A DNA stretch of 64,000 nucleotides, from positions 620,001 to 684,000 of the forward strand of contig NZ_CP083371.1 of NCBI RefSeq assembly GCF_017488845.2, in the 5' to 3' direction. Each line of letters starts with the position of its first letter. Position 1 is the first letter of the stretch. Below are positions 1-64,000 of this stretch, in pieces. The stretch comes from Ensifer canadensis. GTDB lineage: Bacteria; Pseudomonadota; Alphaproteobacteria; Rhizobiales; Rhizobiaceae. The translations under genes and the position numbers were made by a program. The notes below the pieces were generated by a model, which saw only the letters and a list, made by a program, of their open reading frames with translations, ran no database searches and was not told the origin of the DNA.

Positions 1-23
1 GTTCCAAGCGGTTGATCAAGTAA
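1..23 (+). CDS. 3' end of an upstream gene (probably the sugar-binding protein of the ABC operon)
   Basis: Frame 3 reads Ser-Lys-Arg-Leu-Ile-Lys and then TAA at 21-23, 18 bases before the first permease start. Sugar ABC operons of this family usually place the binding-protein gene just upstream of the two permeases, so this is probably its C-terminus. Six codons cannot prove that. Confidence 0.3.
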
Positions 24-41
24 GCAAAGGGAGTACGGGGG

Positions 42-998
42 ATGGATATGACCTATACCGGGGCAGAGCCCAAGGTGGCAAGGCGCAAGCGCTCAGCCAT
101 CGCGCGCTACGCAGCGCCCTATCTGTTCATCTCCCCGTGGATCCTCGGGTTCCTGTTCTTCACGCTCGGGCCGCTCGTCTTCTCCCTGACGATGAGCTTC
201 TATGACTGGCCGGTGGTCGGTGAGCGGGCCTTTGTCGGTCTCGACAACTATAAATCGATGCTGTTCGACGATCCGCAGTTCTGGGAGAGCCTCTGGATCA
301 CGGTGAAGTTCGCGGCGATCTACGTGCCGTTCAACATCGTCATGTCGTTCCTCTTGGCGATGATGCTGCACAACATCACCTTTGCCAGCGGCTTCTTCCG
401 CACCGCCTTCTATCTGCCGAGCGTCATTTCCGGCGTCGCGCTGGTGACGATCTGGAGCTGGATCTACAGCAAGGAATACGGCCTTTTGAACTTCATGCTG
501 TCGCTCGTCGGCATCCACGGGCCGAACTGGCTCGGCGATCCGAATCTCGCGATCGTCGCGATTATCATCGCCAGCCTCTGGGGTCTCGGCGGCACCATGC
601 TGATCCTTCTGACCGGCCTCAAAGCCATTCCGAAGGAGCTTTACGAGGCGGCCACCGTCTCGGGCGTTCCCGGCTGGGCACAGATGCTGTTCATCACCCT
701 GCCGATGCTCGGGCCGATGCTGCTTTTTACCTTCATCACCTCGATCATCTCGGCCTTCCAACAGTTGACCATCGCGCTCCTCCTGACCAAGGGCGGCCCG
801 CTCGGCTCCACCTATTTCTTTGCTATGTATATCTACGACAACGCCTTCAAATATTTCGACATGGGTTATGCCGCCGCCGGCTCCTGGGTGATGTTCATCA
901 TCGTTCTGGCGCTCAGCCTCGGCGTGATGCGCTGGTCGGCCGCCTGGGTCTACTACGAAGGCGAAGTCCGCCAGAACGATGGAGAAGGCCATGCGTAA
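42..998 (+). CDS. Sugar ABC transporter permease, MalF/UgpA type
   Basis: This 318-residue inner-membrane permease is one of the two channel subunits of a CUT1-type oligosaccharide importer. A basic N-terminus of about 20 residues precedes the first membrane segment near residues 27-50, and about five more hydrophobic segments follow. The cytoplasmic EAA loop that docks the ATPase is visible near residues 201-225 (EAATVSGVPGW...). AAGGGAG lies 8 bases before the ATG at 42. The 3' end overlaps the next permease gene by 8 bases, so the two are translationally coupled. The substrate cannot be read from the permease. The downstream GH63-like and GH42 enzymes suggest a gluco- or galacto-oligosaccharide. 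No ATPase gene is present within the window's part of this operon. Confidence 0.93.
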   Translation: MDMTYTGAEPKVARRKRSAIARYAAPYLFISPWILGFLFFTLGPLVFSLTMSFYDWPVVGERAFVGLDNYKSMLFDDPQFWESLWITVKFAAIYVPFNIVMSFLLAMMLHNITFASGFFRTAFYLPSVISGVALVTIWSWIYSKEYGLLNFMLSLVGIHGPNWLGDPNLAIVAIIIASLWGLGGTMLILLTGLKAIPKELYEAATVSGVPGWAQMLFITLPMLGPMLLFTFITSIISAFQQLTIALLLTKGGPLGSTYFFAMYIYDNAFKYFDMGYAAAGSWVMFIIVLALSLGVMRWSAAWVYYEGEVRQNDGEGHA

Positions 999-1803
999 GA
1001 CGCTGCTCTATTCCGCGCTGATCCTGCTCTCGGCCCTGTTTATCGCGCCGTTCTACTGGACCTTCATGACGGCGATCAAAAGCACCGTCGATCTCTACCA
1101 GTTCCCGCCGGTCTTCTGGCCGTCGGAATGGCACTGGGAGAATTTTGCCGCCGCCTGGAACAAGCAGCCCTTCGGCACCTACCTGACCAACTCGGTCATC
1201 GTCGTCGTGTTTTCGACCATCGGGCAGCTGATCTCGAGCTCGCTGGTTGCCTATGGCTTTGCCCGCTTCCGCTTCCCTGGCCGCGACCCGCTGTTCATCG
1301 TGCTGCTCGCCACCATGATGATCCCGTGGGACGTGAAGATGATTCCGCTCTACATGGAATTCAACATGCTGGGCTGGATCAACACGCTGAAGCCGCTGAT
1401 CGTGCCGGCCTATTTCGCCGACGCCTTCTTCGTCTTCCTGCTTCGCCAGTACATCATGACCGTGCCTATGGAGATCGACGAAGCGGCGCGCATGGATGGT
1501 GCGAATGCCTTCGACATCTATTGGCGCATCCATTTGCCACTGATGATGCCGGCCCTGGTGCTGGTCGGTACCTTCCACTTCATGAACGCGTGGAACGACT
1601 ATCTCGGCCCGCTGATTTTCTTGAACGACCAGTCGAAATACACGCTGACGCTCGGGCTCTCGATGTTCAAGGGCCTGCATGAAGTCGACGTCACCTCGAT
1701 TGCCGCGATCACGGTGATCCTCTGCCTGCCGCCGCTGGCACTGTTCTTCGTCGCCCAGCGCTACATCATGGATGGTGCGGTCGGCTCGTCGGTGAAGGGG
1801 TAA
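991..1803 (+). CDS. Sugar ABC transporter permease, MalG/UgpE type
   Basis: This 270-residue second permease has six predicted membrane segments and an EAA loop in the C-terminal half (EIDEAARMDGANAFDIYWRI). The ATG at 991 has GGAGAAGG at the right distance. The in-frame ATG at 979 has no ribosome-binding site and is less likely. It should form the heterodimeric channel with the upstream permease, whose last codons it overlaps. The following glycosidase starts only 3 bases after its stop. Confidence 0.92.
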   Translation: MRKTLLYSALILLSALFIAPFYWTFMTAIKSTVDLYQFPPVFWPSEWHWENFAAAWNKQPFGTYLTNSVIVVVFSTIGQLISSSLVAYGFARFRFPGRDPLFIVLLATMMIPWDVKMIPLYMEFNMLGWINTLKPLIVPAYFADAFFVFLLRQYIMTVPMEIDEAARMDGANAFDIYWRIHLPLMMPALVLVGTFHFMNAWNDYLGPLIFLNDQSKYTLTLGLSMFKGLHEVDVTSIAAITVILCLPPLALFFVAQRYIMDGAVGSSVKG

Positions 1804-1806
1804 ACG

Positions 1807-3510
1807 ATGCTGTTCGATATCGATCATATCCCCTTCAGCCGAAAAGGACGGTTTCTGACGCTGTCGATGATGAAGGTGCCGGGTGGCGACGGCGCGCGTG
1901 CTCTCTATCTGCGCTTTGTTGCCGGCGGTGACGAACGGCCCTCGCTCGGTCGCCTTTGCCGCGTCGAGTTCCTCGATGCAATGGGCAAGCCGGCGCAGGC
2001 GACCTTTGAGTTGACGCCGGAGCGGCTGGTTGCCCGCATCAATGCCGGATCGCTGACTTTTGTTATCGGCGAGGGCGAGCGGCTACATGTCCGCGGCGAG
2101 AATGCCGGCGTGCGCTTTCACCTGGAAGGATCGCGCTACGATTACGTCTATCGCACGCCCACCGGCGTCGATTGCCTCGTGGCAGCCGTCGAGAACGTGA
2201 AATTCATCCCGCGGGCTGTGTCTGGCACCCTTGACGTGTCGGGCGCCTGGCAGCGCGACCACTCGGCCGACGTTTCCTTCGCATTCACGGGCACCGGCAT
2301 TTTCGAGGGCAATGTCGACTTCTTCCGCACCGTGCCGCCGACAGCGCCGCTTGAGAGCTTCGCGGACGCCCTTTCCGACGTCACTGTCGAGTTCGAAAAG
2401 TGGTACGGCAAGGTGCCGAGGGGCGCGCACGGTCAGGACGCGGCGCATCGGCTGGCAAGCTATCTGCTGTGGGCAAACGGCGTGCCGGTTGGCGGGCAGC
2501 TGACACGGCCGGCGATCTACATGTCCAAGAACCACATGATCAACATCTGGAGTTGGGACAACGCCTTTTCGGCACTGGGTGTGGCGGCCGTCGATGCGGA
2601 CCTCGCCTTTGACCAGCTCGCAGCGATCTTCGACCATCAGGACGGCTCCGGTCTCCTGCCCGATTACATCAATGATCGTGACGTGCTCTTCGCCTTCACC
2701 AAGCCGCCGGTCCATGGCTGGGCGGTGTCGCTTATCGCGGCTAGGCACCCGGATTTCCTGACGGCGGAGCGCAAGAGCTATCTGCGCGACGCAATCGGCC
2801 GGCAGGTCGACTACTGGCTGACCTATGCGCGCACGGACGCAACGTCGCTGCCGAGCTATTTCCATGGCAACGATAGTGGCTGGGACAATGCGACCTTCTT
2901 TGCCGAAGGTGGCCCGGTCATCTCGCCTGATCTGCCGGTATTCCTCATTCTCGCTTGCGAGACGCTTGCGACTTTGCTCGAGAGCGATCCTGCGCGTGCT
3001 GCGGAATGGAACGCCAAGGCGGATGCCTTGCAGGCGTTGCTGTTCGTGCGCCTCTGGACCGGCGCAACGTTTGGCGCCCGGCTTGCGGGCGCACCGGACC
3101 GCATCTTGCCGGGCGAAAACCTGATCCAGTTCATGCCGCTGTTGCTCGGCACGCGTCTGCCCGCGGAAATGCGCGAAAAGCTTGTTGCCCGTCTCGTCGC
3201 TGGCGGCTTCATCACCGCCTGGGGGCCGGCAACCGAAAGCCCCAAAAGTTCGTTCTATGAGGATGACGGCTACTGGCGCGGCCCGATCTGGGCACCGACG
3301 ACGTTGCTCCTTTGGGATGGCCTGCGTCGGCAAGGGGAGATTGAACTGGCGCGCGAAATCGCGGAAAAGTTCTGTTCACTTGCCAGCAAAAGCGGTATGG
3401 CCGAAAACTTCGATGCGCGGTCGGGGAGGGGACTTCGCGATCGGGCATTTGCCTGGACATCCGCAGTCTATCTCCTGCTGGCGGCATCGCTCAGCGACGA
3501 CAATCCATGA
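1807..3510 (+). CDS. GH63/GH37-like (alpha/alpha)6 glycoside hydrolase
   Basis: This 567-residue protein has an N-terminal beta-sandwich-like region and a C-terminal alpha-toroid. Visible hallmarks are the NIWSWDNAF block near residue 242, a GNDSGWDNAT block near residue 352 whose Asp fits the general acid of GH63 enzymes such as E. coli YgjK, and a late GPIWAPTT...MAENFDARSGRG region that supplies the second carboxylate. It has no signal peptide, so it would act in the cytoplasm on sugars brought in by the co-transcribed permeases. Trehalase (GH37) and mannosylglycerate-hydrolase-like relatives share this fold, so the exact bond cleaved is open. Confidence 0.75.
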   Translation: MLFDIDHIPFSRKGRFLTLSMMKVPGGDGARALYLRFVAGGDERPSLGRLCRVEFLDAMGKPAQATFELTPERLVARINAGSLTFVIGEGERLHVRGENAGVRFHLEGSRYDYVYRTPTGVDCLVAAVENVKFIPRAVSGTLDVSGAWQRDHSADVSFAFTGTGIFEGNVDFFRTVPPTAPLESFADALSDVTVEFEKWYGKVPRGAHGQDAAHRLASYLLWANGVPVGGQLTRPAIYMSKNHMINIWSWDNAFSALGVAAVDADLAFDQLAAIFDHQDGSGLLPDYINDRDVLFAFTKPPVHGWAVSLIAARHPDFLTAERKSYLRDAIGRQVDYWLTYARTDATSLPSYFHGNDSGWDNATFFAEGGPVISPDLPVFLILACETLATLLESDPARAAEWNAKADALQALLFVRLWTGATFGARLAGAPDRILPGENLIQFMPLLLGTRLPAEMREKLVARLVAGGFITAWGPATESPKSSFYEDDGYWRGPIWAPTTLLLWDGLRRQGEIELAREIAEKFCSLASKSGMAENFDARSGRGLRDRAFAWTSAVYLLLAASLSDDNP

Positions 3511-4559
3511 CGAGCCGAGACGCCATGCAAAGACCAACGATCAAGACCATTGCGCAGGAAACGGGGCTGTCGATTGCCACCGTTTCGAAGGCCCTGAAGC
3601 ATTCGCCTCAGGTTCGCCCGGAGACGCGCGCGATCGTGATCGAGGCGGCCGAGCGCGTCGGCTACGAACTGAACATGCACGGCGTGCAGTTGCGCACTGG
3701 CAAGACCTATCAGGTCGCGGCGATCATGACGGCGCCCGGCCCGAAGCAGAACGAGTGGGAAGGCGTGGAATACGCCCAGCTCTTGAGCGGCATTTCCTGG
3801 GCGCTGGAAGACAGCCCGTACCGGGTCTCGCTCTATGCGGTCAGGAATTTCGAGGAAAGCCAGGCCGTCATCCAGCAGATCGTGTCGCTGAAGAAGGCCG
3901 ACGGCATCATCATCTCGGGCACGCGCGCCGACGATCCGCGCATCCGCACGATGCAGGCGGCCGACTTTCCCTTCGTCACCTATGGCACCAGCGTGCACAA
4001 CGCGCCGCATGCCTATGTCGATGCCGACAACGAGCAGATGATCCGGGTTTCGATGGCGAGACTGGTCGACCGCGGCCATCGCCGCATCGCGCTGCTCAAC
4101 CCACTGTCGGATCTGAGCTACGGCATAACCCGGTTTGAAAGCTACAGGCGCGCGCTCGAGGTTGCCGGCTTGCCGTTCGACCCGGCTCTGGTCGCACATG
4201 GGCGGTTGACGCCGGCCTTCGGGCGGGAGAACGTGCTGACGATGGCGGATCTCTCCAATCCGCCGACCGCCTATATCTGCGCCAACGAAGCCTCGGCGCT
4301 CGGCGCCTTCTCCGGTTTCCATGAGCGCGGCCTCGTGCATGGCCGCGACGCCGTCATCAATGCCACTGACGACCTGAACGTCAGTCAGTATTTCGCGCCA
4401 CCGATCACCACCTATTACCTGCCGATCAGCGAGCCGAGCAGCCTGCTCGGCGCCTACATCCTTCGCCGGATGGAGGGCGAGCCGCCGGAGGCGCTGCAGA
4501 CGCTTTTGATGCCGAAGCTGATCGAGCGCTGCGACGACCGTTTGACCCCAAACCGCTGA
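3507..4559 (+). CDS. LacI-family transcriptional regulator
   Basis: This 350-residue regulator has an N-terminal helix-turn-helix (TIKTIAQETGLSIATVSKAL, residues about 10-30) followed by the hinge region and a periplasmic-binding-protein-like effector domain. Its start overlaps the glycosidase stop (ATGA), so it is the fourth gene of the transport operon and probably represses that operon. A second ATG at 3525 could also be used. A perfect 18-bp palindrome with the central CG typical of LacI operators lies 40 bases downstream, before the GH42 gene. Confidence 0.92.
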   Translation: MTSRDAMQRPTIKTIAQETGLSIATVSKALKHSPQVRPETRAIVIEAAERVGYELNMHGVQLRTGKTYQVAAIMTAPGPKQNEWEGVEYAQLLSGISWALEDSPYRVSLYAVRNFEESQAVIQQIVSLKKADGIIISGTRADDPRIRTMQAADFPFVTYGTSVHNAPHAYVDADNEQMIRVSMARLVDRGHRRIALLNPLSDLSYGITRFESYRRALEVAGLPFDPALVAHGRLTPAFGRENVLTMADLSNPPTAYICANEASALGAFSGFHERGLVHGRDAVINATDDLNVSQYFAPPITTYYLPISEPSSLLGAYILRRMEGEPPEALQTLLMPKLIERCDDRLTPNR

Positions 4560-4599
4560 AGACGAACAACGACCCGACGACCACACGACTGCGCCTGAT

Positions 4600-4617
4600 G
4601 ATATAAACGTTTATATC
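4600..4617 (+). promoter_or_regulatory. Palindromic LacI-type operator before the GH42 gene
   Basis: GATATAAACGTTTATATC is a perfect 18-bp palindrome with a central CG, the usual form of LacI/GalR operators. It lies between the LacI gene and the GH42 start at 4745, in an otherwise GC-rich stretch. It most likely controls the GH42 gene, which would then have its own promoter. Confidence 0.7.
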
Positions 4618-4744
4618 CCGGAGAGCGCTCGCATCGAAGACGAAGTGCCGGGTGAAGCCGGCCGAGAGCATGACGAAGGACCCGATCTTGCATATGCCCC
4701 TGACGAGACCGAACCGTTTCAACGCCGACCAGCAGGAGACCGAC

Positions 4745-6700
4745 ATGCTCGAACTCGGCGTCTGCTACTATCCGGAGCAATGGCCGCGCGAGAAATGGGA
4801 AGAGGACGCCCGCCGCATGGTCGAACTCGGGCTTGCCTGGGTGCGCATCGGCGAATTCGCCTGGGCCAAGATCGAACCCAGATCGGGTGAATTTCATTGG
4901 GAGTGGCTTGATGACGCGATCGACGTGCTCGGCCGCGCCGGTCTCAAGGTCATCTTGGGCACGCCGACCGCCGCACCGCCGAAGTGGCTGATCGATCGTC
5001 ACCCGGACATCCTGCCAGTCGACGTCAAGGGTGTCGTGCGCAAGTTCGGTGCCCGGCGCCACTATTGCTTCTCCAGTCGCAGCTACCGCATCGAGGCCGC
5101 ACGCATCTCGGAGGCCATGGCCGAACGTTACGGCAAGAACGCCTTCGTCCATGCCTGGCAGACGGACAACGAATATGGCGACCATGACACGATCTACAGC
5201 TATTCCGGCGAGGCCGAGCGGGCGTTTCGGCTTTGGCTCGCCGAGCGCTACGGCACGACCGACGAACTGAACCGCGCCTGGGGCACGGCGTTCTGGGCGA
5301 TGAACTATGACAGCTTCGACGAAGTCGAACTGCCGAACAACCTCGTCGAAGAGCCGAGCCCGACCCATATCGTCGACTTCATCCGCTTCTCGTCCGACCA
5401 GGTGAAGAGCTTCAACAAGGCGCAAGTCGACATCATCCGCAAGCACTCGCCGGGTCGTCCGGTGACGCACAATTTCATGTCGCAGAACACCGACTTCGAC
5501 CACTACAAGGTCGGCGAAGACATCGATATCGCGTCCTGGGACGTTTACCCGATGGGTGGGCTGTTGAACGGTCGTCTTTCACCGGAGGACAAGGGACGCT
5601 ACCTGCGTGTCGGCGATCCGGACCAGCCTGCCTTTAACCACGATCTCTACCGGGCCGTCGGCCGTGGACGCGTCTGGGTGATGGAACAGCAGCCCGGTCC
5701 GGTCAATTGGGCGGCGCACAACCAGTCGCCGGCCGATGGCATGGTTCGGCTCTGGACCTGGCTTGCCTATGCGCATGGCGTCGACATGGTTTCCTATTTC
5801 CGCTGGCGGCAGGTGCCGTTTGCGCAGGAGCAGTTCCATGCCGGCCTCTTGCTTCCCAACAGCGAGCCCGACCAAGGCTATCTCGAGGTGGCTCAGGTCG
5901 CAGAAGAGATGAAGCGGCTGCCGAAAGGCGAGGCACGCGGCAAGGCCAAGGTCGCGATCCTGCTCGACTACAATTCGCGCTGGGCGACCCGCGCCCTGCC
6001 GCAGGGTCGGACCTATTCGGCCTCGGCGACGGCGCTCGACTGGTATTCGACCGTCTCTCGCCTGGGCGTCGACGTCGATTTCATCGGCCAGCATTCCGAT
6101 CTCGACGGCTACCAGCTGGTGCTGGCGCCAGACCTTGTCATCGCCAATCAGGCCTTTGTCGAGAAGCTGGTCGCGTCGCAAGCCAGGGTCTTGTTCGGAC
6201 CGCGCAGCGGCAGCAAGACTGAGGACATGCACATTCCCGAGGGATTGCCGCCGGGACCGCTCGCAGCACTTGTCGACGTCAGTGTCGCTCGCGTTGAATC
6301 CCTGCCGGAATTTCATAGCGAGACCGTGCTTTACGGCAACGAGACCTATCCGGCCGGCATCTGGCGCGAGACCGTGCGCACCAGCGAGGCGGTGCTGGCG
6401 ACCTTCGAAGGGGAATACCGCAATGGCGCGCCGGCACTCGTCGGCAACGACAAGGCGCGTTACATGGCGGCGGCCGCCCGTGGCGACCTGCTGAAAAAGG
6501 TGATCAATGACGCCCTTGGCTGGGCTTCGGTCGAAGCGCTCGCCGATCTCGGCGATTTGCGCATCACCCGTCGCGGCAAGCTCAACTTCGCCTTCAACTA
6601 CGGCAAGGAAGCGGCGGACGTGCCGGCTGGCGCTGGCGCTACCTTCCATGTCGGTGCCCGCAAGCTCGGTCCCGTCGACGTCGCCATCTGGACGGAATGA
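4745..6700 (+). CDS. GH42 beta-galactosidase
   Basis: This 651-residue cytoplasmic enzyme opens with LGVCYYPEQWP, the conserved start of GH42. The acid/base Glu is in WQTDNEYG near residue 140 and the nucleophile Glu in VWVMEQQPGPVNW near residue 312. The ATG at 4745 has AGGAG 7-8 bases upstream. The frame stays open back to 4652, but that stretch has no family match and no ribosome-binding site. The enzyme removes terminal beta-galactosyl residues. With the ABC permeases and the GH63-like enzyme it completes an oligosaccharide-use locus. A strong hairpin follows the stop. Confidence 0.92.
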   Translation: MLELGVCYYPEQWPREKWEEDARRMVELGLAWVRIGEFAWAKIEPRSGEFHWEWLDDAIDVLGRAGLKVILGTPTAAPPKWLIDRHPDILPVDVKGVVRKFGARRHYCFSSRSYRIEAARISEAMAERYGKNAFVHAWQTDNEYGDHDTIYSYSGEAERAFRLWLAERYGTTDELNRAWGTAFWAMNYDSFDEVELPNNLVEEPSPTHIVDFIRFSSDQVKSFNKAQVDIIRKHSPGRPVTHNFMSQNTDFDHYKVGEDIDIASWDVYPMGGLLNGRLSPEDKGRYLRVGDPDQPAFNHDLYRAVGRGRVWVMEQQPGPVNWAAHNQSPADGMVRLWTWLAYAHGVDMVSYFRWRQVPFAQEQFHAGLLLPNSEPDQGYLEVAQVAEEMKRLPKGEARGKAKVAILLDYNSRWATRALPQGRTYSASATALDWYSTVSRLGVDVDFIGQHSDLDGYQLVLAPDLVIANQAFVEKLVASQARVLFGPRSGSKTEDMHIPEGLPPGPLAALVDVSVARVESLPEFHSETVLYGNETYPAGIWRETVRTSEAVLATFEGEYRNGAPALVGNDKARYMAAAARGDLLKKVINDALGWASVEALADLGDLRITRRGKLNFAFNYGKEAADVPAGAGATFHVGARKLGPVDVAIWTE

Positions 6701-6706
6701 GAATTG

Positions 6707-6736
6707 GACCGTGGGCGGATCGCTCCGCCCACGGTC
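6707..6736. terminator. Bidirectional hairpin between GH42 and the SRPBCC gene
   Basis: A perfect 13-bp stem (6707-6719 with 6724-6736) closes on a 4-base loop. It lies 6 bases after the GH42 stop and 9 bases from the stop of the convergent SRPBCC gene. There is no T run on either side, so termination may need more than the hairpin. Confidence 0.7.
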
Positions 6737-6745
6737 ATTCCATGA

Positions 6746-7240
6746 CTATTTGGCCGGTTCGGAGGCCAGGATTCCTTCGAGGCGGTCATAGCCGATGGCA
6801 ATGCCGCTCTCCATCGGCGACTTGAGGACGGCATCGCGGGTCTCCGTCGAAGAGTAGATAACAGCCGTCGTCACCGTGGTGCGCCCACCCTCCTCGACGA
6901 AGTGGGTCGTCACTTGGGTTTGGCCGCCGGTCCAGTCCTCGTCAAAGAGTTCCTCGTGCACGATCCGGTCCGGCGCTTGGATCTCGCGATAGGTTCCGCC
7001 CATGCCCATCTCGACACCTTCGGCGCTTTTCCAGACGTAACGGAAGGTCCCGCCAGGTCTCAAATCAATCTCGCAAACGGGCAGCGACCAGCCGTCCGGG
7101 CCGGTCAGCCAGCGCTTGACGAGCGCCGGTTTGGTGAAGGCGTCGAAGACCAGCCGGCGCGGCGCGTCAAAGCTGCGGACGATGCGGATTTCCCGGTCGC
7201 CATGCGCCGTGACAACAAGTTTGTTGGATGCAGCATTCAT
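6746..7240 (-). CDS. SRPBCC/AHSA1-domain protein
   Basis: This 164-residue protein of the START/Bet v1-like AHSA1 class has typical blocks such as IRIVRSFDAPRRLVFDAF, VKRWLTGPDGW and LRPGGTFRYVW. These proteins have a hydrophobic ligand cavity and are commonly paired with an ArsR repressor, as here. The cellular ligand is unknown. The start has AAGGAGG 6-7 bases upstream, and the ArsR stop lies one base before the ATG, so the pair is co-translated. Confidence 0.85.
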   Translation of the reverse strand: MNAASNKLVVTAHGDREIRIVRSFDAPRRLVFDAFTKPALVKRWLTGPDGWSLPVCEIDLRPGGTFRYVWKSAEGVEMGMGGTYREIQAPDRIVHEELFDEDWTGGQTQVTTHFVEEGGRTTVTTAVIYSSTETRDAVLKSPMESGIAIGYDRLEGILASEPAK

Positions 7241-7241
7241 G

Positions 7242-7625
7242 TCATTCCTCCTTCGTGGTGAAATTGGTGGGGAGTGCGGCCGACGCCTGTGATGCAGCCT
7301 CGGCTTTCAGCTCCTCAAGCAGGGTGTCGAGGCGGGCAAAATTCGCTTGCCAAAGCTTGCGATATTCCTCCAGCCAGTCGGCTGCCTCAGTGAGCGGATC
7401 GATCTCGATGCGGCAGGGACGGCGCTGTGCATCGCGGCTGCGCGAAACCAGCCCGGCGCGCTCCAGCACCTTCAGGTGCTTCGACACGGCCGGCTGGCTC
7501 ATGGCGAAGGGCTCTGCAAGTTCGAGGACGGATGCTTCGCCCAGGGCCAGACGGGCAAGGATCGCCCGCCGTGTCGGGTCAGCAAGGGCGGAAAAGGTAG
7601 CGTCGAGGCGTTCGGATGGGGGCAT
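7242..7625 (-). CDS. ArsR-family winged-helix regulator
   Basis: This 127-residue regulator has the winged-helix core FSALADPTRRAILARL...MSQPAVSKHLKVLERAGLVSRSRD. It lacks the CxC metal site of classical ArsR proteins and matches the subgroup paired with SRPBCC proteins. The ATG at 7625 is preferred over an in-frame TTG at 7637 because that TTG lies inside the operator. No Shine-Dalgarno sequence precedes either start, so the mRNA may be leaderless. It probably represses its own operon through the inverted repeat at 7630-7661. Confidence 0.88.
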   Translation of the reverse strand: MPPSERLDATFSALADPTRRAILARLALGEASVLELAEPFAMSQPAVSKHLKVLERAGLVSRSRDAQRRPCRIEIDPLTEAADWLEEYRKLWQANFARLDTLLEELKAEAASQASAALPTNFTTKEE

Positions 7626-7629
7626 TTGT

Positions 7630-7661
7630 ATAACCAAATAGTTTTATAACTATTCGGTTAT
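7630..7661 (-). promoter_or_regulatory. Inverted-repeat operator of the ArsR gene
   Basis: Two 14-base arms (7630-7643 and 7648-7661) match as an inverted repeat at 13 of 14 positions around a 4-base TTAT spacer. The site ends 4 bases before the ArsR ATG, so bound repressor would cover the promoter and the transcription start. It is AT-rich in a GC-rich neighbourhood. Confidence 0.7.
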
Positions 7662-7879
7662 GTTGCAACCCGGCGCGAGAGTCAAGACTGCCCATGGGCA
7701 GGGAGCGCGCGACGCGTTTGCCGGCACCTTTTGCGAAGTGCATATTCGTCACACTGCAAGTTGTGGAAGAGACGCCTCGCGGCCTCGATCAACTTTGCCG
7801 GTGGGCTATGGCTGGACTGATGCCGGTAAGATTCGGCCCGGATCTTGGGCGTGCCGGCAGTGGACAGGAGTACCAGACC

Positions 7880-8377
7880 ATGAAGATCATTCGGATTGCC
7901 AAAACCGCAGCCGTTGCTGCAATCGCCTTGTTTTCAACGCTCGTCGCCTTCGGCAACATCACCGACTACGCAACGAACTTCGCCTTCGTTCAGCATGTGA
8001 TGATGATGGATACGATCTTTCCCGACGCGGCGATCAAATATCGCGCCATCACCAGTCCGGTGCTTCACAACCTGTTCTATGTCGTGATCATCGCGGCGGA
8101 AACGTTGACGGCGCTGCTTTGCTGGCTCGGTGCCTACAGGCTCGCCACTAACCTCAACGGTGGCGCCCGCGAATTCAACCGGGCGAAGACGGTGGCGATC
8201 GCCGGCCTGACGCTCGGCTTCCTCGTCTGGCAGGTCGGCTTCATGTCGGTCGGCGGTGAATGGTTCGGCATGTGGATGTCGAAACAATGGAACGGCGTTC
8301 CCGACGCCTTCCGCTTCTTCATCACCATCCTGCTGGTGCTGATCTTCGTGGCGCAGCGCGACGAAGAAACCGTGTGA
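7880..8377 (+). CDS. DUF2165 small integral membrane protein
   Basis: This 165-residue protein has four hydrophobic segments (about residues 8-27, 67-88, 104-123 and 142-160). It carries the conserved blocks of DUF2165, including FGNITDYATNF, the AIKYRAITSP loop and a WFGMWMSKQWNG loop before the last helix. Function is unknown in the family. GGACAGGAG sits 9 bases before the ATG at 7880. It appears to be monocistronic, with a hairpin right after the stop. Confidence 0.82.
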   Translation: MKIIRIAKTAAVAAIALFSTLVAFGNITDYATNFAFVQHVMMMDTIFPDAAIKYRAITSPVLHNLFYVVIIAAETLTALLCWLGAYRLATNLNGGAREFNRAKTVAIAGLTLGFLVWQVGFMSVGGEWFGMWMSKQWNGVPDAFRFFITILLVLIFVAQRDEETV

Positions 8378-8386
8378 ATGAAAAAG

Positions 8387-8410
8387 GGGAGCCGTCAATG
8401 AACGGCTCCC
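8387..8410 (-). terminator. Rho-independent terminator of the pca operon
   Basis: A perfect 9-bp stem (8387-8395 with 8402-8410) and 6-base loop are followed on the minus strand by TTTTT (8385-8381). This is a canonical terminator about 60 bases after the pcaF stop. The hairpin could also serve the DUF2165 gene arriving from the other side. Confidence 0.85.
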
Positions 8411-8467
8411 TATCTGGCTTTCAGATGCGCTTACCGAGCATGCGTTACCGCAAAACCGCGGAGTGCT

Positions 8468-9673
8468 TTAGACGCGCTCGAGCGCTACGGCGATGCCCTG
8501 GCCGACGCCGATGCACATGGTCGACAGTGCATAACGTCCGCCGGTTTCCGCGAGCTCAAGCGCGGCCGTCCCTGTAATGCGGGCGCCGGACATGCCGAGC
8601 GGATGGCCAAGGGCAATGGCGCCGCCATTGCGGTTGACGCGGCCGTCGTCGTCGGCAATGCCGAGATCGCGCAGCGTCGCTAGTCCCTGAGAGGCAAAGG
8701 CTTCGTTGAGCTCGATGACATCGAACTGTTCCTGCGCCAGGCGAAGACGCGCCATCAATTTCTTCGAGGCCGGGGCCGGGCCGAAACCCATGATGCGCGG
8801 TTCAACGCCGGCGGTGGCCCCGCCCAGGATACGGGCGATAGGTCTGAGGCCGTATCTCCTGACCGCCGCCTCGGAGGCAATGATCAACGCCGCCGCGCCA
8901 TCATTGACGCCCGACGCATTGCCGGCGGTGACCGTGCCTCCTTCTCGTCTGAAGGGTGTGCCGAGCTTGGCAAGCGCCTCCATCGTCGTGGCGCGGGGAT
9001 GTTCGTCTCTTTCGACGACAGTCGGGTCGCCCTTGCGCTGCGGGATGGTGACGGCGACGATTTCCTTCGCCAGGCGACCGTTGGCTTGCGCGGCTGCCGC
9101 CTTCGCCTGGCTGCGCAGCGCAAAGGCGTCCTGATCTTCTCGACTTACCTTGAAATCTTCGGCGACGTTTTCGCCGGTCTCCGGCATGGAATCGACGCCA
9201 TATTGCTTCTTCATCAGCGGGTTGACGAACCGCCAGCCGATGGTGGTGTCATAGATCTCGGCATTGCGCGAAAATGCGCTCTCCGCTTTCGGCATCACGA
9301 AGGGAGCCCGCGACATGCTCTCGACGCCGCCGGCAATCATCAATTCGGCTTCGCCCGCTTTGATGGCACGTGCGGCAGCGATGACGGCATCCATGCCCGA
9401 ACCGCAGAGGCGGTTGATCGTGGTGCCGGTCACGCTCGCCGGCAACTCGGCCAGAAGCAGCGACATGCGCGCGACGTTGCGGTTGTCTTCACCTGCCTGA
9501 TTGGCGCAGCCGAAGATGACGTCATCGACCGCTTCCCAATCGAGCGAAGGGTTGCGCTCGATCAGCGCCTTCAGGGGTATCGCGCCGAGGTCGTCTGCCC
9601 TGACTGATGAGAGCGCGCCGCCGAAGCGGCCGATCGGCGTGCGGATGTAATCGCAGATATAAGCATCGGCCAT
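8468..9673 (-). CDS. pcaF: 3-oxoadipyl-CoA thiolase PcaF
   Basis: This 401-residue thiolase cleaves beta-ketoadipyl-CoA to succinyl-CoA and acetyl-CoA, the last step of the beta-ketoadipate pathway. The active-site Cys is in NRLCGSGMDAV (about residue 90), the His in GGAIALGHPLG and the second Cys in TMCIGVGQG near the C-terminus. The length matches PcaF. It follows pcaJ with no gap (TAAATG). The neighbouring CoA-transferase subunits and IclR regulator make the beta-ketoadipate role much more likely than general beta-oxidation. Confidence 0.93.
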   Translation of the reverse strand: MADAYICDYIRTPIGRFGGALSSVRADDLGAIPLKALIERNPSLDWEAVDDVIFGCANQAGEDNRNVARMSLLLAELPASVTGTTINRLCGSGMDAVIAAARAIKAGEAELMIAGGVESMSRAPFVMPKAESAFSRNAEIYDTTIGWRFVNPLMKKQYGVDSMPETGENVAEDFKVSREDQDAFALRSQAKAAAAQANGRLAKEIVAVTIPQRKGDPTVVERDEHPRATTMEALAKLGTPFRREGGTVTAGNASGVNDGAAALIIASEAAVRRYGLRPIARILGGATAGVEPRIMGFGPAPASKKLMARLRLAQEQFDVIELNEAFASQGLATLRDLGIADDDGRVNRNGGAIALGHPLGMSGARITGTAALELAETGGRYALSTMCIGVGQGIAVALERV

Positions 9674-10456
9674 TTACGCGGCCTCCTTGTTGCCCTGGTG
9701 GGCCTTCTTCGTGCGTGCGTTGATGTCGCGAAGCGTCGCCAGTTCGATCTCAGTCGGCACCGGCGTCTCGATGACCTCTCCGGCGAATTTGATCGGCCAG
9801 CCGCAATTGTCGACGATCTGGTCACGCGTGACGCCGTGATGGATCGAAACAACAGTTAGTTCCTTGGTCACCGGATCGGGCTCCAGAATGCAGAGATCGG
9901 TGATGATGCGAGTGGGTCCCTTGGTCTTCATGCCGAGCCGTTCGCGATGATCGCCACCTTCGCCATGACCCATCGAGGTGATGAAGGGCAGCTTTTCGAC
10001 GAATCCACGCTTGGAGAGCGCCATGGTGATGAAGATGCGGCCGCAATTCGACGCGATCTCCGGAGCGCCGCCGCCGCCCGGCAGCCGGACCTTCGGATGG
10101 TCATAGGGACCGACGACCGTGGTGTTAAGGTTGGCGAACTTGTCGATCTGCGCGCCGCCGAGAAACCCGGTGGTAATGCGGCCGCCCTGCAGCCAGTAGC
10201 GAAACATCTCCGGCACCGAGACGGTGAAGAGGGCGGTATCGCAAAGCTCGCCGTCGCCGATCGACAAGGGGAGAACATCCGGCTTGGTGCCGACGGTTCC
10301 GCTTTCGTAGATGAGCGTAATGTCGGGGGCGTGGGTCAACCGCGCCACGTTGCAGGCGGCCGATGGCGCACCGATGCCGACGAAGCAGACGTCGTCGTTG
10401 GAAAGCTCTCGTGAGGCTGCGATGGTCATCATCTCGTTGGGGGTGAAATCCGTCAT
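9674..10456 (-). CDS. pcaJ: 3-oxoadipate CoA-transferase subunit B PcaJ
   Basis: This 260-residue beta subunit of the succinyl-CoA:3-oxoadipate CoA-transferase has the conserved catalytic glutamate context LIYESGTVG near residue 55 and the GGGGAPEIASNCG block. The start at 10456 has GAGGAGG a few bases upstream and follows the pcaI stop by 10 bases. It works as a heterodimer with PcaI, activating 3-oxoadipate for PcaF. Confidence 0.92.
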   Translation of the reverse strand: MTDFTPNEMMTIAASRELSNDDVCFVGIGAPSAACNVARLTHAPDITLIYESGTVGTKPDVLPLSIGDGELCDTALFTVSVPEMFRYWLQGGRITTGFLGGAQIDKFANLNTTVVGPYDHPKVRLPGGGGAPEIASNCGRIFITMALSKRGFVEKLPFITSMGHGEGGDHRERLGMKTKGPTRIITDLCILEPDPVTKELTVVSIHHGVTRDQIVDNCGWPIKFAGEVIETPVPTEIELATLRDINARTKKAHQGNKEAA

Positions 10457-10466
10457 CGTCGCCTCC

Positions 10467-11327
10467 TCAAGCGGCCTTCGCCGGCTTCCTGCCGGCGTGT
10501 CGTGCAAAATCTTCAGGCCCTGCGTCGAGCACGTTCTCCTTGATCCATGCGGTAAAACTCTCGCGGTCGCGGGCGATCTCGTCCCAGCCGATGTAGAAGG
10601 CGTTCGAGCGCGGATAGTAGCCGTGGGCGTAGGAGGGGAAGGCGCCGCCCGGCACCTGGCTGACCGCCGTTACTGCCCAGGTGGGCAATACGACCGAGTT
10701 GGGCGACGGTGGCGCAAGCTCGTCGACGATTTCCTCGACCGTGATGATCGAGCGCTTGGCTGCAAGCACCGCCTCTTTCTGCACGCCGACGATGCCTTCG
10801 ATGAGCACGTTGCCCTTCCTATCGGCGCGTTGGGCGTGGATGATCGTCACGTCCGGCCGGATCGCCGGAACGGCGGCCAGGACTTCGGACGTGAAGGGGC
10901 AGGTGATCTGCTTGATACTCGCGTTCACCTTCGGAAGGTCGGCGCCGATGTAGCCACGCAGCATCGCAAACGGCAGGTTCGCCGCACCCGCCTCATAAGC
11001 GTTGGCCATGGCCGCATGGGAATGTTCTTCGATTTCGAGCGGCCGCGGCCACTGGTTTTCGACTGCATCGCGGAAGCGGTGAAGCGAGCCGACGCCGGGA
11101 TTGCCGCCCCAGGAGAATTTCATGCCGCGGGCGGCACCCACGCCGATCAGCTGATCATAGAGGATATCCGGCGTCATGCGCACGAGAAACAGGTCCTTGC
11201 GACCCTGGCGGATCACTTCATGTCCGGCAGCATAGGGGATCAGATGGGTGAAACCCTCCATGGCAACGGTGTCGCCATCCCTGACATTGTCGCCGATGGC
11301 CTCGGCGAGCGAAACGATCTTCGCCAT
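10467..11327 (-). CDS. pcaI: 3-oxoadipate CoA-transferase subunit A PcaI
   Basis: This 286-residue alpha subunit begins AKIVSLAEAIGDNVRDGDTVAMEGFTH. AGAGGAA lies upstream of the ATG at 11327. The longer open frame to 11480 runs into the regulator intergenic region and is not coding. It heads the pcaIJF operon, reads away from pcaR, and is controlled from the shared intergenic region that carries the three-repeat site at 11503-11537. Confidence 0.92.
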   Translation of the reverse strand: MAKIVSLAEAIGDNVRDGDTVAMEGFTHLIPYAAGHEVIRQGRKDLFLVRMTPDILYDQLIGVGAARGMKFSWGGNPGVGSLHRFRDAVENQWPRPLEIEEHSHAAMANAYEAGAANLPFAMLRGYIGADLPKVNASIKQITCPFTSEVLAAVPAIRPDVTIIHAQRADRKGNVLIEGIVGVQKEAVLAAKRSIITVEEIVDELAPPSPNSVVLPTWAVTAVSQVPGGAFPSYAHGYYPRSNAFYIGWDEIARDRESFTAWIKENVLDAGPEDFARHAGRKPAKAA

Positions 11328-11502
11328 GTTTCCTCTCTTCTGATTTGAGCGTTGCCGCCAATCGGCGGGCGCATGATTGTCTGCAGGCGGTGGGAAGAGC
11401 TGACGCGTCGTCTTTCGCGGTCCATGGAGTGCGGGCCGACAAGCTCCCCTTGCCTGTATTGGCCCGAAATAGGCTCTCAAAAACAGTGAGCGTCAAACAT
11501 TT

Positions 11503-11537
11503 TGTGCGATATTTGACATTTGTTCGTATATCGCACA
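11503..11537. promoter_or_regulatory. PcaR/PcaU-type three-repeat operator
   Basis: TGTGCGATAT at 11503-11512 is repeated exactly in inverted form at 11528-11537. The latter forms an imperfect 17-bp palindrome with 11521-11530 (TGTTCGTATATCGCACA). The layout, a palindrome plus a third copy about 8 bases away, is that described for PcaU/PobR-class IclR regulators. It lies 30 bases before the pcaR ATG and about 175 bases before pcaI. Confidence 0.72.
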
Positions 11538-11567
11538 GATTAATTGCCGGTAGAACGAGGATGAGCC

Positions 11568-12323
11568 ATGAGAGAAACCGATTTCGTCAGCGGTTTTGCC
11601 CGCGGGCTGACCGTCATCGAGGCTTTTGGTGAGACACAGCAGAAGCTGACGATCACCGAGGCGGCGAAGATTACCGGTCTGGACCGGGCGACCGTGCGCC
11701 GCTCGCTGCTGACGCTCTCGGAGCTCGGCTACGCCGACTATGACGGGAAGTTCTTTTCTCTGACGCCGAAAATCCTGCGGCTCGGCCACGCCTACCTCTC
11801 GGCAACACCTCTGCCGACGATCGTCCAGCCCTATCTCGACCAGCTCTCGGAGCGGGCAGGTCAAAGCGCTTCGGCTTCGGTTCTCGACGGCACTGAGATT
11901 GTCTATATCGCGCGCGCCTCGCAAAGGCGGGTGATGTCGATCAGCCTCATGCCGGGCTCCAGGCTTCCTGCCTACTGCGCATCAATGGGGCGCGTGTGGC
12001 TCGCCGCCTTGCCGGAACAGCAGGCGAGGGACGTGCTCGCCCGCTCGGATCTCAAGGCAAACACACCTCATACGAGAACCGACACGGAAGAACTGATGGC
12101 CGAAATCGGCCGCGTGCGTCACCAAGGCTATGCGATCATCGACCAGGAGCTGGAAATCGGTCTTTGCTCCATCGCCGTTCCGCTTCAAAACGATCGCAAC
12201 CAGATCGTCGCGGCACTCAACATCGGCGCGCCGGCCGCCCATGTGCCGGCTGCTGAAATGGTCGAACGTTATCTGCCGCTCCTGAGGGAGACGCAGGCTG
12301 CCTTGCGGATCGTGCTGCGCTAG
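11568..12323 (+). CDS. pcaR: IclR-family regulator PcaR
   Basis: This 251-residue regulator has an N-terminal winged helix (KLTITEAAKITGLDRATVRR, about residues 25-45) and a C-terminal IclR effector domain with GSRLPAYCASMGRVWLA and the typical ELEIGLCSIAVPL segment. The sequence and divergent placement next to pcaIJF fit PcaR/PobR-like activators that respond to beta-ketoadipate in rhizobia. The ligand is inferred from the family and neighbours. Confidence 0.88.
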   Translation: MRETDFVSGFARGLTVIEAFGETQQKLTITEAAKITGLDRATVRRSLLTLSELGYADYDGKFFSLTPKILRLGHAYLSATPLPTIVQPYLDQLSERAGQSASASVLDGTEIVYIARASQRRVMSISLMPGSRLPAYCASMGRVWLAALPEQQARDVLARSDLKANTPHTRTDTEELMAEIGRVRHQGYAIIDQELEIGLCSIAVPLQNDRNQIVAALNIGAPAAHVPAAEMVERYLPLLRETQAALRIVLR

Positions 12324-12398
12324 AGACAGCTCCCGTCTCTGATGCTTGACGGAAACCGCGACGGGTCTTCTAATCCGCGCGGACCGGAGGAGCACCCG

Positions 12399-13061
12399 AT
12401 GACCGACGAAGAACCCCCAACGGAAACCAAGCTGACGACGACGAAGCGGCGTTGGGCGGCGGCCGGCAAGTTCCTCACCGCGCGCGCAGTCCGGCCTGAG
12501 GACGAACGATTGCCACCGGGCCAGCACCTCGTTCGGGATTGGCCGGTGCTGGATCTCGGGCAGCAGCCCGCGATCGGCGTGGAGCGCTGGCGGCTGGATG
12601 TGACCGGCCTCGTCGAACAGCGCCTGTCGCTGGACTGGACAGCGTTCAAGGCATTGCCCCAGAGCGACAGCCTCTCCGACATCCATTGCGTCACCACCTG
12701 GTCGCGCTACGACAATCGCTGGCAAGGGGTCTTGACGCACGACCTGCTCGACCTGGTCATGCCGAAGCCTGAAGCGTCTCATGTGATGCTGACGAGCTAC
12801 GATGGTTATACGACCAATCTGCCGCTCGCCGATTTTGCCTCGGAACACGCGATCCTTGCGACCGATTGGGAGGGCAAGCCGATCAGCCGCACCCATGGCG
12901 GGCCGATGCGGCTTGTCGTGCCGCATCTCTATTTCTGGAAGAGCGCAAAGTGGCTGACGCGTATCGATTTTCGAGCCGGCGACGAGGCCGGTTTCTGGGA
13001 GCGCAATGGCTACCACATGCGTGGCGACCCTTGGCTTGAGCAGCGTTATTCCGCTGACTGA
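12399..13061 (+). CDS. Sulfite-oxidase-like molybdopterin oxidoreductase
   Basis: This 220-residue protein has the oxidoreductase molybdopterin-binding domain. The molybdenum-ligand Cys is probably in SDIHCVTTWSRYDNRWQGV near residue 104. Conserved HGGPMRLVVPHLYFWKSAKW follows, with the tail WERNGYHMRGDPW. No signal peptide or haem domain is visible, so it is the short cytosolic-looking type rather than SorA or MsrP. GGAGGAG precedes the ATG at 12399. Substrate unknown. Confidence 0.82.
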   Translation: MTDEEPPTETKLTTTKRRWAAAGKFLTARAVRPEDERLPPGQHLVRDWPVLDLGQQPAIGVERWRLDVTGLVEQRLSLDWTAFKALPQSDSLSDIHCVTTWSRYDNRWQGVLTHDLLDLVMPKPEASHVMLTSYDGYTTNLPLADFASEHAILATDWEGKPISRTHGGPMRLVVPHLYFWKSAKWLTRIDFRAGDEAGFWERNGYHMRGDPWLEQRYSAD

Positions 13062-13101
13062 CGGCCGGGCGTGGCTTTGGATATTGCCGGGAAAATGTAT
13101 T

Positions 13102-13139
13102 CTGCGTTGCCCGCCGCGATCTGCCGGCGGGCAACGCAG
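13102..13139. terminator. Bidirectional hairpin, 15-bp perfect stem
   Basis: CTGCGTTGCCCGCCG (13102-13116) pairs perfectly with 13125-13139 across an 8-base loop, between two convergent genes. There is no T run. Confidence 0.7.
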
Positions 13140-13145
13140 CTGATG

Positions 13146-13349
13146 CTATTTCATCAGGTCCATATGCTGTTCGGCCCGCGCCTTGATCAAAGGGTCGAGG
13201 TCCGACTTGTAAGGCCCGTATTTCGTAAACATTTCGTGGGCTTCGAGCGGCGGAATGCCGGATGCGCGGATGAAATCCTCCAGATCATACCGGACCTCCC
13301 CGTTGGCGACGCCTTCTGTAAACTGAAGTCCCGTCTCGGATGTGGACAT
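13146..13349 (-). CDS. Small hypothetical protein (67 aa)
   Basis: The start at 13349 has GGAG 6 bases upstream and the stop sits against the shared hairpin. The protein is soluble and charged, with the helical-looking stretch VRYDLEDFIRASGIPPLEAHEMF followed in the C-terminal third by KARAEQHMDLMK. I do not recognise the family. Ribosome-binding site, terminator placement and composition make it a likely real gene. Confidence 0.6.
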   Translation of the reverse strand: MSTSETGLQFTEGVANGEVRYDLEDFIRASGIPPLEAHEMFTKYGPYKSDLDPLIKARAEQHMDLMK

Positions 13350-13777
13350 TTGAATCTCCGTTATCCCGAGCCCGCAACGACGGTGTTGGTTCCCGTGGCA
13401 GCAGGCGTTGATTGGTGGCTTCGGTTGTTCACGAAATGGCGCCAGATGCAGAACGCGGCGCGATGGTTTTGAACGCGTCATTGTGGCTTTTCAGAACGCG
13501 GGGGCATGCTCACAGCACATTTACGCGGGATTCACGCCGCAGAGGCGCCGAATGTATGCATGGGCTTCAACAGGCTTAAGGGCCAACAACGCCGCCCTCC
13601 ATGCGCCGGGCAGGTGGCGGACCGCTCCCCTTGGCCATTCAGCTCCGGCCGGTGAAAGATACACTATCAAGCCGCCGGGCCAAACACAGGAATGGTCCTT
13701 GCGAGGCCTTGTTGCAAAAAGTGACTTTGGCTCCGACGCAGGGCGAAACCGCCATGCGGGCAAATGGATTGCGGCGA
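13350..13777. other. Intergenic stretch without a recognised gene
   Basis: Several frames are open here but none has a plausible start, ribosome-binding site and protein-like composition together. The stretch presumably holds the promoter of the small gene at 13146-13349. No hairpin or repeat stood out. Confidence 0.5.
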
Positions 13778-14272
13778 TCAGGCGTCGGTGGGCGAGCCAG
13801 CGGCTTGAAAGCGGGCCTCGAACTCCCGCCGCAGGTTTTTCCGCACCTCCGCCGCGCGCTGGCGTCGCTTTCGGATGCCGGTCACGGGATTGTAAGTCGG
13901 AACGGCGGTCGGACGCCCCTCGGCATCGACGGCCACCATGGTGAAATAGCAGGAGTTCGTGTGCCTGCGCTCGCCCGTGCGGATGTTTTCTGCTTCGACG
14001 CGGATCCCGACTTCCATCGAGGTCCGCCCGGCCTGATTGATCGAGGCACGAAAGGTCACGAGTTCGCCGACATGGATCGGCTGCCGGAAGACGACCTGGT
14101 CCACTGACAAGGTCACCGCATATTCCTGCGAATAGCGCGAGGCGCAGGAAAACGCGACGCGGTCGAGAAGATTGAGCAGGGCACCGCCATGGACCTTGCC
14201 GCTGAAGTTGGCCATGTCGGGCGTCATCAAGACGACCATTTCAAGCTCGCTGGTGTCATGCCCGGCTTCCAC
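13778..14272 (-). CDS. Hotdog-fold acyl-CoA thioesterase (YciA/BFIT type)
   Basis: This 164-residue single-hotdog thioesterase hydrolyses acyl-CoA. The core block is MTPDMANFSGKVHGGALLNLLDRVAF with the catalytic Asp in the LLD stretch, then ASRYSQEYAVTLSVDQVVFRQPI. The GTG at 14272 has AGAGGGAG 5-6 bases upstream and is preferred over upstream in-frame ATGs that lack one. The C-terminal 30 residues are very basic. The substrate range is not evident from the sequence. Confidence 0.85.
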   Translation of the reverse strand: MEAGHDTSELEMVVLMTPDMANFSGKVHGGALLNLLDRVAFSCASRYSQEYAVTLSVDQVVFRQPIHVGELVTFRASINQAGRTSMEVGIRVEAENIRTGERRHTNSCYFTMVAVDAEGRPTAVPTYNPVTGIRKRRQRAAEVRKNLRREFEARFQAAGSPTDA

Positions 14273-14362
14273 GGCAACTCCCTCTAAGATGATCGCAGCC
14301 CTTCCGGACCGATACGCGGGCGACGATGCCAGCATTCTAGGTGACCGTCCAGCGGGCAATGA

Positions 14363-14518
14363 AACGCGTTGCTACGGTCGGTGATCGCAGTTGGTAGCAC
14401 TGACGCTCACGATGCCTGGTTCCGCGCCAAGGTGTTGCAGGCTCTTGAGGACGCTGAGGCTCAATTCCGCGAGCGCCGGGTTGCGGCTGCGCGTAAAGCA
14501 GAAGCGGGCGACCGATGA
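14363..14518 (+). pseudogene. C-terminal remnant of a RelB/DinJ-type antitoxin
   Basis: The open frame reads STDAHDAWFRAKVLQALEDA and ends in a basic tail, resembling the C-terminal half of RelB/DinJ-family antitoxins. The N-terminal ribbon-helix-helix part is missing and there is no good start codon. The stop overlaps the toxin ATG, the usual antitoxin-toxin coupling. Confidence 0.5.
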
Positions 14519-14627
14519 GGTTTGTCTGGGCGCAGCATGCGCTCGACGATCGCGATGCCATCTTCAGTTACATGGCAATCAACAATGGCGGCGGCATTGT
14601 CGGTCGCCAGATCGAAACCTTCGTGGA
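14515..14627 (+). pseudogene. N-terminal remnant of a RelE/ParE-type toxin
   Basis: MRFVWAQHALDDRDAIFSYM matches the start of RelE/ParE toxins, but the similarity is lost after about 35 residues and the catalytic C-terminal half is absent. The remaining open frame runs into the 3' end of the cyclase gene on the other strand and is not toxin-like. The pair looks inactivated. Confidence 0.5.
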
Positions 14628-14662
14628 GGTTTCTTCAGTGAGGCTCACAGGCCAACAATCAA

Positions 14663-15910
14663 TCAAATGGTTATTGTCGCACTTGTTTCACCGTTTAGCA
14701 GTCGCCTCAGGTGGAAGCTCGCAAGCCGATCGTCGGAGTTTCGACCAACCAGGGCTGCAAATGACGCGATTGCATGGGGATCGGCCGCTTCCAACTCTTC
14801 GAAGGCTTGCAAGTACGCCTGTGTGTCTGGACTGGCATATCGCTCAGACTTAAGTGGCTCGAAAGCGCGGATGGGCTCGGTCCTGCCTCGAAGCAACAGG
14901 TTGCCAACCGGACGACCGCAGAACGTCTGCACCCGTGCAGCCAGGTTGCCGCTGACGCAGATCTGTGTGCCGATCGTTTTGTTGGCCGTCTCCAATCGCG
15001 CGGCGACATTGATGGTGTCGCCATAGGCGCTGTAGTCGAAAAACCGCTCTCCGCCGAAGTTGCCGACGAACGCGGTGCCCGCGTGTGCACCGATGCGGGT
15101 ATGGCCAAGCGCTACTCCCTTTCTGCGCCACTGCTCACGGAAGGACGACGCGAACACATCGAGCTCAAGACAACAGGCGACGGCGCGGCTGGCGTGGTCC
15201 GGCTGGTCGGCTGGCGCTCCGAAGAGCACGTGCAATGCGTCGCCGACAATCTTGGCCACCGTCCCGTCATGGGCGAACACGATGTCGGTCATACCGACGA
15301 TATAGTCGTTGAGCAGTGGTTTCAGTACGTCCGGCTCGATTGTTTCCACCAGCGTTGTGAACCCTGTCAGGTCGGTAAAGAGCGAGGCAACCTCCCGACG
15401 CGCGCCACCGAGGTCAATCGTATCGGCACTGTTTGCCAGTCGCTCGGCCAGATTGGGCGAGAAGTAGCGCGAAAGCGACGCACGCGCCCGTTCGGCCACG
15501 GACTGCCGACGCTGCGCTTCGCGCAGCGTCTCCACATGGTGGATGGTTTTGCCAATCGTCGCCTCCAGATCGGCAAAATCGATCGGCTTCGTCACGAAAT
15601 CGTAGGCGCCGCGGTTCATCGCGGTTCGGATATTGGCCATGTCGCTGTAGGCGGAAACGATGATTGTGGACAGATCCTGGTCCCTCTGCTGAAGCTTCGC
15701 CAGCAGCGACAGGCCATCCATGCGTGGCATGTTGATGTCGCTCAGCACCATATCAACATCCCGATTGTCGGCGAGCATTGCTAGCGCCTCGACGCCGTCA
15801 CGCGCAAACAAAAAGCGCAGCGTACCTTCGCGGATCTGCTTGCGGAACTTCTGGACGAGGAGAAGCTCAAGATCCGGCTCGTCATCGACAACGAGTATGA
15901 TGGTACTCAT
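14663..15910 (-). CDS. Response regulator with class III nucleotide cyclase output
   Basis: This 415-residue protein has an N-terminal receiver (residues 1-125; acidic pair in VVDDEPD, phospho-Asp in [11 protein letters not shown], Lys in TKPIDF). A short coil leads to a class III adenylate/guanylate cyclase domain (about 180-345). Metal-binding Asp residues are in [10 protein letters not shown] and [12 protein letters not shown], and the transition-state Asn/Arg in [11 protein letters not shown], so it looks active. Its start overlaps the preceding receiver gene (ATGA). The architecture converts phosphorylation into a cyclic-nucleotide signal. Nucleotide specificity is not certain. Confidence 0.9.
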
Positions 15911-16296
15911 GCGGATCCCCCGACTCGAATGTCGATTTCCTCCTTAAGGACGACGAAGTCGATCGGCTTGGTCAGCAAGGCGTCAGCACCGCACTCGAAA
16001 GCCTGCCGCTTCGTGTCGGGATCGCCGTAGGCGGTAATCATGATCACCGGGACGTCAGGCCGTAAACTCCGCGCTTTCGGTAGCAACTCGAGACCGCTCA
16101 TGCCCGGCATATTGACGTCGGAGAGGATGAGGATGAGCGTGATGTCGGTCGCATCGGCGATGCGTTCGAGCGCGGATTGCGCTGACCGGGCGAACTCCAT
16201 GACAAAGCGGCCGGCACGCAGGTCGCGGCGGAATTGCTGTTTGAAGAGCAGCTCGACATCGGGCTCGTCGTCGACGACCAGGATCAGAAGGCTCAT
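15907..16296 (-). CDS. Single-domain response regulator (CheY-like)
   Basis: This 129-residue stand-alone receiver has the acidic pair in VVDDEPD, the phospho-acceptor Asp in [11 protein letters not shown], a Thr in MITAYGD and the Lys in LTKPIDF. The ATG at 16296 follows the kinase stop by 2 bases and has a GGGGG stretch upstream. It may act as a phosphate sink or relay between the kinase and the receiver-cyclase. Confidence 0.9.
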
Positions 16297-16298
16297 GA

Positions 16299-18800
16299 TC
16301 ACGCCCCCGGCTTTGCGAACGTCGCGGCCGTCCGCGGCAACTGGATGCGAAACTCGGTATAGTGGCCTAGCTCCGTCTCTACCTCGATCGAACCGGCATG
16401 TTGTTTGACGACGATATCGTGACTGAGCGAAAGGCCGAGACCCGTCCCCTCGCCAGCAGGTTTGGTCGTGAAGAAAGGATTGAACATCTTTTCCCTCACC
16501 TCCGGCGGAATGCCGGGACCGTTGTCGCGGACGCTGATTTCGACACGATCGCCGAGATCCCGGGTGGTCGCCACAAGTGTCGGCTCATAACTTTCGTCTT
16601 TCTCGGAAGCTGCGCGCTTGCTTGTGGCGTAGAAGCCGTTCGAGATGAGATTGAGCAGCGCGCGCGTGATCTCCTGCGGGTGGAGATCGATGTTCCCGGC
16701 TGCCGGATCGAGGGACTTTTCGAGCTTGACGTTGAACCCCTGCTGTTCGGCCCGCGCGCCGTGATAGGCGAGATTGATGCTCTCCTCGACGATCGCGTTG
16801 ATGTCGGCGGGCCGGCGCTCGCCCGCCCCCTGGCGCGAATGCAACAACATATTCTTGACGATTGAGTCGGCGCGCGCGCCATGCGCAATGACCTTCTCAA
16901 GATTGATCCTGAGCATCGAGGCAAGCTCATTGACCCCTGCGCGTGCTGCGCTGTCAACGACGACATTGTCGAGGACCTGATGCAATTCCTCGATCAATTC
17001 GACGCAGAGCGCCGCGAAATTGTTGACGAAGTTCAGCGGATTCTTGATTTCGTGGGCGATGCCAGCGGTCAATTGTCCGAGGGAGGCAAGTTTCTCGGTC
17101 TGGATCAATCTTTCCTGCGCGGTTCTCAGCTCATCGAGCGACCGTGACAGTTCCTCGGTTCGTGCCTGAACCTCCTGGAAGAGTCGCACGTTTTCGATCG
17201 CGATCACCGCCTGGTCGGCGAATGTCGAGGCCAGCTCGACCTGTTTGTTGGTGAACGGCCGTACTGTCGAGCGGGTCAGGGCAAGCACGCCGATCGGGCT
17301 GCCTTCTCGCAAGAGCGGCACCCCGAGCACGGTCCGAAATCCCCCAAGTCGTTGTCCCTCATGCAAGGCGTATTCGAGGTCGTCGAGGACGTCGACAACC
17401 TGGATCGGGTGGACTTCGAGCAGTGTCCTGCCGACGATTGTACCGCGCCCCGGCTCCAGCGGGAGGCCCTGGAGATATTGGCCGAACTCCTGCGAAAAGC
17501 CGTAACTTGCGACAGGGTAGTGTGCATCGCCGATCGGTCGGGTCATCGTTGCCATGTCTGCCTCGCAGAGCCGGGCAGCGGATGCGACCAGCGTGTCAAG
17601 AACCGTTTGAAGGTCGAAGGCGGAGCGGCTAATGACCTTCAGCACCTCTGCCGTCGCCGTCTGTTGTTCCAGCGCCTCCGTCAATTCGGCCGTTCGTGCC
17701 TTCACCTCGTCGAACAGTCGCACGTTCTCGATCGCAATGACCGCTTGGTCGGCAAAGGTCTGCACGAGCTCGATTTGCTTTTCCGTGAACGGCCGGAATT
17801 CAAGCCGGCGAATGACGAGGCCTCCGATAGCTTCCCGATGCCGCATCAGAGGCGCTGCCATGATTGAGCGATGGCCCATCCTGACGGCCATGCTTTGCCC
17901 CTCGGGGAAATCGTCGGGCACCGCGGTCAGATCAGGCACATGGATGAGTTTTCCATCGACGACAGCGCGCCCTGTAACCCAGTTCCGGGATACCGGCCAG
18001 CCAGGAAAATCGATCGGAATTGGTCCGTGATGCGCGCGCAGAAAGAGGGTATCGCCGTCCTTCAGGAATATTGCCGCGTCGTGTGCTTCACAAAGCTGCG
18101 CCGCGGACGCGACCAGCGTGTCGAGGACGGCCTGAAGATCGAAGGCGGATCGGTTGATGACCTTGAGAACGTCCGCCGTCGCCGTCTGCTGCTGCAGCGA
18201 TTCCTTCAGCTCGAGGTTCCGTTTCTCCAGATCGGTTAACAGCCGCCCATTCTCGATCGCGATTACCGCCTGATCGGCGAACGTTCTAAGCAGCTGGATC
18301 TGGCGCTCCGGAAAAAGTCCGATCTCGCGGCGGCTGACGCCGATCACTCCGATCGGACGTCCTTTCAGCATCAGCGGCACACCGATGGCACTGCGATAGG
18401 ACACGAGCTTCGCCAGCGGGAGCAGTTGGTACTCGGGATCGGCAAAAACGTCGGGGATCTGTTGCATGGCCCCGCTGAGAAAGGCTCGACCGGTTACGTT
18501 GCCCTTATAGGGTTTCCGCGGGAAAATGGCACGTACCGCGTCAATGCCATCACGTGTGATGCCGTGATAGGCGACCGGGTGCAGGAGTTCCCCGTCAAAG
18601 CGAAAGACAAAGCAGAACTCGGCCTCGCACAGCCTCGCCGCGCTTTTCGCTATGGCGTCGAAAACGGGCTGCACGTCGGTCGCCGAGATCGAAATGACGC
18701 GTAGTATTTCGCTCGTTGCCGTCTGCTGTTCGATCGCCTCTCCAAGCTCCCGTTTCAGTTGCTCGATCTGGCGTTCGAGAGTGAAGCTCAATTCCTCCAC
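16299..18800 (-). CDS. Cytosolic triple-GAF sensor histidine kinase
   Basis: This 833-residue kinase has an N-terminal coil, three GAF domains in series (about 20-190, 205-370 and 385-560), each introduced by a near-identical linker ([12 protein letters not shown] or similar), and a C-terminal kinase core. The H box is [19 protein letters not shown], the N box [15 protein letters not shown], and the G boxes are DNGPGIP and GTGLGLSLS. There is no membrane segment, so it should sense a soluble ligand or redox cue. The start is GTG at 18800 with GGGGGAG upstream. It heads the operon with the receiver and receiver-cyclase. Confidence 0.92.
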
Positions 18801-19102
18801 TTTACTCCCCCAACCACCCTTCCTGCAGTCGACCAGCTCGGTACGACCAAGCAGAATGAGCAGAATACTCTATCCAGCCAGCTATGACGAGGAAGGGCAT
18901 GTGGTCAGCGTCTAGCCGTGACTGGCGCTGCATATTCTTACGCGCGCGTGCAGCTCTTCCTCTGGCACTGATGTTGAAAATTGCCTGGAAGCGTTGATCC
19001 GCGCTTCCGGTTTGCCGATGTCCATTTGTGCCTGCAGACGAGGGCAGAAGTCGCGACATCCGAAATTAGCCACGAGTGCACGCGCATTGAGGTATTGAAG
19101 CT
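18801..19102. other. Intergenic region upstream of the histidine kinase
   Basis: This holds the presumed promoter of the kinase operon. A 70-codon minus-strand frame (19124-18912) crosses it but starts with TTG inside the codA fragment and matches no family I know. No gene is called. Confidence 0.5.
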
Positions 19103-19533
19103 TGTTCTCGTCCAGTCCGTTCAACGCGCTTGCGGTGGCACGACGTGACGGCGGTTGATGGTCGCCGGACGGACCTTGATGGACAGGGCCGTATCGCGCT
19201 TCTCGCGTTCAGCCACGACCTTGCCCTTCGCCACGACACAGAGCCGCTCGGCGGGCAGCCGCACCGCCTCGATGGGGTTGCCCGCATCGAGCACAACGAG
19301 GTTTGCCGATTTGCCGACGGCTAGGCCGAGATGATCGAGATCCCATGATCTCGGCATTGACCTTGGTGACCATGTCGAAACAGGTGCGCATGTCCGTGGG
19401 CGAGGACATCTGGGCGACGTGCAATCCCATGAAAGCGACGTCGAGCATGTCGGCTGTGGCGTGCCGCCCCTGCAGCATGATGTTGATGAGCGGATTGGGG
19501 ATCGCCGAGACAGCGGCTTCCGCAATCAGCGGC
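19103..19533 (-). pseudogene. Truncated, frameshifted duplicate of the codA 3' end
   Basis: About 431 bases are nearly identical to 28226-28763 (the 3' end of codA plus 18 bases beyond its stop) in the same orientation. Relative to the intact copy it has an internal deletion of about 108 bases (junction near 19457) and a one-base insertion in the GATCGAGATCCC stretch near 19340, which breaks the frame. It lies against the stop of the PLP-enzyme gene. It is non-functional but marks one edge of a duplicated or integrated segment. Confidence 0.88.
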
Positions 19534-19546
19534 GGCTTTGCTTCTT

Positions 19547-20863
19547 TCAGAGCGTCCTCAGCACGTCGCCGAGTGCGTCAACCAGCATGTCGGCGTTCTC
19601 GCGGGAGAAGACGAGGGGAGGGCGGATCTTCAGAACGTTAGCATTGGGACCTGAGGCGCTGATCAGGATGCGGCGCTCGCGCAGGCCGTTGACGATGCGT
19701 GTCGACAGGGCCGCGTCAGGACGCTTTGTCGCCGAGTCCGCGATGATCTCGACACCGATGAAGAGCCCAGACCCGCGCACGTCGCCGATCGCCGGATGGG
19801 TAGCTGAGAGGCTCTTCAACCTATCCATCAGGTGGCGACCAACCACCAGCGCATTCTGCTGCAGGCCTTCAATGCGGATCGTGTCCAGCACGGCTTTGCC
19901 GGCGGCGGCCGCGACTGGATTGCCGCCGAACGTGTTGAAATAGCGCGCCCGAGGACCGAACTCGGCAATGACCTCCGGGCGCAGAACGATGCCGGCCATC
20001 GGGTAGCCGTTGCCCATCGGCTTGCCGATCGTCACCATATCGGGCGCGACGCCGTGGCGTTCGAAGCCCCACATGGCCTCGCCGGTGCGGCCGAAGCCGG
20101 GCTGTACTTCATCCGCCACGAAGAGACCGCCGGCCTCATGGATGGCGTCGACCGCCGGCTTCAGAAAACCTTTCGGTCCCTCGAAAATACCGTCGCTGGA
20201 AAAGATCGTGTCGGTGATCAGCATGGCCGGCTTGATGCCGTGGCGCTTCAGGTCGGCAATCGCCGCGCGCACGTCGCGGCCGAACTTTTCCACCATCTCT
20301 TCGGCGGAATGACGGTAGCCGTCCGGGGCGGGCACGGTGCGCACATGCGGCCCCAGCGTCACGGCTTCGCCGAGGGATGGCGAGAATTCCGCGACGGCGC
20401 TCGTGAGACCGTGATAGGCAAGCTCCGTTGCGATGATGCCTGTGCCGCCGGTGACGAAGCGGGCGATGCGCACCGCAAGGTCATTCGCCTCGCTGCCGGT
20501 ACAGGTGAACATGACCTGGCTGAGCGCCTCGGGGAAGGTGGCCGTCAGCGCCTCTGCATAGTCGACGATGCCTTCGTGCAGGTAGCGCGTGTGGGTGTTC
20601 AGCACGGCGGTTTGCCTGGTGATCGCCTCCACCACGCGCGGGTGGCAATGGCCGAGCGAGGCGACGTTGTTGTAGGCATCGAGATATCGTTCGCCGGCCG
20701 CGTCATAGAGAAAGACGCCTTCGCCGCGCACGAGATGCAGCGGTTTTTCATAGAAGAGGCGGTAGGCGGGACCGAGCACCTTTTCCCGGCGCGCGATCAG
20801 CGCCCGTTCGGCTTCGTTGAGCCGTTCGAAATCTTCGCGCGAGAAGGCATTTACCATCGACAT
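19547..20863 (-). CDS. Class III PLP enzyme, aminotransferase/phospho-lyase (AGXT2L-like)
   Basis: This 438-residue fold-type I PLP enzyme has the PLP lysine in TIGKPMGNGYPMAG. The GKPMGNG context is that of AGXT2L1/AGXT2L2 ammoniophospholyases rather than of most class III aminotransferases. Other class III blocks are CTGSEANDLAVRIAR and FVADEVQPGFGRTG. The start at 20863 lies 2 bases after the kinase-like gene. With that kinase it probably removes phosphate and ammonia from a phosphorylated amino alcohol such as 5-phosphohydroxylysine. Ordinary transamination cannot be excluded. Confidence 0.85.
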   Translation of the reverse strand: MSMVNAFSREDFERLNEAERALIARREKVLGPAYRLFYEKPLHLVRGEGVFLYDAAGERYLDAYNNVASLGHCHPRVVEAITRQTAVLNTHTRYLHEGIVDYAEALTATFPEALSQVMFTCTGSEANDLAVRIARFVTGGTGIIATELAYHGLTSAVAEFSPSLGEAVTLGPHVRTVPAPDGYRHSAEEMVEKFGRDVRAAIADLKRHGIKPAMLITDTIFSSDGIFEGPKGFLKPAVDAIHEAGGLFVADEVQPGFGRTGEAMWGFERHGVAPDMVTIGKPMGNGYPMAGIVLRPEVIAEFGPRARYFNTFGGNPVAAAAGKAVLDTIRIEGLQQNALVVGRHLMDRLKSLSATHPAIGDVRGSGLFIGVEIIADSATKRPDAALSTRIVNGLRERRILISASGPNANVLKIRPPLVFSRENADMLVDALGDVLRTL

Positions 20864-20865
20864 GA

Positions 20866-21915
20866 TCAGGCCTCGGAAAGGTTGGGCACGAGCCTTTTCA
20901 GCCCGGCCGGCGTCAGATCGGATATGTTTTGAAGCCCCCGCCAGGCGGTGGCGTGGTTGCGCAAAATGTAGTCGCGGTTTTCCGGGAAGCGTGCGGAGCG
21001 CCATTCGGCGATGATGAGAGACATCGCCAGCCGCGACCGGGTCAACACTGGTAGAAGTTCAATTTCGGCAGGATCCAACGCACGTGCCGAAAGGAACCCC
21101 TCCAGGAAGGAACTGGTGCGCGCCGCCCAGTTTTCCGTCGCCAGATGATAGGAAAGCGCGACGGCAAGATCGTTGATGAGTGGCGCATGGACCATGTCGC
21201 CGAAATCGATGATGCCGACGACTGCGGTGGGTGCGGCCGGATCGAGCAAGACATTGTGCGGGTTGAAGTCGTTGTGGATGATCTGCCGCCGCTTGAGATT
21301 GGTGATGGCGGGAAGCGCCCGCTCGAACTCCGCCAGCACGGCCTTCGCCTGCGCCCGGCGTTCGGGCGCGACATGGTCGAGGACGGCAGTGAGATCGAGC
21401 GTGTGGGAAATGTCCCACATCAGCTTTCCCGCCGGCGGGCGTCCGTCATAGTTCTCAAGGCCGAGCCCGAGTTCCGCAAGCGCCCGGCCGACGTTGCGGC
21501 TCTGCGCCTCGGAGGCGGGTGTGCGGTACTGCAATTCTCCCCGCAGGAAAGTGAGCAGGCGCATGATGCGCGGGCCATCGGCGGTGGAAAGCGTGTGGCT
21601 AGGCTCTCCGCTTTTCGTGAGTATGAGCCGCGGCACCGGTACGGCGGGGGCGGCAGCCTCCAGATGCAGGAGCGCACCGTCCTGGAATTCCAGCGCGGCC
21701 GGGTCCTCGGCGGGATTGGCAATCTTGAGGATGAAGTCCGTTTCGTCAGAGCGGGTGAAAAGAAAGGTCTCGTCCCTTTCGCTGGAGAACCGCCTGATCG
21801 TGCCGCCCATGCCATAGACCTGCTTCACCGCGGCCTCGGCATCGGCAAGCGATGTCGCACTCCACGTCGCCGACATGGAATCGGCCTTCTTGGCGGTGGG
21901 CGATGGCTCCGTCAT
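20866..21915 (-). CDS. APH-fold phosphotransferase, hydroxylysine-kinase-like
   Basis: This 349-residue aminoglycoside-phosphotransferase-fold kinase has the catalytic block IIHNDFNPHNVLLD and the metal-binding IIDFGDMVHAPLINDLAVALSY. These agree well with the HYKK/AGPHD1 hydroxylysine kinases. The start at 21915 has GGAG 6 bases upstream; the longer open frame runs through the divergent promoter and is not coding. It is first in a two-gene operon with the class III PLP enzyme. It is expected to phosphorylate a hydroxyl group on an amino compound imported by the PotDABC-type system. Confidence 0.83.
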   Translation of the reverse strand: MTEPSPTAKKADSMSATWSATSLADAEAAVKQVYGMGGTIRRFSSERDETFLFTRSDETDFILKIANPAEDPAALEFQDGALLHLEAAAPAVPVPRLILTKSGEPSHTLSTADGPRIMRLLTFLRGELQYRTPASEAQSRNVGRALAELGLGLENYDGRPPAGKLMWDISHTLDLTAVLDHVAPERRAQAKAVLAEFERALPAITNLKRRQIIHNDFNPHNVLLDPAAPTAVVGIIDFGDMVHAPLINDLAVALSYHLATENWAARTSSFLEGFLSARALDPAEIELLPVLTRSRLAMSLIIAEWRSARFPENRDYILRNHATAWRGLQNISDLTPAGLKRLVPNLSEA

Positions 21916-22033
21916 GCTTGCTCCGTTGGTGGGGTTGCCCGCATTTCCTTCGATTGTCCCTGCCGTCTGCTGACCACGGTGCCGACTAAATTGCCGCCGC
22001 AAGCCGTTTGGCGGAAGATGTCCGCGACATGTC

Positions 22034-22070
22034 ATACTTGAAACACGCCGAAAAAGATGCATCAAGTATC
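22034..22070. promoter_or_regulatory. Candidate GntR operator in the divergent intergenic region
   Basis: ATACTTGA (22034-22041) and its inverted copy TCAAGTAT (22062-22069) lie 20 bases apart. The second is part of GATGCATCAAGTATC (22056-22070), which recurs with two changes at 22825-22839 before the SDR gene. It sits between the phosphotransferase and GntR starts, so one regulator could control both sides. Confidence 0.5.
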
Positions 22071-22098
22071 TTGTTACTCGATTTTGCGGACCAGTTCC

Positions 22099-22779
22099 AT
22101 GCCTCAATTTACATCACTGGATCATGAGAACCTCAACAGCGCCGTTTATGGTGCGTTGTGCGATGCCCTGATCCAGGGACGGTTCCAGCCCGGCGACCGG
22201 CTGAAGATCCGTGATCTGGCGGAACAATTCGGCACGAGCGTCACACCGATCCGCGACGCCATCCTTCGGCTTGCCAATGACGAGGCGATCACCTTCCGCT
22301 CTCCGCGCGACATCCGCATCCCGGGTTTGAGCGAAAACCGCTACCACGAGATCCGCGCAATCCGTGTCCGGCTGGAGGGATTGGCGGCGGAAACCGCCGC
22401 CCAGGTGGCGACGAGCACGGATATCGAGGCATTGGAACGCATCTTGCGCGAAAATGAACAGGCAATCGAGGCCGGCGACCGGCTGAAGGGCACGCAACTC
22501 AACCAAGCCTTCCACTTCCTGTTGCCGCAGATCGCTGGGCTGCCGGTGCTGAACGGCATCCTGCGGCGGCTCTGGCTGCAGATGGGGCCGCACATTTCCG
22601 ATGCCTATATAGAGGGTGGACGTGCGATGATCGACCATCACTACCCGGTCGTCGAAGCCCTGAAACGGCACGATTCCGCCGCCGCCTCGATGGCGATCGT
22701 CGACGATATCCTGCTCGGCGGCAAGCCGATCCTCGAGCGCATCGAACCGGGAACGGAGCGGGAGGCGCGCCGGGCCTGA
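22099..22779 (+). CDS. GntR-family regulator, FCD type
   Basis: This 226-residue regulator has an N-terminal winged helix (LIQGRFQPGDRLKIRDLAEQFGTSVTPIRDAI, residues about 20-50) and an all-helical FCD effector domain. The ATG at 22099 is chosen because homology starts there. The upstream extension overlaps the operator. It is divergent from the kinase/PLP-enzyme operon and upstream of the SDR-transporter operon, so it is probably the local repressor of both. Its ligand is likely the imported amine or an intermediate. Confidence 0.88.
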   Translation: MPQFTSLDHENLNSAVYGALCDALIQGRFQPGDRLKIRDLAEQFGTSVTPIRDAILRLANDEAITFRSPRDIRIPGLSENRYHEIRAIRVRLEGLAAETAAQVATSTDIEALERILRENEQAIEAGDRLKGTQLNQAFHFLLPQIAGLPVLNGILRRLWLQMGPHISDAYIEGGRAMIDHHYPVVEALKRHDSAAASMAIVDDILLGGKPILERIEPGTEREARRA

Positions 22780-22824
22780 CATCACTTGGAAGAGGAGGCT
22801 TGCAATTCATGGGCGGCCCATTAC

Positions 22825-22839
22825 GATGTATCAAGCATC
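22825..22839. promoter_or_regulatory. Second copy of the candidate GntR operator
   Basis: GATGTATCAAGCATC matches GATGCATCAAGTATC (22056-22070) at 13 of 15 positions. It lies 16 bases before the SDR start, where a repressor would block transcription. Confidence 0.5.
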
Positions 22840-22855
22840 AACAGAGAACGCTCCC

Positions 22856-23596
22856 ATGACCGAAGAATGCCGCTACATGTTGCTGACGGGTGCGAGCCGC
22901 GGGATCGGTCATGCGACGGTCAAGCTCTTCCAGTCGAAGGGCTGGCGCATTCTCACCGTTTCCCGTCAATCCTTTTCCGAGGAATGCGCCTGGCCCTCCG
23001 CCCGCGAAAGCCATATCCAGGCCGACCTCGCGGATCTCACGCAGATCGACCGCCTGGCAGCGACGGTGCGCGAGCGCCTGCCGAACGGCCGGCTGCACGC
23101 GCTCGTCAATAATGCCGGCATTTCGCCGAAGGGGCCGGGCAAGAGCCGCCTCGGTGTGCTGGATACGGATGCCGATGTCTGGACGCAGGTGCTCAACGTC
23201 AATCTGATCTCGACCGCTTTGATCGCCCGCGCACTCATGCCGGAACTGGAAGCAGCGAAGGGCTCGATCGTCAATGTTACGTCGATCGCCGGCTCGCGCG
23301 TCCACCCCTTCGCAGGCGTTGCCTATGCGGCGTCCAAGGCGGCGCTTGCCTCGCTGACCCGTGAAATGGCGCACGAATTCGGCCAACGCGGGGTCAGGGC
23401 GAATGCCATCGCCCCGGGCGAGATCGAAACGTCGATCCTGTCGCCCGGAACGGATGAACTGGTGGCGGCGGAAGTGCCGATGCGAAGACTGGGCGAACCG
23501 CGCGAGGTCGCGGAGACCATCTATTTCCTCTGCACCGAGCCATCGTCCTACATCAACGGCGCGGAAATTCACATCAACGGAGGTCAACACGTCTGA
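22856..23596 (+). CDS. Short-chain dehydrogenase/reductase
   Basis: This 246-residue classical SDR has the nucleotide-binding TGASRGIG near residue 12, an NNAG block, and the catalytic Ser (VNVTSIAGS) with Tyr-x3-Lys (YAASKAAL). The typical C-terminal YINGAEIHINGG closes it. An ATG at 22826 lies inside the putative operator, so 22856 is used. Context suggests it oxidises or reduces the aldehyde or alcohol intermediate made by the kinase/phospho-lyase pair. Substrate is inferred only. Confidence 0.88.
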   Translation: MTEECRYMLLTGASRGIGHATVKLFQSKGWRILTVSRQSFSEECAWPSARESHIQADLADLTQIDRLAATVRERLPNGRLHALVNNAGISPKGPGKSRLGVLDTDADVWTQVLNVNLISTALIARALMPELEAAKGSIVNVTSIAGSRVHPFAGVAYAASKAALASLTREMAHEFGQRGVRANAIAPGEIETSILSPGTDELVAAEVPMRRLGEPREVAETIYFLCTEPSSYINGAEIHINGGQHV

Positions 23597-23812
23597 CGAT
23601 GGTCGACTGGGGAAAATCCCCGCTGACCGACAAGGACCGGAGTGCATCATACGGTCGGACAAACGCCCGGGGAGAAAGGGCGCGACGACTGGAGATGCTG
23701 TAATCATCGCGATACGCCAAAGACAGGGACGGGTCAGCAGTCCGCATGAAATCGTCAACGGGGGCCGGAGGCTGACGGCGGTTCCTTCACAAACGAAGAA
23801 AAGGGGAGTGCA

Positions 23813-24865
23813 ATGAAGACTATCTTTCAAGCGGGTGTTCTGGCGTCCGCCGTCGTCGTGCTGTCCGCAAGCCTTAACGCACCGGCATTCGCACGGGACC
23901 TGACCGTCGTCTCCTGGGGCGGCAACTATCAGGACGCGCAGCGCAACATCTATTTCAAGCCCTTCGCCGAAAAGACCGGCAAGCCGGTGCTCGACGAAGC
24001 CTGGGACGGCGGCATCGGCGTCATCCAGTCGAAGGTCAAGGCCGGCGCGCCGAACTGGGATGCCGTGCAAGTGGAAGCCGAAGAGTTGGCGCTCGGCTGT
24101 GCCGACGGACTTTATGAAAAGATCGACTGGGACAAGATGGGCGGCAAGGACAAGTTCCTCGATTCTGCGGTCGATGACTGTGGTGTCGGCGCCATCGTCT
24201 GGTCGACGGCGATCGCCTATGACGGTGATAAGCTGAAGGAAGGCCCGGCCTCCTGGGCGGACTTCTGGAATGTCGAAAAATTCCCCGGCAAGCGCTCGCT
24301 GCGAAAAGGCCCGAAATATACGCTCGAATTCGCGCTGCTCGCCGATGGCGTCTCTAAGGACGAGCTGTACGACGTGCTTGGGACCGACGAAGGGGTCGAG
24401 CGCGCATTTAAGAAGCTCGACGAGTTGAAACCGCACATCGTTTGGTGGGAATCGGGCGCCCAGCCGCTGCAGTTCCTCGCCTCTGGCGAAGTGGCGATGA
24501 CGTCGGCCTATAACGGCCGCATCACCGGCATCAACCGCACGGAAGGCAAGAACTTCAAGGTCGTCTGGCCGGGCAGCATCTACGCCGTCGATAGCTGGGT
24601 GGTGCTGAAGGATGCGGAAAACAAGGACGCTGCACAGGACTTCATTGCCTTCGCAAGCCTGCCCGAACATCAGGCGAAGCTGCCGGAATTCGTCGCCTAC
24701 GGCCTCCCGAACAAGGAAGCTGCAGCCAAGGTTCCGGCGGAATTCGCCAAGGACCTGCCGACTGATCCGGCGAACATGACGGAGTCGATCTCGCTGAATG
24801 TGGACTTCTGGATCGACAATGCCGAAACGCTGACGCAGCGCTTCAACGCCTGGCTGGCTCAGTAA
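23813..24865 (+). CDS. ABC transporter substrate-binding protein, PotD/family 1 type
   Basis: This 350-residue periplasmic binding protein has a signal peptide (about residues 1-27, ending APAFA). The mature protein opens RDLTVVSWGGNYQDAQR, typical of polyamine/opine-type binding proteins. AGGGGAG precedes the ATG. It is followed by the ATPase and two permeases, separated by a hairpin. The spermidine/putrescine/opine family and the neighbouring enzymes suggest an amino alcohol or hydroxylated basic amino acid as ligand. Confidence 0.9.
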   Translation: MKTIFQAGVLASAVVVLSASLNAPAFARDLTVVSWGGNYQDAQRNIYFKPFAEKTGKPVLDEAWDGGIGVIQSKVKAGAPNWDAVQVEAEELALGCADGLYEKIDWDKMGGKDKFLDSAVDDCGVGAIVWSTAIAYDGDKLKEGPASWADFWNVEKFPGKRSLRKGPKYTLEFALLADGVSKDELYDVLGTDEGVERAFKKLDELKPHIVWWESGAQPLQFLASGEVAMTSAYNGRITGINRTEGKNFKVVWPGSIYAVDSWVVLKDAENKDAAQDFIAFASLPEHQAKLPEFVAYGLPNKEAAAKVPAEFAKDLPTDPANMTESISLNVDFWIDNAETLTQRFNAWLAQ

Positions 24866-24878
24866 GAACATCCGCCGC

Positions 24879-24904
24879 GAAGGGCGCTCCGACGGGCGCC
24901 CTTC
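24879..24904 (+). terminator. Intra-operon hairpin after the binding-protein gene
   Basis: GAAGGGCGC (24879-24887) pairs perfectly with GCGCCCTTC (24896-24904) over an 8-base loop, 14 bases after the binding-protein stop. It lacks a T run. It probably stabilises the upstream message or causes partial termination, so that the binding protein is made in excess. Confidence 0.6.
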
Positions 24905-24975
24905 CTGCCTGGCCGGGTGCGTTCTCACGGGTTTTCCGGATGGCGCATCCTTCGCCTCTAGCGATGGAGCCTTCC

Positions 24976-26043
24976 GTGGCCGAGTTCATTCGATTTGACC
25001 GCATCACCAAATTCTACGGCCCGCTCTGCGTGGTTGAAAACCTGGCTCTCGGCATTGGCAAGGGCGAGTTCGTAAGCCTGCTCGGCCCCTCCGGCTCCGG
25101 CAAGACGACGATACTGATGATGTTGGCGGGTTTCGAGCAGCCGACCTCCGGCAATATCCTGTTGGACGGGACCGCGATCAACGACGTGCCGACCCACAAG
25201 CGGGACATGGGGGTCGTCTTCCAGAGTTATGCCTTGTTCCCGCATATGTCGGTCGGCGAGAACGTGGCCTTCCCGTTACAGATGCGTGGGCTGGGCAAGG
25301 CGGAGATCGCCGAGCGCGTGGCGCGAGCGCTGGACATGGTGCAGCTGTCGGCCTTCACCGACCGCCGGCCTTCGCAACTCTCCGGTGGGCAGCAACAGCG
25401 TGTGGCGCTTTCCCGCGCGCTGGTCTTCGAGCCGCGCGTCGTGCTGATGGACGAGCCGCTAGGCGCGCTCGACAAGCAGTTGCGCGAGCAGATGCAGCTC
25501 GACATTCGCGACCTGCACCGCCGCCTTGGCGTGACGATTGTCTTCGTCACACATGACCAGTCGGAGGCGCTGACCATGTCGGACCGCGTCGCCGTCTTCA
25601 ACAAGGGTAAGATTGAGCAGATCGGCACGCCGCGGCAGGTCTATGACGAACCGGCGACGCGCTTCGTCGCGGAATTTATCGGCGAGACCAATCTGGTCGA
25701 GGGTGTCGTAGAGGCGGTGCAGGGGCAGGAGGCGACTGTGCGCCTGCGGTCCGGCGCGCATATCGTTTCGGCCGTTTCCGGCAGCGTCGCCTCCGGCCAG
25801 CCCGTCTTTCTCTCTATCCGGCCGGAGCGGGTCGATCTCAGCGAAACGCGCGGCGAAGCGCGCAATTGCCTGGAAACGGAAGTGACCGATTCCGTCTATC
25901 AGGGCGATCATCTGCGTGTGCAGTTGCAGAACGCAGCACAACCGCTGATCGCCAAGCTCGGTCGCCGGTCACGCGAATTCCCGCCGGGCACCAAGGTCTA
26001 TGCGGCCTTCTCAGCCGGCGATTGCCGGGTCATCGCGCCATGA
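24976..26043 (+). CDS. ABC transporter ATPase, PotA type
   Basis: This protein of about 355 residues has Walker A LLGPSGSGKTT, the Q loop in VFQSYALFPHMSVGENVAF, signature LSGGQQQRVALSRAL, Walker B VVLMDEPLGALD and switch His VTHD. A C-terminal TOBE-like domain follows. The GTG at 24976 has GGAG 6 bases upstream and matches the usual family start; ATGs at 24940 and 24964 are also in frame but lack a ribosome-binding site. It overlaps the next permease gene by 4 bases. Confidence 0.92.
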   Translation: MAEFIRFDRITKFYGPLCVVENLALGIGKGEFVSLLGPSGSGKTTILMMLAGFEQPTSGNILLDGTAINDVPTHKRDMGVVFQSYALFPHMSVGENVAFPLQMRGLGKAEIAERVARALDMVQLSAFTDRRPSQLSGGQQQRVALSRALVFEPRVVLMDEPLGALDKQLREQMQLDIRDLHRRLGVTIVFVTHDQSEALTMSDRVAVFNKGKIEQIGTPRQVYDEPATRFVAEFIGETNLVEGVVEAVQGQEATVRLRSGAHIVSAVSGSVASGQPVFLSIRPERVDLSETRGEARNCLETEVTDSVYQGDHLRVQLQNAAQPLIAKLGRRSREFPPGTKVYAAFSAGDCRVIAP

Positions 26044-27218
26044 GTGCAGTCTCGTCCCGGACCGGGCGGTCGCTCGTTCTTCTTGCGCCGCTGCTTCTCT
26101 TCCTCATCGGCTTCTTCGTCTGGCCGCTGTTCAGCATGATGTCGCAGGCGGTGTCGGATCCAGCCGTGCTGCGCCTGCTTCCGCGAAGCGCCGAAGTACT
26201 GACGGATTGGGATCGAAAGTCGCCGCCGACCATGCCCATGCAGACGGCGCTGATGGAGGACCTGAAGGCCGTCGATGACGACCAGGCGCTCGGCGATATG
26301 GTCCGCCGCCTCAACAGCGCCCGTTCCGGCTTCCGCACGCTCATGTCCAAGACGATCAGCGCGCTCGACGACACGGCGAACCCGCCCGCCGACCTCGTGT
26401 CCATCGACAAGCGTTGGGAGAAACCGGAATTCTGGCTGGCCATCGCCGATGCGCTCTCGCCGCTCACCGATCGCAACCTGCTCGCCGCAGTCGATCTCGG
26501 CCGCAATGCCGCCGGCGATATCGAGCACCTGCCAGCCGACCGGTCCGTCAACCGCGTTATCCTCGTGCGCACCTTCTGGATCGCCGCACTTGTCACCTTG
26601 GCCTGCGCCGGTATCGGCTTCCCCTATGCGATGATCGCGGCTTCGCTGACTGGCTGGAAGCGCGACCTGATGCTGGCTGCCGTGCTGCTGCCGCTCTGGA
26701 CTTCGCTTCTGGTCCGCACCGCCGCCTGGTTCATCCTGTTGCAGGAAAAAGGGTTGATCAACGACCTCCTGCAAACGCTCGGTCTGATCGATGCGCCGCT
26801 GCCGTTGATCTTCAATCGCACCGGCGTCATCATCGCCATGACCCATGTGCTGCTGCCTTTCATGGTGCTGCCGATCTATTCGGTGCTTATTACAATCCCG
26901 AAGAACCTGATGCCGGCGGCCGCCTCGCTCGGAGCGCCGCCCTGGCGCGCGTTCCTGCGCGTGCTGCTGCCGCTGAGCCTGCGCGGCGTCGCCTCCGGCA
27001 GTCTGCTCGTCTTCATTTCTGCAATCGGCTACTACATCACCCCGGCTCTGATTGGCGGGCCGGGCGACCAGATGATCAGCTCGATCATCGCCTTCTACGC
27101 CACAGGTTCTGCGAACTGGGGCATGGCCGGGGCGCTTGGCGTCGTGCTGCTTGTCGCGACGCTGCTGCTCTATAGTGTCTATGCGCGGCTCTCCACTGAC
27201 GAGCCGGGGAGGCGCTAG
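26040..27218 (+). CDS. ABC transporter permease, PotB type, with large extracytoplasmic insertion
   Basis: This 392-residue permease starts with ATGA overlapping the ATPase stop. After the first membrane segment (about residues 11-35) there is a hydrophilic stretch of about 145 residues before the second segment near residue 180. This is far longer than in E. coli PotB (about 285 residues in all). The C-terminal part is ordinary, with the EAA-like loop SLGAPPWRAFLRVLLPLS. The extra periplasmic domain may contact the binding protein. Confidence 0.9.
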   Translation: MSAVSSRTGRSLVLLAPLLLFLIGFFVWPLFSMMSQAVSDPAVLRLLPRSAEVLTDWDRKSPPTMPMQTALMEDLKAVDDDQALGDMVRRLNSARSGFRTLMSKTISALDDTANPPADLVSIDKRWEKPEFWLAIADALSPLTDRNLLAAVDLGRNAAGDIEHLPADRSVNRVILVRTFWIAALVTLACAGIGFPYAMIAASLTGWKRDLMLAAVLLPLWTSLLVRTAAWFILLQEKGLINDLLQTLGLIDAPLPLIFNRTGVIIAMTHVLLPFMVLPIYSVLITIPKNLMPAAASLGAPPWRAFLRVLLPLSLRGVASGSLLVFISAIGYYITPALIGGPGDQMISSIIAFYATGSANWGMAGALGVVLLVATLLLYSVYARLSTDEPGRR

Positions 27219-27221
27219 GTC

Positions 27222-28004
27222 ATGCCGATGAAGCTCACCAAGTTCGCTTTCGCCTCGCTGACGATCCTCTTCCTCGTCGCGCCGCTCATCGCCATCCTGC
27301 CGCTCGCCTTCACCTCGAGCGTCATCCTCACCTACCCGATCCCGTCCTGGTCGCTGCGCTGGTTCGAGGAATTGTTCACGGCAGATGCCTGGCGGCGGGC
27401 GATCTTTAACAGCCTGATCATCGGGACGGGCACGACGCTGCTCGCCACCGTGCTTGGCACCGCCGCCTCGCTCGGCCTGCGCAACCGCCTCCTCTTCTTC
27501 CGCGGGTCAATACGCACGCTTTTTCTACTGCCCATGGTGGTGCCCGCTGTCGTGCTCGGTGTCGGCATGCAGGTGCTGCTCGCGAGTTTCGGCCTGACGA
27601 ACAGCTATGCCGGCGTGATCATCGCCCACACTGTCGTCGCCGTGCCCTTCGTCGTGGTCAGCGTCATCGGCGCGCTTGCCGGCATCGACGAACGCGTGGA
27701 ACTCGCCGCACAAAGCCTCGGCGCTTCGCCCGCAACGGTCTTCCGCCGCGTGACCCTGCCGCTCGCCATGCCCGGCGTGCTCTCCGGCGCGGTGCTGGCC
27801 TTCGCCACCTCGCTGGACGAGGTTGTGCTGACGCTCTTTGTCGCCGGTCCCAACCAGCGTACGCTGGCCCGGCAGATGTTTTCGAGTATCCGTGAGAACA
27901 TCAGCCCGGCGATTGCGGCAGCGGCCTTCCTCTTCATCGTCGCGACAATTCTGATCGGCCTCGCGGTTGTGCTGTCTCGATCTGTGCTGGCGAAGCGGCG
28001 TTAG
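27222..28004 (+). CDS. ABC transporter permease, PotC type
   Basis: This 260-residue permease has six predicted membrane segments and an EAA loop (ELAAQSLGASPATVFRRVTLPLAMPG). It starts 3 bases after the PotB-type gene and completes the PotDABC-like importer. It ends the operon; only a gene scrap and the codA repeat follow. Confidence 0.91.
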   Translation: MPMKLTKFAFASLTILFLVAPLIAILPLAFTSSVILTYPIPSWSLRWFEELFTADAWRRAIFNSLIIGTGTTLLATVLGTAASLGLRNRLLFFRGSIRTLFLLPMVVPAVVLGVGMQVLLASFGLTNSYAGVIIAHTVVAVPFVVVSVIGALAGIDERVELAAQSLGASPATVFRRVTLPLAMPGVLSGAVLAFATSLDEVVLTLFVAGPNQRTLARQMFSSIRENISPAIAAAAFLFIVATILIGLAVVLSRSVLAKRR

Positions 28005-28083
28005 ACAAATTTGCGCGTCCGGGATGAAAAGATCGTTGAAGGCTTTGGATACGTAAAGGGATAGATAAGCGCGCTGATGCCGG

Positions 28084-28209
28084 CCCGAGCAGCCAATCGA
28101 TCGGGTTTTTGAGGCTGCAGGGAATGCTGCGGACATATTCAGGGCTCGAAATGATCAGCCCGTCACTCGCGGAAATTTTCTCGATGAACCGGATGACGCT
28201 CTGGGGTAT
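28084..28209 (-). pseudogene. Fragment of an NADPH-dependent FMN reductase
   Basis: About 42 codons encode RFIEKISASDGLIISSPEYV and then RSIPCSLKNPIDWLL, the conserved central part of flavodoxin-like NADPH-dependent FMN reductases (SPEY...P..LKN.IDW). Neither the N-terminal GSLR part nor the C-terminal half is present. A closely related scrap occurs at about 55090-55177. The fragment abuts the codA repeat boundary at 28226. Confidence 0.65.
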
Positions 28210-28225
28210 TCGGGCCCTCCCGTTC

Positions 28226-28763
28226 TGTTCTCGTCCAGTCCGTTCAGCGTGGCTGCGGTGGCACGATGTGGCGGCGGTTGATGGTCGCCGGACGGCCCTT
28301 GATGGACAGGGCCGTATCGCGCTTCTCGCGTTCAGCCACGACCTTGCCCTTCGCCACGACACAGAGCCGCTCGGCGCGCAGGCGCACCGCCTCGATGGGG
28401 TTACCCGCATTGAGCACAACGAGGCTTGCCGATTTGCCGACGGCTAGACCGAGATGATCGAGTCCCATGATCTCGGCATTGACCTTGGTGACCATGTCGA
28501 AACAGGTGCGCATGTCCGCGGGCGAGGACATCTGGGCGACGTGCAATCCCATGAAGGCGACATCGAGCATGTCGGCTGTGCCGAGGGAGTACCAGGGATC
28601 GAGCACGCAATCCTGACCCCAGCCGGTGCGGATGCCGGCCTTCAGCATTTCGGGCACTCGCGTCAGGCCACGCCGCTTGGGATAGGTGTCGTGCCGTCCC
28701 TGCAGCATGATGTTGATGAGTGGATTGGGGATCGCCGAGACCCCGGCTTCCGCAATCAGCGGC
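28226..28763 (-). repeat. Direct repeat: codA 3' end, intact copy
   Basis: This segment includes the last 173 codons of codA and 18 bases past its stop. It is duplicated at 19103-19533 in the same orientation with a deletion of about 108 bases. Similarity stops abruptly at both ends. The two copies bracket the 19.5-28.2 kb amine-use cluster. Confidence 0.85.
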
Positions 28764-29536
28764 AGCAGTTTCGAGACGTAGTAGTTGTCCATCGAATGCA
28801 TCGAGGTAAGGTGCGAGCCGGCCACCCGGCCTTGCAGGCCGAGCCTCTGGGTCTCATAGGCAAGCTGCTCGATATGGCGCGACAGAGGATCGTCGGTCTC
28901 GTCGCAATGCAGGTCGACCATCAGGCCGCGCTCGGCCGCGATCTCGCAAAGTTCGGTAACGGAACGCGTGCCGTCGGACATGGTCCGCTCGAAATGCGGG
29001 ATGCCGCCGACGATGTCGACGCCCATGTCGAGGGCGCGGATGGTGTTCTCGCGCGCATTCGCCAAGCGGTAGAGCCCGTCCTGCGGGAAGGCGACGAGCT
29101 GGAGATCGATATAGGGCGCGATCTCCTTCTTGACCTCGAGCAGCGCTTCGACCGCAAGAAGGCGGTCGTCGCAGGTATCGACATGGGTGCGGATGGCGAG
29201 GAGGCCCATCGAGACCGCCCAGTCGCAATAGGCCAGCGCGCGTTCCTTGACGGCCTCGTGGGTCAGGAGCGGCTTGAGTTCGCCCCACAGCGCGATGCCT
29301 TCGAGCAGCGTGCCTGAGGCATTGATACGCGGCAGGCCGTAGGACAGCGTTGCGTCCATATGGAAATGCGGATCCACAAAGGGCTGGCTGACGAGGTTGC
29401 CCGAGGCATCGACGACACGACCGGCCCCGGCATCGATACGGGGCTCGATCGCGGCGATCCTGTCGCCCTTGATGCCGATATCGGCGACGGTTCCATCGGG
29501 CAGCGTGCCGCCCTTTACGATCAGGTCGAAACTCAT
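28244..29536 (-). CDS. codA: Cytosine deaminase / amidohydrolase
   Basis: This 430-residue metal-dependent amidohydrolase has the HxH metal motif in FVDPHFHMDATLS, further ligands in RTHVD and VDLHCDETDD, and a late GWGQDCVLDPWY block with the catalytic Asp. This is the cytosine deaminase (CodA) pattern: cytosine to uracil plus ammonia. The ATG at 29536 has AAGG upstream and overlaps the permease stop. It is last in the operon with a BMP-type nucleobase/nucleoside importer, which supports the substrate assignment. Confidence 0.88.
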   Translation of the reverse strand: MSFDLIVKGGTLPDGTVADIGIKGDRIAAIEPRIDAGAGRVVDASGNLVSQPFVDPHFHMDATLSYGLPRINASGTLLEGIALWGELKPLLTHEAVKERALAYCDWAVSMGLLAIRTHVDTCDDRLLAVEALLEVKKEIAPYIDLQLVAFPQDGLYRLANARENTIRALDMGVDIVGGIPHFERTMSDGTRSVTELCEIAAERGLMVDLHCDETDDPLSRHIEQLAYETQRLGLQGRVAGSHLTSMHSMDNYYVSKLLPLIAEAGVSAIPNPLINIMLQGRHDTYPKRRGLTRVPEMLKAGIRTGWGQDCVLDPWYSLGTADMLDVAFMGLHVAQMSSPADMRTCFDMVTKVNAEIMGLDHLGLAVGKSASLVVLNAGNPIEAVRLRAERLCVVAKGKVVAEREKRDTALSIKGRPATINRRHIVPPQPR

Positions 29537-30474
29537 CTTTCGCCTTTCTGGTACGGGATCATCAAAGCTTTGGGATAGGTGGCGCGGCGTGCGACCAGGA
29601 TCAGCGCCAGGATCGACAGCGCATAGGGCATCATCAGGAAAACCTGATAGGGCACGATACCGCCCGATATCTGCTGCAGGCGAACCTGATAGGCATCGAA
29701 TGCGGCAAACAGGATGGCGCCGATCAGCGCCTTTCCTGGCCGCCAGGAACCGAAGACGACCAGCGCGATGCAAATCCAGCCGCGCCCATTGATCATCTGG
29801 AAGAAGAAGGAATTGAAGGCCGAGATGGTGAGAAAGGCGCCGCCGACCGCCATCAGCGCGCTACCGACGGCGACGGCGCCCATGCGTATGCCGGTGACCG
29901 AAATGCCTTGCGCCTCGACCGCCGACGGGTTTTCACCCGCAGCGCGAACGGCAAGGCCAATGGGGGTGCGATAGAGGATCCAGGCGACGGCTGCGACCGA
30001 CACGAATGCGAGATAGGTCAGCGGCGTCTGGGTAAACAGCGCCTCACCAACGACAGGAATGCTGGACAGGCCCGGGATCGGCAAGGGCTGGAACGGCTCG
30101 ATCTTGGGCGGCGACGTCACCTCGGGCAGCGCAAGACGATAGGTGAAATAGGTAAGGCTTGTAGCAAGCAGCGTAACGCCGATGCCGACGACGTGTTGCG
30201 ACAGGCCGAGCGGTACCGTGAGCGTGGCGTGCAGCAAGCCGAACATGGCACCGACCAGGGCAGCGACCAGCACGCCGGCCCAAAGATCGCCGCCAGAATA
30301 GACGGTGAACCAGCCGGCGAAGGCGCCTGCCGTCATGATCCCCTCGATGCCGAGGTTGAGGACGCCCGCGCGCTCGCAGATCAACTCGCCCATGGTTGCG
30401 AAGATCAGCGGCGATGCTATGCGGATGGCGGCGACCCAGAAGGAGGCGGTGAAGAGGATCTCAAGCGCGTCCAT
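29533..30474 (-). CDS. Nucleoside/nucleobase ABC transporter permease (BPD_transp_2 type)
   Basis: This 313-residue permease of the LivH/RbsC-like superfamily has about eight membrane segments and conserved blocks GELICERAGVLNLGIEGIM and ALMAVGGAFLTIS. GGAGGTGAC directly precedes the ATG at 30474, overlapping the previous stop. It pairs with the next-listed permease as the channel of a BMP-type importer. Confidence 0.9.
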   Translation of the reverse strand: MDALEILFTASFWVAAIRIASPLIFATMGELICERAGVLNLGIEGIMTAGAFAGWFTVYSGGDLWAGVLVAALVGAMFGLLHATLTVPLGLSQHVVGIGVTLLATSLTYFTYRLALPEVTSPPKIEPFQPLPIPGLSSIPVVGEALFTQTPLTYLAFVSVAAVAWILYRTPIGLAVRAAGENPSAVEAQGISVTGIRMGAVAVGSALMAVGGAFLTISAFNSFFFQMINGRGWICIALVVFGSWRPGKALIGAILFAAFDAYQVRLQQISGGIVPYQVFLMMPYALSILALILVARRATYPKALMIPYQKGER

Positions 30475-30475
30475 G

Positions 30476-31525
30476 TCACCTCCACCTTATCCGGAATCGC
30501 GTCAGAAGGATCGCGACAACCATCGTCAGCAGCGAGGTGGCGACCATGACGTCGGCTATGTAACTCGGCACCTTGGCCGCACGGCTCATGGCATCGGCGC
30601 CGACGAAAATGCCGGCGACGAAGATGGCCGATGCGATGACGCCGAGCGGGTTGAGCATGGCCAGCATCGCGACGACGATGCCGGAGTAGCCGTAGCCCGG
30701 CGACAGGTCGAGCGTCAGGTTGCCCTTGAGCCCCGAGACTTCTGAAAAGCCGGCAAGTGCGGCCAACCCGCCCGAAAGCAGCGCCGTCTTCATGAGCGTG
30801 CGGTTGACCAGAATGCCGACAAAGCGTGCGCCCTCGGCATTGAGGCCGACGGCGCGCATTTCGTAGCCGAGAACCGTCTTTTTCATGACGACCCAGACGA
30901 GAACGGCCGAAGCAAGGGCAATGACGAAACCATAGTGCAGGCGCTTGCCCTGGATGAGGCGTGGCAATTGCGCTTCGGCGATCACCTTCTGCGATTGCGG
31001 CCAGCCGAGCCCCATCGGATCCTTGAGCACACCTTCAAGCAGCATCGACACGAACAACAGGACGATGAAGTTGAGCAGCAGCGTGGTGACCACCTCATCG
31101 ACGCCGAAGCGGGTCTTCAGCACGGCCGGGCCAAGCAGAAGCATTGCGCCTGCGGCCATGACGGCGGCCATGATCACCGGGATCAGAATGACCGAAGGTA
31201 GCGGCAGCGCGCCGGTTCCCAGCACCACGGTGACGACGCCCCCGATGTAGAGTTGCGCTTCTGCGCCGATGTTCCAGAGCTTGGCCCGGAAGGCGACGGC
31301 GATCGCCAAGCCCGTGAAGATCAGCGGCGTCGCGCGGGTCAAGGTTTCCATGAGCGCGAACTGCGAGCCGGCCGCACCCTTGGCCACAAGATAGAAGACG
31401 GACAGTGGCGAAGCGCCAGCGGCAAGAACCAGCATCGACGTCAGCAGCAGCGTGGTGGCGATGGCTGCCAGCGGAAACAGCAAGGTGACCGTCAATGACG
31501 GTGCGGGCTTCGGCTCAAGCCGCAT
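30476..31525 (-). CDS. Nucleoside/nucleobase ABC transporter permease
   Basis: This 349-residue partner permease is rich in hydrophobic segments and carries the motifs FRAKLWNIGAEAQLYIGG and FSEVSGLKGNLTLDLSPGYGY, characteristic of YufP/NupB-type subunits. It starts inside the last codons of the ATPase gene, so the two are coupled. Confidence 0.9.
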   Translation of the reverse strand: MRLEPKPAPSLTVTLLFPLAAIATTLLLTSMLVLAAGASPLSVFYLVAKGAAGSQFALMETLTRATPLIFTGLAIAVAFRAKLWNIGAEAQLYIGGVVTVVLGTGALPLPSVILIPVIMAAVMAAGAMLLLGPAVLKTRFGVDEVVTTLLLNFIVLLFVSMLLEGVLKDPMGLGWPQSQKVIAEAQLPRLIQGKRLHYGFVIALASAVLVWVVMKKTVLGYEMRAVGLNAEGARFVGILVNRTLMKTALLSGGLAALAGFSEVSGLKGNLTLDLSPGYGYSGIVVAMLAMLNPLGVIASAIFVAGIFVGADAMSRAAKVPSYIADVMVATSLLTMVVAILLTRFRIRWR

Positions 31526-33137
31526 GATCGCTGGGCTCCCCGCTGTGGCCTGCCATCAGCTCCCCCAGTTCCCGAATGCTGCGTTCACCGCGCGAAGACG
31601 GCGTCGATAAGCGCCCCTTGGACATGACGATGATGCGGTCGGACAATGCCAGGATTTCCTCAAGGTCCTCCGAAATCAGCAATATCGCCGCGCCCCTTTC
31701 CCGCGCTTCAAGCAACATGCGGTGAACATAGGCGACGGCGCCGACATCGAGGCCGCGGGTCGGCTGGCTTGCAAGGATGACCGCCGGGTCGGGATCAAGG
31801 GCCCGGCCGAGGATGAGCTTCTGCATATTGCCGCCCGAGAGCAGGCGTATGCGGGCCTCGGGCGAGGGGCATTTGACGTCGTAGTCGGCAATGAGTTTCT
31901 CGGCGAAGCGGCCGGCGGCTTTCCAGTTCAGGAAGCCCATGCGGTTGAATCGCGGGCTCCGGTAGCGTTCGGCGATGACGTTCTCCGCCACACTCATGTC
32001 GCCGATGCTGCCGATAGCGTGGCGGTCTTCCGGAATGCGGGCCACGCCATGGGCGAGCGCAGCGCGCGGCGACCAGTCAGCGACTTCCTGCCCGGCGATG
32101 GAAATGCTGCCGCCGGTTGGACGCCGGATGCCGGCGATGAGGCCGGCAAGGACAGCCTGACCATTGCCGGCAACGCCGGCAAGGCCGGTGATTTCACCAG
32201 CTGTCAGCGTGAGCGACACCTTATCGAGGCCGGCTCCGTTATACGGCGCTGTTGAGACGCCCTCGAGCGCCAGCAGCGGTGCGCCCAGTTTCACCGGGCT
32301 GACCTCCGCCGGCTTGACCTCCTGGCCAACCATGAGGGAGGCCAGTTCTTTGCGATCGGTCGAGCCTGTCTCGCGCTCGCCGACGAGCTGGCCGGAGCGC
32401 AGAACCAGTACACGATCGCTGACAGCCATCACTTCGTGCAACTTGTGGGAGATGAAGATGATCGACAGGCCTTTGGCGACGAGCAGTTTCAGCGTCCGGA
32501 ACAATGCGTCGGTCTCGGCGGGGGTCAGAACAGCCGTCGGCTCGTCCAGGATGAGAATGCGGGCTTCGCGATAAAGGGCCTTCAGGATCTCGACGCGCTG
32601 GCGTTCGCCGACCGAAAGGGTGGAGACGGTGGCCGCGGGATCGACGGCGAGGCCGAAATCGGTAGACAGTTGCGCGATGCGCCGCCGCGCTGCGGCCCGG
32701 TCGAGCCGCATGCGCCAGAGGCCCTGCGTGCCAAGCGCGATGTTTTCCTGCACCGTCATGTTGTCGGCGAGAGTGAAGTGCTGGTGGACCATGCCGATGC
32801 CGGCATCGAGGGCTGCGCGCGGATCTCCCGGCGGAAGCGGCTTGCCAAAGGCCTCTACGGTTCCTTCGTCTGCGATGTAGTGGCCGAAGAGAATGTTCAT
32901 CAGCGTCGTCTTGCCGGCGCCGTTCTCCCCGAGAAGCGCGATGACTTCGCCCCGCTTCAGGTCGAAGGAAATGGCCTCGTTGGCTCGGAGCGGGCCGAAA
33001 CGCTTGCTGATGCGTGAAAGACGAAGGGCGGGATTGCTTGACACATCGGTGACCGGAAGTGGCGTTGCGGGGGGCTTCCTTTCTCGTCCAGGGAGGGAAT
33101 GGTCGCTGCCGGCGAAGGGTAATCCCTCGTCCGGCAT
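31515..33137 (-). CDS. Nucleoside/nucleobase ABC transporter ATPase (tandem domains)
   Basis: This protein of about 540 residues has two ATPase domains, as in YufO/RbsA. The first has Walker A LLGENGAGKTT, signature LSVGERQRVEIL and Walker B LILDEPTAVLT. The second has a degenerate Walker A (GVAGNGQA), signature LLSGGNMQKLILGRAL and Walker B-like VILASQPTRGLDVG, the usual asymmetry. The ATG at 33137 has GAGAGG upstream but falls inside a RIME-like repeat. The first 30 residues match no ATPase, so translation may really begin at GTG 33044. Confidence 0.9.
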   Translation of the reverse strand: MPDEGLPFAGSDHSLPGRERKPPATPLPVTDVSSNPALRLSRISKRFGPLRANEAISFDLKRGEVIALLGENGAGKTTLMNILFGHYIADEGTVEAFGKPLPPGDPRAALDAGIGMVHQHFTLADNMTVQENIALGTQGLWRMRLDRAAARRRIAQLSTDFGLAVDPAATVSTLSVGERQRVEILKALYREARILILDEPTAVLTPAETDALFRTLKLLVAKGLSIIFISHKLHEVMAVSDRVLVLRSGQLVGERETGSTDRKELASLMVGQEVKPAEVSPVKLGAPLLALEGVSTAPYNGAGLDKVSLTLTAGEITGLAGVAGNGQAVLAGLIAGIRRPTGGSISIAGQEVADWSPRAALAHGVARIPEDRHAIGSIGDMSVAENVIAERYRSPRFNRMGFLNWKAAGRFAEKLIADYDVKCPSPEARIRLLSGGNMQKLILGRALDPDPAVILASQPTRGLDVGAVAYVHRMLLEARERGAAILLISEDLEEILALSDRIIVMSKGRLSTPSSRGERSIRELGELMAGHSGEPSDHAA

Positions 33138-33178
33138 TGCCAACCACCTCTCCCATGAACGGAAGGAGAAGAGGGCTA
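33120..33178 (-). repeat. RIME-like rhizobial intergenic repeat
   Basis: On the minus strand the stretch reads CCCTCTTCTCC... GGGAGAGGTGG ... GCCGGACGAGGG. This is the pattern of a common palindromic repeat between rhizobial genes (RIME family). It lies between the binding-protein stop and the ATPase gene and supplies that gene's apparent start. The assignment is by remembered pattern, not alignment. Confidence 0.5.
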
Positions 33179-34201
33179 GCTCGATTTTGGCTCGGCGTCG
33201 TTGATCTCGACGGCGAACGAGCCATCCTTGATCATCTTTTCCTTCTCCGCGACCTTGGCCTTGATGTCGTCCGGAACCTTGCTGTCGAAGGTGCCGAGAG
33301 GCGCGAGCGAACAGCCGCCGTTCTTCATGAAGGAATAGACGCCGTAGTCGTCGGCCTTGAAAGTGCCGGCCTTCACTTCGGCGATAGCCTTGTCGAGTGT
33401 CGGTTCGAAATGCCACAGCGCGGAGACGACAACGGTGTCCGGATAGTCCGCCTGGGTATCGATGACATTGCCAATGGCCAGGACTTTCTTCTCCTTGGCG
33501 GCGTCGGACACGCCGAAACGCTCGGCATATAGAAGGTCCGCACCGCCATCGATCTGGGCGAATGCGGTCTCCTTGGCCTTGGGCGGATCGAACCACGAGC
33601 CGATGAAGGCGACCTGGAACTTGGTGTCCGGGGCCACTTCATTCACGCCAGCCATGAACGCGTTCATCAGCCGGTTGACCTCCGGGATCGGATAGCCTCC
33701 CACCATGCCGATGTTCTTGGACTTGGTCATTGCGCCGGCGACCAGGCCGGACAGATAGGATGCGTCCTGGATATAGTTGTCGAAAACCGAAAAGTTCGGC
33801 ACGGCGGCATCGGGCTTGAAGCTCGAGCCCATCAGGAAGGCGACGTCAGGATAGTCTTTGGCGACGGCGCGGGCGGCATCCTCGACGCCGAAGACCTCGC
33901 CCAGGATCAGCTTGTGGCCGGCCTCGCAATATTCGCGCATGACGCGCTCGTAATCGTTGTTCGCGGTGTTTTCAGAATAGACATATTCGATGTCGCCGCG
34001 CTCCTTGGCGGCATTAGCTGCCTTGTGGATACGGCTGACCCACTGCTGCTCGACCGGGACGGTATAGATGGCCGCCACCTTTATCGGGTCCGCAGCAAAC
34101 AGACGGCTCGGCAGACCCGCCGCGGCCACCACGGCGGATGCGCCAGCAACTTTCATCAGGGTTCTTCTGGAAATGGCGGAATTGAAGGAATTGCTATGCA
34201 T
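33176..34201 (-). CDS. BMP-family substrate-binding protein (Tat-exported)
   Basis: This 341-residue basic membrane protein/PnrA-type binding protein is typical of nucleoside importers. The N-terminus carries a twin-arginine motif (SRRTLMK) and a hydrophobic stretch ending RLFAADP, so Tat export of a folded protein is likely. GAGGGGAA precedes the ATG at 34201. It heads the operon of ATPase, two permeases and codA and should bind cytosine, another pyrimidine or a nucleoside. Confidence 0.9.
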   Translation of the reverse strand: MHSNSFNSAISRRTLMKVAGASAVVAAAGLPSRLFAADPIKVAAIYTVPVEQQWVSRIHKAANAAKERGDIEYVYSENTANNDYERVMREYCEAGHKLILGEVFGVEDAARAVAKDYPDVAFLMGSSFKPDAAVPNFSVFDNYIQDASYLSGLVAGAMTKSKNIGMVGGYPIPEVNRLMNAFMAGVNEVAPDTKFQVAFIGSWFDPPKAKETAFAQIDGGADLLYAERFGVSDAAKEKKVLAIGNVIDTQADYPDTVVVSALWHFEPTLDKAIAEVKAGTFKADDYGVYSFMKNGGCSLAPLGTFDSKVPDDIKAKVAEKEKMIKDGSFAVEINDAEPKSS

Positions 34202-34484
34202 TAAATTCCCCTCTGGTTGATTGCGCGTTTTGGAACACGTCTTTTTTACCACTTGGTCAATGTAGGTGAAGTTGGAGGTTGCAGCAATTGGGTGCCGCGG
34301 AAAGTTCGCCGCAGGCAATGGAAGCAAAACGCGGGATCACGAAGGCCGCTCGATCGTGAATTGCGGGCGTGAGCCCATCGCGGCGCTGAGCAAAGGCCTG
34401 CCGCTATTCTCCGAAATCGCCGCGCCGACGCTTCTCAAGCTGATGAGCTCGAAGGCTTTTCCGGGGGTGGGGGGTGGCGCAGAT

Positions 34485-35921
34485 CTATCGGGTGGCGTGA
34501 ACCCGTCGCCGAAGGGTCGGTTGCCGGGGCAACACCTTTCCCGGATTGAGGATCGCGGACGCATCGAGCGTGTCCTTGACCCGATGCATCAGCGCCAGCT
34601 TGACCGGGTTCGATGTGGCTGACAGTGACCCCACTCTCTTGGTGCCGATCCCATGCTCGGCAGAGAATGACCCGCCGATCGTAACTATGTCCCTGTAGAG
34701 CACCTTCTCAATGGCTTTCGCCTTTTCGCCTGCAATGTCACTGCCAGCCGCGTTGAGGACGATATGGAGATTTCCGTCAGCAAGATGGCCGAACACGTAG
34801 GGATCGAACGTGGCATCCAGTCCCCTGAGATCTGCAAGACAGCGATTAAGATAAGACCCGACTTGCGATAGAGGAACCGAGACATCGTAGGATGGTGCGC
34901 TCGGATGCTTTCGGTAGATGAGGTCCGTGTCTTCGCGCAGTCGCCAAAGATCCATCTCCTGCGCACCTGAGGATGCAATGACGGCTGAGGCGTCGGGGTG
35001 ATCCTCGATGACGTCTTCATAGATACGTCCCAGTTCCGATTGCAACGCTCCCTCCTCGGCCCCGCTTAGTGAAACCAGCAGGTTGACCGGATGCTCGGCA
35101 TTGTAGTCCGAGACAGACCAACGATGATGGCCGGATGTCAGACGGAAATAGGTGTTCCAGATCGCTTCCGCAGCGCGTAGTTGACCGTACTCGGCGTCGA
35201 GACCTCGACGAACTGTCTCGAGCGCTGCATCAACTGACGGTAAACCGAAGAGGACAGTGGCCGTGGCAAAGGGCTGGGGCTCAAGCTTGACGGCAATACG
35301 CGTTATGATGCCGAGTGTTCCTTCGGCTCCCACAAAGAGATGTTTCAGATCATAGCCGGCCGCGTTTTTCACGACCCGTGTAAGATCGGAATAGATCGAG
35401 CCATCCGCGAGCACGGCCTCCAGGCCGAGAATGCGATGCCGCATGACCCCAAACCGAAAGGCTGCAATACCCCCGGCATTCGTCGAGGCCATACCTCCGA
35501 TCGTTGCCGAACCGCGCGATGGCAAATCGATCCCTGTTTCAAGTCGATGCTCCGCGGCCGCCACTTGCAGCGCTTGCAGTGTCACGCCGGCCTCCACGAC
35601 CGCAACCCGCTCGATTGGTGAAATATCCAGGATTCGATTGAGGCGGACGGTTGAAAGCACCAGTTCGCCCGGCCGAGACATCGCCCCGCCTACGAGCCCG
35701 GTTCGTCCTCCATGGGTGACGAGCGAGATCCCGTTGGCGAGGCAACATTTGACGACGGCGGCAACCTCATCGGTCGTTCTCGGGAAGACTACGGCGCCTG
35801 CCCCGAGATTTTCAGGTGCAACTCCGTGGTCGATCGTGGCAATGGCCTCCTCGTCCTTGAGATTTTCGTCACCAACAATTCTACGAATTTCGTCTTTGAA
35901 TTCGGGCTGTAGGCGATCCAT
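34485..35921 (-). CDS. FAD-linked 2-hydroxyacid oxidase/dehydrogenase (GlcD/D-LDH type)
   Basis: This 478-residue VAO/PCMH flavoprotein has the FAD-binding blocks SLVTHGGRTGLVGGA and IDLPSRGSATIGGMASTNAGG and a C-terminal FAD-oxidase domain with GHLADGNLHIVL and FSAEHGIGTKR. Members oxidise D-2-hydroxyacids such as D-lactate, D-2-hydroxyglutarate or glycolate to keto acids. It is the last gene of the ten-gene demethylation operon and could regenerate or consume the keto acid tied to the HisC-like aminotransferase. Specificity unknown. Confidence 0.87.
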   Translation of the reverse strand: MDRLQPEFKDEIRRIVGDENLKDEEAIATIDHGVAPENLGAGAVVFPRTTDEVAAVVKCCLANGISLVTHGGRTGLVGGAMSRPGELVLSTVRLNRILDISPIERVAVVEAGVTLQALQVAAAEHRLETGIDLPSRGSATIGGMASTNAGGIAAFRFGVMRHRILGLEAVLADGSIYSDLTRVVKNAAGYDLKHLFVGAEGTLGIITRIAVKLEPQPFATATVLFGLPSVDAALETVRRGLDAEYGQLRAAEAIWNTYFRLTSGHHRWSVSDYNAEHPVNLLVSLSGAEEGALQSELGRIYEDVIEDHPDASAVIASSGAQEMDLWRLREDTDLIYRKHPSAPSYDVSVPLSQVGSYLNRCLADLRGLDATFDPYVFGHLADGNLHIVLNAAGSDIAGEKAKAIEKVLYRDIVTIGGSFSAEHGIGTKRVGSLSATSNPVKLALMHRVKDTLDASAILNPGKVLPRQPTLRRRVHATR

Positions 35922-35977
35922 TCGATGTTACCTGTTGGTGGATGTCGAGAACGGTGAGATGTCTGCGGCAGACTTGT

Positions 35978-36559
35978 TCAGGCCGTGTCAGTTTTGAGCG
36001 CGCCACTCTTCTTTGCCGTCCAGGTGGCGATGAAGTCCATGAGGCCAGGGTTGAGGCAGTCATAGGGCTCAATACCAAGCTCTCGCAGGCGGCCACGCAC
36101 GCCATCCATCTTTGCCGGATCGTATCCGCTTTCGATGATCGAAGACACGAAAGCCGCAAACCCCGGCTTCGCCCAGCCCGTTTCCTGGAACCGCTCAGGA
36201 TGCAAGAAGGAAAGCCCCTTGAACGGATGGTCGCGTTCGACGGGGCCGTACATGTGCACGCCGCAGTCCTTGCAGGCGTGGCGCAGAATAAGAGCGGCCG
36301 GGTCCATGACAGCGAGCTTGTCGCCGTTTTCGAGTATCTCGACATTGTCCGTCGGCGCGACGGCGACGACCGAGAAGACAGCACCATCGGGCTTCCAGCA
36401 CTTGGTACAGCCGCAGGCATGGTTATGGGCAATGTCGCCCCTGATCCGGACCTTCACAGGGTTGCTCGCGCAGTTGCACACAAGTGTGCCGCCCGAGAAG
36501 GCTGCATCGGTCGCCTGGAAACCGGAATCGAGGGATGGATGTATCGCAACGCTTGGCAT
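35978..36559 (-). CDS. gfa: Glutathione-dependent formaldehyde-activating enzyme Gfa
   Basis: This 193-residue Gfa-family zinc protein favours the condensation of formaldehyde with glutathione. Zinc ligands are seen in [19 protein letters not shown] and [23 protein letters not shown] lies 7 bases before the ATG at 36559. It is encoded right after glutathione-dependent formaldehyde dehydrogenase, forming a two-step formaldehyde disposal unit in the operon that encodes a Rieske oxygenase. Confidence 0.9.
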
Positions 36560-36676
36560 GGGCTTCTCCTCCTTCATGGCCGGCGCGGTATGCCCGGCAG
36601 ATCATTGGCATCGCCGGGCGGACGCTTGGCGATGTGATGAACGGATTGCATTCGTGATGCGGTCGTGAACCCGCGC

Positions 36677-37810
36677 TCAGTATACCACGACGCTGCGGAT
36701 GCTTTCGCCGGAATGCATCAGTTCGAAGCCCTTGTTGATGTCTTCGAGCGGCATCGTGTGGGTGATCATCGGATCGATCTCGATCTTGCCCTCCATGTAC
36801 CAGTCGACAATCTTCGGCACGTCGGTGCGGCCGCGCGCGCCGCCAAAGGCGGTGCCCATCCAGCTGCGACCGGTGACGAGCTGGAACGGACGGGTGGAGA
36901 TCTCCTGGCCAGCGCCGGCAACGCCGATCACCACCGACTTGCCCCAGCCGCGATGCGAGGCTTCGAGCGCCTGGCGCATCACCTTGGTGTTGCCGGTGCA
37001 ATCGAACGTATAATCGGCACCGCCGATCTGGTCGGCCCCGCGCTTCGTCATGTTGACGAGGTAAGGCACGATGTCGTCGCCGACCTCCTTCGGATTGACG
37101 AAGTGGGTCATGCCAAAGCGTTCGCCCCAGGCCTTCTTGTCGTTGTTGAGATCGACGCCGATGATCATGTCGGCGCCGGCAAGCCTGAGGCCCTGGATGA
37201 CATTGAGGCCGATGCCGCCGAGGCCGAAGACGATCGCGGTCGCACCGATCTCGACCTTGGCCGTGTTGATCACCGCGCCGATGCCGGTGGTGACGCCGCA
37301 GCCGATATAGCAGATCTTGTCGAACGGCGCGTCGGGATTGACCTTGGCGACGGCGATCTCCGGCAGCACGGTGTAATTGGCGAAGGTCGAGCAGCCCATA
37401 TAGTGATGGATCTTGTCCTTGCCGATCGAAAAGCGCGAGGTGCCATCCGGCATCAGGCCCTGGCCCTGGGTCGAGCGGATCGCCGTGCACAGGTTGGTCT
37501 TGCGCGACAGGCACGACGGGCAGGAGCGGCATTCCGGCGTGTAGAGCGGGATGACGTGATCGCCCTTCTTGACCGAGGTCACGCCCGGGCCGACATCGAC
37601 GACGACGCCGGCACCTTCATGGCCGAGGATCGCCGGGAACAGACCTTCCGGATCCGCGCCGGCAAGCGTGAAATCGTCGGTGTGGCAGATGCCGGTCGCC
37701 TTGACTTCGACCAGCACCTCGCCGGCCCGCGGGCCTTCGAGCTGAACGGTCATCACTTCCAGCGGGTTGCCGGCCTGAACGGCGACGGCGGCGCGTACAT
37801 CCATGGACAT
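36677..37810 (-). CDS. adhC: S-(hydroxymethyl)glutathione dehydrogenase (class III ADH)
   Basis: This 377-residue zinc alcohol dehydrogenase has the catalytic zinc Cys in TGICHTDDFTLAG, GHEGAGVV with the ligand His, the structural zinc loop CRSCPSCLSRKTNLC and the NAD site VFGLGGIGLNVIQG. The length and sequence fit class III ADH, which oxidises S-hydroxymethylglutathione to S-formylglutathione. AGGAAAGAGA precedes the ATG. No S-formylglutathione hydrolase is encoded nearby, so that step must come from elsewhere. Confidence 0.93.
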   Translation of the reverse strand: MSMDVRAAVAVQAGNPLEVMTVQLEGPRAGEVLVEVKATGICHTDDFTLAGADPEGLFPAILGHEGAGVVVDVGPGVTSVKKGDHVIPLYTPECRSCPSCLSRKTNLCTAIRSTQGQGLMPDGTSRFSIGKDKIHHYMGCSTFANYTVLPEIAVAKVNPDAPFDKICYIGCGVTTGIGAVINTAKVEIGATAIVFGLGGIGLNVIQGLRLAGADMIIGVDLNNDKKAWGERFGMTHFVNPKEVGDDIVPYLVNMTKRGADQIGGADYTFDCTGNTKVMRQALEASHRGWGKSVVIGVAGAGQEISTRPFQLVTGRSWMGTAFGGARGRTDVPKIVDWYMEGKIEIDPMITHTMPLEDINKGFELMHSGESIRSVVVY

Positions 37811-37853
37811 TTCTCTTTCCTTTTAACGTTTTCGGCCATTTCAGGCAGTCGGC

Positions 37854-38540
37854 CTATCGGGGCAGGTAGCGCGTAAGATGGGCTTCCAGGAGCCGTACGA
37901 GCGTGATCAGCACCAGATTGATCAGGAGATAGAGCACACCGGCGATGGCGAATATTTCGAGGATTGCATAGGTCTGGCTCATCAGCCGCTTTGCATGGCC
38001 GGTGATTTCGAGGACGGTGATGGTGGAGGCAAGGCTCGTTCCCTTGACGACGAGCACAAGCTCGTTGCCGTAGGCCGGCAGCGCTTGCCTGATGGCGAGG
38101 GGGAACGTGATCCGGCGAAAGCGCAGAAACCGCGACATGCCGCAGGCCTGAGCGGCTTCGACGAGCCCTCCCGGAATGGACATGAGGCCGCCGCGCAGGA
38201 TTTCCGATGTATAGGCCGCCGTGTTGAGTGCCAGCGCCATAACAGCGCAATGGGCGCCATCGCCGACGATCCACCAGAGCATGGGGTTGTCGCGCACGAA
38301 GGAAAGCTGGCCGAGGCCGTAGTAGAAGAGAAAGAGCTGGACCAGTAGCGGCGTGCCGCGGAAAACGGTGCTGTAGCTTTTGGCAAAACTGCTCAGAGCC
38401 GTGTTTTTCGACAGACGCATGACCGCAAGCGCCAGACCGAGATTGAAGCCGATGACGATCGAAGTGACAGTCAGGACAGCGGTGAGCCACAGCCCCTTGG
38501 CAAGGGTCGGAACTGCGAGGCGAACGAGTTCGAAATCCAT
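37854..38540 (-). CDS. Amino-acid ABC transporter permease (HisM type)
   Basis: This 228-residue polar amino-acid permease has the HisMQ-class signature SSFAKSYSTVFRGTPLLVQLFLFYYG and the EAA-like loop EAAQACGMSRFLRFRRITFPLA. It starts 3 bases after the companion permease stops. With it and the fused ATPase it imports the substrate of the demethylation operon. Confidence 0.91.
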   Translation of the reverse strand: MDFELVRLAVPTLAKGLWLTAVLTVTSIVIGFNLGLALAVMRLSKNTALSSFAKSYSTVFRGTPLLVQLFLFYYGLGQLSFVRDNPMLWWIVGDGAHCAVMALALNTAAYTSEILRGGLMSIPGGLVEAAQACGMSRFLRFRRITFPLAIRQALPAYGNELVLVVKGTSLASTITVLEITGHAKRLMSQTYAILEIFAIAGVLYLLINLVLITLVRLLEAHLTRYLPR

Positions 38541-38543
38541 GGC

Positions 38544-39251
38544 CTATTTCCTCGTACGGGGACGCAGAAGGCGTTCGATCCAATCGAAACCACCCTGGCT
38601 GACCAGCGTGATTGCGAGGTAGACGACAGCGGCGATGAGATAAAAGATGAAGGGATGGCGGGTCGAACCCGCCCCGACGAAGGCCGCGCGCATCAGTTCC
38701 TGCAAACCGACCACGGAGACAAGCGCGGTGTCTTTGATCGTGGTCTGCCAGACATTGTTCATACCCGGTACCGCGATCCGCAGCATCTGTGGGGCGATAA
38801 TGCGGCGGAAGATGCGCCTGCCTGGAATCCCAAGCGCCCGCGCCGCTTCGATATGTTCGGCCGGTATGGCAGCCAGAGCCCCCCGCACGACCTCCGTCGA
38901 ATAGGCCCCCGATATGGCTGCGATTGCAACGACTGCGATGGTGAAGGCGTAGCCGTGGCCAGCCAGACCTTCATAGCCAAACGCCGCGGCGACCTGGGCT
39001 ACGAATTCCACGGAGGAAAAGAAGAGGAGATAGATGATCAGGAGTTCCGGGACGCCGCGCACGATCGACGTGTAGACGTCCACGACAAGCGTGAGCGGAA
39101 ACAGCCGCGCCCATTTCATCAGGCCGCAGGCAACGCCGATGACGATGCCGAAGGCCATGCTCGTGACCCCAAGGGCGACGGTGATCGCCGCGCCGCGCAG
39201 GATTGCGGAGATCCAGCCGCCGTCCCATACCTGCCATAATCCAAGTTCCAT
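38544..39251 (-). CDS. Amino-acid ABC transporter permease (HisQ type)
   Basis: This 235-residue permease has the same family blocks (YTSIVRGVPELLIIYLLFF and EAARALGIPGRRIFRRIIAPQM). Placement between the binding protein and HisM-type permease is standard for basic amino-acid and opine importers. Confidence 0.91.
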   Translation of the reverse strand: MELGLWQVWDGGWISAILRGAAITVALGVTSMAFGIVIGVACGLMKWARLFPLTLVVDVYTSIVRGVPELLIIYLLFFSSVEFVAQVAAAFGYEGLAGHGYAFTIAVVAIAAISGAYSTEVVRGALAAIPAEHIEAARALGIPGRRIFRRIIAPQMLRIAVPGMNNVWQTTIKDTALVSVVGLQELMRAAFVGAGSTRHPFIFYLIAAVVYLAITLVSQGGFDWIERLLRPRTRK

Positions 39252-39349
39252 CGAACCCGCCCAACCTTCGCATTGTCCTGTCGGATGAAGCCCCCCGAAG
39301 AAGGATCGACCTGACGGCCTTTCCTCACCCGGGAGACGTCGTGTTGGTG

Positions 39350-40147
39350 TTACTGGCAGGGACGGGAGATGTCCGTCTTGAACCAGGTCTGGCTCGTATT
39401 GCCGATCGAGCCGTCAGCGACCAACTCGCAGAGCGCCTCGTCGATGCGGGCCTTCAGCTCGGTATTCTCCTGCGAAATGCCGACGCCGATGCCTTCGCCA
39501 AGCGTCGGATCGAAAGTGCTGAGCACCTTCACATCGACGAACTGGAAGTCCTTGCCATCCGGGCGCGCCAGGAAATCCTGAAGGGCGGAGGCATCGGCGA
39601 AGGCGGCCTCGACGCGGCCGCTGGCGAGATCGATCTGCATCTGGTCGAGCGTGTCGTAGGTCTTCAGGACGGCGGAGGAGGCGCGCTTTTCCACGAAATG
39701 GGCATGGGTCGTGCCGGCCTGGACGCCGACCGTGCGGCCGTCGAGCGATTTCAGCAGCGCATCGATGTCCTTGATGCCGGCGAGATCGGAATCCTTCTTC
39801 ACCACGAACATGTTTGCGAGTTCCGCATAGCCGACCGAGAAGTTGATCTGCTTCTTGCGTTCAGCCGTGATCGACATGCCGGAAATGATGATGTCGAAAC
39901 GTTTGGCTTTGAGCGCCGGAATGAGACCGTCGAAGGCCTGCACGACGAAATGGCACTTCATCTTCAGCTTGGCGCAGAGCAGGGTCCCGACATCGGCGTC
40001 GAAACCCGTCACGTTACCGGTGGCGTCTGCCATGCTCCATGGCGGATACTCACCCTCCGTCCCGATCGACAATTCGCCCTCGGCGGCCTGGGCCGCAGTG
40101 AGGCCGGCGGCGAAGAACGTGGCGAGCAATAGACTTTTGAGCTTCAT
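39350..40147 (-). CDS. Amino-acid ABC transporter substrate-binding protein
   Basis: This 265-residue periplasmic binding protein of the lysine/arginine/ornithine/opine cluster has a signal peptide (about residues 1-21, ending TAAQAAEG). The mature protein opens LSIGTEGEYPPWSMADATGNVTGFDADVG, the usual binding-cleft start. DGLIPALKAKRFDIIISGMSIT follows. It begins 78 bases after the fused amidase-ATPase gene, with a hairpin between them. The ligand is inferred to be a modified amino acid. Confidence 0.9.
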   Translation of the reverse strand: MKLKSLLLATFFAAGLTAAQAAEGELSIGTEGEYPPWSMADATGNVTGFDADVGTLLCAKLKMKCHFVVQAFDGLIPALKAKRFDIIISGMSITAERKKQINFSVGYAELANMFVVKKDSDLAGIKDIDALLKSLDGRTVGVQAGTTHAHFVEKRASSAVLKTYDTLDQMQIDLASGRVEAAFADASALQDFLARPDGKDFQFVDVKVLSTFDPTLGEGIGVGISQENTELKARIDEALCELVADGSIGNTSQTWFKTDISRPCQ

Positions 40148-40184
40148 GTTTTGGTTCCCCATGTTGAACTTTCTTGTTGGGTCT

Positions 40185-40206
40185 CGTCCGGAGAGATCCC
40201 CGGACG
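40185..40206 (-). other. Intra-operon hairpin before the binding-protein gene
   Basis: CGTCCGG (40185-40191) pairs with CCGGACG (40200-40206) over an 8-base loop, in the 77-base gap before the binding-protein start. There is no T run. It may be an RNA-processing or stability element raising binding-protein output. Confidence 0.45.
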
Positions 40207-40224
40207 GGTGATGGCGGCGGAATG

Positions 40225-42189
40225 TCAGAGCGTACGGGCCAGGAACTGGCGCATGCGTTCGGAGCGCGGGTTGGTGAAGACCTCCGCCGGGGCACCCTCC
40301 TCCTCCACCTTTCCCTGATGGAGGAAGAGGATCTTGTGCGAGACCTCGCGCGCGAACTGCATTTCGTGCGTCACGAGGATCATCGTATTTCCTTCTTCGG
40401 CCAGTTGCCGGATCACGCGCAGCACCTCGCCGACAAGCTCGGGATCGAGCGCGGAGGTCGGCTCGTCGAGGAGGATGAGCTTGGGGCGCATGGCGAGCGT
40501 TCGGGCGATGGCGGCGCGCTGCTGCTGACCGCCCGACAGCTGGCCTGGATACTGGTCGTGCTTGTCGGAGAGGCCGACTTTCTTCAGGAGCGCATGGGCA
40601 TGGTCGACAGCCGCCTGCCGCTCTTCCTTCAGGACATGCCGCGGCGCCTCGATGATGTTTTCGAGAACTGTCATGTGCGGCCAGAGATTGAAGTTCTGGA
40701 ACACCATGCCGACGCGTGAGCGGATGCGCTCGACCTGCCGCATGTCGGCCGGCGCGGCGCTGCCGTCCGACGTCTTCTTCATGCGGATTTCCTCGCCATC
40801 GATAACGATGCGCCCGTCGTTTGGCTGTTCGAGCAAATTGATGCAGCGCAGGAACGTGCTCTTTCCCGAACCGGAGGAGCCGATCATCGACACGACCTCG
40901 CCCGGTTGCGCGGAGATGTTGACGCCGTTGAGCACGGGGAGGGGACCGAAGCGCTTGTGGATGTCGTGCACTTCGATCGCCGGCCTTTCGTCAAGCCTTG
41001 GACCGCTAGCTTCCGGGTGGGCGACGACGGTGACGGCCGGCGCCGCAGGAACCGGCTTTTCGGCACCTGCGCCGCCGACCGACTTGAGGTCTGCGAAGGC
41101 ACGGTCGAAATGGCGCAGCGAAGCGGCAAGACAAGTGCGCTGCCAGTCAGCGTCCTCCGGAATGAAGGCGGCGCGCAGGGTCTCCTTGATCCTGCTGCCG
41201 AGCGGGGTATCGATCTTGCCGAATAAATGAAGCCAGTTGTCCGCCTGAACCGCATCCGCGACCGTGGCGCCGTCGAGGGTTCCGCATTCGACGACCAATG
41301 GCAGGACGCGCGCCTTCGGCAGCGCGTCTCGCACCGCGGCCGAGACATAGCCGGTGGCCGTCGCGGAGATGCCGGTATCTGTGGTTGCATTCTCGCCGGT
41401 GACGACGACCGAGAGCGTCGGACCGAAGATGCGCCGCCCCCAATCCAAACCGTCGTGCTCGTTCTCAGCAACGGAGAGGAGGGCAGGATAGCCGTAAGGG
41501 CCCGCGCCCGTGTGCAGGTCGAAGACGACGACCTCAGTCGCCTGTTGCGCGAATGTCGATAGGATCTCGATGAGGGTGCGGTTGGACCAGACAGGACCGT
41601 CGCCGCCGTAGAACAGGCCGTCCGGAAAGAGGTACTGGCCGGCTTCCACAATGGGCGCGATGCCGGCATAGCCGCCGAGTCTCCGTTTGGCCGCTTCGTA
41701 TGCCTCAGCGGCCGCATCGCGCTCCGGGCCTTCCCAGGCACGACAGACGAGCGCGCAGTGCAGTGCGGCATACCGTTCGTTTTTCGGCGGCGCTTTCTGC
41801 CAGTCGATGAAATTGCGGTTGACGTCGACGTTGTCTTCGTTCACCCGGCGCGTCCAGGCCGTGCCCCAGGGGTTGATGAGGTGGATGGCTAGGACCGCGG
41901 TGTCGTCGGGGAGCTGCCAGGGCGAATTTTGTGAAAGCCAGGCAGTCTGGCAGGCCGAGCCGAAAGGACCCTCGACGCCATGGGTGCCGGAGATCAACAC
42001 CAGGAGCTTCTTGGCATCATCGCGTCCAAGATAGGCAACGTCGGTCGCCAGACGCTCGCCGTTCGGTCCGTGCAGCGGATGCAGGTATTCGACGACACTA
42101 GCCCCAGCGGTGCGCGCGGCGGAGAGAAACCGGGCGCGCAGGGCCGAGAAATCGCCGGCGAAAAGACCGGATGGCGTTGAAGGGGACAT
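40225..42189 (-). CDS. Fusion of DUF2817 (M14-like zinc amidase) with amino-acid ABC ATPase
   Basis: This single 654-residue frame joins two complete modules. Residues about 1-380 form a DUF2817/M14-like metallo-hydrolase with a full zinc site: His and Glu in SGTHGVEG (near 70-73), His in VVFDLHTGAGPYGY and the likely catalytic Glu in VVECGT. A linker of about 25 residues rich in Ala, Pro and Val leads to a full HisP-type ATPase (about 405-654: Walker A GSSGSGKS, signature LSGGQQQRAAIARTL, Walker B LILLDEPTSALD, His switch VTHEM). The ATG at 42189 has GGGAG upstream; an ATG at 42237 is also possible. The hydrolase would sit at the cytoplasmic mouth of the importer. Confidence 0.9.
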   Translation of the reverse strand: MSPSTPSGLFAGDFSALRARFLSAARTAGASVVEYLHPLHGPNGERLATDVAYLGRDDAKKLLVLISGTHGVEGPFGSACQTAWLSQNSPWQLPDDTAVLAIHLINPWGTAWTRRVNEDNVDVNRNFIDWQKAPPKNERYAALHCALVCRAWEGPERDAAAEAYEAAKRRLGGYAGIAPIVEAGQYLFPDGLFYGGDGPVWSNRTLIEILSTFAQQATEVVVFDLHTGAGPYGYPALLSVAENEHDGLDWGRRIFGPTLSVVVTGENATTDTGISATATGYVSAAVRDALPKARVLPLVVECGTLDGATVADAVQADNWLHLFGKIDTPLGSRIKETLRAAFIPEDADWQRTCLAASLRHFDRAFADLKSVGGAGAEKPVPAAPAVTVVAHPEASGPRLDERPAIEVHDIHKRFGPLPVLNGVNISAQPGEVVSMIGSSGSGKSTFLRCINLLEQPNDGRIVIDGEEIRMKKTSDGSAAPADMRQVERIRSRVGMVFQNFNLWPHMTVLENIIEAPRHVLKEERQAAVDHAHALLKKVGLSDKHDQYPGQLSGGQQQRAAIARTLAMRPKLILLDEPTSALDPELVGEVLRVIRQLAEEGNTMILVTHEMQFAREVSHKILFLHQGKVEEEGAPAEVFTNPRSERMRQFLARTL

Positions 42190-42310
42190 GCGAGGGGGCT
42201 CCCGGTTTGCTTTGTGCTGACGTGCGTTTGCGCTCATTGTTCGTTCCCGTGGGGTCGCGGCCCGACCCCTTGTTGTGTGTCGGATTGGAGGGGACGTCGC
42301 AGGCGTCTCC

Positions 42311-43426
42311 TCATCCTTCACGCTTGGCGAGAGCGCGAAGCGCGTCGAGAAAGCGGTCGTTTTCCGAGGGCGTGCCGATCGTCACACGGATGAAGGTCTC
42401 GTAACCCTCTTCTTTCCACGGCTTGACGATGATGGCCTTCGACAGGAAGTGATTCAGCGCCGCCCGGCTGTCCCAGCCGACGTCGATGAACAGGAAGTTC
42501 GTCTGCGATCGGGCCACCGAAAGCCCCATGGCGGCAACGGCATCGGCCACACGTGCCCGCTCGCGTTTCAATGCGGCAACCGAAGAGCGCATCCATGCCT
42601 CGTCCTCCAGTGCGGCAACGGCTGCGACCTGCGCGGCAGCATTGACGTTGAACGGCGTCTTGGCGGCGGTCACGGCGCGCGCGAGCCGCGCATCGGACAT
42701 CACGGCATAACCGACACGCAGGCCGGCAAGGCCGTAGGCCTTGGAAAAGGTTCGCAATACGACCCAGGACAGGTCCGTGGCCGAGAGCGCGGCGAGGCCG
42801 TCAGGCATGTCTTCGTCCGTGAACTCGAAGTAGGCTTCGTCCAGAACGAGAAGCGTCTGCGGCGTGACCGCCGCGAGAATGCGCTCCAGGCTTTCGCGGT
42901 CGAGCGCCGGGCCGACCGGATTGGAGGGGGAGGAGAGGAAGAAAATCACCGGCGCCCGCTCGAGCATGGCGACGATCGCCGGTATGTCGAAGTTCAGATC
43001 TGTCCGCATGCCGACCTTCTCGACCTTGGCGCCATTGGCCAGCGCCTCGATCTCGTGCAGCCCAAAACCGGGACAGACTGTCGCCGCGAGGGCACCGGGA
43101 CGCAGCACGGCGCGACAGACCGCGGCGATCATCTCCTCCGAGCCGTTACCGGCCACGATACGTTCAGCGGGAACGCCGAGCTTATGGCTGAGCACCGCCC
43201 GCAGCACCGTGCAGGCCGGGTCGCTGTAGCGCGACGGATTGAGGTTGGCGAGCGCCGCCGCGACATCCGGCGAACAGCCATCCGGGTTTTCATTGCTGGC
43301 AAGGGCAGCGATGTCCTGCCGACCGCTGTGCTTTTGTGCGGCGGCGATGCTCATGCCGGCATTGTACGGCGGCAGGCCTGCTACATGCGGATTGAGCGGG
43401 ATTTCGGTATGGAGCGGTTTCGTCAC
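42311..43426 (-). CDS. HisC-like pyridoxal-phosphate aminotransferase
   Basis: This 371-residue class I/II aminotransferase is most like histidinol-phosphate aminotransferases. It has ALASNENPDGCSP, the LVLDEAYFEF block and the PLP lysine in VLRTFSKAYGLAGLRVGY. Because it sits in a catabolic operon, it more likely transaminates the demethylated amino acid than makes histidine. HisC-type enzymes accept imidazole and aromatic side chains, which hints at the kind of substrate. Confidence 0.88.
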   Translation of the reverse strand: MTKPLHTEIPLNPHVAGLPPYNAGMSIAAAQKHSGRQDIAALASNENPDGCSPDVAAALANLNPSRYSDPACTVLRAVLSHKLGVPAERIVAGNGSEEMIAAVCRAVLRPGALAATVCPGFGLHEIEALANGAKVEKVGMRTDLNFDIPAIVAMLERAPVIFFLSSPSNPVGPALDRESLERILAAVTPQTLLVLDEAYFEFTDEDMPDGLAALSATDLSWVVLRTFSKAYGLAGLRVGYAVMSDARLARAVTAAKTPFNVNAAAQVAAVAALEDEAWMRSSVAALKRERARVADAVAAMGLSVARSQTNFLFIDVGWDSRAALNHFLSKAIIVKPWKEEGYETFIRVTIGTPSENDRFLDALRALAKREG

Positions 43427-43486
43427 GGATCCTCCTTCGGGGATTGGACACCCTGGTTCAGGCCGCAGCCTCTTGTTCTGAGCGCG

Positions 43487-44587
43487 TCAGAGATCGAGCA
43501 CGATCGAGGATTTCGGCCTGGTGCAGCACAACAGCACCCGGCCGTCCGGCATCGCGTCGAGCGGCTCCTCGAAATAGTCGACCTCGCCTGAGACGAGACC
43601 CTGTTCGCAAGTCCCGCAGACCCCCGCCCTGCAGGAGAATTCTGGCTCGATGCCCCGTGCCTCCAGGAAGGCAAGGATTGATTCGCTCGTCCCGTCCCAG
43701 GCAAGGCTGCGACCCGACTTCTGGAGAACGATGCGTGGGCCGTCCCCCTCGGTGGCTGGCTCGGCGGCGCGCGCCATCGCGGGCCGCGCCGTCAACTGCC
43801 CGGCCTCCGACAACAGGCTCGCCGGCCCGAAGAATTCGTAGGCAATGCGTTCCTTCCGCACTCCGAGGCCGGTCAGAATGCCGTAGATGGCCCGCATAAA
43901 GGGCGGCGGCCCGCACATGTAGATGTCGTAGTCGTCGAGCGGCAGAAGGCTCTGAAGCGTGGTGCGCGTCAGGAAACCCGTCGAGTGGCACCGGGCGACC
44001 GCGAGATCGCCGGTCTCGGCGAAACGGTAGCAGAAGTGTACGGCGATGCCGGACCGCTGGGCGGCGAGTTGCTCGACTTCCTCTCGCAACGCATGAACGG
44101 CCGCGCTGTCGCAGGCATGGATGAACCAGACGGGGCGGTCGCTTTCCCTTGCCAGCACATTCAGCATCGAGACCGTCGGTGTCAGCCCGACGCCGCCAGA
44201 AAGAAGCACGACGGGCCCCGAACTCGCGCTGTCGAGCTTGAAGGCACCGCGCGGCGGGTCAATCTCGACGACGGCGCCGGGCTCGATCTCGTCATGGAGC
44301 CAGCAGGAGCTCAGGCCATCCGGCACGTCCTGCGACGGTGCGGCCTCACGCTTCACGGTTATCCGGTACGTGCCTTCCTCGCGCGGGGACGAGGAGACCG
44401 TATAGTTGCGCAGGACATGGCCACCCTTGCGGTCGGGAACGCGCATCGTCAGGAACTGTCCCGCCTCGAACGGCCGCCAGTGCTGCCGTTCGAGAGGGGC
44501 AAGGCGGAAAGACGTGATCGTGGTGCTTTCGCGCACCTTCGAGACAACTTCGAAGGGGCGAAAGCGCGAGGCCGCGGCATCGAGCAT
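43487..44587 (-). CDS. Rieske oxygenase reductase (FNR-like, C-terminal 2Fe-2S)
   Basis: This 366-residue electron-transfer protein has an FAD domain with RNYTVSSSP, an NAD(P)H domain with VVLLSGGVGLTPTVSML and CGPPPFMRA, and a C-terminal plant-type ferredoxin domain (FSCRAGVCGTC...LLCC). This domain order is that of reductases serving demethylating Rieske oxygenases such as the glycine-betaine and carnitine enzymes. It starts 13 bases after the oxygenase stop and should pass electrons from NAD(P)H to it. Confidence 0.92.
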   Translation of the reverse strand: MLDAAASRFRPFEVVSKVRESTTITSFRLAPLERQHWRPFEAGQFLTMRVPDRKGGHVLRNYTVSSSPREEGTYRITVKREAAPSQDVPDGLSSCWLHDEIEPGAVVEIDPPRGAFKLDSASSGPVVLLSGGVGLTPTVSMLNVLARESDRPVWFIHACDSAAVHALREEVEQLAAQRSGIAVHFCYRFAETGDLAVARCHSTGFLTRTTLQSLLPLDDYDIYMCGPPPFMRAIYGILTGLGVRKERIAYEFFGPASLLSEAGQLTARPAMARAAEPATEGDGPRIVLQKSGRSLAWDGTSESILAFLEARGIEPEFSCRAGVCGTCEQGLVSGEVDYFEEPLDAMPDGRVLLCCTRPKSSIVLDL

Positions 44588-44599
44588 CCGGATTGATCC

Positions 44600-45646
44600 T
44601 TATTCAGCGGCTTCGCTGGTCGTGCCGGCTTTCGCCTCGGCGGCAATCAGTTGGGCGAGCTTGCGGCGAAAGCGCATCGGGCCGACGTCGATCTTCAGGT
44701 CGAGGTTCGGTGTCTGCATGTTGGCCATTGCGTGATGGACCGCCTCCAGCACGACGCGATCCTCTTCGAAGGCGCCTCGTACGGATTTCGCGAAACTCTC
44801 GGAAACCTTGGCGTCGTCCGGCGCGAAGTTGCGCATCTGGAACCAATAGTATTTGGTCCGGTTTTCATCGACCGGCGTCATGAAGTTGTAGCTGTCCATG
44901 AGGAAGGTGTTTTCTGGCAGGACGCGGCCTTCCCCGCCGTTGTGGGCCGGCGCGAAGATGGCCTTAATGATCGCGTTGCTCGGATAGCGCACCTCGTAGT
45001 GTTGCTTGCGGTCGGTGTTGCCCTCGAATTGCAGGAAGGGCGCGTAGAACGGGGCCGGTTCGGAATCGATCATCCAGCGCCAGACGGTGACGCCGTCGTC
45101 CTTCACGGTCGTCTCGAGCGGGGTTTCCTCACAGGCCGAGCTTGCGAAGGATGACTGATGGACCCAGGCGACATGGGACGGGTCGAGCAGGTTGTCCGTC
45201 ATGTAGAGGTAATTGCAGTTGAGCGTCATGGACTCGCCGCGATTGATTCCCCAGGCGGGATTACCGAAATACTCGACTTCGAAGATTTCCTTCGGATCCG
45301 CCTTCTCTGCATCGCCCATCCAGATCCAAAGCAGGCCGTAGCGCTCGTGGACTGGGTAAGATCGCACCTTGGCGACATGCGGAATGCGCTCGGCGCCCGG
45401 AACCCGCGTGCAGGAGCCCGAACAATCGAAGGTCAGGCCGTGATAGCCGCATTCCACGTCGTCACCTTTGATGCGGCCCATGGACAGCGGCAGCTTCCGA
45501 TGGGGACAGGCATCCTCGAGCGCGGCGGCATGGCCGTCCTGCTTGCGGTAAAGAACGATGTGTTCGCCGAGGATCGTGACCGATTTTAGCTCGCGGCCGA
45601 CTTCTTGGTCCCAGGCTGCGACGTACCAGGCATTCTTGAGAAACAT
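44600..45646 (-). CDS. Rieske non-haem iron oxygenase, VanA-like (probable demethylase)
   Basis: This 348-residue oxygenase has a complete Rieske 2Fe-2S site, C47-x-H49 and C66-x2-H69 (DACPHRKLPLSMG, ECGYHGL). The mononuclear iron motif D151-x3-D155-x2-H158-x4-H163 (DNLLDPSHVAWVH) is also complete, so all key residues are present. The VanA/DdmC-like subgroup commonly removes methyl groups from O or N as formaldehyde. Gfa and formaldehyde dehydrogenase in the same operon support that reaction. First gene of the ten-gene operon, divergent from a LysR regulator. Confidence 0.92.
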   Translation of the reverse strand: MFLKNAWYVAAWDQEVGRELKSVTILGEHIVLYRKQDGHAAALEDACPHRKLPLSMGRIKGDDVECGYHGLTFDCSGSCTRVPGAERIPHVAKVRSYPVHERYGLLWIWMGDAEKADPKEIFEVEYFGNPAWGINRGESMTLNCNYLYMTDNLLDPSHVAWVHQSSFASSACEETPLETTVKDDGVTVWRWMIDSEPAPFYAPFLQFEGNTDRKQHYEVRYPSNAIIKAIFAPAHNGGEGRVLPENTFLMDSYNFMTPVDENRTKYYWFQMRNFAPDDAKVSESFAKSVRGAFEEDRVVLEAVHHAMANMQTPNLDLKIDVGPMRFRRKLAQLIAAEAKAGTTSEAAE

Positions 45647-45724
45647 TTCGCTCTCCTTGCGTTTTGTTAAGCGAATGTCCGCCGTTTTTTTTGTGCCAAC
45701 AAGTTGCCAGCTCCTGCGTTCTTT

Positions 45725-45739
45725 TTTAGATTTTCTAAA
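45725..45739. promoter_or_regulatory. Candidate LysR binding site in the divergent promoter
   Basis: TTTAGATTTTCTAAA has perfect 6-base inverted arms around a 3-base centre, AT-rich, 79 bases from the oxygenase start and 31 bases from the LysR start. Position and form fit a LysR-type recognition site. The strength of the match to a LysR consensus is modest. Confidence 0.5.
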
Positions 45740-45769
45740 TTGAGCGACCTGTCCGAGGAGTGCCTAACG

Positions 45770-46702
45770 ATGCCGAACCCGTCCTTGCGCGGCCTGCAAG
45801 CCTTTGAGGCGATCGGACGATGTGGCTCGGTCAGCGCCGCTGCGGAGGATCTCGGTGTAACGCCCGGCGCCGTCAGCCAACTGGTACGAAACCTGGAGCA
45901 ATGTCTTGGGCTCACGCTTTTGGAGCGACGTGGGCGGCGGGTTGAATTGTCGTCATGGGGGCGGCTGTATTACCGGGAAGTCGCGAAAGGCTTTCAGCAG
46001 CTCTCCCATGCCGCCAATATTCTCACGCGCGCCAGGAACGAGACCGGGATCGTCCTCAGTGCCTTGACCTCGGTCGCCAACAGGTGGGTCGGTCGCAAGA
46101 TTTTCGACTGGCAGTCCCTCTGTCCGGAATCCAGTGTGCGCATTCTCGGCCAGGAGCAAGAGCCCCGCATCGGTATCGAGCAGGTGGACTTCCGCATTAC
46201 CTACGGCCGGCGCGCCTATGCGCACGAGCATGTCGCAAATCTGTTCACCGACTGGGTCGTACCGGTCTGTTCGCCCGCGTTGATCGCCAACCGTGTCCTC
46301 GACAGTCCGCAGGCCATTCTCAAATTCCCGCTGCTAAACGTGGAATGGGAGGCGGATTACAAGGCTTCGCCGCAATGGAGGGACTGGGCCGCCTTGGTGC
46401 ATGCCGATGGCCGCCAAACGTTCTCTGGCCTTTCGTTTGCTTTGTCGAGCAGCGCCATTGACGCGGCGGTGAACGGTAGGGGATTCGTTCTCGCACAGGT
46501 TTCGATGGTACTGGATGAGGTCGCCTCCGGCGCCTTGATGGTTCCCTTCGACATTCGCATGCAACTGTCCGAAAGCTACTACTTAGCCTGGGACCGGACG
46601 GCTCTCGAAAAGCCGTTCGGGCAAAAATTTCACAAATGGCTAATCGGGGTAGCGAGACAACAGGAGCTGCTGTCCGCTCCGGCTAAAGGCGCAGCCACCT
46701 GA
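45770..46702 (+). CDS. LysR-family regulator (GcvA-like)
   Basis: This 310-residue regulator has an N-terminal helix-turn-helix (LRGLQAFEAIGRCGSVSAAAEDLGVTPGAVSQLVRNLE) and a C-terminal effector domain. The opening is that of the GcvA/AmpR subgroup. GAGGAG precedes the ATG at 45770. Divergent from the Rieske oxygenase gene, it very probably activates the demethylation operon in response to the substrate. It is monocistronic. Confidence 0.9.
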   Translation: MPNPSLRGLQAFEAIGRCGSVSAAAEDLGVTPGAVSQLVRNLEQCLGLTLLERRGRRVELSSWGRLYYREVAKGFQQLSHAANILTRARNETGIVLSALTSVANRWVGRKIFDWQSLCPESSVRILGQEQEPRIGIEQVDFRITYGRRAYAHEHVANLFTDWVVPVCSPALIANRVLDSPQAILKFPLLNVEWEADYKASPQWRDWAALVHADGRQTFSGLSFALSSSAIDAAVNGRGFVLAQVSMVLDEVASGALMVPFDIRMQLSESYYLAWDRTALEKPFGQKFHKWLIGVARQQELLSAPAKGAAT

Positions 46703-47200
46703 CGTGAAGTATTGTCACGGCTGCTCTACGCGGGCTCTTGCCCGCCATCAATCGACGAGCCGCATCACTTGAATGCTCCTTGGGGACTTCCCGAGGCGCA
46801 AGTTCAATGGGGAGGCTTCAACGAGAGTGTCGGTTTCTATCAGGGGACGACTTTCTCAGGCACCGCGCCAAGCTGATCGATGTGGTGACGACGACTACTC
46901 CAAACCAAACAACTCGACGGAGAGCAGCCGTATAAAGGTCCGCTTCGCGGTGCGCTACCAGATTGGCTTCCCTGGACCGGACGACCCCGGGGAAATTGGT
47001 ATCCATCGTCGCCTTTGAGATCCACTACGAGATCGTCGACGTTCTCTACCGTCAGGCCAACATTGGCCTTGGCAGCTTTCCCACAGCCAATAAGTGTTAC
47101 CGCCTTGAGGCGCTTTCCCGACCTGAGGCGTGGCCTGCAGCAGAATAGGTAACGGCGGTCACCGAGCAGTGCCGACTTTCTTAGCCGGCTCGAAAAGCGG
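46703..47200. other. Intergenic stretch without a recognised gene
   Basis: Frames are open on both strands but none has a convincing start or family match. A weak imperfect hairpin (about 46691-46724) straddles the LysR stop and may terminate that transcript. Nothing else is identified. Confidence 0.5.
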
Positions 47201-47244
47201 TTGACAAAGCCCAGCTATGTATACTTTATAAATACAAGAAGTAT
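47201..47244 (+). promoter_or_regulatory. Candidate promoter/operator of the TRAP operon
   Basis: TTGACA (47201-47206) is followed 18 bases later by the AT-rich TTTATAAAT. Overlapping this is an inverted repeat ATACTT (47221-47226) / AAGTAT (47239-47244) and a GTATAC core as seen in GntR/FCD sites. It lies 23-66 bases before the small TRAP subunit start. No regulator gene is adjacent. Confidence 0.4.
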
Positions 47245-47266
47245 GCAGGAAGAGGAGGCGCGTGCC

Positions 47267-47881
47267 ATGTCATCGACCGGGGAGCCACGAAACCACCCGC
47301 TCTGGGCGGAGAAAATAACAGGATTGTCCCAGGCGCTCCTGCGCGCTGAGAAGTTCCTGGCCGGGATTTTCATAACGGTGCTGCTCGCGCTGATTTTGGT
47401 GAATGTCATCACCCGATTCGCCAAGGTGCCAATCTACTGGATCGACGAGGCCTCGATCTTCTCCATGATCTGGCTTGGCTTTATCGGGGCTTCGGTCATG
47501 ACGCGGCTGCGGATCGATTTCGCCGTCACGCTTCTGTCGGATCAACTGTCACCCAAATGGGTCGCGCGGCTGCGCGCCTTTTCCACCGCAATATCGCTGA
47601 CTTTTGCGACCGGCTTTGCGGTGGTGTGCTGGATCTGGCTGGATCCGCTGGGCATCGCTTCCCACGGTTTCGACGCTCAGGCTTTTGCCGCCGAAACGTT
47701 CAACTTCCTCTACACCGAGCGAACCCAGACGCTGGAATGGCCGACCTGGATCGTCAACCTGATTCTGCCGATCTTCGCTCTCACGCTCATCGTCCACAAT
47801 GCTGCAAACCTGCTTGAAGACCTCGGCATCGCGCGCAAGCGCGTACAGGTCTCGCTGACGACTGCAGAAGGAGCCGCCTGA
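47267..47881 (+). CDS. TRAP transporter small membrane subunit (DctQ type)
   Basis: This 204-residue subunit has four predicted membrane helices and the DctQ-family block YWIDEASIFSMIWLGFIGASVMTR. GAGGAGG lies 9 bases before the ATG at 47267, which is preferred over earlier in-frame starts in the promoter. Its stop and the next start overlap (TGATG). It works with DctM and DctP to import a carboxylate or similar anion using an ion gradient. Confidence 0.9.
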   Translation: MSSTGEPRNHPLWAEKITGLSQALLRAEKFLAGIFITVLLALILVNVITRFAKVPIYWIDEASIFSMIWLGFIGASVMTRLRIDFAVTLLSDQLSPKWVARLRAFSTAISLTFATGFAVVCWIWLDPLGIASHGFDAQAFAAETFNFLYTERTQTLEWPTWIVNLILPIFALTLIVHNAANLLEDLGIARKRVQVSLTTAEGAA

Positions 47882-49143
47882 TGTTTACCTTCGGCGCATT
47901 CGTTGCCCTCATGCTAGTCGGCCTGCCGATCTCCATTGTGCTTTGCCTCACGGCCGCCGCGTATATCTGGCAAAGCGACAATACGGTCCTGTTCGTCTCC
48001 TTTCCCACCCAAATGTTCATGGGTCTTGACAGCTACGGCTTGATCGCCATTCCGCTGTTCATTCTCATCGGCGAGATCATGAACGGCGGCGGCATCACGC
48101 GCCGTATCATCGACATGGCAATGGCATTCGTCGGCGCGCTCAAGGGCGGCCTTGCCTATGTGAACCTGCTCGCCAACATGTTCGTGGCGTCCATTCTCGG
48201 CTCGGCCGCGGCCCAGGTTGCGCTGATGTCGCAGATGATCGTCCCGGAAATGGAGAAGAAGGGCTATGACAAGACCTTCGCTGCCGGTCTGACCGCCTAT
48301 GCCGGCATGCTGGGGCCGATCATTCCCCCTTCCATCATGTTCGTCGTCTACAGCGTCATCGCGCAGGTTCCCGTCGGAACCATGCTGGCCGCCGGTATCA
48401 TTCCCGGCGTCATTCTTACCATCGCCTTTTGTGTGGTGATCGCGCTTATGGGATACGTCTACAACTACCCGCGCGGCACCAGCCTGCCGATGAGCGAGCG
48501 TGTGACCATCACGCTGAAGGCCGCGCCGACACTGATCATCCCGCTGATCATCGTGGGATCGATCGTGACCGGGCTCGCCAATCCGACCGAAGCCGCGGCC
48601 ATGGGCGTGGTTGCCGCAATCCTCGTCGGGCGTTTCGTGACCGGCGATCTCCGCCTGAAGCAGCTTCCCGAGATGTTCGTCAAGGCAGGGGTCCTGTCGG
48701 CCGGCATTCTGTTCCTGATCGCTGCGGCTGCCGTATTTTCCTGGGTTCTCGTCTACGGAATGGTTCCCCAGCACGTGGCGGAATGGATCCAGACGATCGC
48801 GAAAGACCCGGTGACGTTTATGCTGCTGGTCAATGTGATCCTGCTCGTCATCGGCACGGTCATCGATGGCGCGCCCGGGCTGATCATGACAGTTCCGATC
48901 CTGCTGCCGATTGCGACAGAAGTCTACGGCATCGATCCGGTGCATTTCGGCGTCGTCGCCGTGATCAACCTGGTCCTGGGCTTTCTGTCCCCGCCGGTCG
49001 GCTTGAATTTCTTCATTGCCGCCGCAGTAACGGGGGCGAAGCCCGGCAAGATGTTCATCGTAACGCTGCCGTTTTTCCTGATCTGCTGCGTCATCCTTGT
49101 GCTGCTTTCGATCTTCCCGGCACTGTCGACCTACTTCTCCTAA
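47881..49143 (+). CDS. TRAP transporter large membrane subunit (DctM type)
   Basis: This 420-residue transport subunit has about 12 hydrophobic segments. Family blocks include the GGITRRIIDMA region, GSAAAQVALMSQMIVPEM, YAGMLGPIIPPSIMFVVY and the late LGFLSPPVGLNFF. It overlaps the small subunit by one base and is followed by the binding protein 30 bases later. Confidence 0.92.
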   Translation: MFTFGAFVALMLVGLPISIVLCLTAAAYIWQSDNTVLFVSFPTQMFMGLDSYGLIAIPLFILIGEIMNGGGITRRIIDMAMAFVGALKGGLAYVNLLANMFVASILGSAAAQVALMSQMIVPEMEKKGYDKTFAAGLTAYAGMLGPIIPPSIMFVVYSVIAQVPVGTMLAAGIIPGVILTIAFCVVIALMGYVYNYPRGTSLPMSERVTITLKAAPTLIIPLIIVGSIVTGLANPTEAAAMGVVAAILVGRFVTGDLRLKQLPEMFVKAGVLSAGILFLIAAAAVFSWVLVYGMVPQHVAEWIQTIAKDPVTFMLLVNVILLVIGTVIDGAPGLIMTVPILLPIATEVYGIDPVHFGVVAVINLVLGFLSPPVGLNFFIAAAVTGAKPGKMFIVTLPFFLICCVILVLLSIFPALSTYFS

Positions 49144-49173
49144 CCGATAAACTCACAACAGAGGGAACCTGCA

Positions 49174-50169
49174 ATGAACATTACGCGTCGTACTTTGATG
49201 AAGAGCGTCTCGCTGGGAGCCGCGATGGCGATGTCCGCGCCGTCGGTTCTGCGTGCACAGACTGCAAAGATCTATCGTCTCGGCATCACCACGCCACCGG
49301 GCCACCCCTGGAACCTTGCGGCTGAAGCCGTCGGCAAGCGTCTTGCCGAAGAAACAAACGGGCGCCTCGCGATCCAGGTCTTCCCGTCGAACCAGCTCGG
49401 CAACGAAGGCGCCATGCTGCAGCAGATGCAGTCCGGTGCGTTGGATCTCGGCTGGATAATGACCGCGGAACTCGGCTCGCGCATTCCCCAGATCGCGGCC
49501 ATCAATGCGCCGTGGCTCGTCAAAAGCACGGAGAAGGTCGCTGCACTCGTTCGTCACCCGACCGCAATCAAGCTGCTCGACGTACTGCCTGCCCAAACCG
49601 GCACGATTGGACTTGGTTACGGCATCACCACCCTGCGCGTCGTCTTCACGGGTCAGGAAACCGCCGGCATTGAAGATATCAAGGGTATGAAGCTGCGTAT
49701 CAACACAACGCCGGCCTACCGTGACTTCTATCAACTGCTCGGCGCAGCGCCGACGCCAATCCCGACGCCGCAGGTGTTTGACGCTATGTCCAACGGGCAG
49801 GTGGATGGACTTGAAGCCGACCTGGATCTCTCCTGGAACCAGCGATATGACAAGGTCGCCAAGACCATGCTGCGCATGAACGCCATCTTCATGCCCTGTG
49901 TCGCGCTGGCTTCCGGCCGCATATGGAAGGGCGTTCCCGAAGCGGATCGCGAACTTATCGCCCGCCTTACCCGCGAGCAACTCGACAAACAGATCGATGC
50001 GACCGTCGCAAAGGAAGCCACCCTCCTGCAGAACTTCAAGAATACCGGTATCAAGATCGTCGACATAGACCTGCAGAACACCGCCGAGATCATCGCCGCC
50101 TATGACCAGATCTGGCTGCCGAAGGCGCCGGTTCTGAAGGAGCTTCGGGAAGTCGGCGCAAGCCTCTGA
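49174..50169 (+). CDS. TRAP transporter solute-binding protein (DctP type)
   Basis: This 331-residue periplasmic protein has an N-terminal TRRTLMK motif with a short hydrophobic stretch, a likely Tat signal cut after VLRAQ. AGAGGGAA precedes the ATG. The mature part is DctP-like (GITTPPGHPWNLAAEAVGKRLAEETNGRLAIQVF), and a conserved Arg that could clamp a carboxylate is probably in MKLRINTTPAY. No catabolic gene lies in the operon, so the substrate is not predictable here. Confidence 0.9.
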   Translation: MNITRRTLMKSVSLGAAMAMSAPSVLRAQTAKIYRLGITTPPGHPWNLAAEAVGKRLAEETNGRLAIQVFPSNQLGNEGAMLQQMQSGALDLGWIMTAELGSRIPQIAAINAPWLVKSTEKVAALVRHPTAIKLLDVLPAQTGTIGLGYGITTLRVVFTGQETAGIEDIKGMKLRINTTPAYRDFYQLLGAAPTPIPTPQVFDAMSNGQVDGLEADLDLSWNQRYDKVAKTMLRMNAIFMPCVALASGRIWKGVPEADRELIARLTREQLDKQIDATVAKEATLLQNFKNTGIKIVDIDLQNTAEIIAAYDQIWLPKAPVLKELREVGASL

Positions 50170-50187
50170 CGGAAGCAGTTTCACGTA

Positions 50188-50224
50188 CCATTACGGCTTT
50201 CCCTTCAGGGGAAAGCCGTAATGG
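50188..50224 (+). terminator. TRAP operon hairpin, 16-bp perfect stem
   Basis: 50188-50203 pairs perfectly with 50209-50224 around a 5-base loop, starting 19 bases after the DctP stop. No T run follows. It is the strongest hairpin in the window. Confidence 0.75.
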
Positions 50225-50325
50225 CAAAGTCGAACATACCGCCGCCCTTGAGCACGGAACGCCGGACGCGGACGGCGGGGATCACACCATTTGCCTGAGG
50301 CCGTCGGCAACTTGCCGCACCGAAC

Positions 50326-50604
50326 TCATCCATCGAGCATCGCGCTATATTCCGGATGCTTTACCGCGAAGGCGGCCATGAACGGGCATTTGGCGATAAT
50401 GCGAGCTTGTCTTTGGCGGAGCGTCTCGAAGACCCCACGCGCCAGCCGTGTGCCGATGCCTTGCCCGGAAAGTGCCTGTGGAACCTCCGTGTGGGTAAGA
50501 ACGACCCGGCCGTCTTCGTTGCGGTAATAGGCAACGGCAAGCTCATCGCCAACAGCAAGCTCGAAGCGTGATGCCGCGACATTGTCGGTGATCGTGCCGT
50601 TCAT
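50326..50604 (-). CDS. Small GNAT-fold N-acetyltransferase (YidJ/NATD1 type)
   Basis: This 92-residue protein matches the short GNAT family with AVAYYRNEDGRVVLTHTEVP, then LSGQGIGTRLARGVFE (acetyl-CoA loop) and the ending CPFMAAFAVKHPEYSAML. GGAG lies 7 bases before the ATG at 50604. The length is normal for the family. Function of these small acetyltransferases is unknown. Confidence 0.88.
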   Translation of the reverse strand: MNGTITDNVAASRFELAVGDELAVAYYRNEDGRVVLTHTEVPQALSGQGIGTRLARGVFETLRQRQARIIAKCPFMAAFAVKHPEYSAMLDG

Positions 50605-50657
50605 TGTCTCACTCCAATCGTTCTCTTCGGCGGACGGTCGCCTGGGGCGGGTCTCGC

Positions 50658-50888
50658 TCAATTCAGCGTGCGACCAAGATGGATCGTCAAACACGGCAGG
50701 GGAAGGGAATTTTTGCCTTTGGGATCGGCAAAAACTGGCTCCTCGTCGGTCAAATCCTCCACACGCAGGCCGGCGATTTCCGATTGTCTACGTCCACCTG
50801 CCTGATCGCGCAGATCAATCAGGCGGCTACTGGCGCAGGTCGCCAGCAACAGGACGAGAGTATCACCCGTAACGGCCTTTTTGCTCTT
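50658..50888 (-). pseudogene. Remnant of a tyrosine recombinase (phage-type integrase)
   Basis: The frame reads KKAVTGDTLVLLLATCASSR, LIDLRDQ and then GGRRQSEIAGLRVEDLTDEE, the central region around the first catalytic Arg of rhizobial integrases. A deletion of about eight residues removes the hydrophobic helix between LRD and GGRR. N- and C-terminal parts (including HxxR and the Tyr) are missing. It marks past insertion of a mobile element next to the binding-protein/cyclase pair. Confidence 0.6.
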
Positions 50889-51164
50889 TCGCTAACGTGG
50901 ACGATTGCTGGCTCTCACGGCCAATCTGAGTGCACTTTTAAGCGATGGTGCGTCGAAGTACCCGGTGAGGCCGCGCCAGTCCTTCCTTGCCGAGCTCGGC
51001 ATGCAGTGCTGCGACTGTTTCAGCCAAGAAAGCATTCTGCGCGGGCGGCCAGACGACGCTGACGCGAGGCAAGGCTGTTGCGGAACCGGCCGAGGTATCC
51101 GCACTTACGCAAAGGACTGTCGGCATCGACTTGATTAGCGTAAGCTAACGTTAGGGGTACAGTG

Positions 51165-52262
51165 ATGCACCGCGTGGTCACCATAGCTGTTGCCGCGCTT
51201 GCGGCTATCTACATCTGCCCCGCGCAGGCGGAGGTAGTGATCGGGGTTTCGGCCGCGATGACCGGACGGCTCGCCTGGATCGGCGAGCAGGGTCAGCGTG
51301 GGGCAGAGATGGCCGTAGCCGACATCAATGCGGCGGGCGGCGTCCTTGGCCAGCAGGTGCGCGTCATCAACGTCGACGATTTCTGCGATCCCGAGCAGGC
51401 CGTGGCGGCAGCCAAGAAACTGGTGGCTGACGGAGTGGTGTTCGTCGTCGGACATTACTGCTCCGGCGCCTCGATCCCGGCATCAAAGGTCTATGAGGAG
51501 GCGGCGGTTCTGCAGATTTCACCAGGATCGACCAATCCGCTGTTGACCGAACAGGGCCGTGACAACGTTTTTCGAGTCATAGGTCGCGACGATAAGCAGG
51601 GGATCGTGGCCGGCAACTACCTGGCCGATGAATGGGGCGAAAAGAAAATCGCGATCCTTCACGACGGCACGACCTATGGTATGGGTCTCGCCGGTGAGAC
51701 AAGAAAGCAGTTGAACAAGCGGGGCGTAACCGAAGCTGTCTACGACGCATACACGCCTGCTAAGAACGACTATTCGGCGGAGATCGCTGCGTTACAGGCC
51801 GCTGGTATCGCCGTTTTGTATGTCGGCGGGTATCATGCCGAGGTTGCGTTGATTGTACGCGCTGCACGCGACCGCGCCTACGCGCTTCAGGTCATCTCCG
51901 GCGACGCCCTGGCAACCGAAGAGTTTGCGCTGATCGCCGGCCCGGGAGCCGAGGGGACCCTCTTTACGTTCTCCGCGGACCCGCGGCGAAACCCCGAAGC
52001 TGCCCCGGTGGTGGAGCGGTTCCGTGCCGAAAACTTCGAGCCCGCAGGTTACACACTGCTGAGCTACGCTGCCGTCCAACTCTGGGCGCAAGCGGTCGAT
52101 AAGGCAGCCTCGCTCGAACTGCCGGCGGTCATCGCGACACTGCGCGGACAGGAGTTCGACACTGTGCTCGGCCCGGTCGATTTCGACGACAAGGGCGACC
52201 TCACGAACCAAAGCTGGGTGTGGTACGTCTGGCGGGGTGGAGAGTATGTGCCGGTTGAATAG
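51165..52262 (+). CDS. Orphan LivK-type periplasmic ligand-binding protein
   Basis: This 365-residue branched-chain-amino-acid-type binding protein has a signal peptide (about residues 1-23, ending CPAQAE). The mature start is [36 protein letters not shown], and the cleft blocks are [36 protein letters not shown] lies 7 bases before the ATG at 51165. There are no transporter genes around it. The next gene, 47 bases downstream, is a transmembrane cyclase, so a sensory rather than transport role is likely. A 10-bp palindrome CTAACGTTAG (51145-51154) precedes it. Confidence 0.88.
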
Positions 52263-52309
52263 CAGCCCGCCACACGCCGCCGCGTCACTTCAGATTAAGT
52301 GTCGCCGCG

Positions 52310-54778
52310 ATGCTTGAACGCCTAGGCATACGCGGCCGCCTGTTGCTGGCTTTCTTCGGCATCAGCACCTTCGCGGTGCTCGCGACGGCAGCTGCTCTTT
52401 ATGCCTTCCTCCAGGTAGGCGAGGTTGTCGACAGCATAACCAAGGATCGGGTGCCGTCGGCGCTGGCGTCCCTCCAACTGTCGCGTCAAGCCGAGCGGGT
52501 CGCGGCAACTGCTCCGTCTGTACTGAATTCAACGAGCAAGGTACGGCACAACGAGGTCTCGGCTGCGATCGGGGTCGAGATGGCGCGCCTAGAGGAACTG
52601 CTTGCCGCGCTCAAGGGGGGCACGCTTGGCACGGCGGCGGTGGCCGAGATCGAGGCGGCGGTGCTTGGTCTGCGGCGAAACCTCGACGCACTCGACGACC
52701 TTGTCGCCGCCAAGCTCACCATAGTCGCGCGCAAGGAGGAGTTGTTACGTCGCCTATCGGCTACGACAATTGCAGGCCAACGCCTTCTGGCGGCCGGCAT
52801 CTTGGTGATGAATTCCAAGCTTGCGCAATGGAGAACTGTCGCGGCCGACGCGTCGCTCGCCTCAGACCGACGCGCGGCGGCGACTTCCGACCTGGTCGAG
52901 GCGATTAAGGGCTACATCCCCCAGCAGAGGGCACACCACGAGATATCCGCCGTCAACGACGCGCTGGTTAAGTTGGCGAACGCGCCGACGCCAGGCGATC
53001 TTGCATTGATGCTCTTTCCGCTGCGCCGGTCGCTCGCCGTCCTCGAAACGGTTTCAGCCGAGATCGACGAGAAGCTACGGTCCCGCTTCCAACAGCGGGT
53101 GGGCGAGTTCAAGGCGCTGATCGATGGTGGCAACAGCATACCGAAGGCTAGACAGGACGAGTTTGCCGTCCTGGCTGAGGGCGAAAAACTTCTGGCCGAA
53201 AACAATCGGCTGTCCCGCAGTCTCACCGCTGCTGTCGATCGCCTTGTCGCTGCGGCAAACCGTGAGATCTCCTCGTCCGGTCTCGAGGCCGCGGTCGTCC
53301 AGCGCTACGGCACCGGCGTTGTCCTTGGCTCGGCCGTTCTCAGCCTGTTGAGTTCGATTCTGATTGTCTGGCTCTATGTCGACCGCAGTCTTCTCGCCCG
53401 TCTGGGAAGCGTGAGCCAGGGCATGCTCGCGATCGCCGACGGCAATCTTTGTGCGCCATTGCCTGCCGCGGGCCACGACGAAATCGGCCGCATGGCTGAG
53501 GCGCTCAGGCTGTTCCGGGACACGGCTGTCGAGGTCGAGGAAAAGAATCTGCGCGAGGTTGCTGAAGCACGCCAACGGCTCGTAGATGCCATCGAGAGCA
53601 TCTCGGAGGGGTTCGCTCTCTATGACGTGGAGGACCGGCTCGTTCTCAGCAACAGCCGCTACCGCGAACTGCTCTACAGCGATGTTGCGATCGAATTGAC
53701 GCCCGGCACCACATTCGAGCACATCATCCGCCGGTCCGCCGAGCGCGGCTACATCAAGGATGCCGAGGGGCGCCTCGAGGAATGGGTCGCCGAGCGGCTC
53801 TCCCGGCACCGCAATCCTGGTGAACCGTGGGTGCAGCGGCGAAGTGACGAGCGATGGATAATGATAGGCGAGCGCCGCATCACAGGCGGCGGCACGGTGG
53901 CCGTTTACTCGGACATCTCGGAGTTGAAAAAGCGGGAGGAGAACCTCGCGGAGAAATCCGCAGCCCTCGAGGCGCTATCGAGCAAGCTGGCGAAGTATCT
54001 GGCACCACAAGTATACAACTCGATATTCACCGGCCGTCAGGACGTCAGGATCGCCAGCCAGCGGAAGAAGCTGACGATATGCTTCTCGGACATTGCCGGC
54101 TTTACCGAGACCACCGACAAGATGGAGTCCGAGGATCTCACCCAACTCCTCAATCACTACCTGACGGAAATGTCGAAAATTGCTTTGGAACACGGCGCCA
54201 CCATCGACAAGTATGTCGGCGACGCGATCCTGATGTTTTTCGGGGACCCGGAGACTCGCGGCGTCAAGGAGGACGCGCTCGCCTGTGTTGAGATGGCTCT
54301 CGCCATGCAGAAACGGATGAGCGAACTTGCAGAAATCTGGCGCGACATCGGCATTGAAACGCCGCTACGATGCCGCATCGGCATTCATACCGACTACTGC
54401 ACGGTCGGCAACTTCGGCAGTGAAGATCGGATGGACTACACGATAATCGGCGGCGCCGTGAATCTCGCCTCGCGCCTCGAGCAGGAGGCGCCGGCGGGGG
54501 CAGTGCTCATTTCCTATGAGACCTTTGCGCAAGTGAAGGACACAATCGCTTGTGTCGAGCTGGGGCATGTCCAGATCAGGGGTATCGCCTATCCCGTCGC
54601 CACATATCGTGTCCTCGATCTGAAGACCAATCTGGTCGCCGCACGCAGCGCCGTTCGAACCGAGCTGCCGCATCTCAGACTAGAAGCGGAACCCGAGTTG
54701 ATGTCTGCTGGCGAGCGAGATGAAGCCGCGACTGCGCTTCGCGACGTGCTCGATCGACTTTGCCACAAGCCTGGGTAG
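52310..54778 (+). CDS. Transmembrane adenylate cyclase with periplasmic sensor, HAMP and PAS
   Basis: This 822-residue receptor cyclase has a first membrane segment (about 10-33), a helical periplasmic region of about 300 residues (34-336, reminiscent of the TorS sensor), a second membrane segment (about 337-356), HAMP (357-413), PAS (about 421-545) and a class III cyclase domain (about 585-765). Metal Asp residues are in CFSDIAGFT and [13 protein letters not shown], and the Asn/Arg pair in [11 protein letters not shown], so it looks active. The preceding binding protein could present ligand to the periplasmic domain. The start lacks a strong Shine-Dalgarno sequence. Confidence 0.9.
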
Positions 54779-54997
54779 CGTGGTTCGCGCTCGCACCCGG
54801 ATCGACGACTACTACTGCAGTCACTTCGTCGACCAGCAGTGATGTATCGTCCCCATCGGGAGCTGAACTGCCCGGGTCCGCTACAGCCTGAGCCCCAGCA
54901 TCGGCGGCTCCAATTCGGGCAGGATCTGCCATGGCCTCAGACGAGGCCTCGGGGATGCGCACAATCTGTGCTGTTCTAGCGATCTAATGATCGATTT

Positions 54998-55177
54998 TCA
55001 TTCCCGGTCCATCTGAAACCGTGATGGTGGAACTCCCGTCCAGCGTTTGAACGCGTGCGTGAAGTGCGCGGAATCACCTTTGATGTGGGCAGAGATAACG
55101 AATCCGACCACCGCCTCACCGGAGACAAGCCAATCTATCGCGTTTTTGAGGCCGCCGGGAATGCTGCGGACATATTA
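54998..55177 (-). pseudogene. Chimeric scrap: FMN reductase fragment fused in frame to AraC C-terminus
   Basis: One minus-strand frame reads YVRSIPGGLKNAIDWLVSG (NADPH-dependent FMN reductase) and continues without a stop into GDSAHFTHAFKRWTGVPPSR, the second helix-turn-helix of AraC-family regulators, then TGA. Neither gene is complete and no start is seen. The FMN reductase part is closely related to the scrap at 28084-28209. Confidence 0.6.
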
Positions 55178-55180
55178 TGA

Positions 55181-55513
55181 TCCGGATTTCGGCCGGCACA
55201 GTCCCCACATTCCTATCAATTGAGATCACATTCCGACGTGGGCGAACATACGACGGTGTTCGGGAATTGAGAATTGTGATCATGCAATATGCAATAGTAG
55301 CGAATGCTAATACAGACTCTCTAAATAATGCTCCTGATGTGGTAAAATCGGCTTTGGGAGCAGCGCCGGCTCGAGGAGATGCCGGACGGCGTTTCAAGTT
55401 GTCGCGTGTCGGTTCGCATGGGCGTCGAGCTCGCATCTCCGCCGTACCGGATAGGGTAGGGCCCCCTACGAAAAAGCGGCCTTTGGATATCAACTCGGAA
55501 TGGGAGGTGTACG
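55181..55513. other. AT-rich upstream region of the sugar ABC operon
   Basis: No gene is recognised. About 55200-55350 is distinctly more AT-rich than the surroundings and probably holds the promoter of the sugar-binding protein gene. No clear -35/-10 pair or operator could be fixed. Confidence 0.45.
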
Positions 55514-56773
55514 ATGGTTCGCAAACTGTTTCTCGTCTTAGCTGCCGCGGCGTCCGCGCTGGCGATCAACGGGGTCGCGTGGGCCGATTTCACAGTCCTC
55601 GTGCCATCGAGCAGCGAGGGTGACGGCCTTAGGGCTGCTGCCGACGACTACTCGAAGATGAAGGGCACGAAGGTGGAGATCGTGCAGGCGCCTTATGCCA
55701 ATGTGTTCGAGCAGGGCGCCAATGCGGGGGCAACCAAATCCGGCGTGTTCGACATCATCTTGATGGATGACCCGTGGATTCCGTTTTTCGCCGAGAACGG
55801 ACATCTCGAGGATTTGACGCCATACTTCAAGAATGCGGGCATGGAAGGTCCGGACAACGACTTCCTGTCGAAGTCGCTGGCGATCTGTCGCAACCCTTAC
55901 AATACGGGACCTTATGTGTGCCTGCCCTATGTGGGAAACGCCCAGATGTTCTTCTATGACGCCGCTAAGTACAAGGAAGCTGGCGTAGACGCTCCCAAGA
56001 CCTGGGATGACGTATTGAAGGCGAGCCAGACCCTAACCAAGAACGGCGGAGGTCGCTATTTCGGTTATGTCTTCCGGGGCGGCCAGGGAAACCCGGTCGT
56101 GGCCGACTTCATGCCGATCTTCTGGTCCTACGGCGCCAATATGTTTAACGAGGATCGCACGAAGGTGACGATCGATACGCCGGAGGGCGCGGCCGCGATG
56201 AAGATGTTCATGGCGCTCCGCGACGTTTCTCCAAAGGGGATCGAGAGCTACAATGCCAACGAAGTGGGTACGGCGCTTGCTGCTGGTGCCGCCGCCTCGT
56301 CTATCAACTGGCCGAACTGGGTTGCGACCTTTGAGGATCCGAGCCAGTCGAAGATGGTTGGCAAGATTTCCTACGCCCCAATTCCGGCGGGCACGAAACC
56401 GGGCAGCTCCGAAATTGGCCATTGGACCATGGGGATCATGTCGGCCTCCAAGAATAAACAGGAGGCCTTCGACTTCATGGTCTGGGCGACCTCGGCTGAG
56501 CAGATCAAGATTTCCGCCACGCGCGGCAATCCGCCTGTCCGAGCCTCGGTCTTTGCCGATCCGGAACTGACCTCGCAGGAACAGTTCCGACACTATCCGG
56601 TGTTGATGGAGGCGATCCAGGCCTCGACGCCTCGTCCACGCCATCCGAAGTGGCCGGAGATCGAGAATGCCTTCGGGATCGAGCTTTCCAAGGCGGTCGC
56701 AGGCACGATTACGCCAGAGGAGGCGCTGAAGAGCTCACAGGCAGCAGTCGAAGAGATTACGGGCCTTAAATAG
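55514..56773 (+). CDS. Sugar ABC transporter substrate-binding protein (family 1)
   Basis: This 419-residue periplasmic protein has a signal peptide (residues 1-24, ending GVAWA). The mature part is a CUT1-type sugar-binding protein (DIILMDDPWIPFFAENGHLEDLTPY; AQMFFYDAAKYKEAGVDAPKTWDDVLK). AATGGGAGG lies just upstream of the ATG. It heads a six-gene operon with two permeases, an ATPase and two exported proteins. Ligand unknown; sugar or polyol is the family norm. Confidence 0.9.
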   Translation: MVRKLFLVLAAAASALAINGVAWADFTVLVPSSSEGDGLRAAADDYSKMKGTKVEIVQAPYANVFEQGANAGATKSGVFDIILMDDPWIPFFAENGHLEDLTPYFKNAGMEGPDNDFLSKSLAICRNPYNTGPYVCLPYVGNAQMFFYDAAKYKEAGVDAPKTWDDVLKASQTLTKNGGGRYFGYVFRGGQGNPVVADFMPIFWSYGANMFNEDRTKVTIDTPEGAAAMKMFMALRDVSPKGIESYNANEVGTALAAGAAASSINWPNWVATFEDPSQSKMVGKISYAPIPAGTKPGSSEIGHWTMGIMSASKNKQEAFDFMVWATSAEQIKISATRGNPPVRASVFADPELTSQEQFRHYPVLMEAIQASTPRPRHPKWPEIENAFGIELSKAVAGTITPEEALKSSQAAVEEITGLK

Positions 56774-56894
56774 GCGGCGATGCGATCTACGCGGAGCGGG
56801 GTTTTTGGGCCTCGCTCCCATGGTGGTGACGGCAATTACCCGTAGCGCTCGCGGGGTTTGAGGTGCGTATGGACAAGCTGTTCACGGGAGGGAG

Positions 56895-57818
56895 ATGTTG
56901 ACGCCCGATCAAGGCACATTGACCACGCCGCTTCGCATGGGCGGCGGTCTGGAGCGTTGGGCAGAGCGCCATTTGCGGATCCTCATGCTTGCGCCAACGG
57001 TCCTCATATTGCTCGGGCTGACGATCTTTCCCAGCCTCTATATGTTCTATGCCGCGGTTCACAAAATCAGCCCGAACCCCGATCTGCCCTGGGAGTTCGT
57101 CGGCCCCGACAATTTTGCTCGACTGCTTTCCGACACGCAATTTCACGTCGCACTCTGGAACACGACTGTCTTTACAGTCGTGGCAGTGACGACCGAATTC
57201 CTCCTCGGTCTCGGCCTGGCGCTGCTCCTCGATAAATTCATCCGCCGACTAGCCTTTCTCAAAACCGTCCTGATGATCCCCATGATGCTGCCGCCGGTCG
57301 CCGTCGCGATCACCTGGAAGATCATCTACGAGCCACAGTTTGGCGTCCTCAACGAAATCATGTTCCGTCTCGGTCTTCCACTGCAAGCCTGGGCGGGCGA
57401 CGTGAACCTCGCGATGTTTTCGATCATCGTTGCCGATGTTTGGCAGTGGACGCCCTTCATTTTTCTTCTGATGTTGGCGGGGCTGGCAAGCCTGCCGGTC
57501 GAACCTTACGAGGCCGCAGCGCTCGACGGCGCCTCGTCATGGCGGCAGTTCTGGGATCTGACGCTGCCCTTCCTGAAGCCGGTCATCGCCATTGCCTTGC
57601 TCCTGCGCGTCATGGATGCGCTGCGCCTTTTTGACCTGGTCTTCATCCTGACGGGGGGAGGTCCGGCAGACCGAACGAAGGTCTTGAGTCTATACATCTA
57701 TCAGGTCGCCTACCGCTTCGCCGATCCCGGCTACGCTGCGGCGATCTCGCTCTTCGTGCTGTTCGTGACGATCGTGCTGAGCACCTGGTTCATGAAGCGC
57801 ATGCGGCTGGCGGAGTGA
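56895..57818 (+). CDS. Sugar ABC transporter permease, MalF/UgpA type
   Basis: This 307-residue permease has six predicted membrane segments and an EAA loop (EPYEAAALDGASSWRQFWDLTLPFL). GGAGGGAG abuts the ATG, giving a short spacing. It is followed 7 bases later by the second permease. Confidence 0.92.
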   Translation: MLTPDQGTLTTPLRMGGGLERWAERHLRILMLAPTVLILLGLTIFPSLYMFYAAVHKISPNPDLPWEFVGPDNFARLLSDTQFHVALWNTTVFTVVAVTTEFLLGLGLALLLDKFIRRLAFLKTVLMIPMMLPPVAVAITWKIIYEPQFGVLNEIMFRLGLPLQAWAGDVNLAMFSIIVADVWQWTPFIFLLMLAGLASLPVEPYEAAALDGASSWRQFWDLTLPFLKPVIAIALLLRVMDALRLFDLVFILTGGGPADRTKVLSLYIYQVAYRFADPGYAAAISLFVLFVTIVLSTWFMKRMRLAE

Positions 57819-57825
57819 GGCGACG

Positions 57826-58686
57826 ATGGCGACGATAAGAACACGCAGCCGGGTCCGGGAGATGCTTCTCAGACTATCCGCCTATCTGGCGATCCTCATC
57901 GCGCTGATCTTGACGCTGTTTCCCGTTTATTGGATCGCGGCGAATTCGTTCAAGTTCGACATCGACATCTTCGCAGTACCGCCCGAATGGCTGCCGCGCA
58001 ACCCGACATTGAAGCACTACAACGAAGCGTTCATCCAGCGGCCGTTCCTGCGCTACGCATTGAACAGCTTGCTCGTTGCGGCCGGAACCACGATCATTTC
58101 CGTAGGCTTTGGCACGATGGCTGGCTATGCCTTGGCGCGCTTCAGCTATCCGTGGCAGTGGCGAAAGCAGATTTCGTTCTGGATCCTCTCGACGCGCATG
58201 ATGCCTCCTATCGTCAGCATCATTCCGCTGTACCTGTTTTTCAACTACTTCGACATGCTCAACACGAAGTCGGCGCTCATCGTCGCCTATACCGCCTTCA
58301 ACCTGCCGTTCGCAACGTGGATGATGAAGAGTTATTTCCAGGACCTGCCGGTCGAACTGGAAGAGGCCGCGATCGTCGACGGGGACACGCGCTGGGGCGC
58401 ATTCCTGCATGTCGCTTTGCCGCTCGCGCGTCCAGGGCTCGCGGCGACGGCCATCTTCTGCCTGATCATCTCGTGGAACGAGTTCCTGCTTTCCCTGATC
58501 ATCACGCTCACCGAGCAGTCGCAGACGCTTCCGATCGGCATCGCCGGGCGGGTGACGCAGTACAAGACCTATTGGGGGGAAATCAGCGCCGCCGGGTTCA
58601 TGGCCTGCGTGCCGATCGTCATCTTCGCTTTCATCGTTCAGAAGCATCTTGTCCGGGGGCTGTCTCTCGGGGCCGTCAAGGGGTGA
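57826..58686 (+). CDS. Sugar ABC transporter permease, MalG/UgpE type
   Basis: This 286-residue permease has the EAA loop EEAAIVDGDTRWGAFLHVALPLARPG and the usual MalG-type C-terminal ALGAVKG-like ending (SLGAVKG). GTGAGGCG precedes the ATG. The ATPase starts 4 bases after its stop. Confidence 0.92.
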   Translation: MATIRTRSRVREMLLRLSAYLAILIALILTLFPVYWIAANSFKFDIDIFAVPPEWLPRNPTLKHYNEAFIQRPFLRYALNSLLVAAGTTIISVGFGTMAGYALARFSYPWQWRKQISFWILSTRMMPPIVSIIPLYLFFNYFDMLNTKSALIVAYTAFNLPFATWMMKSYFQDLPVELEEAAIVDGDTRWGAFLHVALPLARPGLAATAIFCLIISWNEFLLSLIITLTEQSQTLPIGIAGRVTQYKTYWGEISAAGFMACVPIVIFAFIVQKHLVRGLSLGAVKG

Positions 58687-58690
58687 GACC

Positions 58691-59752
58691 ATGGCGTCCG
58701 TCACGTTCACCAATGTCTCCAAGAAGTTCGGCGAATTCATCGCGGTCGCCGACTTCAATCTAGAGGTCCGGGACAAGGAGTTTCTCGTCCTGCTCGGCCC
58801 CTCCGGTTGCGGCAAGACGACGACGATGCGCATGGTTGCCGGTCTCGAGGAGGCGACATCGGGCGATATCTACATCGATGCGGAACGCATCAATGGCGTC
58901 CTGCCAAAATATCGCGACGTCGCGATGGTCTTCCAGTCATATGCCTTGTATCCGCACCTCAGTGTCGAGGACAATATCGGCTATCCACTGAAGATCCGCA
59001 AAGTGCCCCCAGCCGAATACAAGCGACGAATAGCCGAGGTCGCGCGGCGCGTTGAACTCGACACGATGTTGTCGCGTCTGCCGAAGGAACTCTCCGGCGG
59101 TCAGCGCCAGCGCGTGGCACTCGCCCGCGCCATCGTCCGCACGCCACGTGTTTTTCTGATGGACGAGCCGCTTTCCAATCTCGACGCCAAGCTTCGCACG
59201 CAAATGCGCGCCGAGCTGAAGCATCTCCAGCATGAACTGCAGGTCACGACGATCTATGTCACCCACGATCAGATAGAGGCGATGACACTCGCCCACCGCG
59301 TGGCCGTGATGAACAAGGGCGTGATCGAGCAGCTCGGAACGCCGAGGGAAATCTACAACGATCCGCGCACCCTCTTCGTTGCCGGATTTATCGGCTCGCC
59401 GCCGATGAATCTGATCCCCGGGGAGGTGACAAACGGCGTGTTCGTTAGGGCCGGCCTAAGGGTGGCGGGTCTTGGGCGGGCAAACATCTCTTCCGCCGTT
59501 CTCGGTGTGCGTCCAGAGGACGTCCATGCGGCCGGAGCCGAGGATGCCGACGTCAATCTGGTTGCGCCGATCTATTCGGTGGAGCTCACGGGCGAGAACA
59601 CGCTTGTAAGCCTGCAGCTAGGCGGCCAACTGATGACTTTGCGCGCCGACAAGAACTTCGCTGGCCAGATTGATCAGCGGATCGGCGTGAAGGTTGCGAC
59701 AGATCGCGTCTTTCTGTTCGATGGAGGGACACAATACCGTGTCGACTTCTGA
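58691..59752 (+). CDS. Sugar ABC transporter ATPase, UgpC/MalK type
   Basis: This 353-residue ATPase has Walker A LLGPSGCGKTTTMRMVAG, Q loop VFQSYALYPHLSVEDN, signature LSGGQRQRVALARAI, Walker B VFLMDEPLSNLD, switch His VTHD and a C-terminal TOBE-type regulatory region (PEDVHAAGAEDADV). GGGGTGAG precedes the ATG at 58691. Its 3' end overlaps the next gene's GTG start by 14 bases. Confidence 0.93.
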   Translation: MASVTFTNVSKKFGEFIAVADFNLEVRDKEFLVLLGPSGCGKTTTMRMVAGLEEATSGDIYIDAERINGVLPKYRDVAMVFQSYALYPHLSVEDNIGYPLKIRKVPPAEYKRRIAEVARRVELDTMLSRLPKELSGGQRQRVALARAIVRTPRVFLMDEPLSNLDAKLRTQMRAELKHLQHELQVTTIYVTHDQIEAMTLAHRVAVMNKGVIEQLGTPREIYNDPRTLFVAGFIGSPPMNLIPGEVTNGVFVRAGLRVAGLGRANISSAVLGVRPEDVHAAGAEDADVNLVAPIYSVELTGENTLVSLQLGGQLMTLRADKNFAGQIDQRIGVKVATDRVFLFDGGTQYRVDF

Positions 59753-60509
59753 CATCTGGACGGCGGCAATTGCAATCACAGTGGCATTCGCCGCGGCCGC
59801 CGCCGATGCCGGTCCCATCGACGGCAATCCGCTGATAGAGATCCCTGCCGGCGCGTTCGTCTTCGGTCGTGACGACGGCCCCAAAAATGAACACCCGCGC
59901 CGCGTTCTGTGGGAGCGGGCCTTCGCGATCAACCGTACCGAGATCACGAACCGACAATACGGACGCTTCATCGATCAGACCGGTCACCGCCCGGCCTTCT
60001 ACGCAAATCACCCGGCTCTGGGATTGGACGACCGGCCGGTCGTCGGGGTGAGTTGGGGAGACGCCGATGCTTTTTGTCGTCACTACGGGTTGGCGCTGCC
60101 GTCGGAGCAACAATACGAGAGAGCGGCACGCGGAACGACGGGCAGCGCATTTCCGTGGGGCTCGGCACCTGGGGACTTGGTGCGGGCAAATTCCGGCGCG
60201 GATATCTGCTGCTCCGGCGACGCGCGCGACGGTTATCCGATGACCGCGCCAGCAGAGTCCTTCGCCGATGGCGCAAGCAGCGAGGGCGTCCTCAATCTTG
60301 TCGGCAACGTCTGGGAGTGGACCAGTGATGTTTACGCGCCCTATGACGGTGGGGCTGCGGCAAACGTTACGGGGCTATACCGCGTGCTTCGCGGTGGCTC
60401 CTGGAACAGCGATGCACGCCACCTTACGACGACCTATCGCCTCGCCTATAATCCGGAATTTCGTTTCTCAGCCAATGGTGGCTTCCGATGCATTCGCTCC
60501 GCGGCTTGA
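59739..60509 (+). CDS. Exported FGE-sulfatase-domain (SUMF1-like) protein, non-canonical
   Basis: This protein of about 256 residues has a signal-peptide-like N-terminus (hydrophobic residues 8-24, AAAAADAGP) and a full SUMF1/FGE fold: GAFVFGRDDG, FAINRTEITNRQYGRFI, VVGVSWGDADAFCRHYGLALPSEQQYERAARG, NLVGNVWEWTSDVY, VLRGGSWN and NGGFRCIRS. The copper-binding Cys that follows RGGSW in true formylglycine-generating enzymes is Asn here, so sulfatase activation is unlikely. The GTG at 59739 has GGAGGG upstream. Encoded at the tail of the sugar ABC operon; role unknown. Confidence 0.82.
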   Translation: MSTSDIWTAAIAITVAFAAAAADAGPIDGNPLIEIPAGAFVFGRDDGPKNEHPRRVLWERAFAINRTEITNRQYGRFIDQTGHRPAFYANHPALGLDDRPVVGVSWGDADAFCRHYGLALPSEQQYERAARGTTGSAFPWGSAPGDLVRANSGADICCSGDARDGYPMTAPAESFADGASSEGVLNLVGNVWEWTSDVYAPYDGGAAANVTGLYRVLRGGSWNSDARHLTTTYRLAYNPEFRFSANGGFRCIRSAA

Positions 60510-61486
60510 CAATCATTGCTGGTCTTCTGTTCCTGGCAGTCGGCGCTAGCGCAGAGCCGGCAGTCGCACCCGGCTACCGGCTAGAGACCGTTAACCTGCC
60601 GGGTGCCGCGTTCGCCGGTATGTCCCGCGACGGCGAGGCTCTGCTCGTCACCGATCTGGCCAGCGGCCGGCTTTATCGCCGCGACGCGGAGGGTAAGCTC
60701 GTCGCATTCGGTCCGGTCTTTTCGCATGGCCTCGATGTGATCGGCGACCCGACCGGTCCCTACCGTGTCGTGCGTGCCGGTAACGTTCTTGTCGTCGCCC
60801 AAGGGTGGACGCCGGCCAACTCCGACGCAGGCCCGTATGATCACGCCCTCGTTGCGATCGATGGGGCTGGCGCGGTCCGCGTCATCAGCAGCGATTTCTG
60901 GAATCCGTTCGACTTCATCTTGGCGAACGGCGTCTACTACGTGATCGATGCCGCGCGAAACAGTGTCGAACGGGTGCAAACGGATGGGCAGAAGAACACG
61001 ATCATGACGTTCCGCCGTATGGCCGAGGCGGCGACGGCACTGCAGGATCTTTCGCCGACAGAGTTCGCAACCGGGAACAGCTATGAAGTCGATGCTGTGC
61101 CGACCGGGATCGGGCTGCGCGACCGACGCCTTTATGTCGCGCTGTTCGGCGGCTTTCCTTTCCTTGCCGGTGCTGGAAAGATCGTATCGATCCCCGAAAC
61201 CGGTGGCGCGTCAAATCCGCGACTTGACGTCGATGGCCTGAATGCGCCCGTTGCTATCGCCTTCGACAATGATGGAGCGATGCTTGTTCTCGAACATGGT
61301 ATCTACGATCAGCCGGAAGGTTTCCGGAAAGGCAGCGGTCGTTTGCTCAGACTCGACACAATGACGGGCAGCCGAAAGATCATTCTCGACGCCTTGACAC
61401 GACCGGTGTCCGTCCTCGTCTGGGACGAGCGGCGGCTCGTCGTTTCCGATCTGGGCGGCAACCTCCATTTTCTGACACGTGAATAG
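60488..61486 (+). CDS. Exported beta-propeller protein, ScyD/ScyE-like
   Basis: This 332-residue protein has a signal peptide (about residues 1-22, ending GASAE). Repeated beta-propeller-like strands follow, such as AFAGMSRDGEALLVTDLASGRLYRR, GIGLRDRRLYVALFGGFPFLAGAGKIV and LNAPVAIAFDNDGAMLVLEHG. These resemble ScyD/ScyE-type and SMP-30/NHL propellers. It overlaps the SUMF1-like gene by 22 bases and ends the operon. Possible roles are sugar or lactone binding or hydrolysis in the periplasm. No catalytic residues can be assigned. Confidence 0.78.
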   Translation: MHSLRGLTIIAGLLFLAVGASAEPAVAPGYRLETVNLPGAAFAGMSRDGEALLVTDLASGRLYRRDAEGKLVAFGPVFSHGLDVIGDPTGPYRVVRAGNVLVVAQGWTPANSDAGPYDHALVAIDGAGAVRVISSDFWNPFDFILANGVYYVIDAARNSVERVQTDGQKNTIMTFRRMAEAATALQDLSPTEFATGNSYEVDAVPTGIGLRDRRLYVALFGGFPFLAGAGKIVSIPETGGASNPRLDVDGLNAPVAIAFDNDGAMLVLEHGIYDQPEGFRKGSGRLLRLDTMTGSRKIILDALTRPVSVLVWDERRLVVSDLGGNLHFLTRE

Positions 61487-62275
61487 GCGCACTGACTACC
61501 AGTGTGACGACCTATCGAGGCGAAGAGGGTGTCGGGTCGCACTTCAAATGGGCAACGAGTGCTTCACCGCTGACAACTGCGCGAATGCCGCCGCAACCGT
61601 AGTAACCGCATATGATGATGGTTTAACGCCAAGCAATTGAAAGCATATTCCACGATGGACAACATGGGTCAGTCGGATCGATCAAGTTGGCGACGTTGCG
61701 GTGCAGGAACACCTCGCCAGACTAGAGGCCGGCGATGACGTTGGCCGCACGCTGCTATCGGAACACCCGATCCATAGATACTCTGCCGCTGCAGTTCCGA
61801 CAAACGCTCGCGTCGGCTTTCAAGGCTCTTCTCTCTTCTGACCAAATCCTGTTTCTATCGAAGAGTTCTGCGATCATCAGATGCTCCTGCTGGTGAAGAC
61901 ACCAGCCTTCCTTGGCCAACATGTGTCAAATCTAAACCTGAAACCCGTCACCCATGGCTCTTCCAGGCAAGGGAAATCAATCCGCACGAAACATCAATGC
62001 GAAGAAGGGACGCTCTGGCAGCGACACGACGGTCGCGGAGAGTCAGGTTATCGGCATCAAAGCGGCGGTTGTGGAACACGTCGAGAATCAACTCTCTCGT
62101 TCGCTGCGCTCCGAGTTGCCGATGGGGGCGCAGGGGCGGGGGCAACTCTCCGAAGCATGCCGTCCTCTCGTCGTCCTGGTGCTGGTCCTGCTGGGCACGT
62201 GAACTGATCGATGCACCCTGATCGTTCATAAAGATTGTCAATCCTTGTAGGATTGGGTGGCGAAAGGATGCACAC
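61487..62275. other. Long intergenic stretch without a recognised gene
   Basis: All frames are short or lack start signals. A 109-codon minus-strand frame (62277-61948) overlaps the antitoxin promoter and matches nothing I know. The tail carries CAATCC (62239-62244) / GGATTG (62250-62255), a short inverted repeat 20 bases before the antitoxin ATG that could be its autoregulatory site. The rest may be decayed mobile DNA. Confidence 0.45.
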
Positions 62276-62533
62276 ATGCATATCTCTTTGACCGAAAAGC
62301 TCGATGAATATGTCCGCGATAAGGTGGCGTCGGGCCTCTACAACAATGCCTCGGAGGTGATCCGCGAGGCGCTGCGTCTCAAGATTGCGGGGGAAGAATC
62401 GGATGCGGCGAAGCTGCAGCAACTGCGCGAGGCGCTGGATCCTGCCTGGCGTCAGGCCGACGCGGGCGCTTGTGTCCCCTTTGATCTGACCGCGATTCTC
62501 GATGAACTCGACCAGGAAACGGCGCATGCCTGA
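62276..62533 (+). CDS. ParD-family type II antitoxin
   Basis: This 85-residue ribbon-helix-helix antitoxin has ISLTEKLDEYVRDKVASGLYNNASEVIREALR followed by an acidic C-terminal tail, the normal ParD length and pattern. AAGGATG precedes the ATG, and a CAATCC/GGATTG inverted repeat lies upstream. It overlaps the toxin gene by 8 bases. The partner toxin is truncated, so the antitoxin may now act alone. Confidence 0.88.
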   Translation: MHISLTEKLDEYVRDKVASGLYNNASEVIREALRLKIAGEESDAAKLQQLREALDPAWRQADAGACVPFDLTAILDELDQETAHA

Positions 62534-62699
62534 ATTTGCGATCACGCCGCTTGCTCGTGAGGATGTGAAGGAAATCGGCCGCTACACCCAGCGAACTTGG
62601 GGAGTGGCGCAGCGCGATTTGTATCTGCGTGGGTTCGCCGCTCTGTTTGAGCGCCTACGCACCGGCGCGATCGTCGGCCGGTTTGAGCGGCATCTATAG
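62526..62699 (+). pseudogene. Truncated ParE-family toxin
   Basis: Fifty-seven codons begin PEFAITPLAREDVKEIGRYT and continue with QRTWGVAQRDLYLR, a clear ParE start. They end after RTGAIVGRFERHL where ParE proteins normally continue to about 95-100 residues through the conserved ArgxxPxG...HxVFY part. That C-terminal half is absent in all frames downstream, so the toxin is probably inactive. Confidence 0.7.
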
Positions 62700-62957
62700 C
62701 CCTCTCCAATGCGACAGCCGGTCGTGGCCAGTTAAAAGTGAGAATGCGGCTGACCTCGGTCCGATTGGGGCTGTCTGCGGGGTGGTCATTTCCTGCCGGC
62801 GTTTTTGTTCATCTAAGAATTAAGTGCGGGAAAGGCAGAAGAAAGGCGTTGATGCCAACCGCAGCGATCGCGATAGAGCGATATTGAAACGTCCAATGGT
62901 TGCCGCCTTCACGATTGTCATACAAAGGACGAGCGCGGCAACCGCCGTTGATGCTGG

Positions 62958-62982
62958 GGAACCTTACCTGGCCTTTGTCGTT
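62958..62982 (+). promoter_or_regulatory. EcfG/RpoE2-type promoter
   Basis: GGAAC (62958-62962) and CGTT (62979-62982) are separated by 16 bases, the general-stress-response promoter of alphaproteobacteria. It lies 43 bases before the ATG of the small exported protein, leaving a short leader with AGGAGG. Confidence 0.65.
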
Positions 62983-63025
62983 CAGTTCTCAATAGGCTCA
63001 ACTGAACTCTATTGAGGAGGCGGAC

Positions 63026-63370
63026 ATGCAAAAGTCCATTCATAATCTTTTGGCGGCAGGCCTGCTCTCGGTCGGCGCCCTCTCAGCCGTTTCATCCACG
63101 TCGTCGGCGCAGTCCCTCGACCTCTACATCGGCCCGGACGGACGTCCTGAGCTGCGCGATAGAGATCTGGACCGTCGATACTACGAGGACCAGTACGAGC
63201 GGCCCGGCTGTAGCGAGCGGCAAGCGCTTCGTCATGCATCGAGACTTGGACTACGTGATCCGGAAATTCAGACCGTGACACGCAGACAAATCGTCATCGA
63301 TGGCGAACGGCGCGGGCGGTTCGTGACAGTCGCATTTGCCAACCGACCCGGCTGTCCGCGCCTCGGCTAA
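63026..63370 (+). CDS. Small exported protein, stress-promoter controlled
   Basis: This 114-residue protein has a signal peptide (residues 1-28, ending TSSAQ). The basic, tyrosine-rich mature part contains LYIGPDGRPELRDRD and two cysteines in YERPGCSERQALRHASRLG and NRPGCPRLG. The GCSxxQAL...GLR...V.R pattern resembles small periplasmic proteins common in rhizobia. Function unknown. AGGAGG lies 6-7 bases before the ATG, and an EcfG-type promoter lies just upstream. Confidence 0.8.
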   Translation: MQKSIHNLLAAGLLSVGALSAVSSTSSAQSLDLYIGPDGRPELRDRDLDRRYYEDQYERPGCSERQALRHASRLGLRDPEIQTVTRRQIVIDGERRGRFVTVAFANRPGCPRLG

Positions 63371-63466
63371 GCGTGCTGCTTCATTATCATCGGCCAGTCA
63401 GTCAGTTCATCGCAGGCTTCATCGCCTGGACTGATGGCATCATGCCCCCGAGCGTAGTCATGTCGT

Positions 63467-64000
63467 TCAAGCAAAAGGCTGAGTTGGGCCGGTGGCGGGT
63501 TGCGTGAACCAGCGCGGTCCAGTGTCAGACATGAATATGTGGTCTTCGAGCCGGATACCGAACTGACCTGGTACGACGATCATCGGTTCGTTGGAGAAGC
63601 ACATGCCGGCACGAAGGCGCGTGCCGTTACCGCGCACGATGTAAGGTTCTTCGTGGATCTCGAGGCCCAGACCATGACCGGCCCGATGGGGTAGGCCCGG
63701 TAATCTATAATCCGGACCAAGGCCCTCGCGCACGAGCACCGCTCGGGCCGCCTCATCCAGCATGCGAGCCTCCACGCCGATCTGCGCGGCTTCGAAGACC
63801 GCCTGTTGTGCCTCGCGCTCGATCGACCAGACGCGCTCAAACTCTGCGTCCGCCTCGTCCAGCATGTAGGTGCGGGTGAGGTCCGAGTGATAGCCGTCGA
63901 TGCGTGTTCCCGTATCGACGAGGATCGCCTGTCCCTTCTCAAGCACCTGGTCGCCATCTGCCCCATGAGGCAGGGATGTGGCGGTTCCGAATGATACGAT
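63467..64000 (-). CDS. M24 metallopeptidase (Xaa-Pro dipeptidase/creatinase fold), 3' part
   Basis: The gene runs off the right edge of the window; the last 177 codons are present. Metal ligands of the pita-bread fold are all visible in order: Asp in LVDTGTRIDGYHSDLTRTY, His in GHGLGLEIHEEPYI, Glu in FSNEPMIV and Glu in IRLEDHIF. Family members cleave Xaa-Pro peptides or act on creatine-like compounds. The N-terminal domain that would tell them apart is outside the window. It converges on the small exported protein gene. Confidence 0.88.
   Translation of the reverse strand: MVSFGTATSLPHGADGDQVLEKGQAILVDTGTRIDGYHSDLTRTYMLDEADAEFERVWSIEREAQQAVFEAAQIGVEARMLDEAARAVLVREGLGPDYRLPGLPHRAGHGLGLEIHEEPYIVRGNGTRLRAGMCFSNEPMIVVPGQFGIRLEDHIFMSDTGPRWFTQPATGPTQPFA

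Follow-up and report, generated by a model that had tools for sequence, protein, structure and literature searches.

A Rieske oxygenase operon of Ensifer canadensis that may serve the catabolism of imidazole-N-methylated histidine

Which compound is degraded by an operon that joins a Rieske oxygenase to an amino acid importer and to formaldehyde genes? We analyzed a 64,000-nt stretch of Ensifer canadensis contig NZ_CP083371.1 (hereafter the window), in which the locus occupies positions 34485–46702. According to the ORF list, ten minus-strand ORFs span 34485–45646, spaced 3 to 99 nt apart except for a single 11-nt overlap; a LysR ORF diverges from them (Table 1). Each of the ten gene identities was backed by Pfam and NCBIfam profile searches, and both coordinates and domain profiles agreed with a preliminary description of ten tightly packed genes next to a divergent LysR gene.

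Table 1. Features of the operon and its upstream region (window positions; scores in bits)
Feature	Position	Strand	Basis or remark
Rieske oxygenase, VanA_C family	44600..45646	-	PF00355 and PF19112; predicted methylated-histidine N-demethylase
FAD/NAD/2Fe-2S reductase, partner of the oxygenase	43487..44587	-	PF00970, PF00175, PF00111
HisC-like aminotransferase, putatively accessory	42311..43426	-	TIGR01141 284.7, cut-off 276.6
DUF2817 (M14-fold hydrolase) fused to HisP-like ABC ATPase	40225..42321	-	PF10994 and PF00005
Periplasmic binding protein, LAO/HisJ/NocT type	39350..40162	-	PF00497 (SBP_bac_3)
Permease, HisQ type	38544..39251	-	PF00528; NF011714 156, under cut-off 319
Permease, ArtM/HisM type	37854..38540	-	PF00528; NF008336 204 and NF011651 191, both under cut-off
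S-(hydroxymethyl)glutathione dehydrogenase FdhA/AdhC	36677..37810	-	TIGR02818 581.6, cut-off 544
Gfa, S-(hydroxymethyl)glutathione synthase	35978..36577	-	TIGR02820 303.9, cut-off 234.6
GlcD-like FAD 2-hydroxyacid dehydrogenase, putatively accessory	34485..35921	-	PF01565 and PF02913
Putative palindromic LysR-type operator, TTTAGATTTTCTAAA	45725..45739		78 nt upstream of the start codon of the oxygenase
LysR regulator, GcvA type, divergent	45704..46702	+	NF008352 214.9, under cut-off 288

The oxygenase scored above the Pfam gathering thresholds (PF00355, 78.1 against 20.3 bits; PF19112, 155.4 against 23.5 bits). Residues C47, H49, C66, H69, H158, H163, and D296 were unvaried across 20 aligned sequences; by analogy with DdmC, we take them to be the Rieske and iron ligands, which bears out the earlier statement that all iron ligands are intact. 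Assignment as a vanillate O-demethylase or another named equivalog was rejected, as none of the six NCBIfam families listed passes (the best, NF052579, reached 96.9 against a cut-off of 600). The solved structures nearest to the predicted model were the dicamba and guaiacol O-demethylases, and DdmC and the guaiacol O-demethylase (7qwt) were also the closest solved sequences. However, these two enzymes share only ~30% identity with the oxygenase and act on aryl methyl-ether substrates, and Asn230 of DdmC corresponds to Lys228 here. The Rieske enzymes NdmA and NdmB, which N-demethylate caffeine, show 21–23% identity and act on a neutral purine; we know of no hut context for them.

To place the operon among its relatives, we used the loci of the best 80 of 578 oxygenase relatives, with 40 other VanA-type Rieske loci as controls. 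The control loci are distributed across the order, whereas many relatives are near-copies; the stretches covered 5.1 to 21.1 kb in the relatives and were slightly shorter, 7.1 to 19.9 kb, in the controls, and many relative loci end at contig ends or at the 10-kb flank limit. The full ten-gene set recurred in 8 of the 80 relative loci (L024, L026, L039, L048, L050, L053, L056, and L064), and the set minus the two formaldehyde genes in 30, so that chance does not account for the combination. Of the 80 loci, 56 contained a reductase relative (≥42% identity) and 65 a LysR relative (≥38% identity).

Histidine-utilization (hut) genes adjoined the oxygenase in 20/80 relative loci, including two weak cases (L080 with HutD only; L045 with HutU and HutD), compared with 1/40 control loci, and this sole control belongs to an outer relative of the oxygenase family. 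In three Paracoccaceae loci (L048, L053, and L056), hut genes form one uninterrupted block with fdhA, gfa, and the remaining members of the gene set. Both observations strengthen the hint at methylhistidine in the preliminary description. In the Ensifer genome itself, hutIHGU lies ~570 kb from the operon on the same replicon. HutU was checked in 50 of the 80 loci, chosen from isolates, with metagenome-assembled loci and a few others (e.g. L022, L038, L040, and L095) left out; the L100 match is partial, with one internal stop. On a tree of 98 rows, from which 22 controls were left out (oxygenase match absent or below 90% query coverage), hut adjacency required 12 changes, at least nine of them forced. 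A chance neighborhood was thus considered and set aside on the strength of the 40 controls; the tree count answers only in part the objection that relatives are near-copies. To our knowledge, classical hut systems lack a Rieske demethylation step as well as DUF2817 and formaldehyde genes.

We therefore lean, with moderate confidence, towards the view that the operon serves catabolism of imidazole-N-methylated histidine, free or conjugated, ending in the Hut pathway. The LAO/HisJ-type ABC importer would take up free methylhistidine or a small conjugate such as the β-alanyl dipeptides anserine and balenine, and the conjugate would have its amide bond cut by the DUF2817 domain (M14 fold) attached to the importer's ATPase. 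The oxygenase and its reductase would then hydroxylate the N-methyl group, yielding histidine and formaldehyde; Gfa and FdhA would convert the latter to S-formylglutathione, and HutH-U-I-F/G would carry histidine to glutamate. An accessory role may fall to the HisC-like and GlcD-like enzymes, returning imidazolelactate and imidazolepyruvate forms to histidine (compare the imidazolelactate route reportedly described by Coote and Hassall), with the aminotransferase predicted to exchange imidazolepyruvate and histidine.

The preliminary description had named a zinc amidase fused to an ATPase; the fusion stands, while the "amidase" is a DUF2817 domain whose predicted model shows an M14 carboxypeptidase fold. 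Because a sequence search of the PDB gave weak matches (REP34, E = 0.057; MpaA, E = 0.73), a fold search with Foldseek was used. Its first matches were N-acyl-amino-acid hydrolases, and a dipeptide hydrolase followed at rank 8. AstE/AspA-type desuccinylases (rank 1) and the CphZ cyanophycin dipeptide hydrolase (rank 8; E = 1e-5 to 1e-4 for these matches) share the M14-type fold, but with identities of 16% or less and TM-scores of only ~0.3, and they differ from DUF2817 here in its fusion to an ABC ATPase. Residues H84, E87, N138, R139, H240, and E315 (fragment numbering) were invariant in 19 sequences, and we presume that these HxxE, NR, H, and E positions are those of the M14 conserved or catalytic motif. 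Among 44 aligned DUF2817 ORFs, an alignment that left out nine ATPase-only ORFs of the cluster, 43 have the fusion length of 650–716 aa and the one in L081 stands alone. One of the ATPase-only loci, L049, keeps the importer and is missing DUF2817. A narrower version of our reading, that the operon is a horizontally mobile module mineralizing dipeptides of the anserine and balenine type, in which the importer-ATPase dipeptidase cuts the peptide at entry before imidazole-N-demethylation into Hut, is considerably less probable. The evidence on an acylated or peptide-linked substrate, as proposed earlier, is divided: the fold and its hydrolase matches favor it, whereas the α-amine lock of the binding protein, described below, does not.

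Formaldehyde genes were linked to the oxygenase in 11/80 relative loci, in several arrangements, and in 0/40 controls. Their conservation with the oxygenase is accordingly mixed, recurrent without being universal. The operon gfa is the only Gfa above cut-off in the genome, and its FdhA/AdhC is one of three such copies. From this linkage, the oxygenase is predicted to be a formaldehyde-releasing Rieske demethylase, and the earlier proposal of import followed by oxidative demethylation with formaldehyde detoxification is supported at the level of sequence. HalD-like and PhyH-type 2OG oxygenases, families that consist mostly of hydroxylases, replace or accompany the Rieske enzyme in some loci. 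An alternative, unlikely in our view, is that the oxygenase acts as a hydroxylase or dioxygenase on a histidine-derived compound without a methyl group, with the formaldehyde genes as incidental passengers. The low count of 11, the structural closeness of the SxtT and GxtA hydroxylases to the oxygenase model, and the 2OG oxygenases would fit such a role; however, demethylation is the activity of the two nearest solved enzymes, the formaldehyde genes join the locus in more than one arrangement while being absent from controls, and the genome's only qualifying Gfa sits in this operon.

The HisC-like gene passed TIGR01141, but as the genome holds three copies over the cut-off, a biosynthetic HisC role is not implied; the GlcD-like flavoprotein remained under the TIGR00387 cut-off (249.8 against 567.9 bits). 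HisC-like genes occurred in 55/80 relative loci and GlcD-like genes in 42, of which 40 also had HisC, and the two adjoin each other in many loci. These counts would fit a route in which an acylated methyl amino acid is deacylated, demethylated, and transaminated, its carbon leaving as a 2-oxo acid that bypasses Hut, a route we regard as quite unlikely. Against it, the recurrent neighbors are hut genes, and Pseudomonas plasmid cassettes retain importer, DUF2817, oxygenase, and reductase, with neither HisC nor GlcD among the genes listed for the fetched stretches, whose gene tables are incomplete. The genes listed for the fetched plasmid stretches of Pseudomonas fragi, P. bubulae, and Shinella HZN7 include no aminotransferase, nor does one occur in L025, L037, or L081, whose stretches are full-length. 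Overall, it is missing from 7 of 44 DUF2817 loci, although four of those seven stretches (L038, L040, L041, and L042) end early. The final transamination proposed earlier therefore finds no support in these loci, and the demethylated product more probably passes into Hut in the form of histidine.

The importer bears on the remaining alternatives. Its binding protein and permeases belong to the same families as those of NocT/OccJ and LAO/HisJ, and NocT and OccJ are the closest binding proteins in the PDB. Residues E36, S97, R102, and D190 were found in 39/39 sequences and Y39 in 38/39. According to PMC4192606, Ser72 and Asp161 of LAO/HisJ lock the α-amine and Arg77 takes the carboxylate, and the nopaline signature of NocT is G97, M117, H170, and S207. 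E36, Y39, and R102 are shared with NocT, whereas S97, D190, and R102 match the LAO/HisJ positions in all 39 sequences; an opine importer of the NocT type was rejected, as residue 97 is Ser and the S207 equivalent is Asp throughout. Such a site, suited to a free α-amine, would not readily accommodate an acylated substrate. In one Pantoea locus with DUF2817, arginase and CtlX genes are close by. A different basic amino acid, methylated or opine-like (methyl-arginine, methyl-lysine, or an opine), is a very improbable substrate: NocT and OccJ as nearest structures, the acidic E36, which suits guanidinium as well as imidazolium, and the Pantoea locus speak for it, but the Ser and Asp are those of LAO/HisJ rather than the Gly and Ser of NocT, and the oxygenase repeatedly has hut genes as neighbors, in a count that did not extend to genes of arginine and lysine catabolism. 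Least probable is a methyl group on the α-nitrogen, as in hercynine or N-α-methylhistidine, for although Rieske betaine demethylases exist (stachydrine, glycine betaine) and the reductase partially resembles GbcB (NF058606, 139 bits, under a cut-off of 500), the oxygenase belongs to the VanA_C type and its nearest structures include aryl and heteroaryl demethylases, and the α-amine lock should exclude a quaternary amine.

Regulation appears to be conserved with the operon. The true LysR start is probably near 45770 (MPNPSLRG) rather than at the TTG at 45704. The pattern TTTAGANNNTCTAAA had a single match in the window, with 0 expected in shuffles. Within 160 nt upstream of the oxygenase, TTTAGNNNNTCTAAA was found exactly in 54/80 relatives and with at most one mismatch in 65/80, the other 15 carrying two or more mismatches at that position; none of 18 controls, those of the 40 kept in the tree, had it at ≤1 mismatch. 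In a whole-genome scan, the pattern occurred at one place, while the reversed control pattern had two sites per strand, so the evidence for the operator is its conserved position, and the genome-wide count is by itself no evidence. Scanning the operon for sigma-70 promoters and for terminators yielded no more hits than shuffled sequences did.

Among the matches listed from open-access full text, which leaves subscription journals mostly uncovered, titles and abstract openings revealed no such pathway and no bacterial enzyme using N-τ-methylhistidine or anserine. In urine, N-τ-methylhistidine serves as the classical marker for the breakdown of muscle protein, and in animals it is an end product; methylated histidine is a leftover of animal muscle and other eukaryotic protein. 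Should the anserine and balenine module prove true, it would couple a hydrolase to transport in a new architecture and would provide the first demethylase dedicated to methylhistidine. If our preferred reading, imidazole-N-methylhistidine catabolism ending in Hut, is right, DUF2817 would receive its first role, a widespread VanA-like Rieske group that has no named family of its own would receive a substrate, and one gene family would explain how bacteria of soil, water, and food recycle methylhistidine.

The ten-gene operon, divergent from a LysR gene, lies in a genome of 8.09 Mb. Pfam and NCBIfam agreed with the gene identities assigned in the preliminary description; the GlcD-like protein, the permeases, the binding protein and LysR were assigned at broad-family level only, because their scores did not reach equivalog cut-offs. 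In an alignment of 20 homologues, the presumed Rieske and iron ligands of the oxygenase were all kept. A scan of genome contigs revealed 578 oxygenase relatives, and the best 80 loci (65–97% identity) were analyzed. Among these best 80 of 578, LysR was present in 65, the reductase in 56, and the HisC-like gene in 55. DUF2817 occurred in 44, as did the ATPase, the binding protein and each of the permeases; the GlcD-like gene was found in 42, and Gfa and FdhA in 10 and 9, respectively. The set of ten was complete in 8 of the 80 loci. Across 41 related genomes, the oxygenase (≥87% identity) and DUF2817 (E ≤ 1e-20) occurred in the identical 9 genomes.

Coordinates of the operon, its neighbours and related features
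Feature	Position	Strand	Remarks
Ten-gene operon	window 45646 down to 34485	minus	Intergenic gaps <100 nt
Polyamine-type ABC importer genes	window 24940–28004	plus	ATPase of the PotA family scored over cut-off, both permeases under it
Cytosine-deaminase-family gene; two ABC permeases; ATPase and BMP-like binding protein	window 28244–34327		Immediately downstream of operon; permeases putatively of B6 type (below cut-off); last two by eye
Two genes resembling a DctQM-type TRAP transporter	window 47201–49143	plus	Past LysR; by eye
Large sensor kinase	window 52310–54778		Resembles TorS in part, at 93.7 bits, far under the cut-off; adjoins branched-chain amino-acid-type binding protein
Exact operators, Paraburkholderia plasmid	L180:9121–9135; L180:11893–11907		One ahead of each operon
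Second HutU homologue, window's genome (L205)	G000:C1:2365475–2367076		698 bits against hutU; 51% to HutU of locus L083

A palindrome, TTTAG-N4-TCTAAA, sits between the LysR and oxygenase genes. It was exact in 54 of the best 80 of 578 relatives and present with at most one mismatch in 65, versus 0 of 18 controls; in the window's genome, a single site carries the exact box. In an Agrobacterium locus (L043), the reductase, HisC and GlcD genes lie apart on the opposite strand, with an extra copy of the palindrome upstream of them.

Clustering of the oxygenase neighbours revealed histidine utilization (hut)-like genes, and one representative each of HutH, HutU, HutF, HutI, HutG and HutC scored over its NCBIfam cut-off. 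With HutC excluded from the count, at least one hut gene was found in 20 of the best 80 of 578 loci, and at least two hut enzymes in 17. Among 40 control loci of VanA_C Rieske genes, drawn from 61 genomes belonging to the same order, hut genes occurred in one, whose oxygenase is 59% identical to that of the window, and in none of the 36 whose oxygenase was <45% identical or gave no match. Mapping the hut label onto the oxygenase tree required 12 changes, at least 9 of them forced by well-supported branches. HutU was found in 50/50 oxygenase-bearing genomes tested; among relatives it was present in 9/9 with the operon versus 16/32 without, the latter including all 8 Ensifer genomes without the operon. 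In the window's genome, hutI, hutH, hutG and hutU are grouped ~570 kb from the operon on the same replicon, in a stretch where no hutF was found. Elsewhere in this genome, the second HutU homologue is adjoined by a 28% HutH-like gene, and the pair may be a thiourocanate/ergothioneine-type cluster.

The most telling loci for the hut link are L048 and L053 (Gemmobacter) and L056 (Pseudorhodobacter), close relatives of one another, in which hutF, then hutI-hutH-hutG-hutU-fdhA-gfa (HutG of L048 resting on a tblastn match) and LysR are followed by the oxygenase, reductase, HisC-like, GlcD-like, DUF2817-ATPase, binding protein and permease genes. They are the only loci among the best 80 of 578 that hold both hut genes and DUF2817.

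Smaller cassettes were found on plasmids of Pseudomonas fragi (a meat isolate) and P. bubulae (from salad). The genes listed in them are those for LysR, binding protein, HisQ, permease and ATPase, a DUF2817 separate from the ATPase, and the oxygenase and its reductase; HisC, GlcD, FdhA and Gfa were not among the listed genes of these stretches. The P. fragi binding protein, just 35% identical to that of the window, scored over the cut-off of the LAO-family model TIGR01096, its next-best scores being against ArgT and HisJ, under both cut-offs. The P. bubulae plasmid also encodes the integrase of a class 1 integron, along with qacG2. On the Paraburkholderia plasmid, one apparent operon comprises a binding protein and a PhyH oxygenase and a second the oxygenase, reductase and DUF2817; the exact operator ahead of each ties the two together. 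One Klebsiella and two Pantoea plasmids (L183–L185) combine an amino-acid-type binding protein, DUF2817, a 2OG-Fe(II) oxygenase and LysR; the Rieske gene is absent from all three cassettes, and the sole oxygenase tested, that of L184, matches HalD. These cassettes possibly represent an analogous pathway using a different oxygenase. DUF2817 is not present in a Microvirga locus that has an M20 amidase (TIGR01879, 260/204) and an importer of the Opp/Nik type, together with a gene of the glutamate dehydrogenase family and a relative of HutC. Taken together, the variant cassettes indicate that the working unit is importer, hydrolase and oxygenase, with the transaminase and hydroxyacid dehydrogenase optional.

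Two further arrangements were observed. A Gemmobacter fulvus plasmid has three annotated aromatic-ring-hydroxylating (Rieske) oxygenase genes in ~9 kb, one being the relative studied. In three Paracoccaceae loci (L087, L091 and L095), a conserved protein of ~360 aa, whose L087 copy had no Pfam match, is encoded directly upstream of the oxygenase; close by lies a gene judged creatininase-like by eye.

FdhA and/or Gfa accompanied the oxygenase in 11 of the best 80 of 578 loci versus 0/40 controls, on either side of it. The operon holds the only Gfa over cut-off in the window's genome, which has two FdhA copies over cut-off besides that of the operon. Gfa was found in 8/8 Ensifer genomes with the operon versus 4/8 without; it was not found in G018, a genome with the operon. 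The formaldehyde genes, not listed in the Pseudomonas plasmid stretches, are a frequent companion of the oxygenase, not a fixed component.

Each component of the operon belongs to a known kind; we found no report in the open-access literature searched of the gene combination, the methylhistidine assignment or the hydrolase-ATPase fusion. In the pathway that we propose, ring-N-methylated histidine or its beta-alanyl dipeptide would be taken up and DUF2817 would hydrolyze the conjugate. The dipeptide part is held with less confidence than the demethylation that would follow: import of a beta-alanyl dipeptide is favored by the M14 fold of DUF2817, its fusion to the ATPase and the other lineage with an M20 amidase and Opp-type importer, but opposed by the binding protein, with its alpha-amine lock. 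The transamination that the preliminary description placed after demethylation is more plausibly a side entry; by analogy, the GlcD-like and HisC-like enzymes would convert imidazolelactate to histidine, a conversion with a precedent. On balance, we lean towards methylhistidine being demethylated and the product entering Hut: the Rieske pair would carry out N-demethylation, Gfa and FdhA would take the formaldehyde, and the histidine would then be catabolized by Hut.
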